64,000 bases of DNA, from the NCBI RefSeq assembly GCF_030915405.1, contig NZ_CP133262.1, positions 2,356,001 to 2,420,000 of the forward strand. The letters are read 5' to 3'. Under the pieces are notes generated by a model. It worked only from the letters and a program-made list of their open reading frames with translations. It did no database searches and was not told the DNA's origin. Positions within the stretch are counted from its first letter, which is position 1. Each line of letters opens with the position of its first letter. This document shows, one piece after another, positions 1-64,000 of this stretch. The stretch is from Neobacillus nitrireducens. Lineage in GTDB: Bacteria > Bacillota > Bacilli > Bacillales > Cytobacillaceae. A program made the position numbers and the translations under genes.

Positions 1-970
1 TATATCTTCTTTTTGATAGCGGATGATTTCGAGCTTCCGCCAACTGATCCGCATATTTTCTTAATACGTAATTTAAGACTAATGGAGCAATGTATCCCTG
101 TACTTCTTCTGCTACCCCAGTGAAATCGAAGTCTTTTGCGTCAAGGACAACCAATTTCTTGCCGTAACGCTTAGAGAATTCTAGTGCTCTTTCTTCTAAT
201 GGTCTGGTTTCATCTAAACCAAGCAAGATTATGAAAGGTGTTTCTTCATCAATAATTTCAAATGGACCATGGAAGTATTCTCCTGCATGGATGGCATGGG
301 AATGAACCCATTGCATTTCCATTAGGATACAAATCGCATAGGAGTAGGCAACACCATAATTTACTCCGCTTGCCATTGTGTAAATGATTTTTTCATCTTT
401 ATAATCTTGTCCAAATACTGCTGCTTTTGATTGGTAAAGCGCTGCTGCTTTTTCGTAAACATTTTGTAAATTCTCAAGACTTTCTTCTACTATACTAGCT
501 TTTTTGTTATTTTCAACAACTTTCAGTACACCAAATACTAGTTGATATAAAACAGAATAGTTAGTAGTGAAAGCGTTTGCTCCTTCACCCCATTGGTACT
601 TCAACACGACATCAGAAGCTAGTGCTAGTGGTGATCCTTCCACATTTGTTAAAGAAACGGCCAATGCCCCTTTTGATCTAGCAAATTTTGCTGCTTCTAC
701 TGTTTCAGGTGTGGTTCCTGAATGGGAGCACAGGATAACCAAGGAACCGCTTCCAAGTTTTGCATGATTACGATAGATAAATTCATTTGCACTAAAAAGA
801 TGGGCATCAAGAACCTTTGCTTCACGGTCAATTACATACTTACTTGGATACATAATGGCAGAAGATCCTCCACATGCTACAAAGAAAACATTTGAAATAT
901 TTCTTTTTTCTACCTCTGCTAAAGCATGTTGCACTTGATTTTTAACGTCAACTACTAATTCAGTCGTCAT
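1..970 (-). CDS. frlB: Fructosamine deglycase FrlB, SIS-domain (3' end cut off)
   Basis: Reads leftwards from ATG at 970 (ribosome site GGAGGCAAC just upstream) and runs off the window edge with about 323 codons visible. Two SIS sugar-isomerase folds: the N-terminal one has CGGSSAIMYPSKY near residue 33 and the CSHSGTTPET phosphosugar loop near residue 85; the second contains HAGEYFHGPFE. The last visible residues (ARNHPLSKRRY) look like the end of the family, so only a few codons are missing. FrlB-type enzymes cleave fructoselysine-6-phosphate or related Amadori phosphates to glucose-6-phosphate and an amino acid in the cytoplasm. The rest of an frl operon would lie to the left, outside the window. 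Confidence 0.85.
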   Translation of the reverse strand, partial: MTTELVVDVKNQVQHALAEVEKRNISNVFFVACGGSSAIMYPSKYVIDREAKVLDAHLFSANEFIYRNHAKLGSGSLVILCSHSGTTPETVEAAKFARSKGALAVSLTNVEGSPLALASDVVLKYQWGEGANAFTTNYSVLYQLVFGVLKVVENNKKASIVEESLENLQNVYEKAAALYQSKAAVFGQDYKDEKIIYTMASGVNYGVAYSYAICILMEMQWVHSHAIHAGEYFHGPFEIIDEETPFIILLGLDETRPLEERALEFSKRYGKKLVVLDAKDFDFTGVAEEVQGYIAPLVLNYVLRKYADQLAEARNHPLSKRRY

Positions 971-1040
971 TTTTGTTGCCTCCCTGATTTAATATTTTAG
1001 TGAATGAACACCAGTAATCCACCTAAACAACATACAACTT

Positions 1041-1056
1041 CATATAACGTTATATG
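1041..1056. promoter_or_regulatory. 16-bp perfect palindrome upstream of frlB (operator candidate)
   Basis: CATATAACGTTATATG is fully self-complementary and is followed by a second overlapping TTGTTATATATAA stretch. It lies about 70 bp upstream of the frlB start, where a GntR/HutC-type regulator such as FrlR would be expected to bind. A TTGACT -35-like hexamer lies further upstream at 1091-1096 on the minus strand. Operator identity is inferred from position and symmetry only. Confidence 0.45.
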
Positions 1057-1136
1057 TTGTTATATATAAATTACTATATTCTAAGACTACAGTCAATGTA
1101 ATTGTCAGAAAAATGAAACGACATTTCTCGACAAAG

Positions 1137-1163
1137 AAACACCTTCCTCGTTGGAAGGTGTTT
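1137..1163 (-). terminator. Terminator after yfkAB
   Basis: Perfect 11-bp stem AAACACCTTCC / GGAAGGTGTTT with a 5-nt loop, followed on the minus strand by TTTCTTTG. It lies between the yfkAB stop and the frlB promoter region. Confidence 0.75.
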
Positions 1164-1218
1164 AAAAATTAGTAGATATTCGTAGTTAATAAACCATTAT
1201 TGAATAATCCTGCTTATG

Positions 1219-2337
1219 CTACTTCAATATTCTGGTTTTCAGCTTAGTAAAATCAACATCAGGATAATAGTTGTTTTTCACAAGGATATTAGGTCCTAAA
1301 CAAGCAACAGCCGGGCAATGACAGCTTAATTCTTTTGCTAAGGCTGATGACTGCCAGGTTTCATATGCATGTAACAGATTTGTACTCTGAATATTTCCAA
1401 GTGGTGGTGTATCACCGAAATCTGTCACAATAATATCTCCGTTAAAAATATTTACATTTAGTCGCGAACGACCATCAGGGTCATTTCTGACGGTGACATT
1501 TTTACTTGTATACAAGCGTTGAAGGAGAGTTAAATCCTCCTGTTCACTGCTGCATGCATAAAATGGGAGCGTGCCAAACAGCATCCACACCTTTTCATCT
1601 CTGATATCTAGTAAGTGATGGATCGCTTCTCTTATTTCATTAAGTGATAAGGTTTCGAGATTGCTAGCAAAATCGCTTGGGTACATAGGGTGTATTTCAT
1701 GTCTCTGGCATAGCATTTCATCAACAATTTGGCGGTGGATTTTCTCTAAATACGGTAGGGTCCGCCTGTTTAACATCGTTTCAGCAGATACCATCACTCC
1801 TGCTTTCACCAGTTCACGGCTATTTTCTATCATTCTTTTAAAATATTTTTCGCGTTGAGCATAATCCGGCTTTCGTTCCATTCTCGCAAAGCCGCCCTCG
1901 ACAAAATCATCAACGGTGCCCCAGTTATGCGAGATATGTAACACATCTAAGTAAGGAACGATTAATCCATACCGATCTAGATCAAGTGTTAAATTGGAAT
2001 TAATCTGTGTCCGTACACCGCGCTCATGGGCATATTTTAAAAGGGGTACAACATAATCTTTTACCGAGGATAAGGATAACATCGGTTCTCCTCCGGTAAT
2101 GCTAAGTGACCTGAGTGTCGGAATTTCCTCTAATTTTTGGATGAGCAAATCAAGAGGAAGCGCCAGTGGATCCTTTGTTTGGAGTGTATAGCCTACAGCA
2201 CAATGCTCACAACGCATATTACAAAGGGTCGTTGTGGTAAATTCAATATTGGTTAACTGAGGCTTTCCATATTGCTCAATATCTAAATAGGCCTCCCATG
2301 GGTCATGTGAAGGGGTAATTTTTTTCAATTTCAACAT
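1219..2337 (-). CDS. yfkAB: Radical SAM protein YfkAB
   Basis: 372 aa. The radical-SAM cluster motif CNMRCEHC (Cys39, 43, 46) is followed by the SAM-binding GGEP element (SITGGEPML, about residue 81). Near the C-terminus CHCPAVAC provides the extra CxCx5C cysteines that define the YfkAB family. In B. subtilis this reading frame is described as two pieces (yfkA and yfkB); here it is one intact ORF. Start ATG at 2337 has AAGGAGTCATT upstream. Substrate unknown; the additional cysteines suggest an auxiliary iron-sulfur cluster, but that is family knowledge. Monocistronic with its own terminator. Confidence 0.85.
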   Translation of the reverse strand: MLKLKKITPSHDPWEAYLDIEQYGKPQLTNIEFTTTTLCNMRCEHCAVGYTLQTKDPLALPLDLLIQKLEEIPTLRSLSITGGEPMLSLSSVKDYVVPLLKYAHERGVRTQINSNLTLDLDRYGLIVPYLDVLHISHNWGTVDDFVEGGFARMERKPDYAQREKYFKRMIENSRELVKAGVMVSAETMLNRRTLPYLEKIHRQIVDEMLCQRHEIHPMYPSDFASNLETLSLNEIREAIHHLLDIRDEKVWMLFGTLPFYACSSEQEDLTLLQRLYTSKNVTVRNDPDGRSRLNVNIFNGDIIVTDFGDTPPLGNIQSTNLLHAYETWQSSALAKELSCHCPAVACLGPNILVKNNYYPDVDFTKLKTRILK

Positions 2338-2553
2338 AATGACTCCTTAAAATCAGAATTCAAAAAACTTCTACATTATAACTGAATTACGGGTGTTATT
2401 GCTATTTTTAACCATTACAAATGTTTATGTTTTAAAAAATGTAATTATTCTAAGCTTGTTTAATGAAAAATTTACCTACTAATACATAACCACCGCACTT
2501 TGGATAAAAAATAAAAGGATAATATCTAATTACGAATGGTGGGTGGGATTGAC

Positions 2554-3354
2554 ATGGAAATGCAGCCTTTAGGAGAAGCCGAGAAACTCGCCCTCAAAAA
2601 GATGAAAATCTTTCGGCAAAGCATCCTTCGTTATATTTTACGAGCGGCGCTTGCCAGTATGTTTATTGGCTTCGGGGTCATTGTAGCATTTAAAACAGGG
2701 AATTTCTTTTATGTTAAGGATAACCCGCTTGCCTATCCGATGGCAGCACTTACCTTCGGGGCAGCCATTATTTTAATTGCCTATGGCGGTGGTGATTTGT
2801 TTACCGGTAATACGTTTTATTACACCTATGCCGCCCTGCGTAAGAAAATGACCTGGATAGACGTTGTAAAACTTTGGATTTGCAGTTACGCGGGAAACAT
2901 TCTCGGTGCAGCGGTTTTTGCCTTTATTATTTTTACTACGGGACTTTATGAAAGTTCCGAGGTTAACGGCTTTTTACTCCATGTTGTGGAAATAAAGATG
3001 CAAGTGCCAATAACACAGTTATTTTTCCGAGCTATTCTCTGTAATTGGCTTGTCTGCATGGCCTTTTTTCTTCCGATGGGGTTAAAAGGAGACGGACCGA
3101 AAATGTTTGCGATGATGCTATTTGTCTTTTGTTTCTTTATTTCCGGATATGAACACAGCATCGCTAATATGTGTACGTTTGCCATCGCCTTAGTTTTAAA
3201 TCATCCGGGCACGATTTCGTGGGGTGGGGTCATTCACAATTTAGTCCCAGTGACAATCGGCAACCTGATTGGCGGCGCTGTTTTCATGGCGATGATGTAC
3301 TATTATGCCAATAAGCCATTTTTAGATGAATATGATAAAGAACAGGGCAGCTAA
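2554..3354 (+). CDS. Formate/nitrite transporter (FNT) family channel
   Basis: 266 aa from ATG 2554; an earlier in-frame ATG at 2536 lies before the GGTGGGTGGGAT ribosome site, so 2554 is preferred, and 266 aa matches the B. subtilis YrhG length. Six hydrophobic segments are visible, with the FNT-type re-entrant glycine-rich pieces (YGGGDLFTGNTFYY, about residue 75; NLIGGAVFMAMMYYY at the C-terminus). The family moves formate, nitrite or hydrosulfide across the membrane. No formate dehydrogenase or nitrite reductase gene is adjacent, so the substrate cannot be assigned from context; a nitric oxide reductase lies elsewhere in the window. Confidence 0.85.
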   Translation: MEMQPLGEAEKLALKKMKIFRQSILRYILRAALASMFIGFGVIVAFKTGNFFYVKDNPLAYPMAALTFGAAIILIAYGGGDLFTGNTFYYTYAALRKKMTWIDVVKLWICSYAGNILGAAVFAFIIFTTGLYESSEVNGFLLHVVEIKMQVPITQLFFRAILCNWLVCMAFFLPMGLKGDGPKMFAMMLFVFCFFISGYEHSIANMCTFAIALVLNHPGTISWGGVIHNLVPVTIGNLIGGAVFMAMMYYYANKPFLDEYDKEQGS

Positions 3355-3377
3355 GTTTATTCGCTGCCCTGTTCTTT
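3337..3377. terminator. Terminator overlapping the end of the FNT gene
   Basis: 15-bp perfect stem (3337-3351 and 3363-3377, core AACAGGGCAGC / GCTGCCCTGTT) with an 11-nt loop that contains the FNT stop codon. The final codons of the gene form the 5' arm. It may also stop recQ transcripts coming from the right. Confidence 0.75.
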
Positions 3378-3388
3378 AATAAAGTGTG

Positions 3389-3440
3389 ATATCGACAAAT
3401 TCCCGGGGAAATATCAACAATATAACAGGGATATCGACAA
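3389..3440. repeat. Three degenerate ATATCGACAA repeats
   Basis: ATATCGACAA at 3389, ATATCAACAA at 3411 and ATATCGACAA at 3431, spaced 22 and 20 nt, each followed or preceded by GGG-rich sequence. Lies in the convergent gap between the FNT gene and recQ. Confidence 0.6.
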
Positions 3441-3511
3441 CAATTATGAATATTCTAAAAATACAATTAAATGTAATATTTCTCAGATATGTGCCTTTTC
3501 TTTAGCAAAAC

Positions 3512-5647
3512 CTATTTCTTTTTACTGATAAAATAAACATAGGCTTTGATCATAAAATAACTTACTTCCTCTGGAAGCAGTTCCTTGATAGGTTTGAGAC
3601 GGTCTCTTCCTGCTTCTACCAAAGCATTTTCTAAAAGCGGCATATATTCTGCTGGAATATATTTGCTAAAATCGACGGCTAAACCTTGTTGCGCACATTG
3701 AAGTAGGTGGGTCTCAACCGTGCTAACCGCTAAATCCCGCTGCTCGGCAATCTCCGCAATTGAGAAATTCCCCTGATGTAGTTTTAATGTCTCCAAATGA
3801 GAGTCAGTTACCCCGGCTTTTTTTGCAGGTTTCTTTGGAGCTTTCTCAACAGGAACCAACTCACTTTGATAATCTACATTAGTTTCACAAAAGGTACGAA
3901 TGGCTTGAATAAATTCAAGACCATATTTTTTAAGCTTCAGTTCTCCTACACCGCTGACGTGTAAAAATTCTTCTGTCGACTTCGGCAGTTTCGCACACAT
4001 ATCCTTTAGGGAAGCATCAGAGAAAATCACAAACGGAGGTACCTTTTCTGTTTCAGCAATCTGCCTCCGCACCTCTCTTAATACTTCAAACAATGGGTCA
4101 TCCTTCGATACTTGTTTAACCTGTACCGTTTCACGGCGATGAACCTGCTCCTTACCTAACAAGATATCTTTCCCTTTTGGTGAAACGAATAGGGTTGGAA
4201 ATTGCCCTTGTTCAATCGCAATTAACTCCTGTGATATCAGAAATTCAATAAAGTCACTAACCTCCTTTGAACTTCTATCCTTCATGATTCCATAGGTCGG
4301 AAGCCTGTCGAAGCCCATTTCTGTGACTTTTTTATTTTTCGATCCGGTTAACACTTGTGCCGTGATCGTTTTTCCAAACCGCTGCCCCATCCGGATCACG
4401 CAAGACATCACCATTTGTGCTTCTTTTGTTACATCGATGCTTGTCCTCGTGTCCAAGCAGTTGCCGCATCTGCCGCACGGTTCAGTCTCAGTTTCGCCAA
4501 AGTATTTTAAAATAAATTCCTGGAGACAGTTTTCCGTATGGCAATAATCAACCATTTGCTGGAGCTTTGCTAACTCTTGTGTTATTCGGCTCCGGTCACT
4601 AGACTGATCAATGAGGAAGCGCTGAATTTGCACATCCTGTGAGGAATGAAGAAGTATACATTCACTTTCGAGTCCATCCCTGCCTGCACGACCCGCTTCC
4701 TGATAATAGCTCTCCATGTTTTTGGGCTGCTGATAGTGGACTACAAAACGGATATTGGATTTATCAATTCCCATCCCAAAGGCAGAAGTGGCGACCATAA
4801 CCGTTGCTTTATCCTCTAAAAATCGTTCTTGTTCCCTGTTCCGCTCGACATCCCCCATCCCGGCATGATAACGAGCCGCCTTAATGTTGGCTTTGAGTAA
4901 TTTTTCGTATATTTGGTCAACATTTTTCCTAGTTGCTGCATAAATAATGCCTGCTTCTTTTTCATTCTTTTTTAGATAGTCTTTTAGATACTTATCCCGG
5001 TCCTGTCCCTTGATAACGGTAAAAGATAGATTTTCCCGCTCAAATCCGGTAATTATCGTATTTTCTTCATTAATGTCTAAGAGATTGCAAATATCCTCAC
5101 GAACCTTTGGTGTCGCGGTCGCAGTTAGGGCTAAGACTATTGGCCTTTGCGGCAGGCTGTTAATTAATTGTTGAATATGGCGATAGCTTGGCCGAAAATC
5201 ATGGCCCCATTGCGATATACAGTGGGCCTCGTCCACAGCTACAAGCGGGATGTCCATGCTGTAAAGGTCTTCCATAAATTCTCGTGATTCCAATCGTTCA
5301 GGGGCAATATATAGTAGCTTGTAATTTCCCTGAATGGCTTCATGCATCCGCTTATTTGCTTCACTGTAACTTAACGAACTGTTGATAAATGTGGCGGGAA
5401 TACCGACTTGAATGAGGGCATCTACCTGGTCCTTCATTAAAGAAATCAGTGGGGAAATGACAATCGTGGTACCTGACAAAACAAGTGCAGGAATTTGATA
5501 ACAAATGGATTTCCCTCCGCCCGTTGGCATGACAGTAATAGTGTTTTCGCCGGACAAAACGGAACGAATGGCCTGCTCTTGGCCTGTCCTGAAGGAGCTA
5601 TAACCAAAGTGGGATTCTAGTAAGGGCAGTGCTTTTTCAAACAACAT
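3512..5647 (-). CDS. recQ: ATP-dependent DNA helicase RecQ
   Basis: 711 aa superfamily-2 3'-5' helicase. Walker A PTGGGKS near residues 41-47, DEAH box followed by CISQWGHDFRPSY (the RecQ-specific aromatic loop), motif VI QEAGRAGRDG near residue 320, a zinc-binding RecQ-Ct region with CGRCGNC near residue 385, an HRDC domain at roughly 515-590, then a basic linker and a C-terminal helix-turn-helix of about 70 residues. Works in recombination and restart of damaged forks. The ATG at 5647 has AAAGGAGGAAAA. It is longer than the short Bacillus RecQ paralogues because of the C-terminal HTH extension. Confidence 0.95.
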   Translation of the reverse strand: MLFEKALPLLESHFGYSSFRTGQEQAIRSVLSGENTITVMPTGGGKSICYQIPALVLSGTTIVISPLISLMKDQVDALIQVGIPATFINSSLSYSEANKRMHEAIQGNYKLLYIAPERLESREFMEDLYSMDIPLVAVDEAHCISQWGHDFRPSYRHIQQLINSLPQRPIVLALTATATPKVREDICNLLDINEENTIITGFERENLSFTVIKGQDRDKYLKDYLKKNEKEAGIIYAATRKNVDQIYEKLLKANIKAARYHAGMGDVERNREQERFLEDKATVMVATSAFGMGIDKSNIRFVVHYQQPKNMESYYQEAGRAGRDGLESECILLHSSQDVQIQRFLIDQSSDRSRITQELAKLQQMVDYCHTENCLQEFILKYFGETETEPCGRCGNCLDTRTSIDVTKEAQMVMSCVIRMGQRFGKTITAQVLTGSKNKKVTEMGFDRLPTYGIMKDRSSKEVSDFIEFLISQELIAIEQGQFPTLFVSPKGKDILLGKEQVHRRETVQVKQVSKDDPLFEVLREVRRQIAETEKVPPFVIFSDASLKDMCAKLPKSTEEFLHVSGVGELKLKKYGLEFIQAIRTFCETNVDYQSELVPVEKAPKKPAKKAGVTDSHLETLKLHQGNFSIAEIAEQRDLAVSTVETHLLQCAQQGLAVDFSKYIPAEYMPLLENALVEAGRDRLKPIKELLPEEVSYFMIKAYVYFISKKK

Positions 5648-5788
5648 TTTTCCTCCTTTCGAAACATAAATAACCTATCAAACTTTTGATTAACTTACTC
5701 TATTATACTGCTTGTTCTTGAATTTTCAAAAGGCATTTATGATCCTAGGATGGTCATTATATAAAAGAAAAAACGTTTAACAAAGAAA

Positions 5789-5814
5789 AGACTGCCAAAT
5801 TTTTTTGGCAGTCT
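5789..5814 (-). terminator. Terminator ending the acyl-CoA operon
   Basis: Stem AGACTGCCAAA / TTTGGCAGTCT with a short T loop, just downstream of the CoA-transferase stop; on the minus strand it is followed by TTTCTTTGTT and further T runs. Confidence 0.8.
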
Positions 5815-5825
5815 AGTTTCTCTTT

Positions 5826-6920
5826 TTAAATCAAAATATTATTTAGTATTTCATCCCTGTGCTCATTTTTTTGAGGCGGCGGGGCAACTGACTCCAACTC
5901 AAGGTCACTGTGCATTTTCACCTGATAGTCTCCCCATGAAGAAGCAAAGATAAGCTCTTTTTCTCGAAAGTAGGGATTCGTGCGTAATTCCCCAATCTCC
6001 AATACTGGTGCCATACAGCAATCTACCTTTTGGGCAAATTCAATCCATTCATAAAAGGTTTTACTTTTAAAAAGTACCGTGAGTTCCTGAAAAACAGGGT
6101 TGGCATCATCTGTAGCGGAAAAATGTGCACTGTTCCAATCCTCATGTCCGTGAGCCTGGCAAAAATTAGCCCAAAATTTGGGCTCAAGTGCGCCAAGGCT
6201 CATGTAGCGTCCATCCCTTGTTTCATAAAGGGCGTAGGAAACGATGCTGCCGTTAAGAACCTTAATGCCAGTTCCCTCACCGTCTTCTTTTTCAACCATA
6301 ATATGGTTGCCTAATAATGACACCAGTTGGTCAGTGATGGAAATGGAATGATAGCTTCCTTTTCCTGTTAGGACTCTTGAAACGAGCCCTGCTAGAATCC
6401 GTTCATTAGCAGCAAAACCACCTATATAATCGCCAAGCGTAATCGAAGGATGGACCGGTTTGCAGGTTCTATCCTTGAATTGGGTTAAAACTCCGCTTAA
6501 TGCCATATAATTGAGGTCATGGTTCCCCAGTTTACTTAACGACCCCTTTTGTCCATATCCTGATATCGAGCAGTAGATGATATCAGGCTTTACAGTTCGA
6601 ACGGCCTCATATCCTAAACCAAGCTTTTCCATGACACCTGGTCTAAAGCTTTCAAGAACGACATCTGCATTTGCAATTAATTTAAGCGCGGTGTCATAAC
6701 CTTCCTTCTCCTTTAAGTTAAGGCTGATGCTTTTTTTCTGACGATTGTTTGCAATAAAAACTAGGCCATTCCCCTGTCCGGAAATTCCCATATGCCGGGC
6801 GGGATCCCCTTCAGGCGGCTCCACTTTAATAATTTCTGCACCTAGTTCTGCAAGTCGTAAGGTTGCGAAAGGACCAGGCAAATAGTTGGTAAAATCAATG
6901 ACTTTTATACCTTTTAACAT
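5826..6920 (-). CDS. CaiB/BaiF family (class III) CoA-transferase
   Basis: 364 aa. N-terminus KVIDFTNYLPGPFATLRLAELGAEIIKVE is the standard class III opening (quoted in parts: LPGPFATLRLAELGA binds CoA). The catalytic aspartate is expected in TLGDYIGGF near residue 168. Family members move CoA between carboxylic acids or act as 2-methylacyl-CoA racemases. Last gene of the minus-strand cluster, 15 bp after the upstream acyl-CoA ligase, so probably cotranscribed. The racemase or transferase role for branched acyl chains is possible, but the substrate is not readable from sequence. Confidence 0.8.
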   Translation of the reverse strand: MLKGIKVIDFTNYLPGPFATLRLAELGAEIIKVEPPEGDPARHMGISGQGNGLVFIANNRQKKSISLNLKEKEGYDTALKLIANADVVLESFRPGVMEKLGLGYEAVRTVKPDIIYCSISGYGQKGSLSKLGNHDLNYMALSGVLTQFKDRTCKPVHPSITLGDYIGGFAANERILAGLVSRVLTGKGSYHSISITDQLVSLLGNHIMVEKEDGEGTGIKVLNGSIVSYALYETRDGRYMSLGALEPKFWANFCQAHGHEDWNSAHFSATDDANPVFQELTVLFKSKTFYEWIEFAQKVDCCMAPVLEIGELRTNPYFREKELIFASSWGDYQVKMHSDLELESVAPPPQKNEHRDEILNNILI

Positions 6921-6935
6921 AGTCAGGACCCTCTT

Positions 6936-8510
6936 TTACGAATTTGTAGTGCCTGGGGTAAATAGCTCCTCCAATTGTTTTCTCAAGACAAACTTCATGA
7001 TTTTTCCACTGGCATTCCGAGGCAGCGCATCACAGAAAATGTATTTCCGCGGGCGTTTGTAATTGGCAAGCTGATTGCTGTTTATGCAGTATATATCCAG
7101 TTCTTCATCAGTTACCTTCGAATCCTTTTTCACTACAAAGGCAGTTACAGTCTCGCCCCAGCGGTCATTTGGCTGGCCAACGACTGCCACATCAAGGACT
7201 GCTGGGTGAGCATGCAAGAGGTCTTCGACTTCCCTCGGATAGATATTCTCCCCGCCACTGATAATCATGTCATCAACACGGTCATTGACATAAAGATAGC
7301 CCTCGTCATCGAGATAACCGATATCTCCCGAATGGTACCAACCTTTATATAATGCTTTTTCCGTCGCTTCTTCACGGTTGAAATAACCAACCATCATACA
7401 TGGTCCTTGAACAATAATCTCACCGGTTTCACCGACAGGAACGACATCATCAGGATCCGATGGACCGTCCTCCCTCGTGCGGACGACCCGAATATCGTGA
7501 CTTAGGGCAGCCTGCCCTGCAGAACCTGCCTTCCTTAGTTGATCCATCTCCGATAAGAAGGTTATCGCCGGACCCATTTCGGTCATTCCATAGGCTTGAA
7601 CGAGCGAAATTCCCAGGTTGTCATGGAGCGCATGAACAAGTGATGGGGCCATAGGAGCAGCGCCATATAAACCAAGCTGTATGCTGGATAAGTCATACTT
7701 GCTTAGGTCTTCTTGGAGGAGCATGTTCCACATCGTTGGTGCCGCAAAGAATTTTGAAATTTTCTCTTGTTCAATTAATTGAAGGATCGATTTTGGATTA
7801 AATTGATGCAGTATGACATTACTTGCCCCTGCATGAATCCGTGGCAGAAAGGCGCAATGGAGTTCCGCGCAATGGAACATAGGCGCAGTAACAAGTCCCA
7901 CGTCCTCCGCACGAAGCTTGCACGAAGAAATACAGAAGACACTTTGATCCACCATATTGCGGTGGGTATGCATGACCCCCTTCGGCCTTCCCGTTGTCCC
8001 GCTGGTATAGATGAATGCATATAGATCGGTTTCCTTTACGTCCGCCTGGACATCCTCGGTTGATGAAGCGGTTAGTTTTTCCTGATAGCTAGCCGCATAC
8101 GCGGGTGCTCCCGAATCAATGAACCAGAAGGTGGTCTTGTCGAAACGATTGGCAATTGCTGAAATAACAGGTTCTAAAGCTTGTTCAAAAAGAACAACCT
8201 TTGGGGTGGCATCCGAAAGAATATAGGCAACTTCTTCAGGTGTTAACCTAAAATTAATTGGATTGAATATCGCACCGATTTTCGCACAGGCGAAAAAGGT
8301 TGTCCCTAATTCTTCGGTGTTAAACATGAAGGTGGAAACACGGTCGCCTTTTTGTACACCCTCTTTCAGGAGGGCGTTGGCAAGACGATTCACCTGCTCG
8401 CTCCATTCCTTATAGGTGTAGCGGACATTTTTTCTGACATCGTAAATCGCTTGTTTGTTCGGATACTTTTTTACCGTTAAATCAAAGATTTTTCCAATTG
8501 TTGTCGTCAT
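6936..8510 (-). CDS. Acyl-CoA synthetase (AMP-forming), first copy
   Basis: 524 aa ANL-superfamily ligase. P-loop-like YTSGTTGRPKGVMHTH near residue 170, the adenylate motif YGMTEMGPA near residue 308, hinge region DRVDDMIISGGENIYP near residue 410, and catalytic lysine in NASGKIMK near residue 503. Activates a carboxylic acid as acyl-AMP then acyl-CoA. Shares the family but is clearly different in sequence from the second ligase at 11145-12668. Start ATG 8510 with AATGGAGGCGATTCA upstream. Feeds the dehydrogenase and thiolase encoded upstream. Confidence 0.9.
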   Translation of the reverse strand: MTTTIGKIFDLTVKKYPNKQAIYDVRKNVRYTYKEWSEQVNRLANALLKEGVQKGDRVSTFMFNTEELGTTFFACAKIGAIFNPINFRLTPEEVAYILSDATPKVVLFEQALEPVISAIANRFDKTTFWFIDSGAPAYAASYQEKLTASSTEDVQADVKETDLYAFIYTSGTTGRPKGVMHTHRNMVDQSVFCISSCKLRAEDVGLVTAPMFHCAELHCAFLPRIHAGASNVILHQFNPKSILQLIEQEKISKFFAAPTMWNMLLQEDLSKYDLSSIQLGLYGAAPMAPSLVHALHDNLGISLVQAYGMTEMGPAITFLSEMDQLRKAGSAGQAALSHDIRVVRTREDGPSDPDDVVPVGETGEIIVQGPCMMVGYFNREEATEKALYKGWYHSGDIGYLDDEGYLYVNDRVDDMIISGGENIYPREVEDLLHAHPAVLDVAVVGQPNDRWGETVTAFVVKKDSKVTDEELDIYCINSNQLANYKRPRKYIFCDALPRNASGKIMKFVLRKQLEELFTPGTTNS

Positions 8511-8587
8511 TGAATCGCCTCCATTACTGAAACTTTTATTGTCCTTCGTAAGTTTTGCTGGTTTATCAGCGAATCTAAATAACTCTC

Positions 8588-9745
8588 TTATTCTAAACGC
8601 TCAATGATTGTTGCATTTGCCATACCATGACCTTCGCACATCGTTTGTAAGCCGTAGCGTCCGCCGGTCCGCTCCAACTCATGCATCATCGTCACCATTA
8701 GACGCGCACCACTGCCGCCTAACGGATGACCAAGGGCAATCGCTCCGCCATTTGGATTTAGTTTTGCAGGGTCAGCACCTGTCTCTTTCAGCCAAGCAAG
8801 CGGGACAGAGGCGAAGGCTTCATTAACTTCAAACACATCAATTTCATCAATCGACAAGCCAGACCTTTCCAGTGCCTTTTGTGTAGCCGGTATCGGTCCT
8901 GTCAACATCAAAGTTGGGTCCGATCCTACCACCACCCGGGTGTGAACACGGAAGCGCGGTTTCAAACCAAGCTCTTCAGCTTTTTCGCGGGACATAAGTA
9001 ATAAGGCAGCCGACCCGTCACTTATTTGACTGGAATTTCCGGCATGAATCACTCCATCTTCTTTAAAGGAAGTGCGGAGGCCGGCCAAGGCTTCTAAAGA
9101 TGTTCCTTTTCTTGGACCGGAATCATCCTTGACGATAGTCGTTGTCCCGTCTGGAAGCTTTACCTCAAGTGGGAAAATTTCTTTTGAAAAATAACCTTCC
9201 TCCTGTGCCTTTAGTGCTTTTTGATGACTTTCAAGGGAAAATCGATCAAGTTCTTCACGGGTAAATCCATAGTTTTCAGCAATCCGCTCGGCCGACAATC
9301 CCTGATGAATCATTTCATACTTCGACCGTAAATTAGGACTAAATGGTTCCTCGACACCTTTGTAGTTGGACCCCATCGGAACACGGGACATGCTTTCGAT
9401 ACCGCCGGCAATCACCACATCCATATCACCAGCAAGAATGGCTTGAGCAGCGAAATGCACGGCTTGCTGACTTGAACCACATTGACGGTCAATCGTTGTA
9501 CCCGGCACTTCGATTGGAAATCCGGCAATTAGCGCAGCCACTCTGGCTATATCGCCTGCTTGTTCCCCCGCTTGGGTAACACACCCCCAAATGACATCCT
9601 CCACGATCGCCGGGTCGATCCCCGCTCGATTGACTAGTTCCTTTAATGTGAGCGCTGACAAATCATCGGGACGGATATCTTTCAACACGCCATTTCTTCT
9701 TCCTACCGGTGTACGTACAGCTTCAACAATGACTACTTCACGCAT
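8588..9745 (-). CDS. Acetyl-CoA C-acyltransferase (thiolase)
   Basis: 385 aa from ATG 9745. A longer frame begins at 9754 but that ATG directly abuts the GAGAGG ribosome site, whereas 9745 has 9-nt spacing. Thiolase hallmarks: nucleophile cysteine in DRQCGSSQQAVH near residue 87, NGGAIALGHPLGGSGARL near residue 340, and the second active-site cysteine in CEGHGMANA at the C-terminus. Performs the last step of beta-oxidation, thiolysis of 3-ketoacyl-CoA, in the cytoplasm. Starts 14 bp after the acyl-CoA dehydrogenase stop, in one operon. Confidence 0.93.
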   Translation of the reverse strand: MREVVIVEAVRTPVGRRNGVLKDIRPDDLSALTLKELVNRAGIDPAIVEDVIWGCVTQAGEQAGDIARVAALIAGFPIEVPGTTIDRQCGSSQQAVHFAAQAILAGDMDVVIAGGIESMSRVPMGSNYKGVEEPFSPNLRSKYEMIHQGLSAERIAENYGFTREELDRFSLESHQKALKAQEEGYFSKEIFPLEVKLPDGTTTIVKDDSGPRKGTSLEALAGLRTSFKEDGVIHAGNSSQISDGSAALLLMSREKAEELGLKPRFRVHTRVVVGSDPTLMLTGPIPATQKALERSGLSIDEIDVFEVNEAFASVPLAWLKETGADPAKLNPNGGAIALGHPLGGSGARLMVTMMHELERTGGRYGLQTMCEGHGMANATIIERLE

Positions 9746-9759
9746 CAATTTCATCCTCT

Positions 9760-10905
9760 CTATAATCCTAGATTTTTCGCAATGATTGTTTTCATTATTT
9801 CGTTAGTGCCGGCGTAAATGCTGGAAACTGGAATATCACGGAATCTTCTCGCAATCTCGTATTCTTCCATATATCCATAGCCGCCATGAAGCTGCATACA
9901 TTCTGCGGCAATCTTCTTCGCGATATCGGTCAGCTTCCATTTTGCCATCGAGACCTTCGTTACGACGTTTTTCCCTTCAATATGCTCAGCAATTAGCTGA
10001 TCTAAAAAAACTCTGCCCATTTCAATATCTGTAGCCATTTCCACAATTTTAAATTGTGTGTTTTGGAACTGGCTGACTGGTTTTCCGAACGCTTCTCTTG
10101 ATTTTACATAGTCCATTGTCATTTTGAGCATCACTTCTGAGGCTGTTTGAGCTCCAATCGCAACAAGAAGCCGTTCCTGTTGGAGTTTTTCCATTAAATA
10201 AAGAAACCCTTTGCCTTCCTCCCCAAGCAGGTTCTCCTTCGGAACTCGGCAATCTTCAAAAACCAATTCCGCCGTATCCTGGCAATGGAGGCCAACTTTG
10301 TTTAACTTTCTCCCCCGTGAAAATCCGGGTGCATCTCTTTCAATAACGAGAAGGCTTACCCCTTTATGCTTTGGAACGGCATTTAGATCCGTTTTTACCG
10401 CGACAACGATGAGGTCGGACTGAATCCCATTCGTAATGAACGTCTTTTGTCCATTAACGATATAGTGGTCACCATCCAACTTTGCCGTTGTTTTAATATT
10501 GGCAAGGTCTGAACCTGTACCCGGTTCCGTCATCGCAATTGCAGTAATGATTTCTCCTGTAACGCACTTTGGCAGCCAGCGCTGTTTTTGCTTTTCCGTT
10601 CCATAGGCGGTGATGTAAGGGACAACAATATCATTGTGGAGACCAATTCCGATTAGCCCTGAGCCCACTCGTTCCAGTTCCTCATTAATGACGACCGCAA
10701 ATCCCCAATCAACCTCGCTCCCACCGTATTCCTCATCGATATCTGGACAGAGGAAACCCTGTTCGCCCATCTTTTTCCAGAAGGAGCGCGGAATCATTCG
10801 GTCCTCCTCCCACTGCTCATAAAAGGGATATGCTTCTTTGTCCAAAAACTTGCGTAATGACTTACGAAAAATTTCATGATCTTCATTTAAATAGGGATGT
10901 TTCAT
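9760..10905 (-). CDS. Acyl-CoA dehydrogenase
   Basis: 381 aa flavoprotein. FAD/substrate signatures AMTEPGTGSDLA near residue 127 and QLHGGYGYMEEYEIARRFRD near residue 338. The last loop reads IYAGTNEIMK rather than the YEGT of short/medium-chain enzymes, so the catalytic glutamate is not at that position; long-chain and isovaleryl-type enzymes use an alternative glutamate in the preceding domain, which suggests that arrangement here. Oxidises acyl-CoA to enoyl-CoA and passes electrons to ETF (no etf genes nearby). Start ATG 10905 after AGAGAGGCACATTTG. Confidence 0.9.
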   Translation of the reverse strand: MKHPYLNEDHEIFRKSLRKFLDKEAYPFYEQWEEDRMIPRSFWKKMGEQGFLCPDIDEEYGGSEVDWGFAVVINEELERVGSGLIGIGLHNDIVVPYITAYGTEKQKQRWLPKCVTGEIITAIAMTEPGTGSDLANIKTTAKLDGDHYIVNGQKTFITNGIQSDLIVVAVKTDLNAVPKHKGVSLLVIERDAPGFSRGRKLNKVGLHCQDTAELVFEDCRVPKENLLGEEGKGFLYLMEKLQQERLLVAIGAQTASEVMLKMTMDYVKSREAFGKPVSQFQNTQFKIVEMATDIEMGRVFLDQLIAEHIEGKNVVTKVSMAKWKLTDIAKKIAAECMQLHGGYGYMEEYEIARRFRDIPVSSIYAGTNEIMKTIIAKNLGL

Positions 10906-10940
10906 TCAAATGTGCCTCTCTTTCGATTTGATAACGGTTA

Positions 10941-11130
10941 CATTTTTTTAAAGTACGTGGAGCTTTTCCACAAAAATATGATTTTTCTACGTAATATTGG
11001 GGCTTTTTTACAAGTTTCCGTATTTTTAGACGTAAACTTGGGCCTTTTTTACAAAATTATGTTTTTTTACACATAAAATCGGATTTATTTTACAAATCAC
11101 CACTGTTTTTATACAATTATTGTAAAAATA
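10941..11130. repeat. Degenerate 41-bp tandem repeat in a 239-bp intergenic gap
   Basis: About five units of the form TTTTTnnACGTAAnnTTGGGGCTTTTTTACAA. The ACGTRR anchor recurs at 10955, 10989, 11030 and 11071 (ACATAA), that is 34, 41 and 41 bp apart. Lies between the second acyl-CoA ligase and the acyl-CoA dehydrogenase of the same strand, so it would be transcribed as a long, hairpin-poor, A/T-rich leader. Confidence 0.7.
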
Positions 11131-11144
11131 TCCCAATTACACCT

Positions 11145-12668
11145 CTAAATGGTTACATTTCTCATCTTCTCACGAAGTTGATATTTCAGTACTTTCCCGG
11201 AGGCGTTCCTCGGCAGCTGCTCTTCGAAAAAAATCCGCCTTGGAACCTTATAGCCCGCTAGCTTCTCCCTACAGAAGTTCTTCAATTCCAACTCATCAAT
11301 CACCGCACCTTCCTTTGGCACAATGATCGCACAGACCGCCTCTCCCCAGACCTCATCGGGTAAGCCTATAATGGCCGCATCGAGGACATTCGGATGTTCA
11401 AAAAGAACACCTTCAACCTCAACGGAGTATACATTTTCTCCACCCGAGATAATCATGTCTTTTTTTCGATCGACTAGCGTGATATAACCTTCTTCATCAA
11501 TCATCGCTAAGTCACCGGTATAGAGCCAGCCATTTTTCAAGGTGTTCCTCGTTTCCTCCGGTTTTTTATAATATTCCTTCATCACCATGTCACTGCGGAC
11601 AATAAATTCACCAATCACTCCAGGTAACACTTCATTGCCTTCTTCATTGACCACCCTTGTTTCCGTCAAGAAAATAGGTTTCCCCCCCTTGCCGAGATGA
11701 CGTTTATGCCCTTCTGGATCAAGGAGAATTCCGCCTGGACCTGCTTCGGTTAGGCCGCAAAGGTTATAGAATTGATCTGTTTTAAAGAGCTGAATACTCT
11801 TTTTGACAAGCTCGGGTGCCATTGGGGCTGCCCCGTATCCGACTCTTTTAATAGAAGATAAATCATAATCGGCCGCATTAGGAACTTGGAGTAAAAAGTT
11901 ATACATGGCTGGAACTGCAAAAAGGTGGGTAATTTTATGTTCTTGAATCGCTTGGAGCGTTTTAACCGGATGAAAGTCGCGATGAATGATATGGGTCGCA
12001 CCTAGTGCAACTCCAGAAATAAGAAAAAGGTTCAATTGAGCTGAGTGAAACAGCGGTGCAAGGTGGAGAATTCGTTCATGCTGCCGAATCTCCATATTAA
12101 TAACGACAGCAATCCCTACCTTAAAAATTTGACTATGGTCAAACAGCGCACCCTTCGGACGTCCTGTTGTCCCCGAGGTGTAGAGAATTTCTAAATCATC
12201 CCGCTCGGAAACCTCCACATTCGGTTCCGCCAGGTTATCCGATAAAATACCTTCATATGAGTAGTATCCCGTTGTGTCAGGTTCCCCAATGGTAATGACG
12301 AAGCGAACATCCGTACCTAGCTTTGCAGCAGGAATAGTTGGCTCGAATTCCTTATCACACACAACCAAGACCGTATCAGATTGGTCTAAAATATAGTGAA
12401 CCTCTGAAGCAGTGAGGCGGAAGTTAACCGGTACAGCAATCGCACCAATTTTAGCAGCGGCAAAAAAGGTAAAGACAAAGTGATCCGAGTTTTTCATCAT
12501 CAATGCCAGCTTGTCACCTTTATTTATCCCAAGCATCAACAGACCGTTTGCGAGCTTGTTAACTTCTTCATTAAATTGCCGATACGTAAAGCCTCGTCCT
12601 TCGCATTCAATAGCTAGTAATTCAGGGAACTTTCGAGCACTTTGCACTAATAGACTTCCAATATTCAT
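11145..12668 (-). CDS. Acyl-CoA synthetase (AMP-forming), second copy
   Basis: 507 aa from ATG 12668. Longer in-frame starts exist, but the GGAGGAGG ribosome site touches the ATG at 12676 and sits 9 nt before the ATG at 12668. Motifs: YTSGTTGRPKGALFDHSQ near residue 165, hinge DRKKDMIISGGENVYSVEVE near residue 400, catalytic lysine in NASGKVLKYQ near residue 493. Same reaction as the other ligase but a separate lineage. First gene downstream of the sigma-54 promoter at 12710-12726, so probably the lead gene of the regulated cluster. Confidence 0.9.
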   Translation of the reverse strand: MNIGSLLVQSARKFPELLAIECEGRGFTYRQFNEEVNKLANGLLMLGINKGDKLALMMKNSDHFVFTFFAAAKIGAIAVPVNFRLTASEVHYILDQSDTVLVVCDKEFEPTIPAAKLGTDVRFVITIGEPDTTGYYSYEGILSDNLAEPNVEVSERDDLEILYTSGTTGRPKGALFDHSQIFKVGIAVVINMEIRQHERILHLAPLFHSAQLNLFLISGVALGATHIIHRDFHPVKTLQAIQEHKITHLFAVPAMYNFLLQVPNAADYDLSSIKRVGYGAAPMAPELVKKSIQLFKTDQFYNLCGLTEAGPGGILLDPEGHKRHLGKGGKPIFLTETRVVNEEGNEVLPGVIGEFIVRSDMVMKEYYKKPEETRNTLKNGWLYTGDLAMIDEEGYITLVDRKKDMIISGGENVYSVEVEGVLFEHPNVLDAAIIGLPDEVWGEAVCAIIVPKEGAVIDELELKNFCREKLAGYKVPRRIFFEEQLPRNASGKVLKYQLREKMRNVTI

Positions 12669-12709
12669 AGAAGGCATCCTCCTCCAAAACAAGACTTCCC
12701 CAATTTTAA

Positions 12710-12726
12710 TGCAATTTTTATGCCAA
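12710..12726 (-). promoter_or_regulatory. Sigma-54 (-24/-12) promoter for the acyl-CoA ligase operon
   Basis: Minus strand reads TTGGCATAAAAATTGCA: GG and GC elements exactly 10 nt apart, matching the TTGGCA-N6-TTGCA consensus. It lies 41 nt upstream of the ligase start codon at 12668, and the adjacent upstream gene encodes a sigma-54 activator. Confidence 0.85.
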
Positions 12727-12819
12727 TATACGGGAAGTCATAATGTAGTCCATCATCCCTGAAAATACATCTGTTTAAAATAACAAACTGTATTCCCTCC
12801 AAACAAAGAAGACACTAAC

Positions 12820-12838
12820 GTGTCCAATTTCTGGACAC
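12820..12838. promoter_or_regulatory. Inverted repeat, candidate activator binding site (UAS)
   Basis: GTGTCCAATTTCTGGACAC has perfect 7-bp arms and a 5-nt spacer. It sits just after the regulator stop codon and about 100 bp upstream of the -24 element, a typical enhancer distance. It has no T-run on the minus strand, so it is a poor terminator. A half-site GTGTTTGGACA occurs upstream of the other sigma-54 promoter (near 15617-15627). Confidence 0.5.
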
Positions 12839-12846
12839 TCTTCTCC

Positions 12847-14592
12847 TTAGGTTGGCAGTTTATATTTTTTGATTTTTTCATATAAACCTGAGCGGCTGAT
12901 TCCTAGTAATCTAGCTGCTTTAACCTTATTTCCCTTCACTTGGACCAGCGCCTTTTTGATCGCCTCAAGTTCAGCATTTTCGACTAGTGATACATGAAGC
13001 GAAGGATCTTTCATAGAAACCTGCTTCACCATATATTCGGGAAGATCCTCAAATCTAATTTTTCCATTTTCAGCAAAAGTCATTGCACGCTCCATGACAT
13101 TCCGCAGTTCGCGGACATTTCCGGGCCAAGCATAATCTAGTATCACTTCTCTTGCTCTATCTTCCATTCCAGTGATGCTGGTTCCTAAAATTTGATTCAA
13201 CTCAATCATGAATTGACTAATCAAATGATCCGTATCATATAGCCGTTCGCGCAGTGGAGGGACGTTTAATGAAATCACATTGAGTCGATAATATAAATCC
13301 TCTCTAAAAAGGCCCTCTTTGACCATTTCTTCAAGGTTACGATTGGTAGCTGCAATGATTCTGACATCGACTTGAATTCTTACCGTTCCTCCGACTCGGT
13401 AGAATTCTCTTTCTTGAAGCACACGCAGCAGTTTGGCTTGTAATGAGAGGGACATATCTCCTATCTCATCAAGGAAAAGGGTTCCACCATTAGCTAAATC
13501 GAATTTTCCCAGTTTTCCTTTTTGCCTCGCACCCGTAAAGGCCCCTTCGTCATAGCCAAAAAACTCTGATTCTAACAAATCCTCCGGGATTGCTGCACAA
13601 TTCACGACAATAAATTTCCCGGTACTTCTTGCACTGCTATTATGAATGGCTTGGGCAAACAATTCTTTACCCGTCCCGCTTTCACCGCGGATAAGAATGG
13701 TTGACCTGCCTTTTGCAGCTTTGGCTCCACTTTTTTTCAATTTTTCCATATATGGGTCAACTGTAAATAGATGCTCCCAAGTAAACTTGGCAGACGCTGA
13801 ATTTTGGAATTGCTGGTGATAAAAGCTCGCCTTATTCTCTGCCTTCTGGAGTTTTTTAAATAACTCACTGACCTCGTTTAATTGCCGGAACACTATTTTC
13901 CCAATCGCTCCGATGACTTTTCCATCCTCTAAGATAGGAATTCGGTGGACTATGTATTTAATCCCATTAATTTCAAGGAAACCGCTAATCTCGGCTGTTG
14001 CTGATTGATACACGTTGTCTAGATGAAGGTGCGGCAATACTTTCATAACCGGTTTGGAAAGAACGGATTCTGGTTGAAGATTAAATAATTCGAGCAGGGG
14101 AGGACTGACCATCTGGATGTTTTTCTTTTCATCTGTCATAACAATTCCGTCATAGGCATGATCTAATGCCGTTTCTAAAGTTCTTTTTAAGATCTTTACT
14201 GTTTTTAATTCTTGTGATGTTTGTAGGAGGGACATGACCATATCTGTTTTCGTGAGGATTCCAACGACATGGTGGTGCTCATCAATGACCACACCGGTAC
14301 CCACCGGACTGTTTTTCACAATCGTTTCAATATTTTCATAGGGAGTGTCAATTGGCAGCGTTTCAACATGTTCTTTAATATATGATTTGATTGGGGTGAT
14401 TAAGGGCTTTCTATCCATGATCATTTGAAATAAACTGCTCCGCGTAAAAACGCCAACCAGTTTTCTGTTTGTATCTGTAACCGGGAGCAGGTTCCACTTC
14501 CTACTGTTCATCAGACTGATTGCTTCAGATAATCTCGTCTCCTCGGTGACGATGCAGTCGACTGGCGTAATCAACTCGTTAAATTGGCTCAT
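12847..14592 (-). CDS. Sigma-54-dependent activator with CBS pair, PAS, AAA+ and Fis HTH
   Basis: 581 aa. Residues 1-125 form two CBS motifs (LLPVTDTNRKLVGVFTR; GTGVVIDEHHHVVGILTK); about 135-240 is a PAS-like sensor; the AAA+ core has Walker A GESGTGKE (303-310) and GAFTGA (350-355), the loop that contacts sigma-54; the C-terminus (535-581) is a Fis-type helix-turn-helix. It should remodel sigma-54 polymerase at the two -24/-12 promoters flanking it. CBS pairs usually bind adenylates or SAM, so energy or acyl-adenylate sensing is a reasonable inference. Start ATG 14592 with AAAGGGGGGATGAA. Confidence 0.93.
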   Translation of the reverse strand: MSQFNELITPVDCIVTEETRLSEAISLMNSRKWNLLPVTDTNRKLVGVFTRSSLFQMIMDRKPLITPIKSYIKEHVETLPIDTPYENIETIVKNSPVGTGVVIDEHHHVVGILTKTDMVMSLLQTSQELKTVKILKRTLETALDHAYDGIVMTDEKKNIQMVSPPLLELFNLQPESVLSKPVMKVLPHLHLDNVYQSATAEISGFLEINGIKYIVHRIPILEDGKVIGAIGKIVFRQLNEVSELFKKLQKAENKASFYHQQFQNSASAKFTWEHLFTVDPYMEKLKKSGAKAAKGRSTILIRGESGTGKELFAQAIHNSSARSTGKFIVVNCAAIPEDLLESEFFGYDEGAFTGARQKGKLGKFDLANGGTLFLDEIGDMSLSLQAKLLRVLQEREFYRVGGTVRIQVDVRIIAATNRNLEEMVKEGLFREDLYYRLNVISLNVPPLRERLYDTDHLISQFMIELNQILGTSITGMEDRAREVILDYAWPGNVRELRNVMERAMTFAENGKIRFEDLPEYMVKQVSMKDPSLHVSLVENAELEAIKKALVQVKGNKVKAARLLGISRSGLYEKIKKYKLPT

Positions 14593-14682
14593 TTCATCCC
14601 CCCTTTTCTATATATCTATATTGTAACAAAAGTAAGGGATATTTTAACAATATCTATTTCGACTTATTCTTCGGAGGATAAT

Positions 14683-14714
14683 GAGCTGAGGGGATTCTGA
14701 ATTCCCCTCAGCTC
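14683..14714 (-). terminator. Strong hairpin after the SDR gene
   Basis: 12-bp perfect stem GAGCTGAGGGGA / TCCCCTCAGCTC with an 8-nt loop. It lies between the SDR stop and the regulator start. The T-run is weak, so it could be a terminator or an mRNA 3' stabiliser. Confidence 0.55.
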
Positions 14715-14736
14715 CAACTTTTACTGTTTCCTAAGT

Positions 14737-15504
14737 TTATTTCGGCTGCATTCGAATGGCTCCGTCGAGTCGGATGGTTTCTCCATTTAGCATCGGATTT
14801 TCGACGATACTTTGGACAAGTTGTGCGTACTCACTCGGGTATCCAAGCCTTGATGGGAATGGCACCATTTTTCCAAGCGAATCTTTCGCCTCTTGCGGAA
14901 GTGTATTAAACATCGGTGTGTGGAACAGCCCAGGTGCAATCGTCATTACGCGGATTCCGTAACGGGCTAACTCTCTTGCGATTGGCAGGGTCATTCCAAC
15001 AATTCCACCCTTTGAAGCACTATAGGCAGCCTGGCCGATTTGTCCGTCAAAAGCGGCAATTGAAGCGGTATTAATAATTACACCTCTTTCACCTTGTTCA
15101 TTCACTTCATTACGGGTCATCTTCTCCGCAGCAATCCGAGTTACATTAAAGGAACCGATTAAATTCACTTGAATGACTTTTGAAAAATGGGATAGATTAT
15201 GTATGCCATTACTGCCAATCACTTTCTCCGCAATACCAATCCCCGCACAGTTTACAACAACATTTATACTACCCATATATGCCGCTGCTTTATTTATTGC
15301 CTCTAGAACGTCCTCTTCTTTCGTGACATCTGTCTTTATAAACAAAACTGCGTCGCCTAATTCGGTTTGGATTCGCACACCATTTTCTTCAGATTGGTCA
15401 AAAATTACCGCTTTTCCTCCATTTCTTATAATATTACGAACCGTTGCTTCTCCCAAACCCGAAGCCCCTCCTGTAATAACTGCACGACATGCCTTTATTT
15501 GCAT
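14737..15504 (-). CDS. SDR oxidoreductase, 3-hydroxyacyl-CoA dehydrogenase type
   Basis: 255 aa classical short-chain dehydrogenase. NAD site [10 protein letters not shown] near residues 11-20, NNAG-equivalent NCAGIG near residue 88, catalytic YSASKGG near residue 162. Closest in character to HSD10-like 3-hydroxyacyl-CoA dehydrogenases, which would supply the third beta-oxidation step missing elsewhere in the cluster; that assignment rests on N-terminal similarity and context. Preceded by a sigma-54 promoter and followed by the sigma-54 activator gene. Start ATG 15504 with GAGGGGGCTATTGT. Confidence 0.8.
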
Positions 15505-15542
15505 ACAATAGCCCCCTCTATCAGAATTCTAAATTCTTATTT

Positions 15543-15559
15543 TGCAAGTATTATGCCAA
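15543..15559 (-). promoter_or_regulatory. Sigma-54 promoter of the SDR gene
   Basis: Minus strand TTGGCATAATACTTGCA: GG-N10-GC spacing and both conserved hexamers intact. Predicted start of transcription is about 25 nt before the SDR start codon, leaving room for the GAGGGGG ribosome site. Confidence 0.85.
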
Positions 15560-15746
15560 AGATATTTTCTTTAAAAATAAGTTACTGATAACGAGGCTTA
15601 CTATACTAATGTATAGTGTTTGGACAAAAAATGGAGAAAAGTGACCAGATATTGAACAGTTACTGAAAGGAAAAGCCTTATCATTTCCTAAAAATTCAGT
15701 TATCATTATTAATAGTAAAAATTGTTAGACGGAGGAATACTCACCT

Positions 15747-16703
15747 ATGAAAAAAATGGTTATTACCCGCAATATCGAACCACATTATCGTGAACAAATC
15801 CAGGCGATTATTCCTGATTGGGAATTGATTGCCGGCAAAGATAAACATATTTGGCAGGACCATGCTAAGGATGCCGAAATCATCGCCGGTTGGAAGAACG
15901 GGTTAGAAGAATATTGCCTCACGCCGGAATCAAAACTAAAGTGGTTCCAATCTTGGAGTGCCGGTATTGATTACTTGCCTCTTCAAGAAATGAATTCCAG
16001 AGACCTTTACCTGACAAGTGCTAACGGCGTTCATGCCTACCCAATTTCTGAGACTATTTTTGGATTGATGCTCGCCTTAACACGAAAGATTCATACCTAC
16101 GTCAAAAATCAGCAAAAGAAAACTTGGCATCATGCCCATATGGGACTAGAAATACATGAAAAAACGATTGGAATTATCGGTGTTGGAACAATTGGGAAAG
16201 AAACAGCGAAAATCGCAAAAGCATTTGGCATGCGCGTACTTGGTGTCAGGCACTCCGGACAGCCTGTTGACTATGTCGATGAAATGTATACTCCGGACCA
16301 ATTAGACCAGTTGCTGCCAAACTGTGATTATGTGGTCGTTACTTTACCACTTACAAAGGAAACCAATCGATTGTTTGGTGCAGAACAATTTAAGCAAATG
16401 AAGGCTTCCGCATTCTTTATTAATATCGGCCGGGGTGAGATCTTAGTAGAAACTGACCTTATCCAGGCACTAATGGAAGGCGCGATTGCCGGGGCAGGAC
16501 TCGATGTATTTGAAACAGAACCGTTAAGTCCAGAGAGCCCGTTCTGGGAGATGGAAAATGTGATTGTCACCCCACACACCTCCGGATCAACCGAAAACTA
16601 TAATCAGCGGGTGATTGAAAATATCTTGATTCCTAACTTAAAAGCCTATCTTTCAGGTGAGGTTCCACCGATTAATCTTGTTAATTTTTCAAAAGGTTAT
16701 TAA
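15747..16703 (+). CDS. D-2-hydroxyacid dehydrogenase family protein
   Basis: 318 aa. NAD-binding GIIGVGTIGKETAKIAKAFG near residue 139; catalytic Arg in NIGRGE (about 230), Glu in LDVFETEPL (about 255) and His in TPHTSGS (about 277). Members interconvert 2-oxo acids and D-2-hydroxyacids; the short N-terminal domain with SWSAGIDYLP is of the YoaD/GyaR-like variety. ATG 15747 follows ACGGAGGAATACTCACCT. Divergent from the SDR gene, sharing a 240-bp upstream region; no functional link is evident. Confidence 0.88.
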   Translation: MKKMVITRNIEPHYREQIQAIIPDWELIAGKDKHIWQDHAKDAEIIAGWKNGLEEYCLTPESKLKWFQSWSAGIDYLPLQEMNSRDLYLTSANGVHAYPISETIFGLMLALTRKIHTYVKNQQKKTWHHAHMGLEIHEKTIGIIGVGTIGKETAKIAKAFGMRVLGVRHSGQPVDYVDEMYTPDQLDQLLPNCDYVVVTLPLTKETNRLFGAEQFKQMKASAFFINIGRGEILVETDLIQALMEGAIAGAGLDVFETEPLSPESPFWEMENVIVTPHTSGSTENYNQRVIENILIPNLKAYLSGEVPPINLVNFSKGY

Positions 16704-16708
16704 CATAA

Positions 16709-16740
16709 ACTAGGGTACCTCGAACATGAGGCACCCTAGT
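16709..16740. terminator. Bidirectional terminator between the dehydrogenase and rtcB
   Basis: Stem ACTAGGGTaCCTC / GAGGcACCCTAGT with a 6-nt loop between two convergent stop codons (16703 and 16745), followed by a T-rich stretch on the plus strand. Confidence 0.8.
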
Positions 16741-16744
16741 CTGG

Positions 16745-17971
16745 TTATTTTTTATATTTTCCAGGTGTATACTTTTCACTAGCTTTAAAGTTATAAACCG
16801 GTTTAATGAATTCAGCAATCCTAACGGTTTCTTCTACTTTTTCTACAATTTCTTTCATGGACTTATAGGCCATTGGCGCCTCATCTAAGGTTTCTTCTGA
16901 AACAGATGTCGTCCACACACCCTCCATTGTTTTATGAAAATCGTCCATATTGAGAGTTTTCATCGCTTTCGTACGGCTCAAGACGCGCCCCGCTCCATGA
17001 GGGGCCGAGTAATTCCACTCCTCGTTTCCTTTACCGACTGCTAAAATCGACCCGTCTTTCATATTTATTGGAATAATAAGTCGTTCGCCCCTTTGCGCGG
17101 AAACGGCCCCTTTTCGTAAAATCAGGTTATCGGTGTCGATATAATTGTGGACCGTATCGAAGCGGTCATCCTCCTCAAATCCCATATTTTCCGTAATTGC
17201 TCTAGCTATCTCTTCACGGTTTGCTTTTGCAAAAGCTTGAGCTAATTTCATATCATGTATATAGTGATTAAAATCTTCGCCTTCTAAATAGGCAAGATCA
17301 TTCGGAATGACCGGATTTTTTTCTTTATAGCTTTGGATAGTTGCTTGGATTTCCTTTTGGCGTCCTTCAACCTTTAATTGGTCAATAATACCCGTTAAAT
17401 CTTGCTGACGAAGGTTTGAGATTGCTACCTTTTGATAGTAGGTGGCAATCTTCGCTCCAACATAGCGGCTGCCCGTGTGTATAGTTAAATAGTGATAGCC
17501 ATTGGAATCAACAGAAACCTCAATAAAATGATTGCCGCCGCCGAGTGTCCCTAAGCTATAACGGCTTCGATTCTCACTCAATATATGCTCTGCTTTAAAT
17601 TCTTGAATGGCAGGAAAATTTGTGTGAATAAACCCGACTGTCTCATCTGTATGAATCTCCTGCCCACTCGGGACATGGGTTCGGATCACTTGATCCAACT
17701 TATTAAAATCGACTTTTTTATCCTGCAGCTTGACGGTTAATACGCCGCAGCCAACGTCCACTCCGACAAGGTTGGGAACAACCTTATCTTGAAGCTGAAT
17801 GGTGGTTCCTATCACACAACCTTTTCCAGCATGATAGTCTGGCATAATACTAATCTTTGTATCCTTCAAAAAAGCTTGATTGCATAGCTCTTTAATTTGC
17901 TCCAGCGCCGTTTCCTGCGGATAGTTGGAAAATACTTTAGCCACTGTTTGAGTACCCGTTACCTTAATCAC
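16745..17971 (-). CDS. rtcB: RNA-splicing ligase RtcB (3'-phosphate/5'-OH RNA ligase)
   Basis: 408 aa, GTG start at 17971 (the overlapping ATG is out of frame and stops at once) with AAAGGAGGGGAAAT. Mn-binding cysteine in DVGCGV (Cys75), GGGNHF (144-149), HTGS (165-168) and the guanylylated histidine in SAPHGAGR (His325) are all present. Joins 2',3'-cyclic-phosphate or 3'-phosphate RNA ends to 5'-OH ends using GTP. No RtcR, RtcA or archease gene is adjacent, so the repair context is not visible. B. subtilis 168 is not known to me to carry one. Confidence 0.93.
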   Translation of the reverse strand: MIKVTGTQTVAKVFSNYPQETALEQIKELCNQAFLKDTKISIMPDYHAGKGCVIGTTIQLQDKVVPNLVGVDVGCGVLTVKLQDKKVDFNKLDQVIRTHVPSGQEIHTDETVGFIHTNFPAIQEFKAEHILSENRSRYSLGTLGGGNHFIEVSVDSNGYHYLTIHTGSRYVGAKIATYYQKVAISNLRQQDLTGIIDQLKVEGRQKEIQATIQSYKEKNPVIPNDLAYLEGEDFNHYIHDMKLAQAFAKANREEIARAITENMGFEEDDRFDTVHNYIDTDNLILRKGAVSAQRGERLIIPINMKDGSILAVGKGNEEWNYSAPHGAGRVLSRTKAMKTLNMDDFHKTMEGVWTTSVSEETLDEAPMAYKSMKEIVEKVEETVRIAEFIKPVYNFKASEKYTPGKYKK

Positions 17972-18067
17972 TCATTTCCCCTCCTTTAAAGCAGATTATG
18001 ACTAGGCTACCATTTTATTGGAATTTGGGCAAAGGATTTTCAACGACAATTTTTTCTAAAATGAAGA

Positions 18068-18097
18068 GAAGGAGGATGTATGTGGACATCCTCCTTC
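18068..18097 (-). terminator. Terminator after the TPR-dynamin gene
   Basis: Perfect 12-bp stem GAAGGAGGATGT / ACATCCTCCTTC with a 6-nt loop; on the minus strand it is followed by TCTTCATTTTAG. Confidence 0.75.
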
Positions 18098-18106
18098 TTC
18101 TGGACA

Positions 18107-20860
18107 TTAGTATATGGTTTGCATGCCTTTGCCTGCTACGGTCATCCATTCAAACTGACGCAGCCTAACTTCAAACAGCGTTAAAGGATCGCGGAACATT
18201 TCAGGATTGGTATTCATATTCGTCAGCATTTCCTGGTTCGTCTGAATTCCTGAACGAGCTTCTTCCGCTGAACGATTTAACAAATTCAATGGTTTCTTAA
18301 AAAATAGGATAACATCTCGCTCCAATGATTTTTCAAACAGCTCAAATTGCTGGAAGAACTGGTGATTGACTGCTAAAATAGCCTCAATATAATCCTCATT
18401 TTCTACAAAAGCTTTGTATTTATTAAAGAGGAGTGCCTTATTTTGTGACAGGGCACCAAACAACTTCCCGGCGCTCTTTAGTAAAAATTGCGACGGTGTT
18501 CTGCGCAGTAGAATATTGATCGTTTCCAATTGGAAGCGACTTGTCATTCGATCGGTATCACGGTGCCAATCATCGAGCACCTTGAAATCACAATCAAGGA
18601 CGAGGCGCTCTTCCCCATACATATGATTAAAACTTTCACCGATTTCATTCAAAAATTCCTGACTCTGCACAAACTCCTCTTTACATCCCTCAATCCAATC
18701 TTGGAGCAAGCGGTAATATTTAGGCAGTACCGTCTGATCTAGGTACTTCTCTAGTCTTTTGTTCATATCATCATTAAGTTCTAAGTGAATCTTGCTAAAA
18801 TTGCTATCTTCCTTTATGAATGTAGAACACTCTTGAAGCATTTTTGGAACGGTCTCTGAAATATCCTTTTCGATTGTCTCTTTGATGGCACGGTATGACT
18901 GTATAACGTCTTTTGTTTTTTGTGTCTCCGTATCCTTCAATTGATTAACTGCACCTGTTAACTTCTGTAGCATTTCCTCGTTCCAGCGCACCGATTCTAC
19001 TAATTGATTTTCAACATCCAGCCGTTTTTGCATAAGACCGGCGATTGTGGTGCGGATAAAGAATAATAGCTTTGCCAGACGTTTGTCTTCGATGTTTCTT
19101 GTATTTTTAATCGATTGGATAAACTCTTTTAAGTCCTTTAACTGTTGGCTGCTTTCATATTGTGAAGAAAAAGCAAACACTTCCGCATCAGGTAAATAGG
19201 ATTGAATCCTCGTCCTGGTTTCATCAAAAACTCTTATCGCTTCTTGCTCATTGACTAGCGTATCCGTCTTACTGAGCAGAAAATGGACTGGAATATCAGG
19301 TGCTAACTCTTGGATTTTCGCAAGGACTGTCCGTTCCTTATCTGTAAACGGGGCATTGGCATCGAGCACAAACAAAACGGTATCGGCCAATTGCAGATTC
19401 TTCAATACTTCATAGGAGTCATTATAGTTTCCTTTTAATCCGGGAGTATCAATGAGCGCGATCTTATTTTCCTGCAAAAAGGTATTTGGACGCTTAAATT
19501 CAATCATCGACTCCAAGGCATTACGGCGGCGGTCCATCCGTTCCTGAAAATCAGAGAAACCGGATAAACTGGTAATCTCTCGGTCTGTAATTTCCAAGAT
19601 TTCTTCTTCCGTTGAATCTTTAAACATCACTAACGAAGAGGTTGGACTGTCCTGTAAATCTTCTCCAAGCACCAAGTTAACAAACGTCGATTTCCCACTT
19701 CCGCCTAACCCGGTAATAAGGAGATGCTGCGTGTCAAAATCAACTAACTGCCGGACAATCCATTTTACACGATGATTCTCACCCATCTCATTGGCTTGTG
19801 CCCAATTCGTTATCGCATGAAAGAGTGTCAGGCACTCTTCTAATTCGTCCATATCAGATTCCGTCATGCTAATTAGTTTTTCAGCCTCACTTACGATTGA
19901 CATGCTTATGCTAGCCGGAAAAAGCTCATTCCAGGAGAGAACGGCCGCAGCTGCAAGCACGGTATCTTTACGATCCGCTAGTCGTAACCAGTTGGTCAGG
20001 AAGTCGGGAATAAAATCCTGCAGACTTTTAATGAAAAACCTTCCATCAATTATGTTAAAAAAGGCTTCCTTATGAAGGCCCGAAAGGACAGATAAGTTTC
20101 CTGATTGGTTGATATCCAGATTTAATAACAGTTGGTTCATTTCTCTAATCCATGTAAAATACGATTCATCATTCTTATAACTGTCCCAAAGTGCAGAAAC
20201 AAGTCTTTCAAATATTGGTTTATTCAGGCTGAACAATTCAAATAATGCTTGGGAAAAATAACTCGGCGCATGATTTCTTGTCACACCCTTTTCCACATAA
20301 GAAATGAGCATTTCATACCAGTCGAACGATTCCGTTCGTTTTGCTTCGTTAATTGCCAGTTCAACTGCATGATTCCAGTCCTGCTGTTCCTCAAAAAAGT
20401 TCCGCGCGATTTCCGTTACATTCGGATAATCCGGGTTTGTGCTGATTGTTTTTTTAATCACGGCTAAGGCCAAGTCGAGCTTTCCACGTTCGATATACAA
20501 CGAAAATAATTGTAAGGCTACTTCTGTATTTAAAGTGAGATTATTAGTCGCAATCGCACAATAGAGATCTTCGGCCGTTGATAATAGACCTAACTCATAA
20601 TAAGCATCGGCTGTATTTTTCTTCGCCCACGGCTCCAGTTCATTGATAATATTCTCCCATTTAAAAATGGCAGCCTCATAATCTTTATGATGGAAATACA
20701 CTTCACCCTGCGCGTAGCGAATCGTGGATAAATCAGGTAGGTCTTTTACTGCTTCTTCCTGAAACAATTCACCAAGCACCTGAATCGGATGAATATTTTC
20801 ATGTTCATTAATGAACATTTCATAATAGGTTTTCTGTTTTAATTGTGTCTCTAACGTCAT
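18107..20860 (-). CDS. Large TPR-type plus dynamin-like GTPase
   Basis: 917 aa from ATG 20860 (GGAGGGAAAGAT just before it; the longer frame to 20884 lacks such a site). The first 240 residues are helical repeats of TPR type (for example YAQGEVYFHHKDYEAAI and ALQLFSLYIERGKLDLAL). The GTPase core follows from about residue 375: Walker A GLGGSGKS, G3 IDTPG, G4 SKTD. The C-terminal 300 residues are long helices with coiled-coil character, ending in a hydrophobic tip (FEWMTVAGKG), as in bacterial dynamins that remodel membranes. No known partner gene nearby and it is transcribed alone. Function unassigned; membrane protection or a defence role is speculative. Confidence 0.8.
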   Translation of the reverse strand: MTLETQLKQKTYYEMFINEHENIHPIQVLGELFQEEAVKDLPDLSTIRYAQGEVYFHHKDYEAAIFKWENIINELEPWAKKNTADAYYELGLLSTAEDLYCAIATNNLTLNTEVALQLFSLYIERGKLDLALAVIKKTISTNPDYPNVTEIARNFFEEQQDWNHAVELAINEAKRTESFDWYEMLISYVEKGVTRNHAPSYFSQALFELFSLNKPIFERLVSALWDSYKNDESYFTWIREMNQLLLNLDINQSGNLSVLSGLHKEAFFNIIDGRFFIKSLQDFIPDFLTNWLRLADRKDTVLAAAAVLSWNELFPASISMSIVSEAEKLISMTESDMDELEECLTLFHAITNWAQANEMGENHRVKWIVRQLVDFDTQHLLITGLGGSGKSTFVNLVLGEDLQDSPTSSLVMFKDSTEEEILEITDREITSLSGFSDFQERMDRRRNALESMIEFKRPNTFLQENKIALIDTPGLKGNYNDSYEVLKNLQLADTVLFVLDANAPFTDKERTVLAKIQELAPDIPVHFLLSKTDTLVNEQEAIRVFDETRTRIQSYLPDAEVFAFSSQYESSQQLKDLKEFIQSIKNTRNIEDKRLAKLLFFIRTTIAGLMQKRLDVENQLVESVRWNEEMLQKLTGAVNQLKDTETQKTKDVIQSYRAIKETIEKDISETVPKMLQECSTFIKEDSNFSKIHLELNDDMNKRLEKYLDQTVLPKYYRLLQDWIEGCKEEFVQSQEFLNEIGESFNHMYGEERLVLDCDFKVLDDWHRDTDRMTSRFQLETINILLRRTPSQFLLKSAGKLFGALSQNKALLFNKYKAFVENEDYIEAILAVNHQFFQQFELFEKSLERDVILFFKKPLNLLNRSAEEARSGIQTNQEMLTNMNTNPEMFRDPLTLFEVRLRQFEWMTVAGKGMQTIY

Positions 20861-20979
20861 ATCTTTCCCTCCAATTACAACCACTCTCTGTCATTCTTAT
20901 GGAAAAGAGGCCTAATTATTCTATATACTATTCGACCGATTATCTGATTATAAGTCCCAATTATACGATTCTAACAGAG

Positions 20980-21105
20980 CAATTTTTAAAAAAGATGTCA
21001 GTAGTATTTCATTTTGGAGACATATTACATATTTTTATTGAACTTATTACATATTCTCGGACTCTTATTACATATTTTTCGGAACTTACGACATTCACTG
21101 GATAA
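20980..21105. repeat. Degenerate 21-22-bp repeat (TTATTACATATT)
   Basis: In the 319-bp gap between the dynamin gene and the AidB-like gene, TTACAT recurs at 21025, 21047 and 21068, each inside ACTTATTACATATTnnTCGGA-like sequence, with a fourth weaker copy (CTTACGACATT). Apart from the dynamin start region and the terminator at 21141, nothing else was recognised in this gap. Confidence 0.65.
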
Positions 21106-21140
21106 TAATTGAAAATCGAATCAATTATTAGTCAAAAAAT

Positions 21141-21166
21141 AAGCCTGCCATCATAATGGCAAGCCT
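21141..21166 (-). terminator. Terminator after the AidB-like gene
   Basis: Minus strand GGCTTGCCA-TTATGA-TGGCAGGCTT followed by ATTTTTTG, a standard intrinsic terminator with one mismatch. Confidence 0.75.
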
Positions 21167-21179
21167 AACTTGCGTTCAT

Positions 21180-22859
21180 TTATCTTGCAGTCACTGGTTT
21201 CTCACTCTTTGCATCCAAAACAATTTCATCAAAATAATTGACAGTTCTCATTTCTTCATTGAATAAGTAAGCAGACTTCCAGGTTTCCTCTAAAAATACC
21301 TCCATTACCTTGATGGCACGACGTTCGCCGCTTGCTGCCTGTTCCAGCGCGCCAATGCTCTCAAAAATCTTCACCATAAGTTCGGATGCTTTTTTCGAGT
21401 GAAAGGTTTTATGGTCAGTCGATGCCGTACGTAATGATTTCGATAGGTTTTGTAATTGAATTAATTTATTTTCTACCAAGTTAGTCCACTCAGAAGGCAA
21501 ATGAGCAACTCCCCGTAGGCGTTGAGTCATCTCTTCTAAAAACAGTTCATCTGCTTTATACTTCTCGATTAACCTTAGAACCTCTAACCCTAGAATATTG
21601 GCGGTTCCTTCCCAGACAGTCAGGACCTGGGCGTCCCGTAATAGTCTCGGCGTAACGAAGTCTTCGATATAACCATTCCCACCGTGAATCTCAATCGCTT
21701 CATGCGAAAAGTGAATTGCTTGTTCAGCTGTTTCTTTTTTCAAAAGGGCGATATAGAGACGATTAAGAATGGTCTCTTTCTGATTTGCCTGATTGTTCAT
21801 GACCCGCTCAAATAATGGCAAATAGGTAAAAACGGTCCGGGTTTCCATTTCCAATTTTACGGCCAGACGGGTTAGCGTGTCCTTGACCATTGGATAGTCA
21901 GCAAGCTTACTTCCAAACGCATCCCTTCTAAAGGCATATTCTTTCGCTTCATGATAGGCCCGTCTCATAATTCCTAACGAGGCAACGGCATTGCAGACTC
22001 TTGATAGATTAAGAGCTTCCATCATATAATAAAATCCCTTCGTAGGATCGCCAACTACAAAAGCATCTGCACCATCAAATTCTACCTCCGCAGAAGGGAC
22101 GGCCCTGACACCGAGCTTATCCTTTAAGCGGCGAATCCGAATTCCATTTAACGAGCCATCCTGGTTCCGCCATGGTACGGCAAATAAAGTCAGCCCCTTC
22201 GTTCCGGACGGTGCCCCTTCGTTCCGTGCTAAAACCATTGCCACCCCGCACATACCAGCGTTTGAGGCGAAATATTTTTCACCATAAAGTTTGAAATGGC
22301 CGCCTTCTTCCACAGCCTTTGTCTCATTTGCACCGACATCGGAGCCGCCTTGGCGCTCTGTTAAAAATGTCGCCCCCTCATAGAGTGGTACTTCACCTGT
22401 TGAAAGAACATGTGGCAAAAAGCGCTCCTTCATTTCGTCTGAAGCATATTGGGTAAGTAAATAAGCTGTTGCCATTGACAAAGTTACAGGGCAATAGAAA
22501 CCAGGTTCTGTTTGTGAGAGGAGATAGCCTTGCGCATAAGAGTAAATGTAATTTCCCTTTTCCCCGAGCGCTGGAATTTCTTTATGAACATATCCGACAA
22601 TTCCGGTATTGTAAGTTTCCTCAACCGTTCTCCTATAGCCTTCGTTCACCCAAACTTCAGAAATATCTTCACCGTACGCATCGTATTTGTTTAAGCGCGG
22701 CTGTCCTTCCCGGTCCGTAAACCTGGCTCGCGAATCAATGTCAGTGGCGCATTTCTCCCCAAAGATTGTCAGTTCCTGGTTTGCAAATTCGAAAAAGGCT
22801 GGATCGAGTAACTCTTTAAGCAATTCTTGAAAATGTACATCCTCTTTATAAAAATTCAT
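21180..22859 (-). CDS. AidB-like acyl-CoA dehydrogenase
   Basis: 559 aa, longer than ordinary acyl-CoA dehydrogenases by an N-terminal extension and a C-terminal helical domain, as in the AidB branch. Flavin/substrate signatures: FLTERQGGSDVGANET near residue 177, IHGGNGYIEDFVTPRLLRDA near residue 388, and VWEGTANI near residue 412 with the catalytic-type glutamate. AidB binds DNA and flavin in E. coli; most Bacillus homologues are only annotated as acyl-CoA dehydrogenases, and lipid oxidation is equally likely here. Separate from the sigma-54 acyl-CoA cluster; no -24/-12 element upstream. Confidence 0.85.
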   Translation of the reverse strand: MNFYKEDVHFQELLKELLDPAFFEFANQELTIFGEKCATDIDSRARFTDREGQPRLNKYDAYGEDISEVWVNEGYRRTVEETYNTGIVGYVHKEIPALGEKGNYIYSYAQGYLLSQTEPGFYCPVTLSMATAYLLTQYASDEMKERFLPHVLSTGEVPLYEGATFLTERQGGSDVGANETKAVEEGGHFKLYGEKYFASNAGMCGVAMVLARNEGAPSGTKGLTLFAVPWRNQDGSLNGIRIRRLKDKLGVRAVPSAEVEFDGADAFVVGDPTKGFYYMMEALNLSRVCNAVASLGIMRRAYHEAKEYAFRRDAFGSKLADYPMVKDTLTRLAVKLEMETRTVFTYLPLFERVMNNQANQKETILNRLYIALLKKETAEQAIHFSHEAIEIHGGNGYIEDFVTPRLLRDAQVLTVWEGTANILGLEVLRLIEKYKADELFLEEMTQRLRGVAHLPSEWTNLVENKLIQLQNLSKSLRTASTDHKTFHSKKASELMVKIFESIGALEQAASGERRAIKVMEVFLEETWKSAYLFNEEMRTVNYFDEIVLDAKSEKPVTAR

Positions 22860-23023
22860 CCTGAAGAACCTCCCTTTAGTTAATTTTTCAGAATAGTCAA
22901 TAAATATATTATATCACTTTCTATTGCAGTTAAAAATAAGTTTACGGTAAATTGGGACATTCTTTTCTTTTTAATCAACTTTCAAAGTATAATTGGTCCA
23001 AAGACATAAAGGGGATATCAAAG

Positions 23024-23524
23024 TTGGAAAAGGACCAAGCTATTTTTTTAGCAAACTGTATCGAGACCTCTAATCCATCGCACTTTGGGATTAAAAAACT
23101 TGAAATTATTAATGGCAGCTTGCCGAAGTTCCATCAATGGACAAACGGGAAACCCACATTAGCAGCATATGAGGTAACCCGGCCAGATAACGATACGGGC
23201 TATTACTTTGTATTCATTGATTGGCATCGTAATGACAACTATTATTTAGTCATTTATGCGCATGATCGGTCCACGACTTGTGCAGAGATACGACAAACTC
23301 AGGAAATTGACGGAGTTCCACATATTATCTGGGCATACAAGCCATTTAAACGTGATGGAAAAAATGACCAAAGAAAAGCCTATTTTAAGCAAATGTTCGG
23401 TTCAACAACCGTTCAAATCCAACTGCCTTCTTCATCACTTGATGTGGAGGTATTTTTATCACAAATGTTTAAGCTCTGCCAGAACCGGATAAAAGCAGAC
23501 CGAATCGTAGAAGTGTTTGACTAA
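23024..23524 (+). CDS. Uncharacterised protein
   Basis: 166 aa from TTG 23024, chosen because AAAGGGGAT precedes it at proper spacing and a TATAAT box at 22988-22993 lies inside the longer frame that starts at 22952. Mixed alpha/beta composition, aromatic-rich centre (YYFVFIDWHRNDNYYLVIYAHD), no signal peptide or membrane segment. I do not recognise the family. The zinc-ribbon gene follows 25 bp downstream on the same strand, so the two are probably cotranscribed. Confidence 0.65.
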   Translation: MEKDQAIFLANCIETSNPSHFGIKKLEIINGSLPKFHQWTNGKPTLAAYEVTRPDNDTGYYFVFIDWHRNDNYYLVIYAHDRSTTCAEIRQTQEIDGVPHIIWAYKPFKRDGKNDQRKAYFKQMFGSTTVQIQLPSSSLDVEVFLSQMFKLCQNRIKADRIVEVFD

Positions 23525-23549
23525 GAATAAAGATTGGAGTGTTTTGAAG

Positions 23550-23816
23550 ATGACTACATACAAAAGCTGTCAAAGCTGCGGAATGCCGTTGGCAAAAGAT
23601 GAACTTGGGGGCGGAACGGAAAAGAACGGAACGAAAAGCGCCAAGTATTGCAGCCACTGCTATATAAACGGAGAATTCACTTTACCGAATATTACAGCTG
23701 ATGAAATGAAAGATAGAGTAAAACAAAAGATTGTTGAATTTGGGATGCCGAAGTTTATCGCGGGGGTGTTTACAAGGAATATACCGAAGCTAGAAAGGTG
23801 GAAAATAGGGAAGTAG
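23550..23816 (+). CDS. Small putative zinc-ribbon protein
   Basis: 88 aa from ATG 23550 with TTGGAGTG upstream. Four cysteines in two pairs, CQSCGMP at the N-terminus and YCSHCY about 27 residues later, match the short putative zinc-ribbon family found beside MerR or GyrI-like genes in Firmicutes. The C-terminal half is basic and helical (DEMKDRVKQKIVEFGMPKF). Role unknown; nucleic acid or protein binding would be usual for such a fold. Confidence 0.8.
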   Translation: MTTYKSCQSCGMPLAKDELGGGTEKNGTKSAKYCSHCYINGEFTLPNITADEMKDRVKQKIVEFGMPKFIAGVFTRNIPKLERWKIGK

Positions 23817-23818
23817 GA

Positions 23819-23844
23819 AAAAGGAGGCACCTGCGCCTCCTTTT
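23819..23844. terminator. Bidirectional terminator
   Basis: AAAAGGAGGC-ACCTGC-GCCTCCTTTT between the convergent zinc-ribbon gene and the ABC ATPase; T-runs on both strands. Confidence 0.85.
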
Positions 23845-23846
23845 AG

Positions 23847-24569
23847 TTATAAAACTTTACTTAAAAACGCCTTCGTTCGCTCTTCTTTTGGGTGATCAAA
23901 TAATTCAACTGGAACATTTTCTTCGACAATCAATCCGCCATCCATAAAAATCACGCGATCGCCCACTTCTTTTGCAAAGCCCATTTCATGGGTGACGACT
24001 ACCATTGTCATGCCTTCTTTAGCCAAATCCTTCATAACCTCCAATACTTCACCAACCATTTCTGGGTCGAGTGCTGAAGTTGGTTCATCAAAAAGCATGA
24101 TTTTTGGCTCCATGGCTAGCGCTCTTGCTATTGCAACACGCTGCTTTTGCCCTCCGGATAAAGAGTCGGGATAAGCATCTGCCTTATCCTCTAAGCCCAC
24201 TTTTCGTAAAAGCTCCAAACCCTTAGCTCTTGCTTTTTCTTTGGGAGTATTTCTTACTTTCATGGGTGCGAGCATAATATTTTCAATGACGTTTTTATGC
24301 GGAAAAAGATTGAATTGCTGAAACACCATGCCCACTTCTGTTCTTACTTTATTGATGTCGGTATTTTTATCAGTTAAATCGATGCCTTCAATTAAGACAT
24401 GACCACCGGTAATCGTTTCCAGCATATTTATGCAGCGAAGGAAAGTCGACTTTCCGGAACCGGATGGTCCGATTACTACGACTACCTCTTGATTCTTGAC
24501 CGTCACGTTGATGTCCTTGAGGACCTCGTTTTTACCAAAGGATTTTTTTAAATTCTTCACCTGGATCAT
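23847..24569 (-). CDS. Polar amino-acid ABC transporter ATPase (copy 1)
   Basis: 240 aa from ATG 24569, which overlaps the permease stop codon (ATGA). The frame reads further upstream to 24701 but that stretch lies inside the permease gene. Walker A GPSGSGKS (34-41), Q-loop VFQQFNLFP, signature LSGGQKQR, Walker B IMLFDEP, switch His in VTHEM. GlnQ/HisP-type importer subunit. It differs from copy 2 (34382-35104) at only four of 240 residues. Last gene of the hut-linked minus-strand cluster. Confidence 0.95.
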
Positions 24570-25222
24570 TCGGTTGCCAACCTTCTTTCTAGGCGGGATA
24601 ACAAGTAGCTTAGGGAAAGCGTTAACACTAGATATATGAGAGCTGTGGTAAGATACGGCTCCCACACACGGTAGTACTGTCCTTGCATCGCTCGGCCCCA
24701 ATACATTAGTTCTGGTGCTGCAATAAGAGCTGCAAGGGAGGATTCCTTAATTAGAACAATAAATTCATTACCCAAAGGCGGGATCATTCTTTTGAAAGCT
24801 TGTGGCAGAATGATGTATCTCATAGCTTGTACATGATTCATGCCGAGTGAACGTGCAGCTTCCATCTGGCCCTTCTCAATCGATTGGATCCCTGCTCGTA
24901 ATATTTCTGCTATATAGGCTGCTGCATTTAAGGACAGAGTTAAAATCGCTGCTGTTATCGCATTTGTTTCACCTAGAAATAGTGGTACAACCGCAAAATG
25001 AATTAACAATATTTGGACCATAAAGGGTGTACCGCGGAAAAATGTAATATACCATCTAAAAGGTAAGGCATAAACCTTTTTTTTCAACATTTTTCCTAAT
25101 CCTATAAACAACCCAAGAATGGTTCCTAGTAAAATACCAGCAAGTGAAAGCCCAATCGTCAGTAACGTTCCTTTAACGAAAAATGAGCTATATTCAGCTA
25201 AAAGATCCCAACGAAAATCCAT
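24566..25222 (-). CDS. Polar amino-acid ABC transporter permease (copy 1)
   Basis: 218 aa HisM/GlnP-type permease with five predicted membrane helices. The EAA coupling loop ([22 protein letters not shown]) lies near residue 120 and docks on the ATPase. The C-terminal half is almost identical to copy 2, whereas the N-terminal third has diverged. Translationally coupled to the ATPase and preceded by the binding protein gene 26 bp upstream. Probably functions as a homodimer because only one permease is encoded. Confidence 0.92.
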
Positions 25223-25248
25223 GAATCAATCCTCCTCATCAAAAACTA

Positions 25249-26070
25249 TTACTTTTCTGTTAATAGGTTTAAATCAGGATTTACCTTGAACCACTCATTG
25301 TAAATTTTCGTATATGTTCCGTTTTCAATTACCTTTTTGATTGCTTTATCAAATTCTTCTTTTAGCTTGCTCCCCTTTGGGTACATAAGACCATAGAGTT
25401 CCTTTTCAAAGTTTACTTCGTCTTTAATTAGAACCACGTTCTCTTTCGGATTATTTTTCACATACTCCTCTACTACGGTGTTATCTGCGACAACTGCATC
25501 GGCACCGCCGCCTTTCATCTCCATAATAGCTAAGTTTGTGCTTTCAAATTTTTTAAGATTAGAGCTGTTTTTCCCAAGAATTGCTTCAACCACTTCTTGA
25601 CCAGTAGTTCCATTTTGAACGCCGACTACTTTATCCTTCAAATCCATAGCATCTTTAATATTACTGCCTTTTGGCACTAGAATTTCATTCATAGAAATAA
25701 AGTACGGAATAGAAAAATCATATGTTTGTTGACGTTCTTCATTAATAGTAATGGCAGAAATCCCTAGGTCTGCAGTTTTCCCTTTAATTTCGACAAATAA
25801 AGGATCCCAGCCCACGTGCACAATCTTAATCTTATAACCTGCTTCCTTTGCAATCGCCTCCATCAAGTCAATATCGAACCCTTTTATCTTCCCTTTATCC
25901 AGATACTCAAACGGAGCATATTCGGCATTAGATACAACTTTCAGAGTCTTCTTTTCACTAGTATTTCCACTATTAGTTTCACTGCCATTCGTCTTACTTG
26001 TCCCACATGCGGATAGAATAACCATCAAAGAAAAAACCATAACAATAGATAATAATTTAAGCGCTTTCAT
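25249..26070 (-). CDS. ABC transporter solute-binding lipoprotein (copy 1)
   Basis: 273 aa from ATG 26070 (GAGGGGGTTAATT upstream; the frame to 26112 lacks a ribosome site). Signal peptide with lipobox LSAC near residue 22 gives a membrane-anchored lipoprotein. Family 3 binding protein with YAPFEYLDKGKIKGFDIDL near the start and ADAVVADNTV in the second lobe. Next to hutH on the same strand, so histidine or another basic/polar amino acid is the likely ligand (inference). Confidence 0.92.
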   Translation of the reverse strand: MKALKLLSIVMVFSLMVILSACGTSKTNGSETNSGNTSEKKTLKVVSNAEYAPFEYLDKGKIKGFDIDLMEAIAKEAGYKIKIVHVGWDPLFVEIKGKTADLGISAITINEERQQTYDFSIPYFISMNEILVPKGSNIKDAMDLKDKVVGVQNGTTGQEVVEAILGKNSSNLKKFESTNLAIMEMKGGGADAVVADNTVVEEYVKNNPKENVVLIKDEVNFEKELYGLMYPKGSKLKEEFDKAIKKVIENGTYTKIYNEWFKVNPDLNLLTEK

Positions 26071-26151
26071 AATTAACCCCCTCGTTTCTAGTAGAATGGT
26101 AGAAAGAATCATTAGTCCATCAAAACAAGTGACTAGAATTATTCTTATTGT

Positions 26152-26192
26152 GGAGCTGCCCTAAGCTTATTTTGGCAATGGGGCAGGTCTCC
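26152..26192. other. Intercistronic hairpin between hutH and the ABC genes
   Basis: GGAGCTGCCC (26152-26161) pairs with GGGCAGGTCTCC (26181-26192) around an 18-nt loop. No T-run on the minus strand, so it looks like an mRNA processing or stability element rather than a terminator; it may set the ratio of hut enzymes to transporter. Confidence 0.45.
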
Positions 26193-26201
26193 GCAGTTTG
26201 T

Positions 26202-27722
26202 CTAATTTAATACATTTTCACGCAAAATATATTGTGCAAGTTCCTCCATTTCATCTGAGATTGCTCTATCTCCTTCAAGCGGCGGACAAATTTCACGGAT
26301 TTTCTCTAGGTATCCCCTTGTCGCTGGTGCTAATTCCTTTTCTGCTTTTTCCAAGTAAATCGCTTGCGAGGCACAGATCATCTCAATGGCAATTACTCGG
26401 GCTGAGTTGTGAATGATCTCCCGTGCTTGACGTGAGGCAATGGTACCCATGCTGACATGGTCTTCCTGATTGGCAGAGGTCGGAATAGAATCAACACTTG
26501 CTGGATGCGCAAGCACTTTATTCTCAGAAACGAGTGAGGCGGCTGCATACTGTGCAACCATCAAGCCGCATTCTAACCCTGGGTCCACTGCTAAGAATGG
26601 TGAAAGTCCACTTAATTGAGGGTTAACGAGCCGTTCCGTTCTTCGCTCAGAAATATTCGCCCATTCCGCTGCAGCAACCTTCAGAAAGTCCATTGACAGT
26701 GCAATCGGCTGACCGTGGAAGTGCCCCCCTGAGATGACCTCTCCGCTTTCTAAAACAATTGGATTGTCTGTTGCTGAGTTCATTTCAACTAGCAGTCTTT
26801 CATCTACATAATTAAATGCTTGCCATGATGCACCATGTACTTGTGGGATACAGCGGATGGAGTACGAATCTTGAACACGGATTTCGCCTTGATGCGTGAT
26901 TCGTTTACTGCCTTCAAGCCATTTTCTCATTCGTGATGCCACGAATTCCAACTCTGGATGCGGGCGGACGGCTAATAATTCGCTGTCAAAAGCAGAAATA
27001 ATCCCTTTTAGTGCCTCCATTGTTAAGCACGCAGCCATATCAGCAGCGAGGCCCACACGCTCTGCTTCGTTAAGGGCGATTACACCCACACCTGACATAC
27101 ACTGTGTTCCATTAATTAGGGCTAGCCCTTCCTTTGCCTCCAGCACAACTGGTCGAAGCCCTGCTCGTTTAAGCGCTTCGCCCCCAGGAAGGATTTGTCC
27201 TTTGTATTCTGCCTTCCCTTCCCCAACTAATACGATTGCGATATGTGAAAGTGGAGCTAAATCACCACTTGCACCAACGGAACCCTTACTAGGAACAACT
27301 GGATGAACACCTTCATTAATCATATCAACTAGAAGCTTTAGTGTTTCTTCTCTAATTCCTGAGAATCCTTTCGCCAGTGAGTTTGCCCTTAATGTCATCA
27401 TTGCCCTCACCACTGGAGTTGGGAGCGGGTCACCTACACCTACCGCATCTGCCCGTAATAAATTCAGCTGCAACTTTCCTATATCTTCTCTATCTATCTC
27501 GATATCACTTAGTTTACCGAAACCAGTATTAACACCGTATACTACTTTCCCATCATTGATTTGTTTTTCAATTCGACTACGACTGGCCCGTACTCTCACA
27601 AGGCTTTTCTCCGGTATGGCGACCTTCGCATTTCCTTTAGAAACGTTTTCTACCTTGTGACGATCAAGCGTAAGACCATCTAACTCTATCAATTTTAATC
27701 CGACTAATTCGCTTTTACTCAT
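26202..27722 (-). CDS. hutH: Histidine ammonia-lyase
   Basis: 506 aa. The Ala-Ser-Gly triad that cyclises into the MIO cofactor is at 151-153 (GSVGASGDLAPLSH), and YGVNTGFG near residue 62 carries the active-site tyrosine. Deaminates L-histidine to urocanate and ammonia, the first step of histidine use. It lies downstream of hutU, hutI and the M20 gene, the reverse of the B. subtilis order in which hutP and hutH lead. A 181-bp gap precedes it, with no T-box or HutP-type element that I recognise. Confidence 0.96.
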   Translation of the reverse strand: MSKSELVGLKLIELDGLTLDRHKVENVSKGNAKVAIPEKSLVRVRASRSRIEKQINDGKVVYGVNTGFGKLSDIEIDREDIGKLQLNLLRADAVGVGDPLPTPVVRAMMTLRANSLAKGFSGIREETLKLLVDMINEGVHPVVPSKGSVGASGDLAPLSHIAIVLVGEGKAEYKGQILPGGEALKRAGLRPVVLEAKEGLALINGTQCMSGVGVIALNEAERVGLAADMAACLTMEALKGIISAFDSELLAVRPHPELEFVASRMRKWLEGSKRITHQGEIRVQDSYSIRCIPQVHGASWQAFNYVDERLLVEMNSATDNPIVLESGEVISGGHFHGQPIALSMDFLKVAAAEWANISERRTERLVNPQLSGLSPFLAVDPGLECGLMVAQYAAASLVSENKVLAHPASVDSIPTSANQEDHVSMGTIASRQAREIIHNSARVIAIEMICASQAIYLEKAEKELAPATRGYLEKIREICPPLEGDRAISDEMEELAQYILRENVLN

Positions 27723-27903
27723 CCTATGTCCAACTCCCTTGAAGAATAATTATCTGACTTTATAAAATGTTTTGAAGATACCGTTATAATAGCATAAAGA
27801 ATATATTAGGATAGCGAGCACAAAAATTTTCATAGTTTACTATCAGTATCTAATCCAGGAACCCGGTTAAAATGTTCTAGATGACACCCTAAGTTCCAAA
27901 TCC

Positions 27904-29070
27904 TTAAGAGTTTTTATGGTTGGCATACCACTGTTCAATTAAAGCCGCTGTCAATTTCCCTGTGTTAACAAGGTTTTCAATGCTTATACACTCTCTAAAT
28001 GAATGGATATTTTGAAAACCTAGACCGAGTGTTATGCAGGTTAATCCATTTTCATTTAGTACATTTGTATCTGCACCACCCAATGTTTCTGTTAAATAGG
28101 AATTCACCTTAATACTTTTCGCCGCTTCTTCTACTGTTTTCACTAAAATGTCATCCTTAGGAATATCAAACCCAAGATATTTCTTCTCAATTCTGACCTG
28201 CACCTTCCCACCGTTCTTTTCAGCCACTTGCTCCATCACTTCTTCCATCTGTTTCAGTTGAGCATCTAACTTCTCTTTTGAAAAACTACGCACTTCCCCG
28301 GCAATGGTTACACTACCTGGAATAATCGATGTAAGTTCTCCACCCCTGATAATCCCGATATTTGCGAGCGTCTCATCATCAATTTCACCAAGTCTCATTT
28401 TTGCCAATCCTTCGGCTGCAATCAGAATTGCACTATTCCCTTCCTCCGCATTTAGGGCAATATGAGCGGCCTTCCCTTGAACTTCCATCCAGATCCGGCT
28501 GCTGTAAGGTCCCTTTAGAATGATTTGGCCGACATCGCCGCTGCTGTCGAAAATATATCCAGTTTTACTTTTTGCTTTGCTGTAATCCATATAGGTTGCC
28601 CCGACAAGACCAGGCTGTTCATTGACGGTTAGGATAAATTCGATCGGACCATGTGGAACCCCGCTGTCGATGATTGCCTGAATCGCTTCTAAATAAGCGG
28701 CCAATGCGGCACGATCATCGGCACCCAAAATCGTCGTTCCGTCCGAATAAATGATGCCATCTTTAATAACTGGCTTTAAGCCTTCGGTTGGGAGAACGGT
28801 ATCCATATGTGTTGAAAAAAATAACGGTGGGATTGTTAGATCTGTTCCTTCACGCCAGGCAATCAGGTTACCAACTTCTCCATCAAATTTTTCATGTGCG
28901 TTATCAAATTCCAGGGTAAAACCGAGTTTTGGCAGTGCGTCTTTTAGATACTCTGCCACAAGTTGTTCCTTTGTGCTTGGTGCATTTATTTTTGCTAATT
29001 CTAAAAATAGCTCCTGTAATCGTTCTGCATTTACATATTCAGCAGCACTGGTTACTTGATTCATTTTCAT
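27904..29070 (-). CDS. M20-family metallopeptidase/hydrolase inside the hut operon
   Basis: 388 aa, PepT-like M20 fold. Metal ligands visible: STHMDTV (His, Asp near 88-90), LGADDRAA (near 118), final HSF motif near 357 (NIHSFRE). The usual catalytic pair Glu-Glu reads NEQ here (TVNEQPGLVGA near residue 152): the general-base Glu is kept, the second, metal-binding Glu is Gln. Sits where hutG might be expected. It could split His-containing dipeptides such as carnosine, or hydrolyse a hut intermediate; both are inferences. ATG 29070 after AGGAGGGAATATAA. Confidence 0.82.
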   Translation of the reverse strand: MKMNQVTSAAEYVNAERLQELFLELAKINAPSTKEQLVAEYLKDALPKLGFTLEFDNAHEKFDGEVGNLIAWREGTDLTIPPLFFSTHMDTVLPTEGLKPVIKDGIIYSDGTTILGADDRAALAAYLEAIQAIIDSGVPHGPIEFILTVNEQPGLVGATYMDYSKAKSKTGYIFDSSGDVGQIILKGPYSSRIWMEVQGKAAHIALNAEEGNSAILIAAEGLAKMRLGEIDDETLANIGIIRGGELTSIIPGSVTIAGEVRSFSKEKLDAQLKQMEEVMEQVAEKNGGKVQVRIEKKYLGFDIPKDDILVKTVEEAAKSIKVNSYLTETLGGADTNVLNENGLTCITLGLGFQNIHSFRECISIENLVNTGKLTAALIEQWYANHKNS

Positions 29071-29098
29071 TTATATTCCCTCCTATGAATCTATTAAC

Positions 29099-30346
29099 TT
29101 ACTGGCCGACGACGACTTTCCCGTTTTTGATAACAGTCTCAACGATATTTGTTCCAAGTTCGTAAGCGATGTGCTTATAAGTTGGTACATCCCAAATTTG
29201 CAGGTCAGCTATTTTTCCTGCTTGGACTACACCTCTATCATCGAGATCAAGTGCCTTTGCTCCTCCATACGTCGCTGCCTTTATCGCTTCCTCGACTGAG
29301 AATTTATATAATTTGCACGCTAAATTTATAACAAACTGCATAGATTCTGTGTAGCATGCGGGACAGAGATCTGTTGCCAGTGCGATATTCATGCCCAAAT
29401 CGAGCATCTCCCTAGCGTCAAATGGGCGCTTATGCCCCACTGCGAAATCTAATGCCGGCATTAATACTCCCGTTACATTTGCCTCTGCCAGTTTTTTCAT
29501 TACTTCTACTGGTGTATAGTTTAAATGGTCTACTGATACCATTTTCATTTTTGCTGCTAAATCTGTTCCACCAATATAAGAGTAGGCATCGGCATGAATT
29601 TTTGGTTTCATCCCGTATTCCAAACCAGCTTTCAAGATGATTTCAGATTCTTCAGCTGTAAAATAGCCATCATCACACCAAACATCACAAAATTCCGCTA
29701 ATCTCCGCTCGCCTACTTGCGGGATCATCTCGTTAATGATTACTCCAAGGTATTCACTTTTTGTTAAATTCTCAGGAAAACCATGCGCTCCTAAAAATGT
29801 ATTTAATACATCAAGAGGTGTTTCTTCATTCAGTCTCCTACTTACCTCTAGGATTTTAATCTCACTTTCAGTCGTTAATCCGTATCCGCTTTTGCTTTCA
29901 ACAGTGGTTATCCCATATTCAAGCATTTTCAGTACGCGCTTCTTTGATTGATTAAATAACTCATTTTCCGGGGTATTTCGTGTGAGTTCAACCGTTCTAT
30001 TCGGACCGGTTGTGATCCCTAGTTTCGCCAACTTTTCGGGGGTATCTCCGGCTAGTTTTGCTGCATACTCTTCAACACGTGTGCCAAAGAAAACTAAATG
30101 TGTGTGGGCATCAACAAATCCGGGGGCAACAACTTTTCCTGAGGCGTCAATGATAATTGATTGCCCTAAATCAAACTCTCTTTTAATCTCTGTTTCGGAT
30201 CCAACACCAGCAATTTTGCCATCGTTAATGGCAATCCAGGCATTTTCAATGAGTCCGAGATCGCCCATGCCTGCCCCAGTACATGTAACGAGTTCCGCAG
30301 CATTGGTTATTAGTAAATCAATCTTTGTCTTCAACATAGTTTCCAC
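29099..30346 (-). CDS. hutI: Imidazolonepropionase
   Basis: 415 aa from GTG 30346: the GAGAGGAG ribosome site lies inside the longer frame that begins at 30370, so that ATG cannot be the start; ATG 30337 is the alternative. Amidohydrolase metal site VDAHTHLVFFGTR near residue 75, HADAY near residue 245, and the late Asp in ALATDLCPACY near residue 320. Hydrolyses 4-imidazolone-5-propionate to N-formimino-L-glutamate. Upstream of the M20 gene with a 28-bp gap, clearly one operon. Confidence 0.93.
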   Translation of the reverse strand: METMLKTKIDLLITNAAELVTCTGAGMGDLGLIENAWIAINDGKIAGVGSETEIKREFDLGQSIIIDASGKVVAPGFVDAHTHLVFFGTRVEEYAAKLAGDTPEKLAKLGITTGPNRTVELTRNTPENELFNQSKKRVLKMLEYGITTVESKSGYGLTTESEIKILEVSRRLNEETPLDVLNTFLGAHGFPENLTKSEYLGVIINEMIPQVGERRLAEFCDVWCDDGYFTAEESEIILKAGLEYGMKPKIHADAYSYIGGTDLAAKMKMVSVDHLNYTPVEVMKKLAEANVTGVLMPALDFAVGHKRPFDAREMLDLGMNIALATDLCPACYTESMQFVINLACKLYKFSVEEAIKAATYGGAKALDLDDRGVVQAGKIADLQIWDVPTYKHIAYELGTNIVETVIKNGKVVVGQ

Positions 30347-30424
30347 GATCCAACACTCCTCTCTTTTCAAAGTATTCTATGTAGATTTGTCCTTTAGCCA
30401 TATGGCCTAAGGGTCCAGAATACA

Positions 30425-30462
30425 TAGATAGAGATCCTACTTTTTTAGAATCTCTACCTATA
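30425..30462. other. Intercistronic hairpin between hutU and hutI
   Basis: ATAGATAGAGAT / ATCTCTACCTAT pair over about 12 bp around a T-rich loop. A T-run follows on the plus strand only (TATTTTTAAAAG), so it would terminate antisense transcription or act as a stability element in the hut mRNA. Confidence 0.45.
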
Positions 30463-30474
30463 TTTTTAAAAGTA

Positions 30475-32196
30475 TTAAGACTTTATGTTTTCAGGCTTTA
30501 AATCTTTCGGTCCAAACGTCGCCTTTGGTGACCACCATAATGGAATTTTGATGCTTTCCTTCGTAAGTTTCCCTTTTCCATTAGCAACATCTTGAGCCGT
30601 TTCATAACCGGCTTGGGCATGGCGGACAACACCAATTCCAGAGTCCACAGTCATCGCCACTTCCAACCTCATGTCCGATTCTGCTGTTCCATCTGCAACC
30701 ATCGTTACCCCCGTATGGACCGCTTCACCCATTGAATAGTTCGCTTGCAGTGCAATAAGATCACACATACCTACGGCGTTCAATAAACCATTCAATACCG
30801 GCCAGTCAGAGATGAGGTCCCCGCCATCTTTCATATTTTCAGACTCAAACGTCGGATTCACAATGGAACCGGAATCTAAGTTATCTCGTGAGAATGCTAC
30901 AGGACCGGCAAGCTCGCCGCGTCTGATCATATCATTTACTTCCAATGCAAATTCCTTGCGCTGACCAAAGCCCATGTAACAAATACGTGCAGGTAATGCT
31001 TCAATTGGAATATGCTCCTTAGCAAGCTTAATCCAACGGGTAACAAGTAGATCATCATTAAACTTTTCTAAGATCATATCGTCAATTTTTCTTAAATCCT
31101 CTGCTTCACCAGAGAGACAGATCCAGCGGAAAGGTCCACGGCCTTCACAGAAGAGCGGACGAATATATTCTGCTACGAATCCTGGAAGACGCTTGGCTTC
31201 CTTCGCATCCATACCTGCGTCCATACACTCTTTGCGATGACTAGTTCCATATTCAAATGAGTGGACACCTAAATCCATAAATTTGATCAATGCTTTCAAC
31301 TCACGGACCATCGTTTCCCGCGCTTTTTCTAAGTAAAGGGTACGATTAGTATCACGAAGTTCATCTGCTTCCTGAACAGTGTAACCAGAAGGTAAGTAGG
31401 AAATTGGATCATGACCAGGAGTCATCGATGTGGAAATATCCGGCAGGAATCCTTTTTGAATGACTTCTTCAAAAATATCAGCTGCGTTACCAACGACTGC
31501 AATGCCTAGCGGCTTTCCTGCAGCAGCATATTCCTTGGCCAATACAATTGCTTCGTCCAATGAATCTACTAAAACATCAATAAATTTCTTTTCAATACGG
31601 CGCTTTATAATTTCCACATTCGAATCACATAGAATAGCCACACCGCCGTGCATGGTCATTGCTCTTGTCTGATTTCCGCCCATTCCGCCAGCGCCAGCTG
31701 TTAGAAGAATTTTCCCAACTAGCGAGTCATCATAATGAAGGCGTGCAATTGCGGACAAAGTCTCAAATGTTCCTTGGATAACACCTTGTGTTCCGATATA
31801 CTCCCAAGGGGCAGCTGTATAGTTCGCATACATTGTTAAGTTTTTATCTTGAAGATCGTAGAAAGTCGGCCAGTCTGCTTTCATAATATTTGTCGTTGCC
31901 ATTACAACCGTTGGGGCATATTTATGAGTTTTGAAGATTGCTACAGGCATACCTGATTGAACAACAAGTGTTTCGTTATCTTCAAGTTCTTTTAAAGATT
32001 TCACAATCGCATGGTAGGACTCCCAGTTACGTGCCGCTTTACCAATCCCGCCATAAATGACAAGCTCTTCTGGTTTTTCAGCATTCTCCATATTGTTTTC
32101 AAGCATTCTTAAAATCGCTTCTTGTCTCCAACCCTTACAACGAAGTACAGGACCTCTTTGCGCTTTAACTGAATATAAGATTTCCGGATTTGACAT
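30475..32196 (-). CDS. hutU: Urocanate hydratase
   Basis: 573 aa, slightly longer than the usual 550-560. YGGIGKAARNWES near residue 48, NAD-binding GAGGMGGNQ near residue 167, and the conserved GHDPISYLPSGYT and EYGTSHRKECMDAG blocks. Converts urocanate to imidazolonepropionate with a tightly bound NAD. Leads the operon: its ATG (AGGAGGAATCACTC upstream) is the first start after the sigma-54 promoter at 32249-32265. Confidence 0.95.
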   Translation of the reverse strand: MSNPEILYSVKAQRGPVLRCKGWRQEAILRMLENNMENAEKPEELVIYGGIGKAARNWESYHAIVKSLKELEDNETLVVQSGMPVAIFKTHKYAPTVVMATTNIMKADWPTFYDLQDKNLTMYANYTAAPWEYIGTQGVIQGTFETLSAIARLHYDDSLVGKILLTAGAGGMGGNQTRAMTMHGGVAILCDSNVEIIKRRIEKKFIDVLVDSLDEAIVLAKEYAAAGKPLGIAVVGNAADIFEEVIQKGFLPDISTSMTPGHDPISYLPSGYTVQEADELRDTNRTLYLEKARETMVRELKALIKFMDLGVHSFEYGTSHRKECMDAGMDAKEAKRLPGFVAEYIRPLFCEGRGPFRWICLSGEAEDLRKIDDMILEKFNDDLLVTRWIKLAKEHIPIEALPARICYMGFGQRKEFALEVNDMIRRGELAGPVAFSRDNLDSGSIVNPTFESENMKDGGDLISDWPVLNGLLNAVGMCDLIALQANYSMGEAVHTGVTMVADGTAESDMRLEVAMTVDSGIGVVRHAQAGYETAQDVANGKGKLTKESIKIPLWWSPKATFGPKDLKPENIKS

Positions 32197-32248
32197 GAGT
32201 GATTCCTCCTAAGATAAATGTTGTTTTGTTGTACTCACATTTATATTT

Positions 32249-32265
32249 TGCAAGTACCGTGCCAA
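32249..32265 (-). promoter_or_regulatory. Sigma-54 promoter of the hut operon
   Basis: Minus strand TTGGCACGGTACTTGCA, a near-perfect -24/-12 element with GG-N10-GC spacing, 53 nt upstream of the hutU start codon. The divergent neighbour encodes a sigma-54 activator. Confidence 0.92.
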
Positions 32266-32280
32266 TTTGGCCGAATTGGC
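32261..32280. promoter_or_regulatory. Inverted repeat overlapping the -24 element
   Basis: GCCAATTTGGCCGAATTGGC: perfect 7-bp arms GCCAATT / AATTGGC. Its left arm shares bases with the -24 box, so a protein bound here could block sigma-54 polymerase. Binding protein unknown. Confidence 0.5.
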
Positions 32281-32371
32281 TAAATTCCTCTTAATAAACA
32301 CGCTACTAGCTGATTAGACAGTCTATTTGATTCTTCCTATCTATTAAAAGAAGATTTGTTTTCCAAAACAA

Positions 32372-32391
32372 GCGCAGATACTTTTTGCATG
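32372..32391. promoter_or_regulatory. Candidate activator site (UAS 1) for hut
   Basis: GCGCAGATACTTTTTGCATG, a partial dyad (GCAgATA...TTTTGC) that recurs 79 bp further away. About 120 bp upstream of the predicted hutU transcription start, a normal enhancer distance. Confidence 0.6.
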
Positions 32392-32450
32392 GGTTATATT
32401 CATATCTTTCGACTTTGGATTTTTATATATAAACAGTTACAACTTTATAA

Positions 32451-32470
32451 GTGCAGATAGATTTTGCATG
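32451..32470. promoter_or_regulatory. Candidate activator site (UAS 2), possibly also autoregulatory
   Basis: GTGCAGATAGATTTTGCATG matches UAS 1 at 16 of 20 positions. It overlaps the expected -35 region of a TATAAT box at 32480-32485 that would drive the activator gene, so binding could repress the activator while enhancing hutU. Confidence 0.6.
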
Positions 32471-32549
32471 CAGGCTATTTATAATTTTTAAAATAAATGA
32501 TATATTCTGAATATAGTGTTGTGAACTATTTATAGGGGGGCTGATAGAC

Positions 32550-34253
32550 TTGGTTGAAGAATCAATAGGGTCGATAATTAGAGGATTTGTAGATGGAGTC
32601 ATTGTATTAAACGATACCTACGAAATTTTATGGTATGACATCAATGCCGACATCCAATTAGACATTGAACTTGGCCTAAATTTCATAGATCTGTTTCCTT
32701 GCAGCCACGAACAAATAATAACGAATGGGAAATTTCTGCTTACAGTTACCGAGAAAAAACTTATGGTGGAAGTTAAAAAGTTCACCATGGATCATGATTA
32801 TTTCATTCTCTGTGTTGAAGAAACTACGAATCTAACAGCAAATCTGAAAAATAGATTATATTGCCTTGAAAAAATTGTTGATACGCTTAATGAAGGCGTT
32901 ATGATGAGTGATCATGAAGGTAAGATTATCCTTTACAATGATGCCCAGGAAAAACTAGAGGGGTTAGAAAGCCGTGAAATTATTGGCAAGCATCTATGGT
33001 CAGTCTATAATTATAATCCGCAATATTCCGAGCATAAACATACATTTAAAACGGGAAAACCAATTTTCTCAAGGTATCGGGCTCACTCCACTATAAATGG
33101 CGTTCCTAAGTATGTTAATTACAGTACGTTTCCTATCAAGAAGGATGGAGAAACGATTGCTGTTTTTTCACTAAGCACGAACGAATCAAACCTCAAGGAT
33201 CGGTTGCACCAAACCATTGAGCTTAAAAGGCAAAACGTTCATTCGGAATCAAATAATCGTCCAAATAAAAATGGCACCTCTTTTACCTTTGATCATATTA
33301 AAGGCACTAGCCTTGCCTTAAAAAATTTAATCCATGAAGCGGAAAATATTTCAGTACATAATACAGACGTATTAATTGTCGGAGAAACTGGAACAGGGAA
33401 AGAGCTATTTGCCCAGAGCATGCACAATCACAGTCCCAGAGCAGCAAATCCCTTTGTTGCCATTAACTGTGCAGCCATTCCGGAAACCCTCTTGGAAAGC
33501 ACCCTGTTCGGAACAGTGAAAGGAGCTTTTACGGGGGCGGCAAATCAAATAGGTCTGTTTGAATTTGCCAAGAATGGTACACTTTTTCTAGATGAAATTA
33601 ACTCGATGCCCGTGACATTACAATCCAAGCTAATGAGAGTTCTGCAGGAACGTTTGGTTCGCAGGGTCGGTTCCAATGGAGTGACACCTGTGGAGTGTAC
33701 AGTGATTAGCGCATCCAACGAAGATCCGGAGAAACTGATTGAGGAAGGAAGGATGCGCCTTGACTTATTCTATAGAATTGCGCCCACAAGCCTATATATA
33801 ACTCCCTTAAGGGAACGAACGGAGGATATACTATTTTTCATTGATTACTTTCTTCATACATTCCAGAAGAAGTTCAATAAACAAGTCCCAGCTCTATCTA
33901 AGACATTACTTTCCATGTTACTGCAATATCATTGGCCAGGGAACACACGTGAATTAGAGCATTTAATTGAGAATTTAATTATTAGGTTTGGCGATACGGA
34001 GCAGGAAATTGACGTTGAACATCTCCCTGCATATATAAGGGGAAAAATCATTACCGATCGACCAAATAAAAATAAACAAAAGGAAATGAAAAAGCATCCA
34101 TTTAAATCTATCTTTTCTACTTCCCAAGAACACTATATCCAGAAGGTTTTAGATGAAACAGAAGGGAACATCTCAAAAGCAGCCAAAAAGCTAGGAATCA
34201 CCCGGCAAAGCTTGCAATATCATATTAAAAAACATGGTCTTAAAAAACAATAA
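32550..34253 (+). CDS. Sigma-54-dependent activator, PAS plus AAA+ plus Fis HTH (hut regulator)
   Basis: 567 aa, TTG start with TATAGGGGGGCTGATAGAC. An N-terminal region (1-95) of weakly PAS-like character, a clear PAS domain around 105-210 (VDTLNEGVMMSDHEGKIILY), AAA+ core with Walker A GETGTGKE (278-285), GAFTGA (325-330) and LFLDEIN Walker B, and a Fis-type HTH at the C-terminus (ISKAAKKLGITRQSLQYHI). Architecture resembles RocR-class catabolic activators. Divergent from hutU with two matching sites between them, so it most likely activates the hut operon in response to histidine or urocanate (inference). Confidence 0.92.
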   Translation: MVEESIGSIIRGFVDGVIVLNDTYEILWYDINADIQLDIELGLNFIDLFPCSHEQIITNGKFLLTVTEKKLMVEVKKFTMDHDYFILCVEETTNLTANLKNRLYCLEKIVDTLNEGVMMSDHEGKIILYNDAQEKLEGLESREIIGKHLWSVYNYNPQYSEHKHTFKTGKPIFSRYRAHSTINGVPKYVNYSTFPIKKDGETIAVFSLSTNESNLKDRLHQTIELKRQNVHSESNNRPNKNGTSFTFDHIKGTSLALKNLIHEAENISVHNTDVLIVGETGTGKELFAQSMHNHSPRAANPFVAINCAAIPETLLESTLFGTVKGAFTGAANQIGLFEFAKNGTLFLDEINSMPVTLQSKLMRVLQERLVRRVGSNGVTPVECTVISASNEDPEKLIEEGRMRLDLFYRIAPTSLYITPLRERTEDILFFIDYFLHTFQKKFNKQVPALSKTLLSMLLQYHWPGNTRELEHLIENLIIRFGDTEQEIDVEHLPAYIRGKIITDRPNKNKQKEMKKHPFKSIFSTSQEHYIQKVLDETEGNISKAAKKLGITRQSLQYHIKKHGLKKQ

Positions 34254-34327
34254 CTTGGAGGAAATTGGTAAGGTACGAATTTTCTACTTATTTTTGACTT
34301 ATGGGTCGTTAATAAGTAAAAAAATAC

Positions 34328-34375
34328 CCGGATTTCGAACACTTTTTACGGTGTGTGCAAAATCCGGATTTTTTT
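34328..34375 (+). terminator. Terminator after the hut activator
   Basis: CCGGATTT / AAATCCGG with a 24-nt loop that contains a small ACAC/GTGT pairing, followed by ATTTTTTT. Confidence 0.8.
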
Positions 34376-34381
34376 ACATGT

Positions 34382-35104
34382 TTACAACACCTTGCTTAAG
34401 AAGGCTTTTGTTCTGTCTTCTTTTGGGTGATCAAATAATTCGACTGGAACATTTTCTTCGACAATCAAACCGCCATCCATAAAAATCACGCGATCGCCCA
34501 CTTCTTTGGCAAAGCCCATTTCATGGGTGACGACTACCATTGTCATGCCTTCTTTAGCCAAGTCCTTCATAACCTCCAGTACCTCACCGACCATTTCTGG
34601 ATCGAGTGCTGAAGTTGGTTCATCAAAAAGCATGATTTTTGGCTCCATGGCTAGCGCCCTTGCTATTGCAACACGCTGCTTTTGCCCTCCGGATAAAGAG
34701 TCGGGATAGGCATCTGCCTTATCCTCTAAGCCGACTTTACGTAAAAGCTCCAAACCCTTAGCTCTTGCTTTTTCTTTGGGAATATTTCTTACTATCGTGG
34801 GTGCGAGCATAATATTTTCAATGACGTTTTTATGCGGAAAAAGATTGAATTGCTGAAACACCATGCCCACTTCTGTTCTTACTTTATTGATGTCGGTATT
34901 TTTATCAGTTAAATCGATGCCTTCAATTAAGACATGACCACCGGTAATCGTTTCCAGCATATTTATGCAGCGAAGGAAAGTCGACTTTCCGGAACCGGAT
35001 GGTCCGATTACTACGACTACCTCTTGATTCTTGACCGTCACGTTGATGTCCTTGAGGACCTCGTTTTTACCAAAGGATTTTTTTAAATTCTTCACCTGAA
35101 TCAT
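34382..35104 (-). CDS. Polar amino-acid ABC transporter ATPase (copy 2)
   Basis: 240 aa, ATG 35104 overlapping the permease stop (ATGA). Same Walker A (GPSGSGKS), LSGGQKQR and switch-His motifs as copy 1; the only differences are three residues in the segment after IENIMLAP and one Glu/Asp change near the C-terminus. The DNA is also nearly identical, including the intergenic junction with the permease, which points to recent duplication or gene conversion. Confidence 0.95.
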
Positions 35105-35757
35105 TCGGTTGCCAACCTCCTTTCAAGACGGGATAACAAGTAGCTTAGGGAAAGCGTTAACACAAGATAAATTACTGCTGCCGCAATATACGGTTCCCAG
35201 ACACGGAAATACTGTCCTTGCATCGCTCGTCCCCAATACATAAGTTCAGGAGCTGCAATTAAAGCTGCCAGCGATGACTCTTTGATTAAGACAATAAATT
35301 CATTTCCAAGTGGTGGAATCATCCGTTTAAAGGCTTGAGGAAGGATAATAAACCGCATAGCTTGTACATGATTCAACCCTAAAGAACGAGCTGCCTCCAT
35401 CTGCCCCCGATCAATCGATTGAATTCCTGCGCGGAAGATTTCAGCAATATATGCCGCCGCATTTAAAGATAAAGTAAGTATAGCAGCTAAAATGGGATTT
35501 GTTTTTCCTAGAAAAAGAGGTACAACGGCAAAATGGATTAATAATATTTGAACAAGTAACGGTGTGCCTCGAAAAAAGGTAATGTAAATGGTAAAAGGCC
35601 AAGCGAGGAGCTTATTTTTCATAATTTTCCCTAATCCGACTAATAAGCCAAGAATGGTACCAATCAAAATACTGGCGATTGAAAGCCCAATGGTTAGTAT
35701 CGTTCCCTTAAGAAAAAAAGGAGCGTATTCGACTAAAATATCCCAACGAAAATCCAT
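35101..35757 (-). CDS. Polar amino-acid ABC transporter permease (copy 2)
   Basis: 218 aa, same length and topology as copy 1. The last 40 residues are close to identical, while residues 1-60 differ at many positions (for example [18 protein letters not shown] against [18 protein letters not shown]). EAA loop [23 protein letters not shown] 35757 after AATAGGGGGATTTACGT. Coupled to the ATPase. Confidence 0.92.
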
Positions 35758-35808
35758 ACGTAAATCCCCCTATTAACAACAAGCTACTTATATGAATCTT
35801 ACTAGCAA

Positions 35809-35845
35809 AAATTGCGTAACTGCTATAATAAGAGTTACGCAATTT
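35809..35845 (-). terminator. Attenuating terminator between binding protein and permease genes
   Basis: Perfect 12-bp inverted repeat AAATTGCGTAAC / GTTACGCAATTT with a 13-nt loop, followed on the minus strand by TTTTTGCTAG. It would let the binding protein be made in excess over the membrane components. Confidence 0.75.
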
Positions 35846-35857
35846 ATTCACCAATGA

Positions 35858-36691
35858 TTATTGTTGATCCTTCAAATTTTGTGTATCTGGCTCAACTTTA
35901 AACCACTTCTTGTAAACTTCTGCATAGGTTCCGTTATCAATAACTGCTTTCACAGCCTTATCAAAGTCTGCTTTAATCTTGCTGTCTTTTGGAAACATGA
36001 GTCCGTAAAACTCCTTAGCAAAAGCAGATGAATCCTCAATTACCACGAAATTATCTTTCGGGTTATTTTTTACATATTCCTCGATAACCGTGTTATCCGC
36101 AACGACCGCATCTGCTCCGCCGCCTTTAAGTTCTAAGATTGCTAGATTATTATTTTCAAACTTTTTAATTTTATCGCTATTTTTACCTAAAAGTCCTTCA
36201 ACCGCTTCTTGTCCAGTTGTCGCATTTTGAACAGCTATCGTTTTATTATTTTTTAAATCTGCTGCACTCTTAATATCGCTATCTTTTGGAACGAGAATTT
36301 TGTTGGTCGATAAAAAGTATGGCACTGAAAAATCATAGCTTTGTTTTCTTTCATCATTAATCGTGATAGCGGAAATTCCAATGTCGGCGATTTTCTTATC
36401 TAATTCAACGAAGATTGGATCCCAGCCAACATGCTCTATATTAATTTTATAGCCGGCTTCCTTTGCTACTGCATTAAGAAAGTCGATATCAAACCCGACA
36501 ACTTCCCCTTTATCCTGGTATTCAAACGGTGCATAGGCAGCATCTGTTACAACGCGTAATGTTTTCTTTTCTGCATCCCCACCCGTTGTTTTAGTACCAC
36601 TTGTGCTTGTACTTTTACTCGTTCCACAGGCTGAAAGTACTAAGAGAAGTGCCACCACCAATACAGTCGAAACTAATTTTAATTGCTTCAT
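35858..36691 (-). CDS. ABC transporter solute-binding lipoprotein (copy 2)
   Basis: 277 aa. Signal peptide with lipobox LSAC (cysteine near 22), a short Ser/Thr-rich linker, then a family 3 binding protein (DAAYAPFEYQDKGEVVGFDI). Clearly paralogous to the copy 1 binding protein but more diverged than the ATPases, so ligand preference may differ. Own sigma-A promoter upstream, not a sigma-54 one. ATG 36691 after TTGGAGGTAGGAAA. Confidence 0.92.
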   Translation of the reverse strand: MKQLKLVSTVLVVALLLVLSACGTSKSTSTSGTKTTGGDAEKKTLRVVTDAAYAPFEYQDKGEVVGFDIDFLNAVAKEAGYKINIEHVGWDPIFVELDKKIADIGISAITINDERKQSYDFSVPYFLSTNKILVPKDSDIKSAADLKNNKTIAVQNATTGQEAVEGLLGKNSDKIKKFENNNLAILELKGGGADAVVADNTVIEEYVKNNPKDNFVVIEDSSAFAKEFYGLMFPKDSKIKADFDKAVKAVIDNGTYAEVYKKWFKVEPDTQNLKDQQ

Positions 36692-36760
36692 TTTCCTACC
36701 TCCAATACTTTTTTTAAAAAGTAATTTTTTAAAAGATTGATAATATTTTGAATATAAATG

Positions 36761-36789
36761 ATTATAACTTGTTTCGACTAAATATTCAA
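36761..36789 (-). promoter_or_regulatory. Sigma-A promoter of ABC transporter copy 2
   Basis: Minus strand TTGAAT (36784-36789), 17-nt spacer, TATAAT (36761-36766). The rest of the 300-bp gap to norB is AT-rich; no other clear signal was found there. Confidence 0.75.
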
Positions 36790-36991
36790 TAAATTTAATA
36801 TTTCACTATATTAATACTGTAATTAACTAAAGTGCCGTACATTTTAGAATAATAAAAATAGGGTGATTTCCAATTTTAAGAAATGGATGAATTTATTCCA
36901 AGTTAACGGGAATGATATTGGTTAGAATTTCCTACACAGGGAGTTCTATAGAAGCTAAATAAATCAGGAAAATAAATTCGGAGGTGTATGC

Positions 36992-39271
36992 ATGCGTTAT
37001 ACAAGATTGTGGATTAGCTTAGCAATCGTATTTATTGTTTCTTTTGCAATTCTTGGATATTACGGAGGCAGACTTTATCAAACTATGCCGCCGATTCCAG
37101 ATCGAGTTGTTTCTTCTGACGGTACTGTCCTATATACAAAACAAGATATTCAAGATGGACAAAATGTTTGGCAGTCCATTGGAGGACAGGAACTGGGAAG
37201 TATTTGGGGGCACGGTGCCTATGTGGCCCCGGACTGGAATGCGGATTGGCTCCATCGGGAATCGATGTGGCTGTTAAATTACTGGGCCCAGAAAGAACGC
37301 GGGAAACAGTATTCAGCCCTTGATGATGAAACAAAGGCCGCACTAAGAGCTAGGTTAAAAAATGAAATTAGACCTAACACTTATAATAAAGAAACAAAGG
37401 AAATTACCTTATCCCCTTTAAGGATTCAAGCGATTCAACAAGTGAGTAATCATTACGCTGCATTATTTACAGATGATACTTCAGTTGATAAATTGCGAGA
37501 TGCCTATGCGATGCCAAAGAATGTCATCAAGGATGATACCCGCTTAGGTGCGTTTATCAGCTATATTTGGTGGACAACCTGGGCTACTGAAACCAATCGA
37601 CCAGGCGATAATGTTACTTACACAAATAACTGGCCAAATGAGGACCTTATTGAAAATAAAGCGACTGGTGAAATGCTTGTCTGGTCGGTTGTCAGCTTTG
37701 TACTTCTGCTTGCAGGAGTTGGCGCTCTAGCGTGGTACCACGCCACTCAAAATCATCATGATGAGGAGGAGTCCTTTCCGAAAAAAGATCCGCTATTAGC
37801 TCTGGCTGCTACCCCATCGATGAAAGCAACACAGAAATACTTCTGGGTAGTTGCTGCTTTATGGCTAGTCCAAGTGTTACTAGGTGCCGTTACCGGTCAT
37901 TATCAGGTCGAAGGAAGTGCCTTTTATGGCATCCCCATAGCTGATTATATTCCCTATTCTTTGACTAGGTCTTGGCATACTCAATTAGGTATTTTGTGGA
38001 TTGCGACAGCCTGGCTAGCCACCGGATTGTTTATTGGACCTGCCGTCTCTGGCTATGAACCAAAATTCCAGCGTTTTGGCGTGAACTTCTTATTTATTTG
38101 TTTATTAATTATTGTTGTTGGCTCGATGATTGGACAATGGATGGCTGTTCAGCAAAAACTCGGGCATGTAACCAACTTTTGGTTTGGACATCAAGGCTAT
38201 GAATATACCGACACCGGTCGCTTTTGGCAAATATTTCTAACCGTCGGATTATTTCTCTGGTTATTCCTGATGGTCCGGTCCATCTGGCCTGCTTTTAAAA
38301 ATTTAAAAGAAAGCCGCCATTTACTGGCCCTATTTTTAATTGCTTCTACGGCCATTCCAGTATTCTATATACCGGCCTTATTATGGGGGCAGCATAGTAA
38401 CCTGGCTATTGCTGAATACTGGCGCTGGTGGGTTGTCCACCTTTGGGTTGAGGGCTTCTTTGAAGTTTTCGCTACCGTGGTCATGGCCTTCCTGTTCACA
38501 AGAATGGGCTTACTGGGACTTCGGACTGCCACTACCTCTGTCCTATTTTCAACAATTATCTTCCTATTTGGGGGTATTATCGGTACGTTCCACCATTTAT
38601 ATTTTAGTGGTACACCTACCGGAGTCATCGCTTTCGGCGCAACATTTAGTGCACTTGAAGTCGTTCCACTCGTGTTAATTGGATTTGAAGCGTACGAAAA
38701 CCTGACCCGGAGTCGCGCGCGGAAGTGGGTTTCGGCCTATAAATGGCCCATCTATTTCTTTATTTCTGTTGCATTTTGGAATTTAGTCGGGGCTGGATTA
38801 TTCGGGTTCTTTATCAATCCGCCAATTTCCCTTTATTATATGCAGGGTCTTAATACGACAGCTGTTCACGGTCACACGGCCTTATTTGGTGTATACGGTA
38901 TGCTCGGTATTGGTTTAATGCTCTTCTGCCTCCGTGGTTTGACTGTCAAGAAAGAATGGAGAACAGGGCCGCTTAAACTTGCCTTTTGGGCTATAAATAT
39001 CGGGTTGGCCTTAATGGTCTTGATTAGCCTGATACCAATTGGATTAATGCAAACATGGGCAAGCGTCCAACATGGCATGTGGTATGCTCGATCTGCTGAG
39101 TTCATGTCACGGGATATTGTTCACTTCTTTGTCTGGATGCGCATCATCGGCGATACAATCTTTTCAATTGGGGCACTTGCCCTTGTATGGTTTATCATCG
39201 GTCTCAAAACAGGCTGGTCACTTACCAAGGACAGACTTGATTACGCTGAAACGGATAACAAAAACGTATAG
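36992..39271 (+). CDS. norB: Quinol-dependent nitric oxide reductase (qNor)
   Basis: 759 aa: one N-terminal membrane helix, a periplasmic-type domain of about 190 residues (SIGGQELGSIWGHGAYVAPD), then twelve further helices of the heme-copper oxidase fold. Histidine ligands visible in RSWHTQLGILW (heme), the HH pair of GTFHHLYFSGTP (non-heme iron) and HGHTALFGVYG. The fused N-terminal domain without a heme c motif marks the quinol-oxidising single-subunit form. Reduces NO to N2O for detoxification or denitrification. No nitrite reductase or norQ/D genes adjacent; monocistronic. Confidence 0.92.
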   Translation: MRYTRLWISLAIVFIVSFAILGYYGGRLYQTMPPIPDRVVSSDGTVLYTKQDIQDGQNVWQSIGGQELGSIWGHGAYVAPDWNADWLHRESMWLLNYWAQKERGKQYSALDDETKAALRARLKNEIRPNTYNKETKEITLSPLRIQAIQQVSNHYAALFTDDTSVDKLRDAYAMPKNVIKDDTRLGAFISYIWWTTWATETNRPGDNVTYTNNWPNEDLIENKATGEMLVWSVVSFVLLLAGVGALAWYHATQNHHDEEESFPKKDPLLALAATPSMKATQKYFWVVAALWLVQVLLGAVTGHYQVEGSAFYGIPIADYIPYSLTRSWHTQLGILWIATAWLATGLFIGPAVSGYEPKFQRFGVNFLFICLLIIVVGSMIGQWMAVQQKLGHVTNFWFGHQGYEYTDTGRFWQIFLTVGLFLWLFLMVRSIWPAFKNLKESRHLLALFLIASTAIPVFYIPALLWGQHSNLAIAEYWRWWVVHLWVEGFFEVFATVVMAFLFTRMGLLGLRTATTSVLFSTIIFLFGGIIGTFHHLYFSGTPTGVIAFGATFSALEVVPLVLIGFEAYENLTRSRARKWVSAYKWPIYFFISVAFWNLVGAGLFGFFINPPISLYYMQGLNTTAVHGHTALFGVYGMLGIGLMLFCLRGLTVKKEWRTGPLKLAFWAINIGLALMVLISLIPIGLMQTWASVQHGMWYARSAEFMSRDIVHFFVWMRIIGDTIFSIGALALVWFIIGLKTGWSLTKDRLDYAETDNKNV

Positions 39272-39282
39272 AAATAGCCCGC

Positions 39283-39320
39283 CCGCCTTTAGGGATTTAA
39301 CTCTGAAGGCGGCTTTTTTT
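39283..39320 (+). terminator. Terminator after norB
   Basis: CCGCCTT (39283) / AAGGCGG (39306) stem followed by CTTTTTTT. Confidence 0.85.
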
Positions 39321-39425
39321 ATGTTATGACAAACGTCAGCCTTATACTTGTCATCTCCTTGTCATTGAATAGTTGGAGGTGTTTAGATATATTAAACTAA
39401 TTGAGATTTCTTTGGAGGTTAAAAA

Positions 39426-40418
39426 ATGAACGAATCATTTAAGGCATTTGTAGTCGACAAAACAGATAGTGACTTCACTGTAAACATAAAAGAATTAACC
39501 CTTCAAGACCTTCCGGCGGGTGACGTCCTAATCAAGGTCAGTTATTCAAGTATCAACTATAAGGATGGATTGGCTAGCACCCCTGATGGGAAAATTGTCA
39601 GAGCCTATCCCTTCATTCCGGGAATCGACCTGGCGGGTGTGGTGGTCCGTTCGAATGATACCCGTTTTAAAGAAGGCGATGAAGTGATTGCTACTAGTTA
39701 TGAGATTGGTGTTTCCCATTTTGGCGGCTATAGTGAATATGCCCAGATCCCTGCTGATTGGGTTGTACCATTGCCTGAGGGTTTATCGTTAAAAGAAGCG
39801 ATGGTTTATGGTACCGCTGGGTTTACAGCAGCATTATCGGTTCAACGCTTAGAGGAAAATGGAGTAACACCTGATAAAGGAAGTGTTCTTGTTACTGGGG
39901 CTACAGGCGGGGTTGGCAGTATTGCTGTGGCCATACTTGCGAAACGCGGTTATCATGTAGTTGCAAGTACCGGTAAACAATCCGAACATGATTTCCTTAT
40001 TGACTTAGGAGCAAGCGAGATTCTTTCCCGTGAAGATGTGACTGGTGAAAAAATAAGAGCGTTAGATAAGCAGCTTTGGGCGGCCGCAGTCGATCCAGTT
40101 GGCGGCAAAACACTTGCCTCCATCCTTAGCAAAATATCTTACAACGGCTCGGTGGCAGTTAGCGGTCTTACCGGTGGCGGCGATGTCCCTACCACGGTAT
40201 TCCCTTTCATCCTAAGAGGAATCAATTTACTCGGTATCGATTCTGTTTATTGTCCAATGGAAACAAGAATTGCCTTGTGGAAGCGGATGGGTTCTGACTT
40301 TAAACCAGATCATTTATTAAACGTTATGACAAAGGAAGTAACCCTTGAAGAATTGCCAAATTATTTATCAGCAATTCTTAAAGGTGAAGCACGGGGCAGA
40401 ACCATCGTAAAATTATAA
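39426..40418 (+). CDS. yhfP: YhdH/YhfP-family NADPH quinone/acrylyl-CoA reductase
   Basis: 330 aa zinc-independent medium-chain reductase. SSINYKDGLA near residue 40 and PGIDLAGVV near residue 66 are the family signature; the NADP-binding turn is VTGATGGVGSIAV near residue 155. Members reduce acrylyl-CoA or quinones. TTTGGAGGTTAAAAA precedes the ATG. Alone between two terminators. The specific substrate here is unknown. Confidence 0.88.
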   Translation: MNESFKAFVVDKTDSDFTVNIKELTLQDLPAGDVLIKVSYSSINYKDGLASTPDGKIVRAYPFIPGIDLAGVVVRSNDTRFKEGDEVIATSYEIGVSHFGGYSEYAQIPADWVVPLPEGLSLKEAMVYGTAGFTAALSVQRLEENGVTPDKGSVLVTGATGGVGSIAVAILAKRGYHVVASTGKQSEHDFLIDLGASEILSREDVTGEKIRALDKQLWAAAVDPVGGKTLASILSKISYNGSVAVSGLTGGGDVPTTVFPFILRGINLLGIDSVYCPMETRIALWKRMGSDFKPDHLLNVMTKEVTLEELPNYLSAILKGEARGRTIVKL

Positions 40419-40430
40419 AAATTCGATTCT

Positions 40431-40456
40431 GAGATGACTTTGATCATCTCTTTTCT
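40431..40456 (+). terminator. Terminator after the yhfP homologue
   Basis: GAGATGA-CTTTGA-TCATCTC followed by TTTTCT. Confidence 0.75.
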
Positions 40457-40504
40457 ATTCTTTTAGGACAATCAGACATGGGCAGTCTATAGGCATTCGC
40501 CGTT

Positions 40505-40531
40505 ACTCCTTTCAAACACCTACATAATCTA
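40505..40531 (+). promoter_or_regulatory. Sigma-K-type promoter
   Basis: AC (40505-40506), 16-nt spacer, CATAATCTA (40523-40531), matching the sigma-K pattern AC-N16-CATAnnnTA exactly. An inverted repeat TGGTATTTACCA (40534-40545) covers the predicted transcription start. Directs late mother-cell expression during sporulation. Confidence 0.65.
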
Positions 40532-40564
40532 TATGGTATTTACCACATAAGGAGAGATGCCTAA

Positions 40565-40945
40565 ATGAATCCGTATGGTTATTATCAAATGCCTCAAATG
40601 CCGATTGATCAAAATGTCTATGTCCAACCAGAACAAATGAATTACTATGGTCAACCGGAACATGTAAATTACTACGAGCAACCAGAATCATTTAATCACT
40701 TTGTACAGACTGAGCAATTTAATCCCTATTTACCGGAACAATACGATCCTGCAAGACAGCCACAGCAGATTGAACGCAGGCTGAATCAACTGGAGAGGGC
40801 TAATGAACGCCAAGAACGGGAGATCAATCAACTACAACGCCAAGTAGCCCAACTTGACCGCCGGCTTCAACGGGTGAATCAACGCCTGCGTGCCGTTGAA
40901 AGAAGATTTAACTTCCCATTCACACCATTTGACGGAGATTATTAA
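40565..40945 (+). CDS. Tyr/Gln-rich coiled-coil protein, probable spore coat or crust component
   Basis: 126 aa. Residues 1-65 are rich in Tyr, Gln, Asn and Pro with a repeated YxQPE-type phrase (YVQPEQMNYY, YGQPEHVNYY, YEQPESFNHF); residues 70-112 are an Arg/Gln/Leu heptad coiled coil (IERRLNQLERANERQEREI); the tail is aromatic (FNFPFTPFDGDY). ATG follows AAGGAGAGATGCCTAA. The sigma-K promoter and low-complexity aromatic composition fit a coat/crust protein, but I do not recognise a named family. Confidence 0.7.
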   Translation: MNPYGYYQMPQMPIDQNVYVQPEQMNYYGQPEHVNYYEQPESFNHFVQTEQFNPYLPEQYDPARQPQQIERRLNQLERANERQEREINQLQRQVAQLDRRLQRVNQRLRAVERRFNFPFTPFDGDY

Positions 40946-41020
40946 GAAAAGCTTGAAGAACCGGACACGCGCCTAACGGGATCCGTTAACTATCGTAAAC
41001 ATTAAAAATGTAATGCAAAA

Positions 41021-41059
41021 AGACCTTCAAATTGAATGGTAATTTGGAGGTCTATTTTT
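41021..41059 (+). terminator. Terminator after the putative spore protein gene
   Basis: AGACCTTCAAATT / AATTTGGAGGTCT with a 7-nt loop, followed by ATTTTTG. Confidence 0.85.
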
Positions 41060-41236
41060 GTTTTCGATAATTATTTTGGGGGGATTTGTAGTGCGATTTG
41101 TATTTTAAAATGTGGGGGTACAATAGCCAGTGTACCTCAGCAAAATACACTACATTTTTACTTACAAATTGATATACAGAAAATATTGGTTAGGCTCTGC
41201 TCTAACTGAATGTTGATTTCACTGTGTTTGAAAAAT

Positions 41237-41480
41237 AAACGGAGAAAATCCGGCTAAATTGGGAAATACCCATATTTCCTTAAAAATAAGGGGAGTTTTT
41301 CCGCTTATATGATCCAAATCTTTAGATTTTGTCTTAGTTAGAGGAGTTAACAGGAATATCTCCGCTTATATCTGCTTCTTTAGCTTCCTCTCTAAACATT
41401 AGACGGAAATTTTCCGCCTATGATTTCTCATACCTAGGAAAAATCGATACGATAAGGCGGAAATGGTTTGCATTTCCCTG
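41237..41480. repeat. Degenerate repeat with TCCGCTTAT core in a 770-bp gene-poor gap
   Basis: Imperfectly symmetrical units such as GGGGAGTTTTTCCGCTTAT, GGAATATCTCCGCTTAT and CGGAAATTTTCCGCCTAT, with CCG at 41250, 41301, 41362 and 41414 (51-61-bp spacing) and a GGCGG start of another at 41457. Each unit pairs GGA with TCC locally. No supported gene lies between 40946 and 41722. Confidence 0.65.
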
Positions 41481-41549
41481 TGCAAATTGACATTTTACGA
41501 TAGGAAACGGAACCCTTTAACACGCGTCCCGGTTCTTATTACGTTCCTT

Positions 41550-41599
41550 AACCTACATTGTCAGATTCTTTTCGTATTCTCAACCTACATCGTCAGATT
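41550..41599. repeat. Two 18-bp direct repeats
   Basis: AACCTACATTGTCAGATT at 41550 and AACCTACATCGTCAGATT at 41582, 32 bp apart, one mismatch. In the same gene-poor gap, upstream of the small ORF and tnrA. Confidence 0.7.
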
Positions 41600-41722
41600 T
41601 TTTCCCCACCCCAAGTTAAGAAATCAAATATCCTGTCAGTTTATCTAACAATACCCCTGACAGGATGTGAAAATTCAGTTAATTTCTTATTATAAACCTC
41701 ATGAAAGAAAGGAAGATTTCAA

Positions 41723-41860
41723 ATGTATCGAAGAAACGATATAAAACTCGCTGAAAGAATCCTTCAATTAGATAAATTAAGAGATGAGCTGTATGAAGAA
41801 CTTATGAAAACAATGGGCTCGCAAGCGAACGAACTTTTAAGGAGATTACAAAATTATTAA
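41723..41860 (+). CDS. Small ORF, 45 aa, helical
   Basis: ATG 41723 with GAAAGGAAGATTT upstream, stop at 41858-41860. The product (begins MYRRNDIKLAERILQLDKLR) is highly charged and should form one long amphipathic helix. Size and Leu/Glu pattern recall Spo0E-like small proteins, but the SQELD signature is absent, so I do not assign it. Coding status rests on the ribosome site and amino-acid composition. Confidence 0.5.
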   Translation: MYRRNDIKLAERILQLDKLRDELYEELMKTMGSQANELLRRLQNY

Positions 41861-41885
41861 TTTCCGTTTGAAAATACTAGTCCCA

Positions 41886-41908
41886 TGTAAGGAAATCTAA
41901 CATATAAT
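41886..41908 (+). promoter_or_regulatory. TnrA/GlnR box and -10 of tnrA (autoregulation)
   Basis: TGTAAGGAAATCTAACA (41886-41902) matches the TGTNA-N7-TNACA consensus completely; TATAAT follows at once (41903-41908). TnrA in B. subtilis activates its own gene; here the box abuts the -10, which would favour repression or a GlnR-type effect instead. Confidence 0.8.
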
Positions 41909-41957
41909 ATAATAAAGAGAAAAATATGTAAAAATTAGGGTGTGGTGAGCAAATAAA

Positions 41958-42284
41958 ATGGGAAAAGATATGTCTTATAAAGATAAAAAGGTTATTACCA
42001 TCGGAATCGTCAGGGACCTCACTGGTCTCTCCGAACGACAAATACGGTATTACGAAGAACGGAAGCTTATTTTTCCTGAAAGGTCTGCTGGAGGAAGCCG
42101 CAAATTCTCCTTTTCAGATGTGGAATTACTGATGGACATCGCCAATAAGATTGAAGACGGAGTTCAAACACATGATATTAGGAAAGAGATGCTTCGCGAA
42201 CAAAAGAAGCATAATCAAGAAGATGTCCGCAGAAAGATGATTCAAGGACAGCTAAACGCCCAATTTGGTTTACGGAAAAAGTAA
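41958..42284 (+). CDS. tnrA: Nitrogen regulator TnrA (MerR family)
   Basis: 108 aa. MerR-type winged helix at the N-terminus ([13 protein letters not shown] near residues 26-38) and the short C-terminal segment [13 protein letters not shown] that feedback-inhibited glutamine synthetase grips in TnrA. No effector domain beyond that, as expected. Activates nitrogen-scavenging genes and represses glutamate synthesis when glutamine is scarce. amtB, a classic target, is the next gene. GlnR is the close alternative, but N-terminal [13 protein letters not shown] and the C-terminal tail favour TnrA. Confidence 0.9.
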
Positions 42285-42300
42285 AGAACTCATCTTTCTT

Positions 42301-42333
42301 CCCATTCCTTCTATAAAAAGGGATGGGCTTTTT
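42301..42333 (+). terminator. Terminator after tnrA
   Basis: CCCATTCC / GGATGGG stem with wobble pairing, followed by CTTTTTC. Confidence 0.75.
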
Positions 42334-42456
42334 CATTCCTTCCTCTCCAGCAACGAACAAGATGGTATTATCCCCCTCTTTTAAAAACCATGTTAGATTT
42401 CCTTCCAAACTTATAGAAACCATCACAGAATCATGTAAGAATACTAACATACCGAA

Positions 42457-42473
42457 TGTTAAGAAAATTAACA
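42457..42473 (+). promoter_or_regulatory. TnrA/GlnR box upstream of amtB
   Basis: TGTTAAGAAAATTAACA fits TGTNA-N7-TNACA. A 16-nt near-copy TGTAAGAATACTAACA lies at 42434-42449 and a weaker one at 42391-42407. The promoter hexamers are not obvious, so which box activates and which represses is unresolved. Confidence 0.75.
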
Positions 42474-42495
42474 TCATTTATAAGGGGGAGAATAA

Positions 42496-43755
42496 ATGGA
42501 TACTTTATTCTTAATGAACAGTCTTTGGGTAATGCTAGGTGCGATACTTGTCATTTTAATGATCGGCGGGTTCATCCTATTAGAAACAGGTTCCACCCGC
42601 ATGAAAAACGCAGGACATATTGCCGGTAAAACTATTCTCACATTTAGTATAAGCTCGATCGTATTTTGGGCAGTTGGATTCGGATTAATATTCGGTAAAG
42701 GAAATACACTCATAGGATTTTCGGATTTCTTATACTCCGGCTATGATATCGATACTTTATCACTCTCTGGGTCAGTTTTCTTTTTATTCCAATTAGCTTT
42801 TGCAGGGATTTCCTTAACGATTGCTTTTGGCGGTTTTGCTGAACGAGCAAAATTAGGAGTTTATCTCGTATTCGCAGTGTTATTTTCTGTCATTGTCTAT
42901 CCTCCAATTGCCCACTGGATTTGGGGCGGCGGCTGGTTAGCTGGGATGGGCCAACAAGACTTTGCCGGTTCAACAGTTGTTCACTTAACTGGTGCCATGG
43001 CGGCATTGGCAGCGACGATTCTATTAAAACCACGGATTGGAAAATTTAATAAAGATGGTTCCGCCAATAATTTAGCGGGGCATAACCAAGTATTTACGGC
43101 ATTAAGTGTTTTACTTTTATGGGTTGGCTGGTTCGGATTTAACGCAGGCAGTACATTATCCGTTGACAAAGGCTTCTTCGGTTTCGTCGCACTAAACACA
43201 AACCTTGGTGCTGCTGCTGGTACTGTTGCAGCCATGATTATTTCTTGGATCGTATTGGGTAAGGCTGATGTTCCAATGATGTTAAACGGGGCATTAGCAG
43301 GGCTTGTAGCCATTACAGCATCCTGTGCGTTTGTTGATACCTGGGCCGCTGTGCTGATTGGTTTTATCTCTGGAATTCTTGTATTTTACAGCATTATCTT
43401 CTTTGAGAAAAAAGGAATTGACGATCCGATTGCGGCCCTCTCTGTCCACGGTACAGCTGGTGTCTGGGGAACATTATCCACTGGTTTCTTTGCAACCAAG
43501 GAATTAGCCACAGTTGGAAAACCCGGATTATTTTATGGTGGCGGCTTCCACCAATTAGGGGTTCAAGCATTAGGCGTTATTGCCTCCGGTGCCTTCGCTC
43601 TCATTGCATCCTTTATCCTACTTGCTATTATTAAAAAAGCAATGAATGGCTTGCGTGTCACAGAGGAAGAAGAGATTATCGGCTTAGATATGAGCGAGCA
43701 TGGAAGCTATGGTTACCCAGAGTTACTTAAAGCAGAACAAACAAATGCTCTTTAA
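42496..43755 (+). CDS. amtB: Ammonium transporter AmtB/NrgA
   Basis: 419 aa with eleven predicted membrane helices. Amt signature DFAGSTVVHLTGAMAAL near residue 155 carries the first pore histidine; the second is in SVHGTAGVWGTLSTG near residue 315. Conducts ammonium under nitrogen limitation. In B. subtilis the partner nrgB (a GlnK-type PII protein) follows, but here the gene is followed by a terminator and a DUF294 nucleotidyltransferase. ATG 42496 after AAGGGGGAGAATAA. Confidence 0.95.
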   Translation: MDTLFLMNSLWVMLGAILVILMIGGFILLETGSTRMKNAGHIAGKTILTFSISSIVFWAVGFGLIFGKGNTLIGFSDFLYSGYDIDTLSLSGSVFFLFQLAFAGISLTIAFGGFAERAKLGVYLVFAVLFSVIVYPPIAHWIWGGGWLAGMGQQDFAGSTVVHLTGAMAALAATILLKPRIGKFNKDGSANNLAGHNQVFTALSVLLLWVGWFGFNAGSTLSVDKGFFGFVALNTNLGAAAGTVAAMIISWIVLGKADVPMMLNGALAGLVAITASCAFVDTWAAVLIGFISGILVFYSIIFFEKKGIDDPIAALSVHGTAGVWGTLSTGFFATKELATVGKPGLFYGGGFHQLGVQALGVIASGAFALIASFILLAIIKKAMNGLRVTEEEEIIGLDMSEHGSYGYPELLKAEQTNAL

Positions 43756-43764
43756 ATAATTCAA

Positions 43765-43799
43765 AAAGTGTGCAAGACCCATTTAGGGCTTGTACACTT
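43765..43799 (+). terminator. Terminator after amtB
   Basis: AAAGTGTGCAAG / CTTGTACACTTT stem with CC/GGG extension, then CTAGACTTTTTT. Confidence 0.8.
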
Positions 43800-43829
43800 T
43801 CTAGACTTTTTTAAGCGGAGGTGAACAAT

Positions 43830-44777
43830 ATGACCTATTCAGGAATTACTGATTATAAAAAGAATCATATGAAGGACGCTGCCAAGGATCATTTTAAACT
43901 AAACAAACTCCATGACATTTTAATCAAACAAGTTTTGGATATTTCCCTAAAAGAAGTGATCGCCAGATATGGTCCCCCGCCTGCAGCCTTTTCCTTTTTT
44001 GTAATGGGGAGTGCAGGACGTTTCGAACAATCCATATGGAGCGACCAGGACCACGGCATCATTTATCTCGATTCAACTACGGAAGCAAAGACTTACTTTT
44101 TATCATTAGGCAAGGAAATTTCAAGAGGCCTCTATCAGGTTGGTTATCCTTATTGCGACGGGGGTGTCATGGCCGGGAATCCGTTCTGGTGTAAATCAAA
44201 TACCGAATGGCAGAAACAAGTAAAAAGCTGGGCACTAGACGCGTCTTGGGAATCGTTACGCTATCTACTTATTTTAATTGATGGACGTTCAATATATGGG
44301 CAGCATCAGCTCTTGGAACAACTAAAGAGCTTGGTTTATCAAACCGTTCAAAAAGAACAGCTTTTACCTAGACTGACAACCAATACGCTTCATATCAAAA
44401 AAGGAATTGGCGTATTAGGTCAGCTTTTAGTAGAGACACACGGGGCACATACCGGATCTCTCAATATTAAAGAGACTGCCCTCTTTCCATATGTGAATGC
44501 TGCTCGTTTAATGGCGGTGAAGGAGAATCTACAGGAGACCTCTACTCTATCAAGGCTCGACAAACTACAAATAGATAACAGGGGCTTATATAAAGCGATG
44601 TTTTTAAAATTATTAAACTATCGTCTTCTTCATGCCAGCCAGACAGACTATGACTCTGGTCACTATTTACCGATAGACATCCTAGCAAAAGAGCAAAAAA
44701 ATGAACTAAAAGACATCATAAAGCACGGGGTGACTCTTCATCAACTCGTAAGAAAATTAGTCGAAAAGGAGGGATAA
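43830..44777 (+). CDS. DUF294 nucleotidyltransferase-like protein
   Basis: 315 aa from ATG 43830 (GGAGGTGAACAAT before it; the longer frame begins with a GTG inside that site). The nucleotidyltransferase motif GSAGRFEQSIWSDQDHGIIY near residue 60 has the GS and DxD metal ligands of the GlnD/KNTase fold, and the C-terminal 140 residues correspond to the DUF294_C helical domain. Substrate unknown; related genes elsewhere carry CBS domains and pair with a DnaQ-like exonuclease, as here (2-bp gap to the next gene). Confidence 0.85.
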   Translation: MTYSGITDYKKNHMKDAAKDHFKLNKLHDILIKQVLDISLKEVIARYGPPPAAFSFFVMGSAGRFEQSIWSDQDHGIIYLDSTTEAKTYFLSLGKEISRGLYQVGYPYCDGGVMAGNPFWCKSNTEWQKQVKSWALDASWESLRYLLILIDGRSIYGQHQLLEQLKSLVYQTVQKEQLLPRLTTNTLHIKKGIGVLGQLLVETHGAHTGSLNIKETALFPYVNAARLMAVKENLQETSTLSRLDKLQIDNRGLYKAMFLKLLNYRLLHASQTDYDSGHYLPIDILAKEQKNELKDIIKHGVTLHQLVRKLVEKEG

Positions 44778-44778
44778 C

Positions 44779-45510
44779 ATGAGAATGAATGATTTGGCAC
44801 AATATTTCAGGCAAATCTCCGGCAAAGTTAGTTCTAGTATTTATGCCGGGATTCAAGGGCAAGGCAATCTACAACATCGCTCATTCATCCGGCAGCTTCA
44901 GAAAGAAATGAAAGAAAAAAATAACTTAGATACCCCGCTTAACGAATTAGAAGTCGTCATATTTGATTTAGAAACGACTGGTTTTTACCCAGAAAAAGGA
45001 GATCGGGTCCTATCAATTGGAGCGGTTAAAATGATTGGTCAGCATATTGAAGAGGATGACACATTCTATTCTCTCGTAAAGTCAGACCTCCCCTTATCCG
45101 AAGAAATCATAAATTTAACCAATATTGATGAGAAGCATTTATGTGAGGCCCCGGAAGCCAAGGATGTTTTAATTCAATTTTTCAACTATGCAGAAAGCCA
45201 TATTCTGGTCGCGCACCACTCAAAACACGAAAAGTCCTTTATGCAAAAAATGACATGGGATTTATTAAAGACTCGGTTTGAACATCGAATCATCGATACG
45301 TCTTTCTTAATTCGTCTATCAGATCCTGCCATGAAGTCATTGTCACTTGAGGAAGTTTGCAATAACTGCGGAATTACCATTAAAGACCGCCACCATGCAC
45401 TTGGCGATGCGATCATGACAGCCCAAATTTGGGCAAACTATTTAAACATAGCTCAAAAAAGCGGATATAGTAATTTACGAGAAGTGTATGAACATCTTGC
45501 AAAGCTTTGA
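44779..45510 (+). CDS. DnaQ-like 3'-5' exonuclease
   Basis: 243 aa. Exo I motif FDLETTGF near residue 60, Exo II within VAHHSKHEKSFM near residue 145 and Exo III HHALGDA near residue 207 (DEDDh type). Resembles the proofreading subunit of DNA polymerase III but stands alone; the N-terminal 50 residues are an extra helical segment. Follows the DUF294 gene immediately with AGGAGGGATAAC, so they are cotranscribed. ATG 44785 is a possible alternative start. Confidence 0.88.
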   Translation: MRMNDLAQYFRQISGKVSSSIYAGIQGQGNLQHRSFIRQLQKEMKEKNNLDTPLNELEVVIFDLETTGFYPEKGDRVLSIGAVKMIGQHIEEDDTFYSLVKSDLPLSEEIINLTNIDEKHLCEAPEAKDVLIQFFNYAESHILVAHHSKHEKSFMQKMTWDLLKTRFEHRIIDTSFLIRLSDPAMKSLSLEEVCNNCGITIKDRHHALGDAIMTAQIWANYLNIAQKSGYSNLREVYEHLAKL

Positions 45511-45515
45511 GCCTC

Positions 45516-45543
45516 AAAAAACTATCTTAAACTAGTTTTTTCT
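45516..45543 (+). terminator. Terminator after the exonuclease gene
   Basis: AAAAACTA-TCTTAAAC-TAGTTTTTTC. Confidence 0.7.
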
Positions 45544-45713
45544 TGTAATGGAACGCACATTTTAGTGGTGAAATTCAAAAGGGTTTCTAACACGTTTATC
45601 TTACTTATCTCTGAATATTTCCCCCGTTTCAATCTATCCCATTGACAAAATAACCTCAAAATAAAAAAATTTCAAAAAAATTATTTTTGCTGTTTTCCTT
45701 ATCACAACAATGA

Positions 45714-45727
45714 TGTAAACGCTATCA
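45714..45727 (+). promoter_or_regulatory. CcpA cre site upstream of ilvE
   Basis: TGTAAACGCTATCA fits the cre consensus TGWAANCGNTNWCA at every position. It is centred about 78 bp upstream of the predicted start, the location from which CcpA activates ilv-leu in B. subtilis. Confidence 0.8.
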
Positions 45728-45745
45728 ATATTTTTAATTTATTTG

Positions 45746-45760
45746 AATTGTCAGATTTTT
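45746..45760 (+). promoter_or_regulatory. Possible CodY box
   Basis: AATTGTCAGATTTTT resembles AATTTTCWGAAAATT with four mismatches and lies just upstream of the -35; it would allow CodY repression. Weak match. Confidence 0.4.
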
Positions 45761-45763
45761 ATG

Positions 45764-45792
45764 TTGACCATGTTTTCGATTGGTTGTATGAT
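45764..45792 (+). promoter_or_regulatory. Sigma-A promoter of the ilv-leu operon
   Basis: TTGACC (45764-45769), 17-nt spacer, TATGAT (45787-45792). The leader then forms a hairpin TGCTATAACACC / GGTGTTGGTATAGCA (45821-45854) without a T-run. Confidence 0.8.
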
Positions 45793-45918
45793 TATCGAAA
45801 ATAATCATCTATTCAATCACTGCTATAACACCTCACCATTGGTGTTGGTATAGCAATTAATTTTAAAAATTTGGTTTAGACACTTAAAGCGTTCTATCAC
45901 AAAAGAGGAGTGGTTAGG

Positions 45919-46827
45919 TTGGGGAGTCAATGGATTTTCCTTGGCGGCGAATTCGTCAAGAAAGAAGATGCTGTAGTCTCAGTTTTTGATCATGGTTTTT
46001 TATATGGTGATGGTGTGTTTGAAGGCATACGCGTTTATAGCGGAAACGTCTTCAGGCTCGATGCTCACCTGAAAAGACTATTTGAATCAGCACAATCCAT
46101 TATGCTGAATATTCCATACACACAGGAGGAAATGACACAGTTAATCGTCGATACAATAACAAAAAATCAGCTGGATAGCGCCTATATTCGTGTCGTTGTT
46201 TCTCGTGGAAAAGGGAATCTCGGCTTAGACCCATCATCCTGCGCGAAGCCAAGTGTCATCATTATTGCTGAAGAATTAAGAATGTATCCTAAAGAGTATT
46301 ACGATCGTGGAATTAAAATTGCATCTGTTCCGAGTCGAAGGAATCGTCCAGATGTGCTAAGCCCACAGATTAAATCGTTAAACTACTTAAATAATATTCT
46401 TGTTAAATTAGAGGCTAATCAAGCTGGGGTTGAGGAAGCATTAATGCTCAATGATCAAGGTTATGTTACCGAAGGCTCCGCTGACAATATCTTTATTGTA
46501 AAAAATGGTGTCATCTATACCCCTCCTGTTTATTTAGGGGCATTAGAGGGAATTACCCGGAACGCCATCCTTGATGTCGCAAGAGTCAAGGGATATGACG
46601 TAAAAGAATCACCGTTCACAAGACATGATGTGTATGTGGCTGATGAGGTGTTCTTAACAGGAACAGCCGTAGAAGTTATTGCTGTCATTGATGTGGATGG
46701 ACGGAAAATTAAGGATGGAAAACCAGGCGTAGTTACGAAAGATTTATTAGAAGAATTCAGAAAAATTGTAACAACAGACGGTGTGGCTTGTTACCCAACA
46801 GGTACGAACCATGCAATTGTCAGTTAG
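45919..46827 (+). CDS. ilvE: Branched-chain amino-acid aminotransferase
   Basis: 302 aa from TTG 45919; GAGGAGTG upstream excludes the GTG at 45910, which lies within the ribosome site. Class IV aminotransferase: FDHGFLYGDGVFEGIRVY near residue 24, PLP lysine in SLNYLNN region (about 155-160), and TEGSADNIF near residue 190. Transfers the last amino group in leucine, isoleucine and valine synthesis. First gene of the operon, ahead of ilvD. Confidence 0.93.
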   Translation: MGSQWIFLGGEFVKKEDAVVSVFDHGFLYGDGVFEGIRVYSGNVFRLDAHLKRLFESAQSIMLNIPYTQEEMTQLIVDTITKNQLDSAYIRVVVSRGKGNLGLDPSSCAKPSVIIIAEELRMYPKEYYDRGIKIASVPSRRNRPDVLSPQIKSLNYLNNILVKLEANQAGVEEALMLNDQGYVTEGSADNIFIVKNGVIYTPPVYLGALEGITRNAILDVARVKGYDVKESPFTRHDVYVADEVFLTGTAVEVIAVIDVDGRKIKDGKPGVVTKDLLEEFRKIVTTDGVACYPTGTNHAIVS

Positions 46828-46838
46828 GAGCTAAATAA

Positions 46839-48509
46839 ATGCGTAGCGATATGATTAAAAAGGGAATTGACCGTGCACCCCACCGCAGCCTTTTATATGC
46901 AACAGGGGTAAAAACGAGTGACCTTGAAAAGCCATTTATTGGTGTCTGTAACTCGTTTATTGAAATTATTCCAGGACACAAACACCTTAATCATTTCGGT
47001 GAGATTGTAAAGGAAGCCATTCGTGAAGCTGGCGGAATTCCATTCGAGTTTAATACGATTGGGGTCGATGACGGCATAGCGATGGGACATATTGGAATGC
47101 GCTATTCCCTTCCAAGCCGTGAGCTGATTGCCGACTGTGCTGAAACTGTAATTAATGCTCATTGGTTCGATGGTGTGTTTTACATTCCAAACTGTGACAA
47201 GATTACACCGGGAATGCTAATGGCAGCGGCAAGAACCAACGTCCCTTCTGTATTTGTATCAGGCGGACCGATGGAAGCCGGCGTTTCACCTTCAACTGGA
47301 AAGAACCTTTCACTAACTTCTGTATTTGAAGGGGTCGGCGCTTACCACAACGGAACTATCAGCCAACAAGAGCTGCTGGAAATTGAAAACAATGCCTGCC
47401 CTACTTGCGGATCTTGTTCAGGAATGTTTACAGCCAACTCCATGAACTGTCTAATGGAAGTATTAGGTATGACCATTCCAGGAAATGGAACAATTATTGC
47501 AACTTCTGATGAAAGACATGAATTAATTCGTCAAGCTGCAAGGCACTTAATCGAACTAGTGAAAAAGGATATTCGCCCACGAGACATTATTACAAGAGAA
47601 TCCATCAATAATGCTTTTGCCTTAGATATGGCGATGGGTGGTTCAACGAATACCGTACTTCATACATTGGCAATTGCCCATGAAGCCGGGATTGATTATG
47701 ATTTACGCGAGATTAACAAAATTGCTGAAAGAGTTCCATATCTGGCAAAAATTATGCCGGCATCCGATTATTCAATGGAAGACATTCATCATGCGGGCGG
47801 AGTTAGTGCCATTATTAATGAACTTTATAAAGTAGAAGGCGCCTTACATGATAATTGCTTAACCATTACCGGGAAAACTCTTTCTGAAAATGTGAAGGAA
47901 GCAACAATTACGAATGAAAATGTCATCCGGACCAAAGACAATCCATATAGCCCAGTTGGTGGACTATCCATCCTTTACGGAAACATTGCTCCAGATGGCA
48001 GTGTAATCAAGGTTGGTGCCGTTGACCCTTCAATCAAAACCTTCCTAGGTGACGCTATCGTTTTTGAAAATCAGGATGACGCACAAGAAAACATCAATAA
48101 CGGTACTGTTCAAGCAGGACACGTGGTGGTTATCCGCTATGAAGGACCAAAAGGCGGGCCAGGAATGCCTGAGATGCTTGCTCCTACTTCCGCCATTATG
48201 GGGCGTGGATTAGGGAAAGAAGTTGCCTTGATAACAGATGGACGTTTCTCAGGAGCAAGTCGCGGAATTTCCATCGGTCATATTTCACCGGAAGCAGCCG
48301 AAGGCGGTCCAATCGCCCTAGTTGAAAATGGTGATAAAATCTTAATCGATCTGGAAGCACGCTCAATTGAGCTTCTTGTAGATGACAAAGTTTTAGAAGA
48401 AAGACGGAAGGCATGGGTAAAACCAGAGCCAAAAATCAAAACTGGTTACCTTGCAAGATATGCAGCACTCGTTACATCTGCTAATACAGGCGGGGTCTTA
48501 AAAATTTAA
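46839..48509 (+). CDS. ilvD: Dihydroxy-acid dehydratase
   Basis: 556 aa. Iron-sulfur cysteines in CNSF near residue 48, CDKITPGM near residue 120 and [18 protein letters not shown] near residue 187; C-terminal catalytic serine region [10 protein letters not shown]. Makes the 2-oxo acid precursors of valine and isoleucine. Separated from ilvB by a T-box leader, so ilvE and ilvD escape that control. ATG 46839 after TTAGGAGCTAAATAA. Confidence 0.96.
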
Positions 48510-48604
48510 AATCGTAATACCACTGGGAATCAGTAGTACTCCTCCCCTTCCCAAGGAAGCTAAGGTACTAGCGTTAAATGATAGTCATTTGACAAAAAAA
48601 TATT

Positions 48605-48938
48605 CATAAATCGATGACGGGAATAAAGGAATAAGATTTCGTATTTTCAGAGAGCTGGGGTTGCTGGAAGCCCAGTAATACAACTTATTCCGACATCATC
48701 CCTGAGTGTTGAGCCGAACAGTCCCGACTTTAGTAGGCTCAACCGGGTGTCCAAATACTTTTAGGCACCTGTTACAAAAAGAAGCGTTCTTACCTTTAGT
48801 AGTTCGCTTCATAAGGCAGTATTCGTAAGGATACTGTAAAAACGGGTGGTACCGAGAAAAAAGAAAGGCCTTTTCTCCCCGATTATTCTGCTTTTGAGGT
48901 TCTTGACTGCAGTTTATTAGGGAGATTGGGCCTTTTTA
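48605..48938 (+). ncRNA. T-box riboswitch before ilvB
   Basis: Stem I with AGAGAGCTGGGG / GAAGCCCAG distal part, the T-box sequence GGGTGGTACCG (48844-48854) and a terminator (AAAGGCC...CTCCC with GGGAG...GGGCCTTTTT, 48865-48936). Paired GGAATAAG / CTTATTCC flank the specifier region; the 3' side reads GACATCATC, so an isoleucine AUC specifier (48695-48697) is most likely. Senses uncharged tRNA and allows readthrough into ilvB-leuD. A TTGACA at 48589 lacks a matching -10, so an internal promoter is unproven. Confidence 0.92.
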
Positions 48939-48992
48939 CTATGTATTAGCTGAATCTTTAATATATTCATAACCCTAAGGAGGGATTACGAC

Positions 48993-50720
48993 GTGAAAGT
49001 AGAAGCAAAAAAGCTTGAGGTCCAAACTAGTACCGAGCCAAAGACCGGTGCAGACCTTCTCATCGATTTATTGAAAAAAGAAGGTGTGGAAACACTGTTT
49101 GGATATCCCGGTGGTGCCGTCCTTCCAATATACGATGCCATTTATCGCGCCCAGGGTACAATCGAGCATATTCTCTTCCGACATGAACAAGGAATGATCC
49201 ATGCTGCTGAAGGGTATGCCCGAGTTACCGGAAAACCTGGTGTTGTCATTGCTACCTCAGGACCCGGAGCAACCAACCTTGTAACTGGGATCACGGATGC
49301 AATGATGGATTCCCTGCCTCTCGTTATATTTACCGGGCAGGTTGCACGAAGCGTGATTGGAACAGATGCCTTCCAAGAAGCGGATGTTATGGCGATTACC
49401 ACACCAATCACCAAACATAATTATCAGGTACAATCGATCGAGGACTTACCACGCATCGTCAAGGAAGCATTCCATATCGCTTCTACCGGACGACCTGGAC
49501 CAGTCTTAGTCGATGTTCCTAAAGATATTTCTGCAGGGTTTTTAACTGCAGAACCTGAAGAAGCGAGCATTAATTTACCTGGATACCAGCCAACAACAAA
49601 GCCAAATCCATTACAAATTAAAAAGCTTGCCGATTCGATTTCAAAGGCGATCAAGCCTGTCATTCTTTCAGGCGCAGGAGTTCTCCATGGGAAAGCGTCT
49701 GCTGAACTAACTGCTTTGGCAGAAAAATACCAAATTCCAGTGGTCACAACATTACTTGGACTAGGTACTTTTCCGGCAGATCATCCCCTTTCGTTAGGAA
49801 TGGGTGGAATGCACGGAACCTATGCAGCGAACATGGCTATTTATGAATGTGACCTGCTTATCAACTTTGGAGCCCGCTTCGATGACAGACTAACAGGTAA
49901 CCTTAAACACTTTGCACCTTTTGCGAAGGTTGCCCATATTGACATCGATCCAGCCGAAATTGGTAAAAATGTTCCAACAAGTCTCCCAATTGTTTCTGAT
50001 ACAAAAGAGGCGCTTACTGAATTGCTTGATCAAGAAATTGAATCACCCAATTCCGCTGAATGGCTGGTAAAACTGGGCCAAAACAAGCAGGAGTATCCAC
50101 TTTGGTATAAACATGATCCAAACGGAATGTGTCCGCAATGGGTCATTGAAGCAGTCCATAAAGTAACAAACGGTGACGCCATCGTTGCAACCGATGTTGG
50201 CCAGCACCAAATGTGGGCAGCACAGTATTACACCTTTAAAGAGCCGCACCGTTGGATTACTTCTGGCGGACTTGGAACAATGGGCTTTGGCTTCCCTGCT
50301 GCGATTGGGGCACAAATTGCTGAACCAGACAGCACGGTCGTTGCGATTGTTGGGGATGGCGGTTTCCAAATGACACTTCAAGAATTATCGATTGTTTATG
50401 AAAGAAATCTTCCAGTAAAAATCATCATCGTCAACAATGGTGCACTCGGAATGGTTCGCCAGTGGCAAGAGCTATTGCATGGTAACCGCATATCTGAATC
50501 GATTCTTCACACTCAACCGAATTTTGTTAAATTGGCAGAAAGTTATTCCATTCGTGGCTATCAGGTGAACAATCAAGAGGAACTGATCACGATTCTTCCT
50601 GAAGTATTCGCCCATAATGGTCCTGTCCTAGTGGATGCACGTGTTCTTCAACAGGAAAAAGTCTTTCCAATGATTGCCCCTGGCAAAGGGATTCATGAAA
50701 TGATAGGGGTGAAACCATGA
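48993..50720 (+). CDS. ilvB: Acetolactate synthase, large subunit
   Basis: 575 aa, GTG start after AAGGAGGGATTACGAC. ThDP enzyme: catalytic glutamate in FRHEQGM near residue 62, GDGGFQMT...N metal/ThDP motif near residue 450, and MVRQWQE (flexible active-site loop) near residue 488. Condenses pyruvate with pyruvate or 2-oxobutyrate. Downstream of the T-box; overlaps ilvH by 4 bp. Confidence 0.96.
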
Positions 50721-51238
50721 AACGCATTATAACTGCAACCGTTCAGGACCGAGCAGGTGTACTCAACCGCGTAACAGGACTATTGCAAAGGCGTCAATTC
50801 AATATTGAAAGTATCTCCGTTGGTCCAACAGAAACGGAAGGTGTTTCAAGAATGACCCTGGTTGTCGAGATTGAAGATGAACAGCGTCTCGAACAAGTAA
50901 CAAAGCAGCTTAATAAACAGATTGATGTTTTAAAAGTTTCTGATATTACGGATAAAGCAGTCGTTGTCCGCGAATTGGCCTTGATTAAAGTAGCCAGCAG
51001 CAGCCAGCTTCGCAGTGAGATTAACGGAATTATCGACCCATTCCGTGCCATCGTTATTGATGTAAGCAAGGAAAGCTTAGCTATTCAAATTACCGGCAAA
51101 CCTGAAAAAATCGATGCTTTACTAGAATTGCTTCGCCCTTATGGAATTAAAGAGATTGCCAGAACAGGGTTGACCGCGCTATTGCGTGGGCACCAACCGC
51201 AAGTAAACGAACTAGCTCAACACACCCTATTAAAATAA
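50717..51238 (+). CDS. ilvH: Acetolactate synthase, regulatory subunit
   Basis: 173 aa. N-terminal ACT domain ([26 protein letters not shown]) binds valine for feedback inhibition; the C-terminal domain ([12 protein letters not shown]...) is the second ACT-like half. ATG overlaps the ilvB stop, giving coupled, matched synthesis of the two subunits. Confidence 0.95.
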
Positions 51239-51259
51239 TAACTTACCTTGAAAGGATGA

Positions 51260-53831
<2,572 letters not shown>

Positions 53832-53863
53832 AAAACAAACAAAAAATGAGGAGGTTGCTTCTA

Positions 53864-54970
53864 ATGAAAAAACGTATTGTCTTACTTCCCGGTGATGGTA
53901 TTGGCAAGGAAGTTATTAATTCTGCGAAAGACGTGTTAAATGCAATTGCTGAAGAATACAATCATACATTTAGTTTTGAAAGCCATGAAATCGGAGGAGC
54001 AGCCATTGACCTTTATGGCACACCACTTCCTGAAACAACCGTAGATGCATGTAAGCAAGCGGATGCGGTATTGCTGGGTGCTGTTGGCGGGCCAAAATGG
54101 GATAACAATCCCTCCCACATACGTCCTGAACGTGGCTTGCTTGGAATCCGAAAGGCACTTGATCTATATGCAAATTTAAGGCCAATCAAAGGATTTAAAA
54201 ACCTTCTCCATGCATCACCCTTAAAGGAAGAAGTAGTTTCTGGCAGCGACCTCCTTATTGTACGTGAATTAACGGGCGGCCTCTATTTCGGAACACCTAG
54301 TGAACGCCGTGATAACGGAAACTCCGTTGTTGACACACTTGTGTATTCCCGTCAAGAGATCGAGAGAATTGTTGATAAAGGCTTTCAAGCAGCTCAGCAA
54401 CGGCGCGGTCTTCTAACTTCGGTTGATAAAGCGAATGTGCTTGAATCTAGTAAGCTATGGCGAGAAATTGTCGAAGAGAAAAAGGCTCAGTATCCAGACG
54501 TATCGGTTGAACATGTATTAGTCGATGCTGCAGCAATGAAATTAATCACGAACCCAACCCAATTCGACGTAATCGTTACCGAGAATTTATTCGGCGACAT
54601 CTTAAGCGATGAAGCTTCTGTTATTACAGGATCACTTGGTATGCTCCCTTCTGCCAGCTTAAATGAGAATGGGGTCGGCCTTTATGAACCGGTTCACGGT
54701 TCTGCCCCAGACATCGCCGGTAAAGGTGTGGCTAATCCTGTTGCAATGATTTTATCAGCAGCACTGATGCTTCGCTATTCCTTTCAACTGAATGACGAAG
54801 CAAAAGTGATTGAGGATGCGGTTCAAGCAGTTTTAGATGCTGGTTTCCATACAGGCGACATTCAAGTTCCAGAAGGCCGTCTAGTTGGAACAGCTGAAAT
54901 GACAAAACTGATTGCAGATTATATCAAATCACAAAACGCCTCAAAATGTATCGCCAGTTGTTATTTTTAA
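53864..54970 (+). CDS. leuB: 3-Isopropylmalate dehydrogenase
   Basis: 368 aa from ATG 53864 (TGAGGAGGTTGCTTCTA; the longer frame from 53846 contains this ribosome site). LPGDGIGKEV at the N-terminus, RELTGGLYFG near residue 137, VTENLFGDILSDEASVI near residue 238. NAD-dependent oxidative decarboxylation of 3-isopropylmalate. The C-terminal six or so residues (CIASCYF) are atypical and may be recently altered. Confidence 0.95.
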   Translation: MKKRIVLLPGDGIGKEVINSAKDVLNAIAEEYNHTFSFESHEIGGAAIDLYGTPLPETTVDACKQADAVLLGAVGGPKWDNNPSHIRPERGLLGIRKALDLYANLRPIKGFKNLLHASPLKEEVVSGSDLLIVRELTGGLYFGTPSERRDNGNSVVDTLVYSRQEIERIVDKGFQAAQQRRGLLTSVDKANVLESSKLWREIVEEKKAQYPDVSVEHVLVDAAAMKLITNPTQFDVIVTENLFGDILSDEASVITGSLGMLPSASLNENGVGLYEPVHGSAPDIAGKGVANPVAMILSAALMLRYSFQLNDEAKVIEDAVQAVLDAGFHTGDIQVPEGRLVGTAEMTKLIADYIKSQNASKCIASCYF

Positions 54971-54989
54971 AATGATTGATTGATTCGGT

Positions 54990-55018
54990 GGGTAAATCGT
55001 CAATTGGGCGGTTTACCC
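54990..55018 (+). other. Intercistronic hairpin leuB-leuC
   Basis: GGGTAAA (54990-54996) pairs with TTTACCC (55012-55018). No T-run; probably an mRNA processing or stability element. Confidence 0.5.
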
Positions 55019-55079
55019 CTAAATTTATCTAAAATAGGTAAAACTCTATTAATAAATTCATTATGTGAGGAAGGACGCT

Positions 55080-56501
55080 ATGCATACACCAAAAAATATT
55101 ATCCAAAAAATTTGGGAAAAGCATGTTGTACATCAAGAAGAAGGAAAGCCCGATTTATTATATATTGATTTACACCTTGTTCACGAAGTAACCTCTCCTC
55201 AGGCATTTGAGGGCTTACGAATGAATGGGCGTAAAGTGCGGCGCCCGGATTTAACTTATGCAACAATGGATCATAATGTTCCAACCCGCCAGCGTCTAGT
55301 GATCAATGACCCAATTTCCAAAAAACAAATCGATACTTTACAAGTGAATTGTCAGGAATTCGGGGTTACACTCGCTGACATTCATCATCCGGATAACGGA
55401 ATTGTCCATGTAATCGGACCTGAACTCGGGCTTACCCAGCCAGGTAAAACCATTGTGTGCGGTGATAGTCATACTTCGACACATGGTGCATTCGGTTCAC
55501 TAGCTTTTGGGATTGGTACAAGCGAGGTCGAGCATGTTCTTGCAACCCAAACCCTTTGGCAGGCACCGCCAAAAACGTTAAATGTCAAAGTCAATGGAAA
55601 GCTTGGTACGGGTGTAACAGCGAAAGACTTAATCCTTGCCATCATTGGAAAATTTGGTGTCCAATTTGGAACAGGTTATGTGATGGAGTACACAGGTGAA
55701 GCCATCCGTTCCCTTTCAATGGAAGAGCGGATGACCGTTTGTAACATGTCGATTGAAGCAGGTGCAAGAGCCGGGCTTATCACTCCAGATGAAACGACTT
55801 TTGAATACCTGCGTGGCAGACGCCATGTCCCTCAAGGGGAAGCATTTGAAGAAGCGATTGCGGAGTGGAAAGCTCTTGCTACCGATGAAGGTGCCGCCTA
55901 TGACCATGTCGTTGAAATTGAAGCAGCAGAAGTGGAACCACAGGTAACCTGGGGAACAAATCCTGGAATGTGTATTCCAATTACGGCTAATGTTCCAAAT
56001 CCAGACGAAACTGAGAAACCTAGTGAAAAGGACGAAATTAAACGTGCGCTTGAATACATGGGCCTTGAAGCAGATCAGCCGATCTCAAGTGTGAAAATTG
56101 ACCATGTTTTCATCGGTTCTTGTACTAATTCTCGTTTAAGTGATCTACGAAGTGCAGCTGAGGTTGTCCGCGGGAAAAAGGTCAGCCCTACGGTTACAGC
56201 AATCGTTGTTCCGGGTTCATTTAGCGTGAAGCTTGCGGCAGAAAAAGAAGGACTTGATAAGGTCTTTACCGAAGCAGGATTTGAATGGCGTGAAGCGGGA
56301 TGCAGTATGTGCCTAGCGATGAATGATGATATCGTCCCTTCTGGTGAACGTTGTGCATCTACTTCCAATCGGAATTTTGAAGGACGTCAAGGGAACGGGG
56401 CTAGAACCCATCTTGTTAGTCCTGAAATGGCAGCCGCTGCTGCTGTGGCGGGTCACTTCGTCGATGTTCGCCAATTCTCTGCAACACAGGAGGTTAGATA
56501 G
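55080..56501 (+). CDS. leuC: 3-Isopropylmalate dehydratase, large subunit
   Basis: 473 aa from ATG 55080 (TGTGAGGAAGGACGCT). Aconitase fold: [18 protein letters not shown] near residue 128; cluster cysteines in GSCTNSR near residue 345 and CSMCLAMN near residue 408. Forms the isomerase with LeuD; 3 bp separate the two genes. Confidence 0.96.
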
Positions 56502-56504
56502 TTT

Positions 56505-57086
56505 ATGGAACCGTTAAAAATTCATCAAGGCCTTGTTTACCCATTAAATCGGTCGAACATTGATACGGACCAAATTATCCCCAAGCAGTTTTTAAAGCGG
56601 ATTGAACGCAGTGGTTTCGGACAATTCCTGTTTTATCACTGGCGTTTTGATGATGAAGGAAATCTTCGTCCTGATTTTTCGCTGAATAATCCAAAATATA
56701 GAGGCGCCTCCATTTTAGTTGCCGGTGAAAACTTTGGCTGCGGCTCCTCACGTGAGCACGCTCCATGGGCCGTTCAAGATTTTGGCTTTAAAATTGTCAT
56801 TGCCCCAAGTTATGCAGATATTTTTAAAAACAATTGCGTAAAAAATGGGATTCTCCCGATTCAGATAAGTGAGGACCAAGTTCAGTACATCATTAGAAAA
56901 GCTGAATCCGAAGAGTATCAATTAACCGTCGACCTTGAAAATCAAGTGATTTATGATAACGAGGGCTTCAAAGTTTCATTCGACATTGCCCCCTACCCGA
57001 AAGTCATGCTGATAAATGGCTGGGATGAGATTGGGGTTACCTTAACCTACGTGGATAAGATTTCACAATATGAACTAAGTAAATAA
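56505..57086 (+). CDS. leuD: 3-Isopropylmalate dehydratase, small subunit
   Basis: 193 aa. Swivelling domain with NIDTDQIIPKQFLK near residue 19 and NFGCGSSREHAPWA near residue 72. Last gene of the operon. ATG after GAGGTTAGATAGTTT. Confidence 0.96.
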   Translation: MEPLKIHQGLVYPLNRSNIDTDQIIPKQFLKRIERSGFGQFLFYHWRFDDEGNLRPDFSLNNPKYRGASILVAGENFGCGSSREHAPWAVQDFGFKIVIAPSYADIFKNNCVKNGILPIQISEDQVQYIIRKAESEEYQLTVDLENQVIYDNEGFKVSFDIAPYPKVMLINGWDEIGVTLTYVDKISQYELSK

Positions 57087-57087
57087 C

Positions 57088-57122
57088 AAAAAATGAGCTT
57101 GGATATCCAGGCTCATTTTTTA
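57088..57122 (+). terminator. Terminator of the ilv-leu operon
   Basis: AAAAATGAGC / GCTCATTTTTT with a loop that itself contains the palindrome TGGATATCCA. Confidence 0.85.
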
Positions 57123-57128
57123 TTACGG

Positions 57129-57443
57129 TTAAAATTCAGGTAAGTGGTCTAGATTATTCTCTTTGATACCATCCGGTTCGCTTCGGATAATGTCACGGCC
57201 ATATTTGTGGAAAACATCCACATGAGCAATCCTGCCTGCCTTAGCTTCATTTAAAGCCATAACATAATCCAACTCGCGTCCTGTACTCGTTTTAAAAGCA
57301 ATAAGGTCTCCGTCTTGGTTCTTCCTAACCGACACGAACTCCTCTTTTCCATCAGGGTTGCTCTGAGCTGCTTCCACTTGGGCCTGCTGTTGACTTTCTT
57401 GCTTATATTCTTCATATATTTTTTGATAATCTTTGTCTTCCAT
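57129..57443 (-). CDS. DUF3892 domain protein
   Basis: 104 aa from ATG 57443 (GGAGGTGGAAGCG before it; the GTG at 57452 lies within that site). Acidic, Gln-rich N-terminal helix of about 35 residues, then the DUF3892 core (VRKNQDGDLIAFKTSTGREL; VDVFHKYGRDIIRSEPDG). Function unknown; the family is common in Bacillus and often spore-linked in annotations I recall, though nothing here proves that. Confidence 0.8.
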   Translation of the reverse strand: MEDKDYQKIYEEYKQESQQQAQVEAAQSNPDGKEEFVSVRKNQDGDLIAFKTSTGRELDYVMALNEAKAGRIAHVDVFHKYGRDIIRSEPDGIKENNLDHLPEF

Positions 57444-57567
57444 CGCTTCCACCTCCGAACATTTGTTAGTATTTTTCTTTTTTTTAAAATTATCCCCACT
57501 TAGAAAAGTGTCGAAAATTCTTCAAATTTGATCAATATTGGAAAAAACTTCAAATATTCTTACGTGG

Positions 57568-57573
57568 TATAAT
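57568..57573 (+). promoter_or_regulatory. Extended -10 promoter of the GYF/RDD gene
   Basis: TGGTATAAT, an extended -10 with TG one base upstream of TATAAT; no clear -35. Confidence 0.55.
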
Positions 57574-57597
57574 TTACCTAATTGAGGGGGCGATCAA

Positions 57598-58347
57598 TTG
57601 GAACCAATGGTGGGAAATGCATGGTTTTATATTCGAGATCATCATCAACAGGGGCCTGTGGGGTTGTTTGAACTGAAGAAAATGTTTGAACAAGGCGTTT
57701 TGTCAGGGGAAACATTTATTTGGTCAAAAGAAATGAAATGCTGGCAAATGGCGAAGAGCCATCCTTATTTTTCAGAAGACTTCTTTTTGTTGGATTATGC
57801 AGAACAACCACAAGAAAATTTAGCGGATCGATGGAAGGAACAACAAAAGGAAACATTTCCGAATGGAAGACCCTTTGTTCGTTACATTGCCAGACTGTTC
57901 GATCTTTCCTTATTTTCCTTATTTCTTATCACACTAGTATCCATCTTCTCACCAAAATTTGTGGTAAAATCATCACCCATCTTTATTTTTATCCTAAGCT
58001 TAATCCTCTATATTTTAGTAGAGGCTATTATCCTCTCCATCTTTGGGAACACCTTAGGGAAATCAATCCTCAATGCACGATTAAGAACGATGACTGGAGA
58101 GCCAATCAATTTTATCATGGCACTTAAACGAAGTATTTTAGTGACGGCATTTGGGATGGGATTTGGGATCCCATTGGTTAACTTCATTTGCTCTTATTTT
58201 TCTTATTTTGATCTTAGAAAGAATGGAAAATCAACTTGGGATCGACAAATCGGGACAGTTGTCTTATATGGTCAAGTTCATGTATCACGGATTCTTTTCG
58301 TAAGTATTTTTCCGATTGCGCTATCCATTGCAGGGATATTTATCTAG
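57598..58347 (+). CDS. GYF_2 plus RDD-family membrane protein
   Basis: 249 aa, TTG start with TGAGGGGGCGATCAA. Residues 8-60 form a GYF-type domain (WFYIRDHHQQGPVGLFELKKM; TFIWSKEMKCWQ), quoted in pieces; residues 95-235 are an RDD domain with three to four membrane helices, including the arginine near RYIARLFD and GNTLGKSILNARL. RDD proteins are membrane proteins of mostly unknown function, some Na+/H+ antiporters. The GYF fusion suggests binding of proline-rich partners on the cytoplasmic side. Confidence 0.8.
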   Translation: MEPMVGNAWFYIRDHHQQGPVGLFELKKMFEQGVLSGETFIWSKEMKCWQMAKSHPYFSEDFFLLDYAEQPQENLADRWKEQQKETFPNGRPFVRYIARLFDLSLFSLFLITLVSIFSPKFVVKSSPIFIFILSLILYILVEAIILSIFGNTLGKSILNARLRTMTGEPINFIMALKRSILVTAFGMGFGIPLVNFICSYFSYFDLRKNGKSTWDRQIGTVVLYGQVHVSRILFVSIFPIALSIAGIFI

Positions 58348-58406
58348 TCTTGATTATGTGAAAAAATGAACATAGGCAGCTTCCTCCTTCTTTTTTATAA
58401 AAACTG

Positions 58407-58433
58407 GCCCTTCCTGAAATAAATTGGAAGGGC
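58407..58433 (-). terminator. Terminator for the membrane-protein gene at 58458
   Basis: GCCCTTCC / GGAAGGGC, followed on the minus strand by CAGTTTTTATAA. Confidence 0.75.
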
Positions 58434-58457
58434 TTCCAACTGACTTTATACTCTAAT

Positions 58458-59348
58458 TTACATCTCATAAGATATTGCGGTGCCTGACACCTCTTTTACG
58501 TTTTTCAAGATTAAAAACATAAGATATATAACAATGGTATTTAGGAGCAGAACGAAAGCCATAACTATAGAACTTACTTCAACGCCCGCCTGAATTTGGA
58601 GGAAAATCATTGCTGATAGGGCTGTTAACAAGGTGATGTCTTTGATGATGATCACGGATGCGAGTAGATAGCCAAATGGCATGCGTCTAATGAGCAGTAT
58701 TCCCGCGACAATGCCGACAGGAACAACAAAACCGAGGTCTAAGGCTTGGATGACGAGTGTAGTATAGTGCTCGATTCCTTCAGTTGGGCTGTGATTAATG
58801 AATGGCTGCACAATTTTTGCAAGCCACATCATTCCAAATACAAACGAAGCAAACAATAGGAAGCCTCCAATTAACTTCACAGGTAATTTTTCTTTGAAAA
58901 ATAGCGGTAATTTTGCGATTTCAAATGACATCATTGCCAACGTAAAAGCAAAAAAGCTAGCTGACATTAGGATTACGTACACGAGGAACATGGAGTTATA
59001 CATAGATAGAAATGAATACGAGACGTAGGTATATAAGAAATATCCCAACGTGCCTGTGAGAAGCAAATACCCCTTTAACCACCCTTTTCTAGACAGATAC
59101 AGAGAAAACACTAGTAATGGGACACCTAGAAACAATGTCACATAATCCTGGGCGATTGCCTGCGCTGCCATTGATACCGAGTCATGTTTGTAGAGCCCCT
59201 TCCCGTAAATTGAAACGGTTTCTCCGAAAATAGATTGATATTCATACTCCCCCGGTCCTTGACTGGAAAAGATGGCGAAGGACGTCGCAATAATCGATAA
59301 AATGGTTATAATAAGGACCAGTATACTTATAGATTTTTGGTTCTTCAT
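58458..59348 (-). CDS. Conserved integral membrane protein, function unknown
   Basis: 296 aa with about eight hydrophobic helices, an extracellular-type loop after helix 1 (SSQGPGEYEYQSIFGETVS) and a short cytoplasmic tail. No transporter or enzyme motif that I recognise. Monocistronic. ATG 59348 after AAGGGAGGATTTCACCC. Confidence 0.75.
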   Translation of the reverse strand: MKNQKSISILVLIITILSIIATSFAIFSSQGPGEYEYQSIFGETVSIYGKGLYKHDSVSMAAQAIAQDYVTLFLGVPLLVFSLYLSRKGWLKGYLLLTGTLGYFLYTYVSYSFLSMYNSMFLVYVILMSASFFAFTLAMMSFEIAKLPLFFKEKLPVKLIGGFLLFASFVFGMMWLAKIVQPFINHSPTEGIEHYTTLVIQALDLGFVVPVGIVAGILLIRRMPFGYLLASVIIIKDITLLTALSAMIFLQIQAGVEVSSIVMAFVLLLNTIVIYLMFLILKNVKEVSGTAISYEM

Positions 59349-59630
59349 GGGTGAAATCCTCCCTTCTTAAATAAAAAATTTTACTCACAATTATCCTAAT
59401 TACATCCTAAACTAAATAATTCTATTATACGAACCACTACCAGTTAGTTCACAAAAGATTCAGAACTTACCGTTCGCAAATCATTGAAAAGGGCCAAAAT
59501 TAAGGTAACAGGTTCCGTTTTAAGGTGCAAGAAGACTAATTATCATATCAATACGCATTTGATTACTAAGGTCAAAACACATTAAAAATCATACTCAAAA
59601 ACACCGTGCTTAGAAATAAAATCAGAAAAT

Positions 59631-59725
59631 CTTCGGACATCGGGAAGCTAAATTAACACAGGTGTGTCCGAAGTCGGGTCTGCTTCGGACATCGGGAAGC
59701 TAAATAGACACAGGTGTGTCCGAAG
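59631..59725. repeat. Two 43-bp direct repeats with 9-bp inverted ends
   Basis: Copies at 59631-59673 and 59683-59725, separated by 9 bp and differing at two positions. Each begins CTTCGGACA and ends TGTCCGAAG, a perfect 9-bp inverted pair, with CGGGAAGCTAAAT and ACACAGG between. Could fold as two hairpins with 25-nt loops. Confidence 0.85.
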
Positions 59726-59869
59726 GTTCATCTTCATTTCCATACCCTAATTCACAGGTAGCACATAATTTCACACGCGTATTCTACTGTAAAATTAAAG
59801 CGTGAATTCCGATGTGAATTCACGCTAAAGACTTATTATAATTTACCTTTTTACCCCCAACCCCGTATC

Positions 59870-59902
59870 GGAACCCGTTAGAATTAAGGTTGTTCCTTTT
59901 TT
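59870..59902. terminator. Possible bidirectional terminator
   Basis: GGAAC (59870) / GTTCC (59892), stem extended imperfectly, with TTTTTT after it on the plus strand. Confidence 0.4.
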
Positions 59903-59940
59903 AATCATGTATTTTTTTAAGCTGTCCACTATGAAACGAA

Positions 59941-60591
59941 TTAAAATTTTTGCGGGAACTGTTTGATGATTCCATCGGATATGACATCTGCTATTCTTAT
60001 AAGGTGGATTTCCCCTTCATCAAAAGCACGAATTTCTCTGTTCCAATCCTTTTTCAATCTTGAAACCACACTATCTGTCACAATTTTTAAATGTGCATGT
60101 AGTAGCTGCTTCAATACATTTTTATTCCAATTTGGATTTATACTGCTCAGAAATGCTGCAATATCATCCGCATTTTTGTACCATGCACTATTGTACTTTT
60201 GCAACTGGGCTTGATTATTGGCCTTAGCTGCTTCGACCACTTGTCCTGCAAGAAGGATATGCTCTCTTAGCAAGTGGGCAAGCTTTGTTCCTGCCGCGTT
60301 CCCGTAAAATGGTTTGATTGCATTTCCGACTTCATCTTGGTTTTTCAAAAGTCTTGCAAGGACAATTTTTTGGTCTGGAAGATTTGCTTCCACACTAACA
60401 ATATAACTTCTTGTCCAAATGGCGTGTTCTATCCATAATCTTCTGAAGTTAAACTTTAACTGGTGGGCAGACTCGCTCAGTGCCGGTTCCTCATGGACAG
60501 GTGGCGGCGGGGTTGCCTTTACGCTAATAGCAGGTAAAATTAAGGCAATAGACATAAGCAATACGATGAATTTCTTAGTTAATTTTTTCAA
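59941..60591 (-). CDS. Secreted helical protein, function unknown
   Basis: 216 aa. Sec signal peptide at residues 1-26 (KKFIVLLMSIALILPAISVKA, quoted in shorter form: IVLLMSIALILPA), a Pro-rich linker, then about 180 residues of helices in two similar halves. Both halves contain a His at the end of a helix (FRRLWIEHAIWTRSYI; LKQLLHAHLKIVTDSV) and an Asn/Lys-rich partner helix, as if from an internal duplication. Related proteins occur in other Bacillus, without an established role. ATG 60591 after AAGGAGATATTAATTG. Confidence 0.7.
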   Translation of the reverse strand: MKKLTKKFIVLLMSIALILPAISVKATPPPPVHEEPALSESAHQLKFNFRRLWIEHAIWTRSYIVSVEANLPDQKIVLARLLKNQDEVGNAIKPFYGNAAGTKLAHLLREHILLAGQVVEAAKANNQAQLQKYNSAWYKNADDIAAFLSSINPNWNKNVLKQLLHAHLKIVTDSVVSRLKKDWNREIRAFDEGEIHLIRIADVISDGIIKQFPQKF

Positions 60592-60715
60592 TTAATATCT
60601 CCTTTTATCAAAGTAATTTCAGAAAGATTTTCCCCCAAAAATGTAAATATTATTTATCGTCCAAAAGTGTCATAATACTTTTAATAAGAATGTTGATGAT
60701 TGGGGTGAGAAATGA

Positions 60716-62275
60716 TTGCTAGACAAATATCATGATCCTAGAAAAAACGGTGCCTTGCTTAAACAATTAACGGACCAGCAGGTAGACATCACAAGTGCCC
60801 TGCAGGAAACAGAAACACTATTTAAACAATTTAGAAGAAAAGAGATTCGTCTTAGCCTGCATTCTGCACCTTCAAAGTCTTTATATCAAAAAGTGACAGA
60901 GGCTTTTTTTCGACCATTATCCACTCGTTCGTTTTCCAGTGAACAAGTTCAAATCAAAGTGGGGTCGGATGAGAACATTTATCCGGATTGGAAGAGCCTA
61001 TTAGATGCGGAATATACTAATTTAGTAAATAATGTGATGAAAGAGGTCAATGTTGTAGACTTTGGGGCCATTGGCGATGGAAAAACGGATAATACCCTTT
61101 CTTTTAAAAAAGCGATTGGCACTGGCCGAGTGAAAATAGTTGTACCCGCCGGAGTATTTATTACGAAGGAAATCCGGCTGCCGTCATGGACCATTCTGGT
61201 TGGAGCGGGAAAAGGTGTAACGACCATAAAACTTCATGATTCAGCTAAAAAAGGCACCAGACTGATCACAAACACGAATCATTGGAGAGGGAACCATCAT
61301 TTATTTGTCGGTGCTCTAAGTTTGGAATGGAATGTAGAGAGGCTTGGCGATGCTGCGAAAACAAGTACGTGGGGAAATCATTCGAGCTGCTTAACGTATG
61401 CAAATGTGACCTTTGGCTGGGTTAAGGATGTTGAAGGGATAAATCCAGGGCTGCACTGCTTTGATATCTCATCGACTTTGTACAATTATGCAGGTGACGG
61501 CTTACGGGCTCGGGGCGGCAGCAAGTATGTCTGGCTCGATAACTTAAATGGCTATGGCTTCGGAGACGATGGGATCACCACTCATCACAGTGATTTTATT
61601 TTCATCTCCCGCTCTCATATGTGCGACCCCAGTGGACGTGCACACCGAAAGGGCTTTTCGAATTCGAACGGGATTGAGATTGATGACGGTTCGAGGAATG
61701 TTTTGCTTGTCAATAATTCTTCAGCTCGGTGTTTTGGCGGGGTGGAAATTAAAGGGCACGAAAATTCCTCAGCCGCCTCCAATGTACAAATTGTCGGACA
61801 TATTTCTGTCACCGATAACCGTTCGTTTAACTTCCGTCATATCGGACATCACAAGAGTACAGACCCTGAATCACGAACGGCCTACAATATTTGCGCCACC
61901 CATCTGGTAGCCCTCGCTCCGGTTTTTACTGAGTTATATAAAGACTCTACACCGCGTGGAATGGTGATCTCCGCTTATAAAAATGTTGTGATTAACCATT
62001 TTACTTTAATTGGTGATTCAGATTATGACTACAAAGGCTACCCAGTAATTGCTGTACAATATCGGGCCAGAAATATTGTTTTGGATAATATTTCTTTTCG
62101 CGATTTTAGAAAGGCTGGAAGTGATATTAAAATTTTCGGAGGCGAAAATCGAGCGGATTCTATTCAAATTAATGATGTGATAAGCCGAAATTCCGCGCCA
62201 AAACAGATTGATATCGGCTTAGGAGTCGAAGATATTTCCATTAAAAATACGAAAAGCGTCAATAATTATTTGTGA
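60716..62275 (+). CDS. Pectate-lyase-like right-handed beta-helix protein
   Basis: 519 aa, TTG start with GGGGTGAGAAATGA. N-terminal 110 residues are helical and charged, with no signal peptide; the Pectate_lyase_3 domain begins with VVDFGAIGDGKTDNTLSFKKA, and successive beta-helix turns follow (VWLDNLNGYGFGDDGITTHH; NGIEIDDGSRNVLLVNN). Such folds occur in polysaccharide lyases, epimerases and phage tailspikes. Lack of a signal peptide suggests a cytoplasmic, phage-like or spore-associated location. Substrate unknown. Confidence 0.82.
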   Translation: MLDKYHDPRKNGALLKQLTDQQVDITSALQETETLFKQFRRKEIRLSLHSAPSKSLYQKVTEAFFRPLSTRSFSSEQVQIKVGSDENIYPDWKSLLDAEYTNLVNNVMKEVNVVDFGAIGDGKTDNTLSFKKAIGTGRVKIVVPAGVFITKEIRLPSWTILVGAGKGVTTIKLHDSAKKGTRLITNTNHWRGNHHLFVGALSLEWNVERLGDAAKTSTWGNHSSCLTYANVTFGWVKDVEGINPGLHCFDISSTLYNYAGDGLRARGGSKYVWLDNLNGYGFGDDGITTHHSDFIFISRSHMCDPSGRAHRKGFSNSNGIEIDDGSRNVLLVNNSSARCFGGVEIKGHENSSAASNVQIVGHISVTDNRSFNFRHIGHHKSTDPESRTAYNICATHLVALAPVFTELYKDSTPRGMVISAYKNVVINHFTLIGDSDYDYKGYPVIAVQYRARNIVLDNISFRDFRKAGSDIKIFGGENRADSIQINDVISRNSAPKQIDIGLGVEDISIKNTKSVNNYL

Positions 62276-62280
62276 CGCTT
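62254..62280. terminator. Shared terminator over two overlapping gene ends
   Basis: AAGCGTCA / TGACGCTT with an 11-nt loop. The beta-helix gene and the DUF1836 gene overlap by 10 bp at their 3' ends inside this stem, so both stop codons are part of it. Confidence 0.7.
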
Positions 62281-62856
62281 TCCTTCTTTTTCTACAGTCA
62301 TGTCATCAACCAACTTTTCGGCGACTTTCCGATATAAATTACTCATATGAACAAGTGAGGAAATCATTAACACCTGTTCAAGATCGGCTGAGTTTCCTTT
62401 TTCAACCTCAGTAATCTCTTCATTCACATCCTTTACCCTTTCCGAAATGTCGGCTTTAAAATCCTCGACATTTTGTCGTGTTAAATTCAGATAACTAGAA
62501 TAAAAGGACTCTAACTCCATCTCCTCTTGGATAATTTTTTGATTTATCCCTTGAAGTGTCACTTTAATATCATTGATGGAAAGTGCCCCTTTTAATTGGT
62601 AAATCAAGCTCATTAGGATGAGGTGCCTTTTTGAATACTTCTTATTCTGGATTGGAAAAATGAGTTTGCCTTTTGCATAGTTGTTAATCATTGTTTTGGT
62701 GAGAACCTTGTCGTCTTCATTCCGCTTCGTTTCGTTGAATTTGTTTTCAAACAACTGAATCACTTGGTCCATGTATAAATCTATTTGTGGAATCTCATCT
62801 AAAGTTAAGCCTACATCTAAGCCGAGTTTCTCAATAATTTGTTGGATATTTTCCAT
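62266..62856 (-). CDS. DUF1836 protein
   Basis: 196 aa from ATG 62856, preceded by ACGGGGTTAAACGA; an ATG at 62874 lies before that site. Helical throughout. The N-terminal 100 residues (LTLDEIPQIDLYMDQVIQLF; TKTMINNYAKGKLI) resemble the DUF1836 MerR-like winged helix, suggesting a DNA-binding role, followed by a coiled tail. Ends inside the terminator shared with the convergent gene. Confidence 0.75.
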   Translation of the reverse strand: MENIQQIIEKLGLDVGLTLDEIPQIDLYMDQVIQLFENKFNETKRNEDDKVLTKTMINNYAKGKLIFPIQNKKYSKRHLILMSLIYQLKGALSINDIKVTLQGINQKIIQEEMELESFYSSYLNLTRQNVEDFKADISERVKDVNEEITEVEKGNSADLEQVLMISSLVHMSNLYRKVAEKLVDDMTVEKEGKRHK

Positions 62857-62911
62857 TCGTTTAACCCCGTTCATTGTCGTTATTTTTTTATTATACCTTA
62901 AGATATATGCA

Positions 62912-62940
62912 TTGACTAGATGATGATATATAGGTATTAT
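62912..62940 (+). promoter_or_regulatory. Sigma-A promoter of the hemolysin III gene
   Basis: TTGACT (62912-62917), 17-nt spacer, TATTAT (62935-62940). Confidence 0.75.
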
Positions 62941-62986
62941 TATAAGTAGTTATCAAAACTACATGCAATGCTGGGAGGCAATTAAA

Positions 62987-63634
62987 ATGAACAATTATAT
63001 TCGCGAACCAATCAATGGACTAACCCATTTAGCCGGTGCCGTTTTAGCTTTTGTCGGGCTTCTTGCGATGGTTATCAAGGCGGCATCTACGACTCATTCA
63101 CCGACTGCCATTACTGCAGTGATTATTTTCGGGGTTAGCATGATTCTGCTTTATTCGGCATCGGCTACCTATCACATGGTGATTGCTCAGGATCGAGTCA
63201 TTGCGTTTTTACGAAGGCTGGACCATTCGATGATTTTCATTTTAATTGCCGGTACGTACACACCCTTTTGTTTTATAAGCCTGAACGGAAAAATAGGCGC
63301 CATTCTATTTTCGATTATCTCGGGGATTGCGATTAGCGGGGTTGTCTTTAAAATGGTCTGGTTTAATTGCCCGCGCTGGATTTCTACTGCCCTGTATTTA
63401 GCCATGGGCTGGATGATTGTGTTTGTTTTCTCGCCGCTAACTAGCAGTTTAAACCCGATTGGATTATTTTTACTCATTCTTGGGGGAATTTTTTATACCA
63501 TTGGCGGGGTCATTTACGGTGCAAAGCCTAAGTTTTTAAAGTCAAAATATATGGGATTCCATGAGATTTTTCATATCTTTATATTACTTGGGAGTTTGGC
63601 TCATTTTTTAACCGTTTTCCTTTATGTTATTTAA
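62987..63634 (+). CDS. Hemolysin III/PAQR family membrane protein
   Basis: 215 aa from ATG 62987 (TGGGAGGCAATTAAA; the longer frame to 62963 ignores this site). Seven helices with the PAQR zinc-site residues: SATYHM near residue 60, LDHSMIFILIAGTYTPF near residue 75 and HEIFHIFILLGSLAHFL near the end. Homologous to YplQ and bacterial hemolysin III; real activity in Bacillus is uncertain, with hydrolase or sphingolipid-type functions suggested for the superfamily. Confidence 0.88.
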   Translation: MNNYIREPINGLTHLAGAVLAFVGLLAMVIKAASTTHSPTAITAVIIFGVSMILLYSASATYHMVIAQDRVIAFLRRLDHSMIFILIAGTYTPFCFISLNGKIGAILFSIISGIAISGVVFKMVWFNCPRWISTALYLAMGWMIVFVFSPLTSSLNPIGLFLLILGGIFYTIGGVIYGAKPKFLKSKYMGFHEIFHIFILLGSLAHFLTVFLYVI

Positions 63635-63640
63635 TTTTTA

Positions 63641-63670
63641 AAACGCCTTATTTGAAGGGCGTTTTTTTTT
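63641..63670 (+). terminator. Terminator after the hemolysin III gene
   Basis: AAACGCC / GGCGTTT stem followed by TTTTTTT. Confidence 0.85.
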
Positions 63671-63741
63671 GAAAATAAACTACCTGCCCTTCGGACAAAA
63701 TAACACCATGAAAGCACCACAATATAATCGAGGTGTTATTA

Positions 63742-64000
63742 TTGTTGCGATTGTTTTTTCAAATGATTGTCATTGGACTTTGTTCTATGTTATTCGGATT
63801 TGCCTTTAACACCTTCCTTATTCCTCATCAGCTAACATCTGGTGGTGTCACAGGCATCGCCTTCTTTATTCACCATTTTTTAGATGTCAATACAGGGTCG
63901 ATTATTTTGCTTATCAATATTCCTTTATTTCTATTAGGAGTAAAATACTTAGGTAAAAAGTTCATTTTGCTGACAGGCTATGCTGTTTTTGTTTTATCAA
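63742..64000 (+). CDS. YitT-family membrane protein (3' end cut off)
   Basis: TTG start at 63742 with CGAGGTG before it; 86 codons visible to the window edge, no stop. Three hydrophobic helices (MIVIGLCSMLFGFAFNTFLI; GSIILLINIPLFLLGVKYLG), with the YitT-type HQLTSGGVTGIA between helices 1 and 2. Function of the family is unknown. Confidence 0.75.
   Translation, partial: MLRLFFQMIVIGLCSMLFGFAFNTFLIPHQLTSGGVTGIAFFIHHFLDVNTGSIILLINIPLFLLGVKYLGKKFILLTGYAVFVLS

Follow-up and report, generated by a model that had tools for sequence, protein, structure and literature searches.

The window (the whole 64-kb stretch of DNA that was analysed) contains, judged from its sequence, a second and paralogous set of hut genes, present in addition to the genome's ordinary ones, which is in all probability a sigma-54-dependent operon activated by a divergently encoded, PAS-type enhancer-binding protein. 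We regard sigma-54 control of this operon as very likely. In the mechanism that we propose, the sensor part of the activator would probably detect an imidazole compound (histidine, urocanate or one related to them). The activator would bind UAS sites and, by looping, reach RNA polymerase-sigma-54 on the -24/-12 element, where its hydrolysis of ATP would open the promoter. The operon thus expressed would comprise hutU-hutI-M20-hutH and probably the following transporter, with the M20 hydrolase acting, we infer, in the last step. The features concerned are these:

32249-32265, minus strand: -24/-12 sigma-54 promoter element TTGGCACGGTACTTGCA (consensus scan, conservation)
30475-32196, minus strand: hutU, class-A urocanate hydratase, 573 aa (profile matches, tree)
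29099-30370, minus strand: hutI, imidazolonepropionase-like (profile match, motif)
27904-29070, minus strand: M20 hydrolase, PepT-like, TIGR01883 (profile match)
26202-27722, minus strand: hutH, ammonia-lyase of the MIO type in which Asp takes the place of His83 (profile match, alignment)
23847-26112, minus strand: amino-acid ABC transporter genes, from about 90 bp past hutH (annotation)
32374-32390, minus strand: proximal UAS-like site ATGCAAAAAGTATCTGC (pattern scan, conservation)
32453-32469, minus strand: distal UAS-like site ATGCAAAATCTATCTGC; spacing to the proximal site 79 bp (pattern scan)
32550-34253, plus strand: divergent sigma-54 activator gene, 567 aa, with PAS (probably two), AAA+ with GAFTGA and Fis-type HTH (Pfam, motif, model)
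34382-36691, minus strand: another amino-acid ABC transporter, similar to the first, on the far side of the activator gene; a putative regulon member (domain matches)

The -24/-12 element before hutU

The preliminary description had placed a near-ideal -24/-12 element directly before hutU, and this was borne out. The 17-mer TTGGCACGGTACTTGCA (32265-32249 on the minus strand) has both the GG and the GC of the element, is separated by 52 nt from the ATG of hutU, its downstream gene, and is the one exact match to TGGCACN5TTGCA in the 64-kb window; AGGAGG stands before the same ATG at 32205-32210. An exact match by itself is no proof of a promoter, because TGGCACN5TTGC occurs 15 times genome-wide against 4 for a reversed-pattern control, and the 193 matches at the 3-mismatch level in the window (shuffled mean 155.7, sd 12.7) say little on TTGGCACGGTACTTGCA alone. 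When the 700 bp upstream of hutU were subjected to 2000 mononucleotide shuffles, the exact site appeared in none of them and a one-mismatch best site in two.

Transcription from sigma-54 promoters starts about 12 nt past the -12 GC, and a start at that distance would give hutU a leader of about 40 nt. The earlier statement that neither hutP nor a HutP-like leader is present also held: HutP (PF09021) had no match in the window genome, in a search that did match B. subtilis among 14 control genomes, the consensus scan found no terminator-like hairpin at 32150-32600, and no Rfam family reached its gathering score in 23000-37000.

The 64-kb window scan returned no TnrA-box-like site at hutU, and the two that it did return, against 0.9 expected, lie before tnrA (41634 and 41886), which together with an ammonium transporter gene occupies 41958-43755. 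No cre-like match was found at the hutU promoter; the window has 4 such matches against 1.4 expected, one of them within hutU at 30863.

Conservation in related genomes

We called an activator orthologue wherever its N-terminal part was matched at E < 1e-80 in a family set of 193 genomes. A clear orthologue is present in 22 of the 193, the remaining family matches being at E 1e-13 or weaker and chiefly in the PAS region. Taking one hutU copy from each, all 22 have an exact -24/-12 element at -56 to -71, and the six extra hutU copies in those genomes have it exactly in five cases and with one mismatch in the sixth.

Related genomes were also searched for -24/-12 sites before hutU, as had been proposed earlier, in 35 named loci drawn from a scan of genome contigs with an activator alignment. 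They come from Neobacillus, Mesobacillus, Cytobacillus, Rossellomorea, Psychrobacillus, Sporosarcina, Bhargavaea and records labelled Bacillus or Paenibacillus. The element proved conserved before all 40 of their hutU copies: in a scan from -110 to -40, the best site has 0 mismatches in 32 copies, one in 7 and two in 1, at positions -56 to -85, for loci that are not independent, since they are mostly the same genomes as the family set, were picked by activator motifs, are kin to each other and include the window's own species (L104).

Outside the family, class-A hutU was found at E 1e-200 in two of 398 class genomes besides the window's own (G456, G581) and in two others among 398 phylum genomes (G766, G924). 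In G456 the element is exact, the hutU frame is shortened and the activator frame has 463 aa; in G581 the element has two mismatches and a 473-aa relative of the activator shows 60% identity. Within the family, three genomes (G020-G022; loci L070, L177 and L178) have a class-A hutU-hutI-M20-hutH set without an activator orthologue, and there no -24/-12 element was found, the best sites having 5-6 mismatches. A divergent LysR-type gene (295 aa; Pfam) stands in L070 and L177, and L178 has a divergent frame of similar length (297 aa), an apparent regulator swap.

The activator and its candidate binding sites

As previously noted, a sigma-54 activator gene is divergent to hutU (32550-34253). Its product has a Sigma54_activat domain (1.1e-61), a PAS domain at residues 107-205 and HTH_8, that is, PAS, AAA+ with GAFTGA, and a Fis-type HTH. 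A structural model of residues 1-227, of moderate confidence (mean pLDDT 73, pTM 0.46), suggests a second PAS-like unit ahead of the first. Compared with the PDB, the model matches PAS proteins at E down to 2e-9, but among the matches listed the global TM-scores all stay below 0.4. The genome has a single match to the sigma-54 DNA-binding domain.

Between the promoter and the activator gene lie ATGCAAAATnTATCTGC-like sites to which the activator would bind. Counted upstream from the -24/-12 element, the two in the window begin at 109 and 188 bp, both within the range of about 100-250 bp before the promoter given for UAS in the available passages of PMC6615313. Such a site is found in 35 of 35 named loci at two or fewer mismatches and in 32 of 35 at one or none, a level reached in 2 of 700 shuffled regions (mononucleotide shuffles). 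Two or more sites, mostly 77-81 bp apart, occur in 26 of the 35 loci; in the other 9, the 2-mismatch level gives a single site. The genome has three exact matches to the pattern, two of them at the hutU locus, a count that is partly circular because the pattern was built from these regions, including the two sites of the window.

Five named loci have two class-A hutU copies each (L116, L118, L120, L129, L136), and each copy has its own -24/-12-like element and UAS-like site (10 of 10 copies for the latter). In four of the 35 loci (L105, L111, L112, L115) other genes, apparently a transporter operon, separate the activator from hutU by 5-6 kb; the activator-proximal side and hutU each have an element of their own (0-1 mismatch) and a UAS pair. 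Displaced and duplicated hutU copies that keep both features indicate that the module follows its target genes, and the presence of both before the intervening genes suggests that a second operon is probably under the activator's control at these loci. In L105 and L112 (genomes G142 and G130) the intervening genes are those of a branched-chain-type transporter, by Pfam in G130.

Two similar amino-acid ABC transporters (23847-26112 and 34382-36691) flank the operon and activator in the window. The first, which would be co-transcribed with hutH, consists of a solute-binding protein (25249-26112), a permease (24566-25222) and an ATPase (from about 23847). On the far side of the activator, G136 and G142 have an ATPase that is a 98% match to this first ATPase.

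Enzymes of the operon and their probable substrate

Class-A HutU proteins form a clade apart from ordinary HutU (support 100/100), and the HutU of the window shares about 48% identity with the ordinary HutU of its own genome. HutI has ATDLCPAC, against [AS]TDxNPG in ordinary HutI, and both HutU and HutI have further conserved replacements in their active-site regions. In HutH, Asp replaces His83 (which we take to follow Pseudomonas HutH numbering) in 30 of 30 class-A proteins, an alignment-based count that leaves out loci whose hutH lies past the end of the retrieved sequence; the four ordinary HutH aligned and the three PDB ammonia-lyases displayed have His at this position. In 36 of 36 M20 proteins, Glu-Gln stands for the Glu-Glu pair seen in 3gb0 and 3rza, two PepT-like structures; this pair provides the catalytic base and one of the metal ligands. 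There is no hutG among the genes of the operon. With M20 in mind as a stand-in for HutG, the presence of HutG was counted, and the outcome was mixed: HutG is matched at E 1e-20 in 33 of 40 class-A-set genomes and at 50% identity or more in 18 of 40, the others being at about 30% or without a match.

Two genomes of the phylum that lie outside the class (G766 and G924; loci L173 and L174) bear on how these replacements are read. Their class-A-like HutU and HutI are encoded with ftcD, in hutU-hutI-ftcD-hutH clusters, and one of the two also has an FTCD_C gene; this company argues for urocanate-to-formiminoglutamate chemistry there. Where these clusters have ftcD the operon has the M20 gene, which makes a role of the hydrolase in the last step plausible. 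Position 83 of HutH is Cys in both, which shows that a hut cluster can do without His83 and weakens the His83-to-Asp change as proof of another substrate.

Two readings of the substrate compete. That the operon is a second copy for ordinary histidine under sigma-54, used for instance in scavenging under conditions unlike those of the ordinary locus, strikes us as an even prospect: HutU, HutI and HutH pass curated NCBIfam cut-offs and relatives of HutU and HutI occur in ftcD-containing clusters, but the active-site-region replacements in HutH, HutI, HutU and M20 are conserved, the HutU clade is deeply separate and the operon lacks hutG. That the operon serves a modified histidine or another imidazole amino acid sensed by the activator, such as N-tau-methylhistidine or acyl- or peptide-bound histidine, is possible, though we lean against it. 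The uniform Asp83 and Glu-Gln counts would fit it, as would the ordinary hutU found alongside in 40 of 40 genomes (sharing at least 71% identity with the ordinary hutU of the window genome, and in one genome in pieces), although ordinary hutU is common anyway, being present in 148 of 168 family genomes without the class-A set. PMC11432326 names N-tau-methylhistidine as an ammonia-lyase substrate and discusses His83. Genes beside the core in single genomes point the same way: L067 has an M29 peptidase, L079 a further M20, L074 and L085 an aminotransferase, and L074 a 2-hydroxyacid dehydrogenase as well. L074 also has a sodium:solute symporter, and the extra genes of L074 and L085 may perhaps serve imidazolepyruvate or imidazolelactate. 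It is because of the ftcD clusters and Cys83 in G766 and G924 that we rate a derivative substrate no higher. The fullest version, a Bacillales sigma-54/PAS-activator regulon for a substrate-shifted second hut pathway acting on a histidine derivative, with M20 replacing formiminoglutamase and an Asp-83 ammonia-lyase, we offer as tentative and rather doubtful.

The ordinary hut genes and HutP

The same genome has an ordinary hutU-hutI-hutG-type locus near 0.99 Mb (L066, 986-1002 kb), whose hutG scores 223.6 bits, just under the 229.15 cut-off, and two more ordinary hutH genes at 0.35 and 2.29 Mb. Neither HutP nor a -24/-12 element was found at this locus. Upstream of its hut genes is a 502-aa protein with an AraC-type HTH, which may be another hut regulator.

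The preliminary description had presented the operon as driven by sigma-54 rather than by HutP. The first half has strong support, in that promoter, UAS-like sites and activator are conserved; the second has none, since this is a second hut set and the ordinary locus is separate. A search of related genomes for loss of hutP had also been suggested. HutP is present in 7 of the 22 activator-carrying genomes and in 44 of the 171 others (Fisher p = 0.61), so that its presence is unrelated to the activator, and in both activator genomes whose HutP locus was inspected (G112 and G150; loci L075 and L076) it adjoins ordinary hutH. The idea that loss of HutP let sigma-54 take over hut control, to which the HutP-less window genome lends itself, is therefore ruled out for practical purposes by these co-occurrence counts and by the separate ordinary locus, itself without HutP or element. 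Equally far-fetched is a chance -24/-12 match with the operon on a sigma-A promoter: sigma-A promoter-like matches do lie nearby, the one at 32525-32497 on the hutU strand agreeing at 10/12, but at chance level (3 observed against 2.2 in shuffles), and the element, with spacers that differ between copies, precedes 40 of 40 class-A hutU copies as against 0 of 19 upstream regions of ordinary hutU at two or fewer mismatches (19 of 20 regions, L168 being left out, L163 contributing only 125 bp, and L159 and L167 representing one species).

Implications

A second hut operon under sigma-54 and a PAS-type activator would extend the range of sigma-54 in aerobic Bacillales to histidine-type catabolism, a new target for sigma-54/EBP operons of amino-acid use, and it offers a defined module of promoter, UAS and activator that is open to direct testing. 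The same genomes are seen to contain a pair of hut systems, each with a regulator of its own, whose urocanases lie far apart in the tree. Automatic annotation gives the two sets one name, hut; concrete leads to the substrate or the last step come from the M20 hydrolase and from the ammonia-lyase with Asp-83. If the substrate-shifted reading is true, the operon represents a catabolic pathway that is new and comes with a dedicated sensor.

Comparison with known systems

The hut operon of B. subtilis is controlled by HutP antitermination and encodes histidine ammonia-lyase, urocanase and imidazolonepropionase. The window operon shares these three enzymes with it; unlike the B. subtilis operon it has no HutP and no hutG, no leader terminator was found, and its HutU belongs to another clade. 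Bacterial degradation of N-tau-methylhistidine, reportedly described by Beliaeva, Atac and Seebeck in 2022, is said to include an ammonia-lyase step; the likeness to the window operon would lie in that step, if the operon too acts on a histidine derivative.

The preliminary description considered sigma-54 control of hut genes in this family to be, as far as known, an undescribed arrangement, and part of that claim stands: the literature covered (open-access main texts) yielded no sigma-54 hut operon for Bacillaceae, and passage searches of PMC4428206, PMC12316311, PMC3162934 and PMC4524646 gave nothing relevant on hut. What must be qualified is novelty in the wider phylum. In Clostridium, sigma-54/EBP control is predicted for the HiaR regulon hiaL-hyp-hutH (PMC6615313, available passages), and this predicted regulon is the nearest published precedent that we found. 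Like the window operon it is a hutH operon of Bacillota with predicted sigma-54/EBP control; no hutU, hutI or M20 is listed for it in those passages. Our activator scan returned only Bacillaceae-, Caryophanaceae- and Paenibacillus-labelled records. A HisR paralogue adjoins hutH in Oscillibacter, according to the part of PMC9413887 available.

The closest parallels in architecture come from B. thuringiensis, as described in the available parts of PMC4428206. Tables 2 and 3 there, unlike the operon studied here, show no hut gene in the sigma-54 set, and a sigL mutant grew on histidine much like the wild type (16.91 vs 15.93 h). The operons of GabR, RocR, PrdR, KamR, SoxR, AcoR, BkdR and LevR nevertheless have the same arrangement as the window operon, a -24/-12 element with an AAA+ activator, and the element of the acetoin operon HD73_3213-3217, whose promoter is one of 16 that are abolished or reduced without sigL, is a 17-mer identical to TTGGCACGGTACTTGCA.
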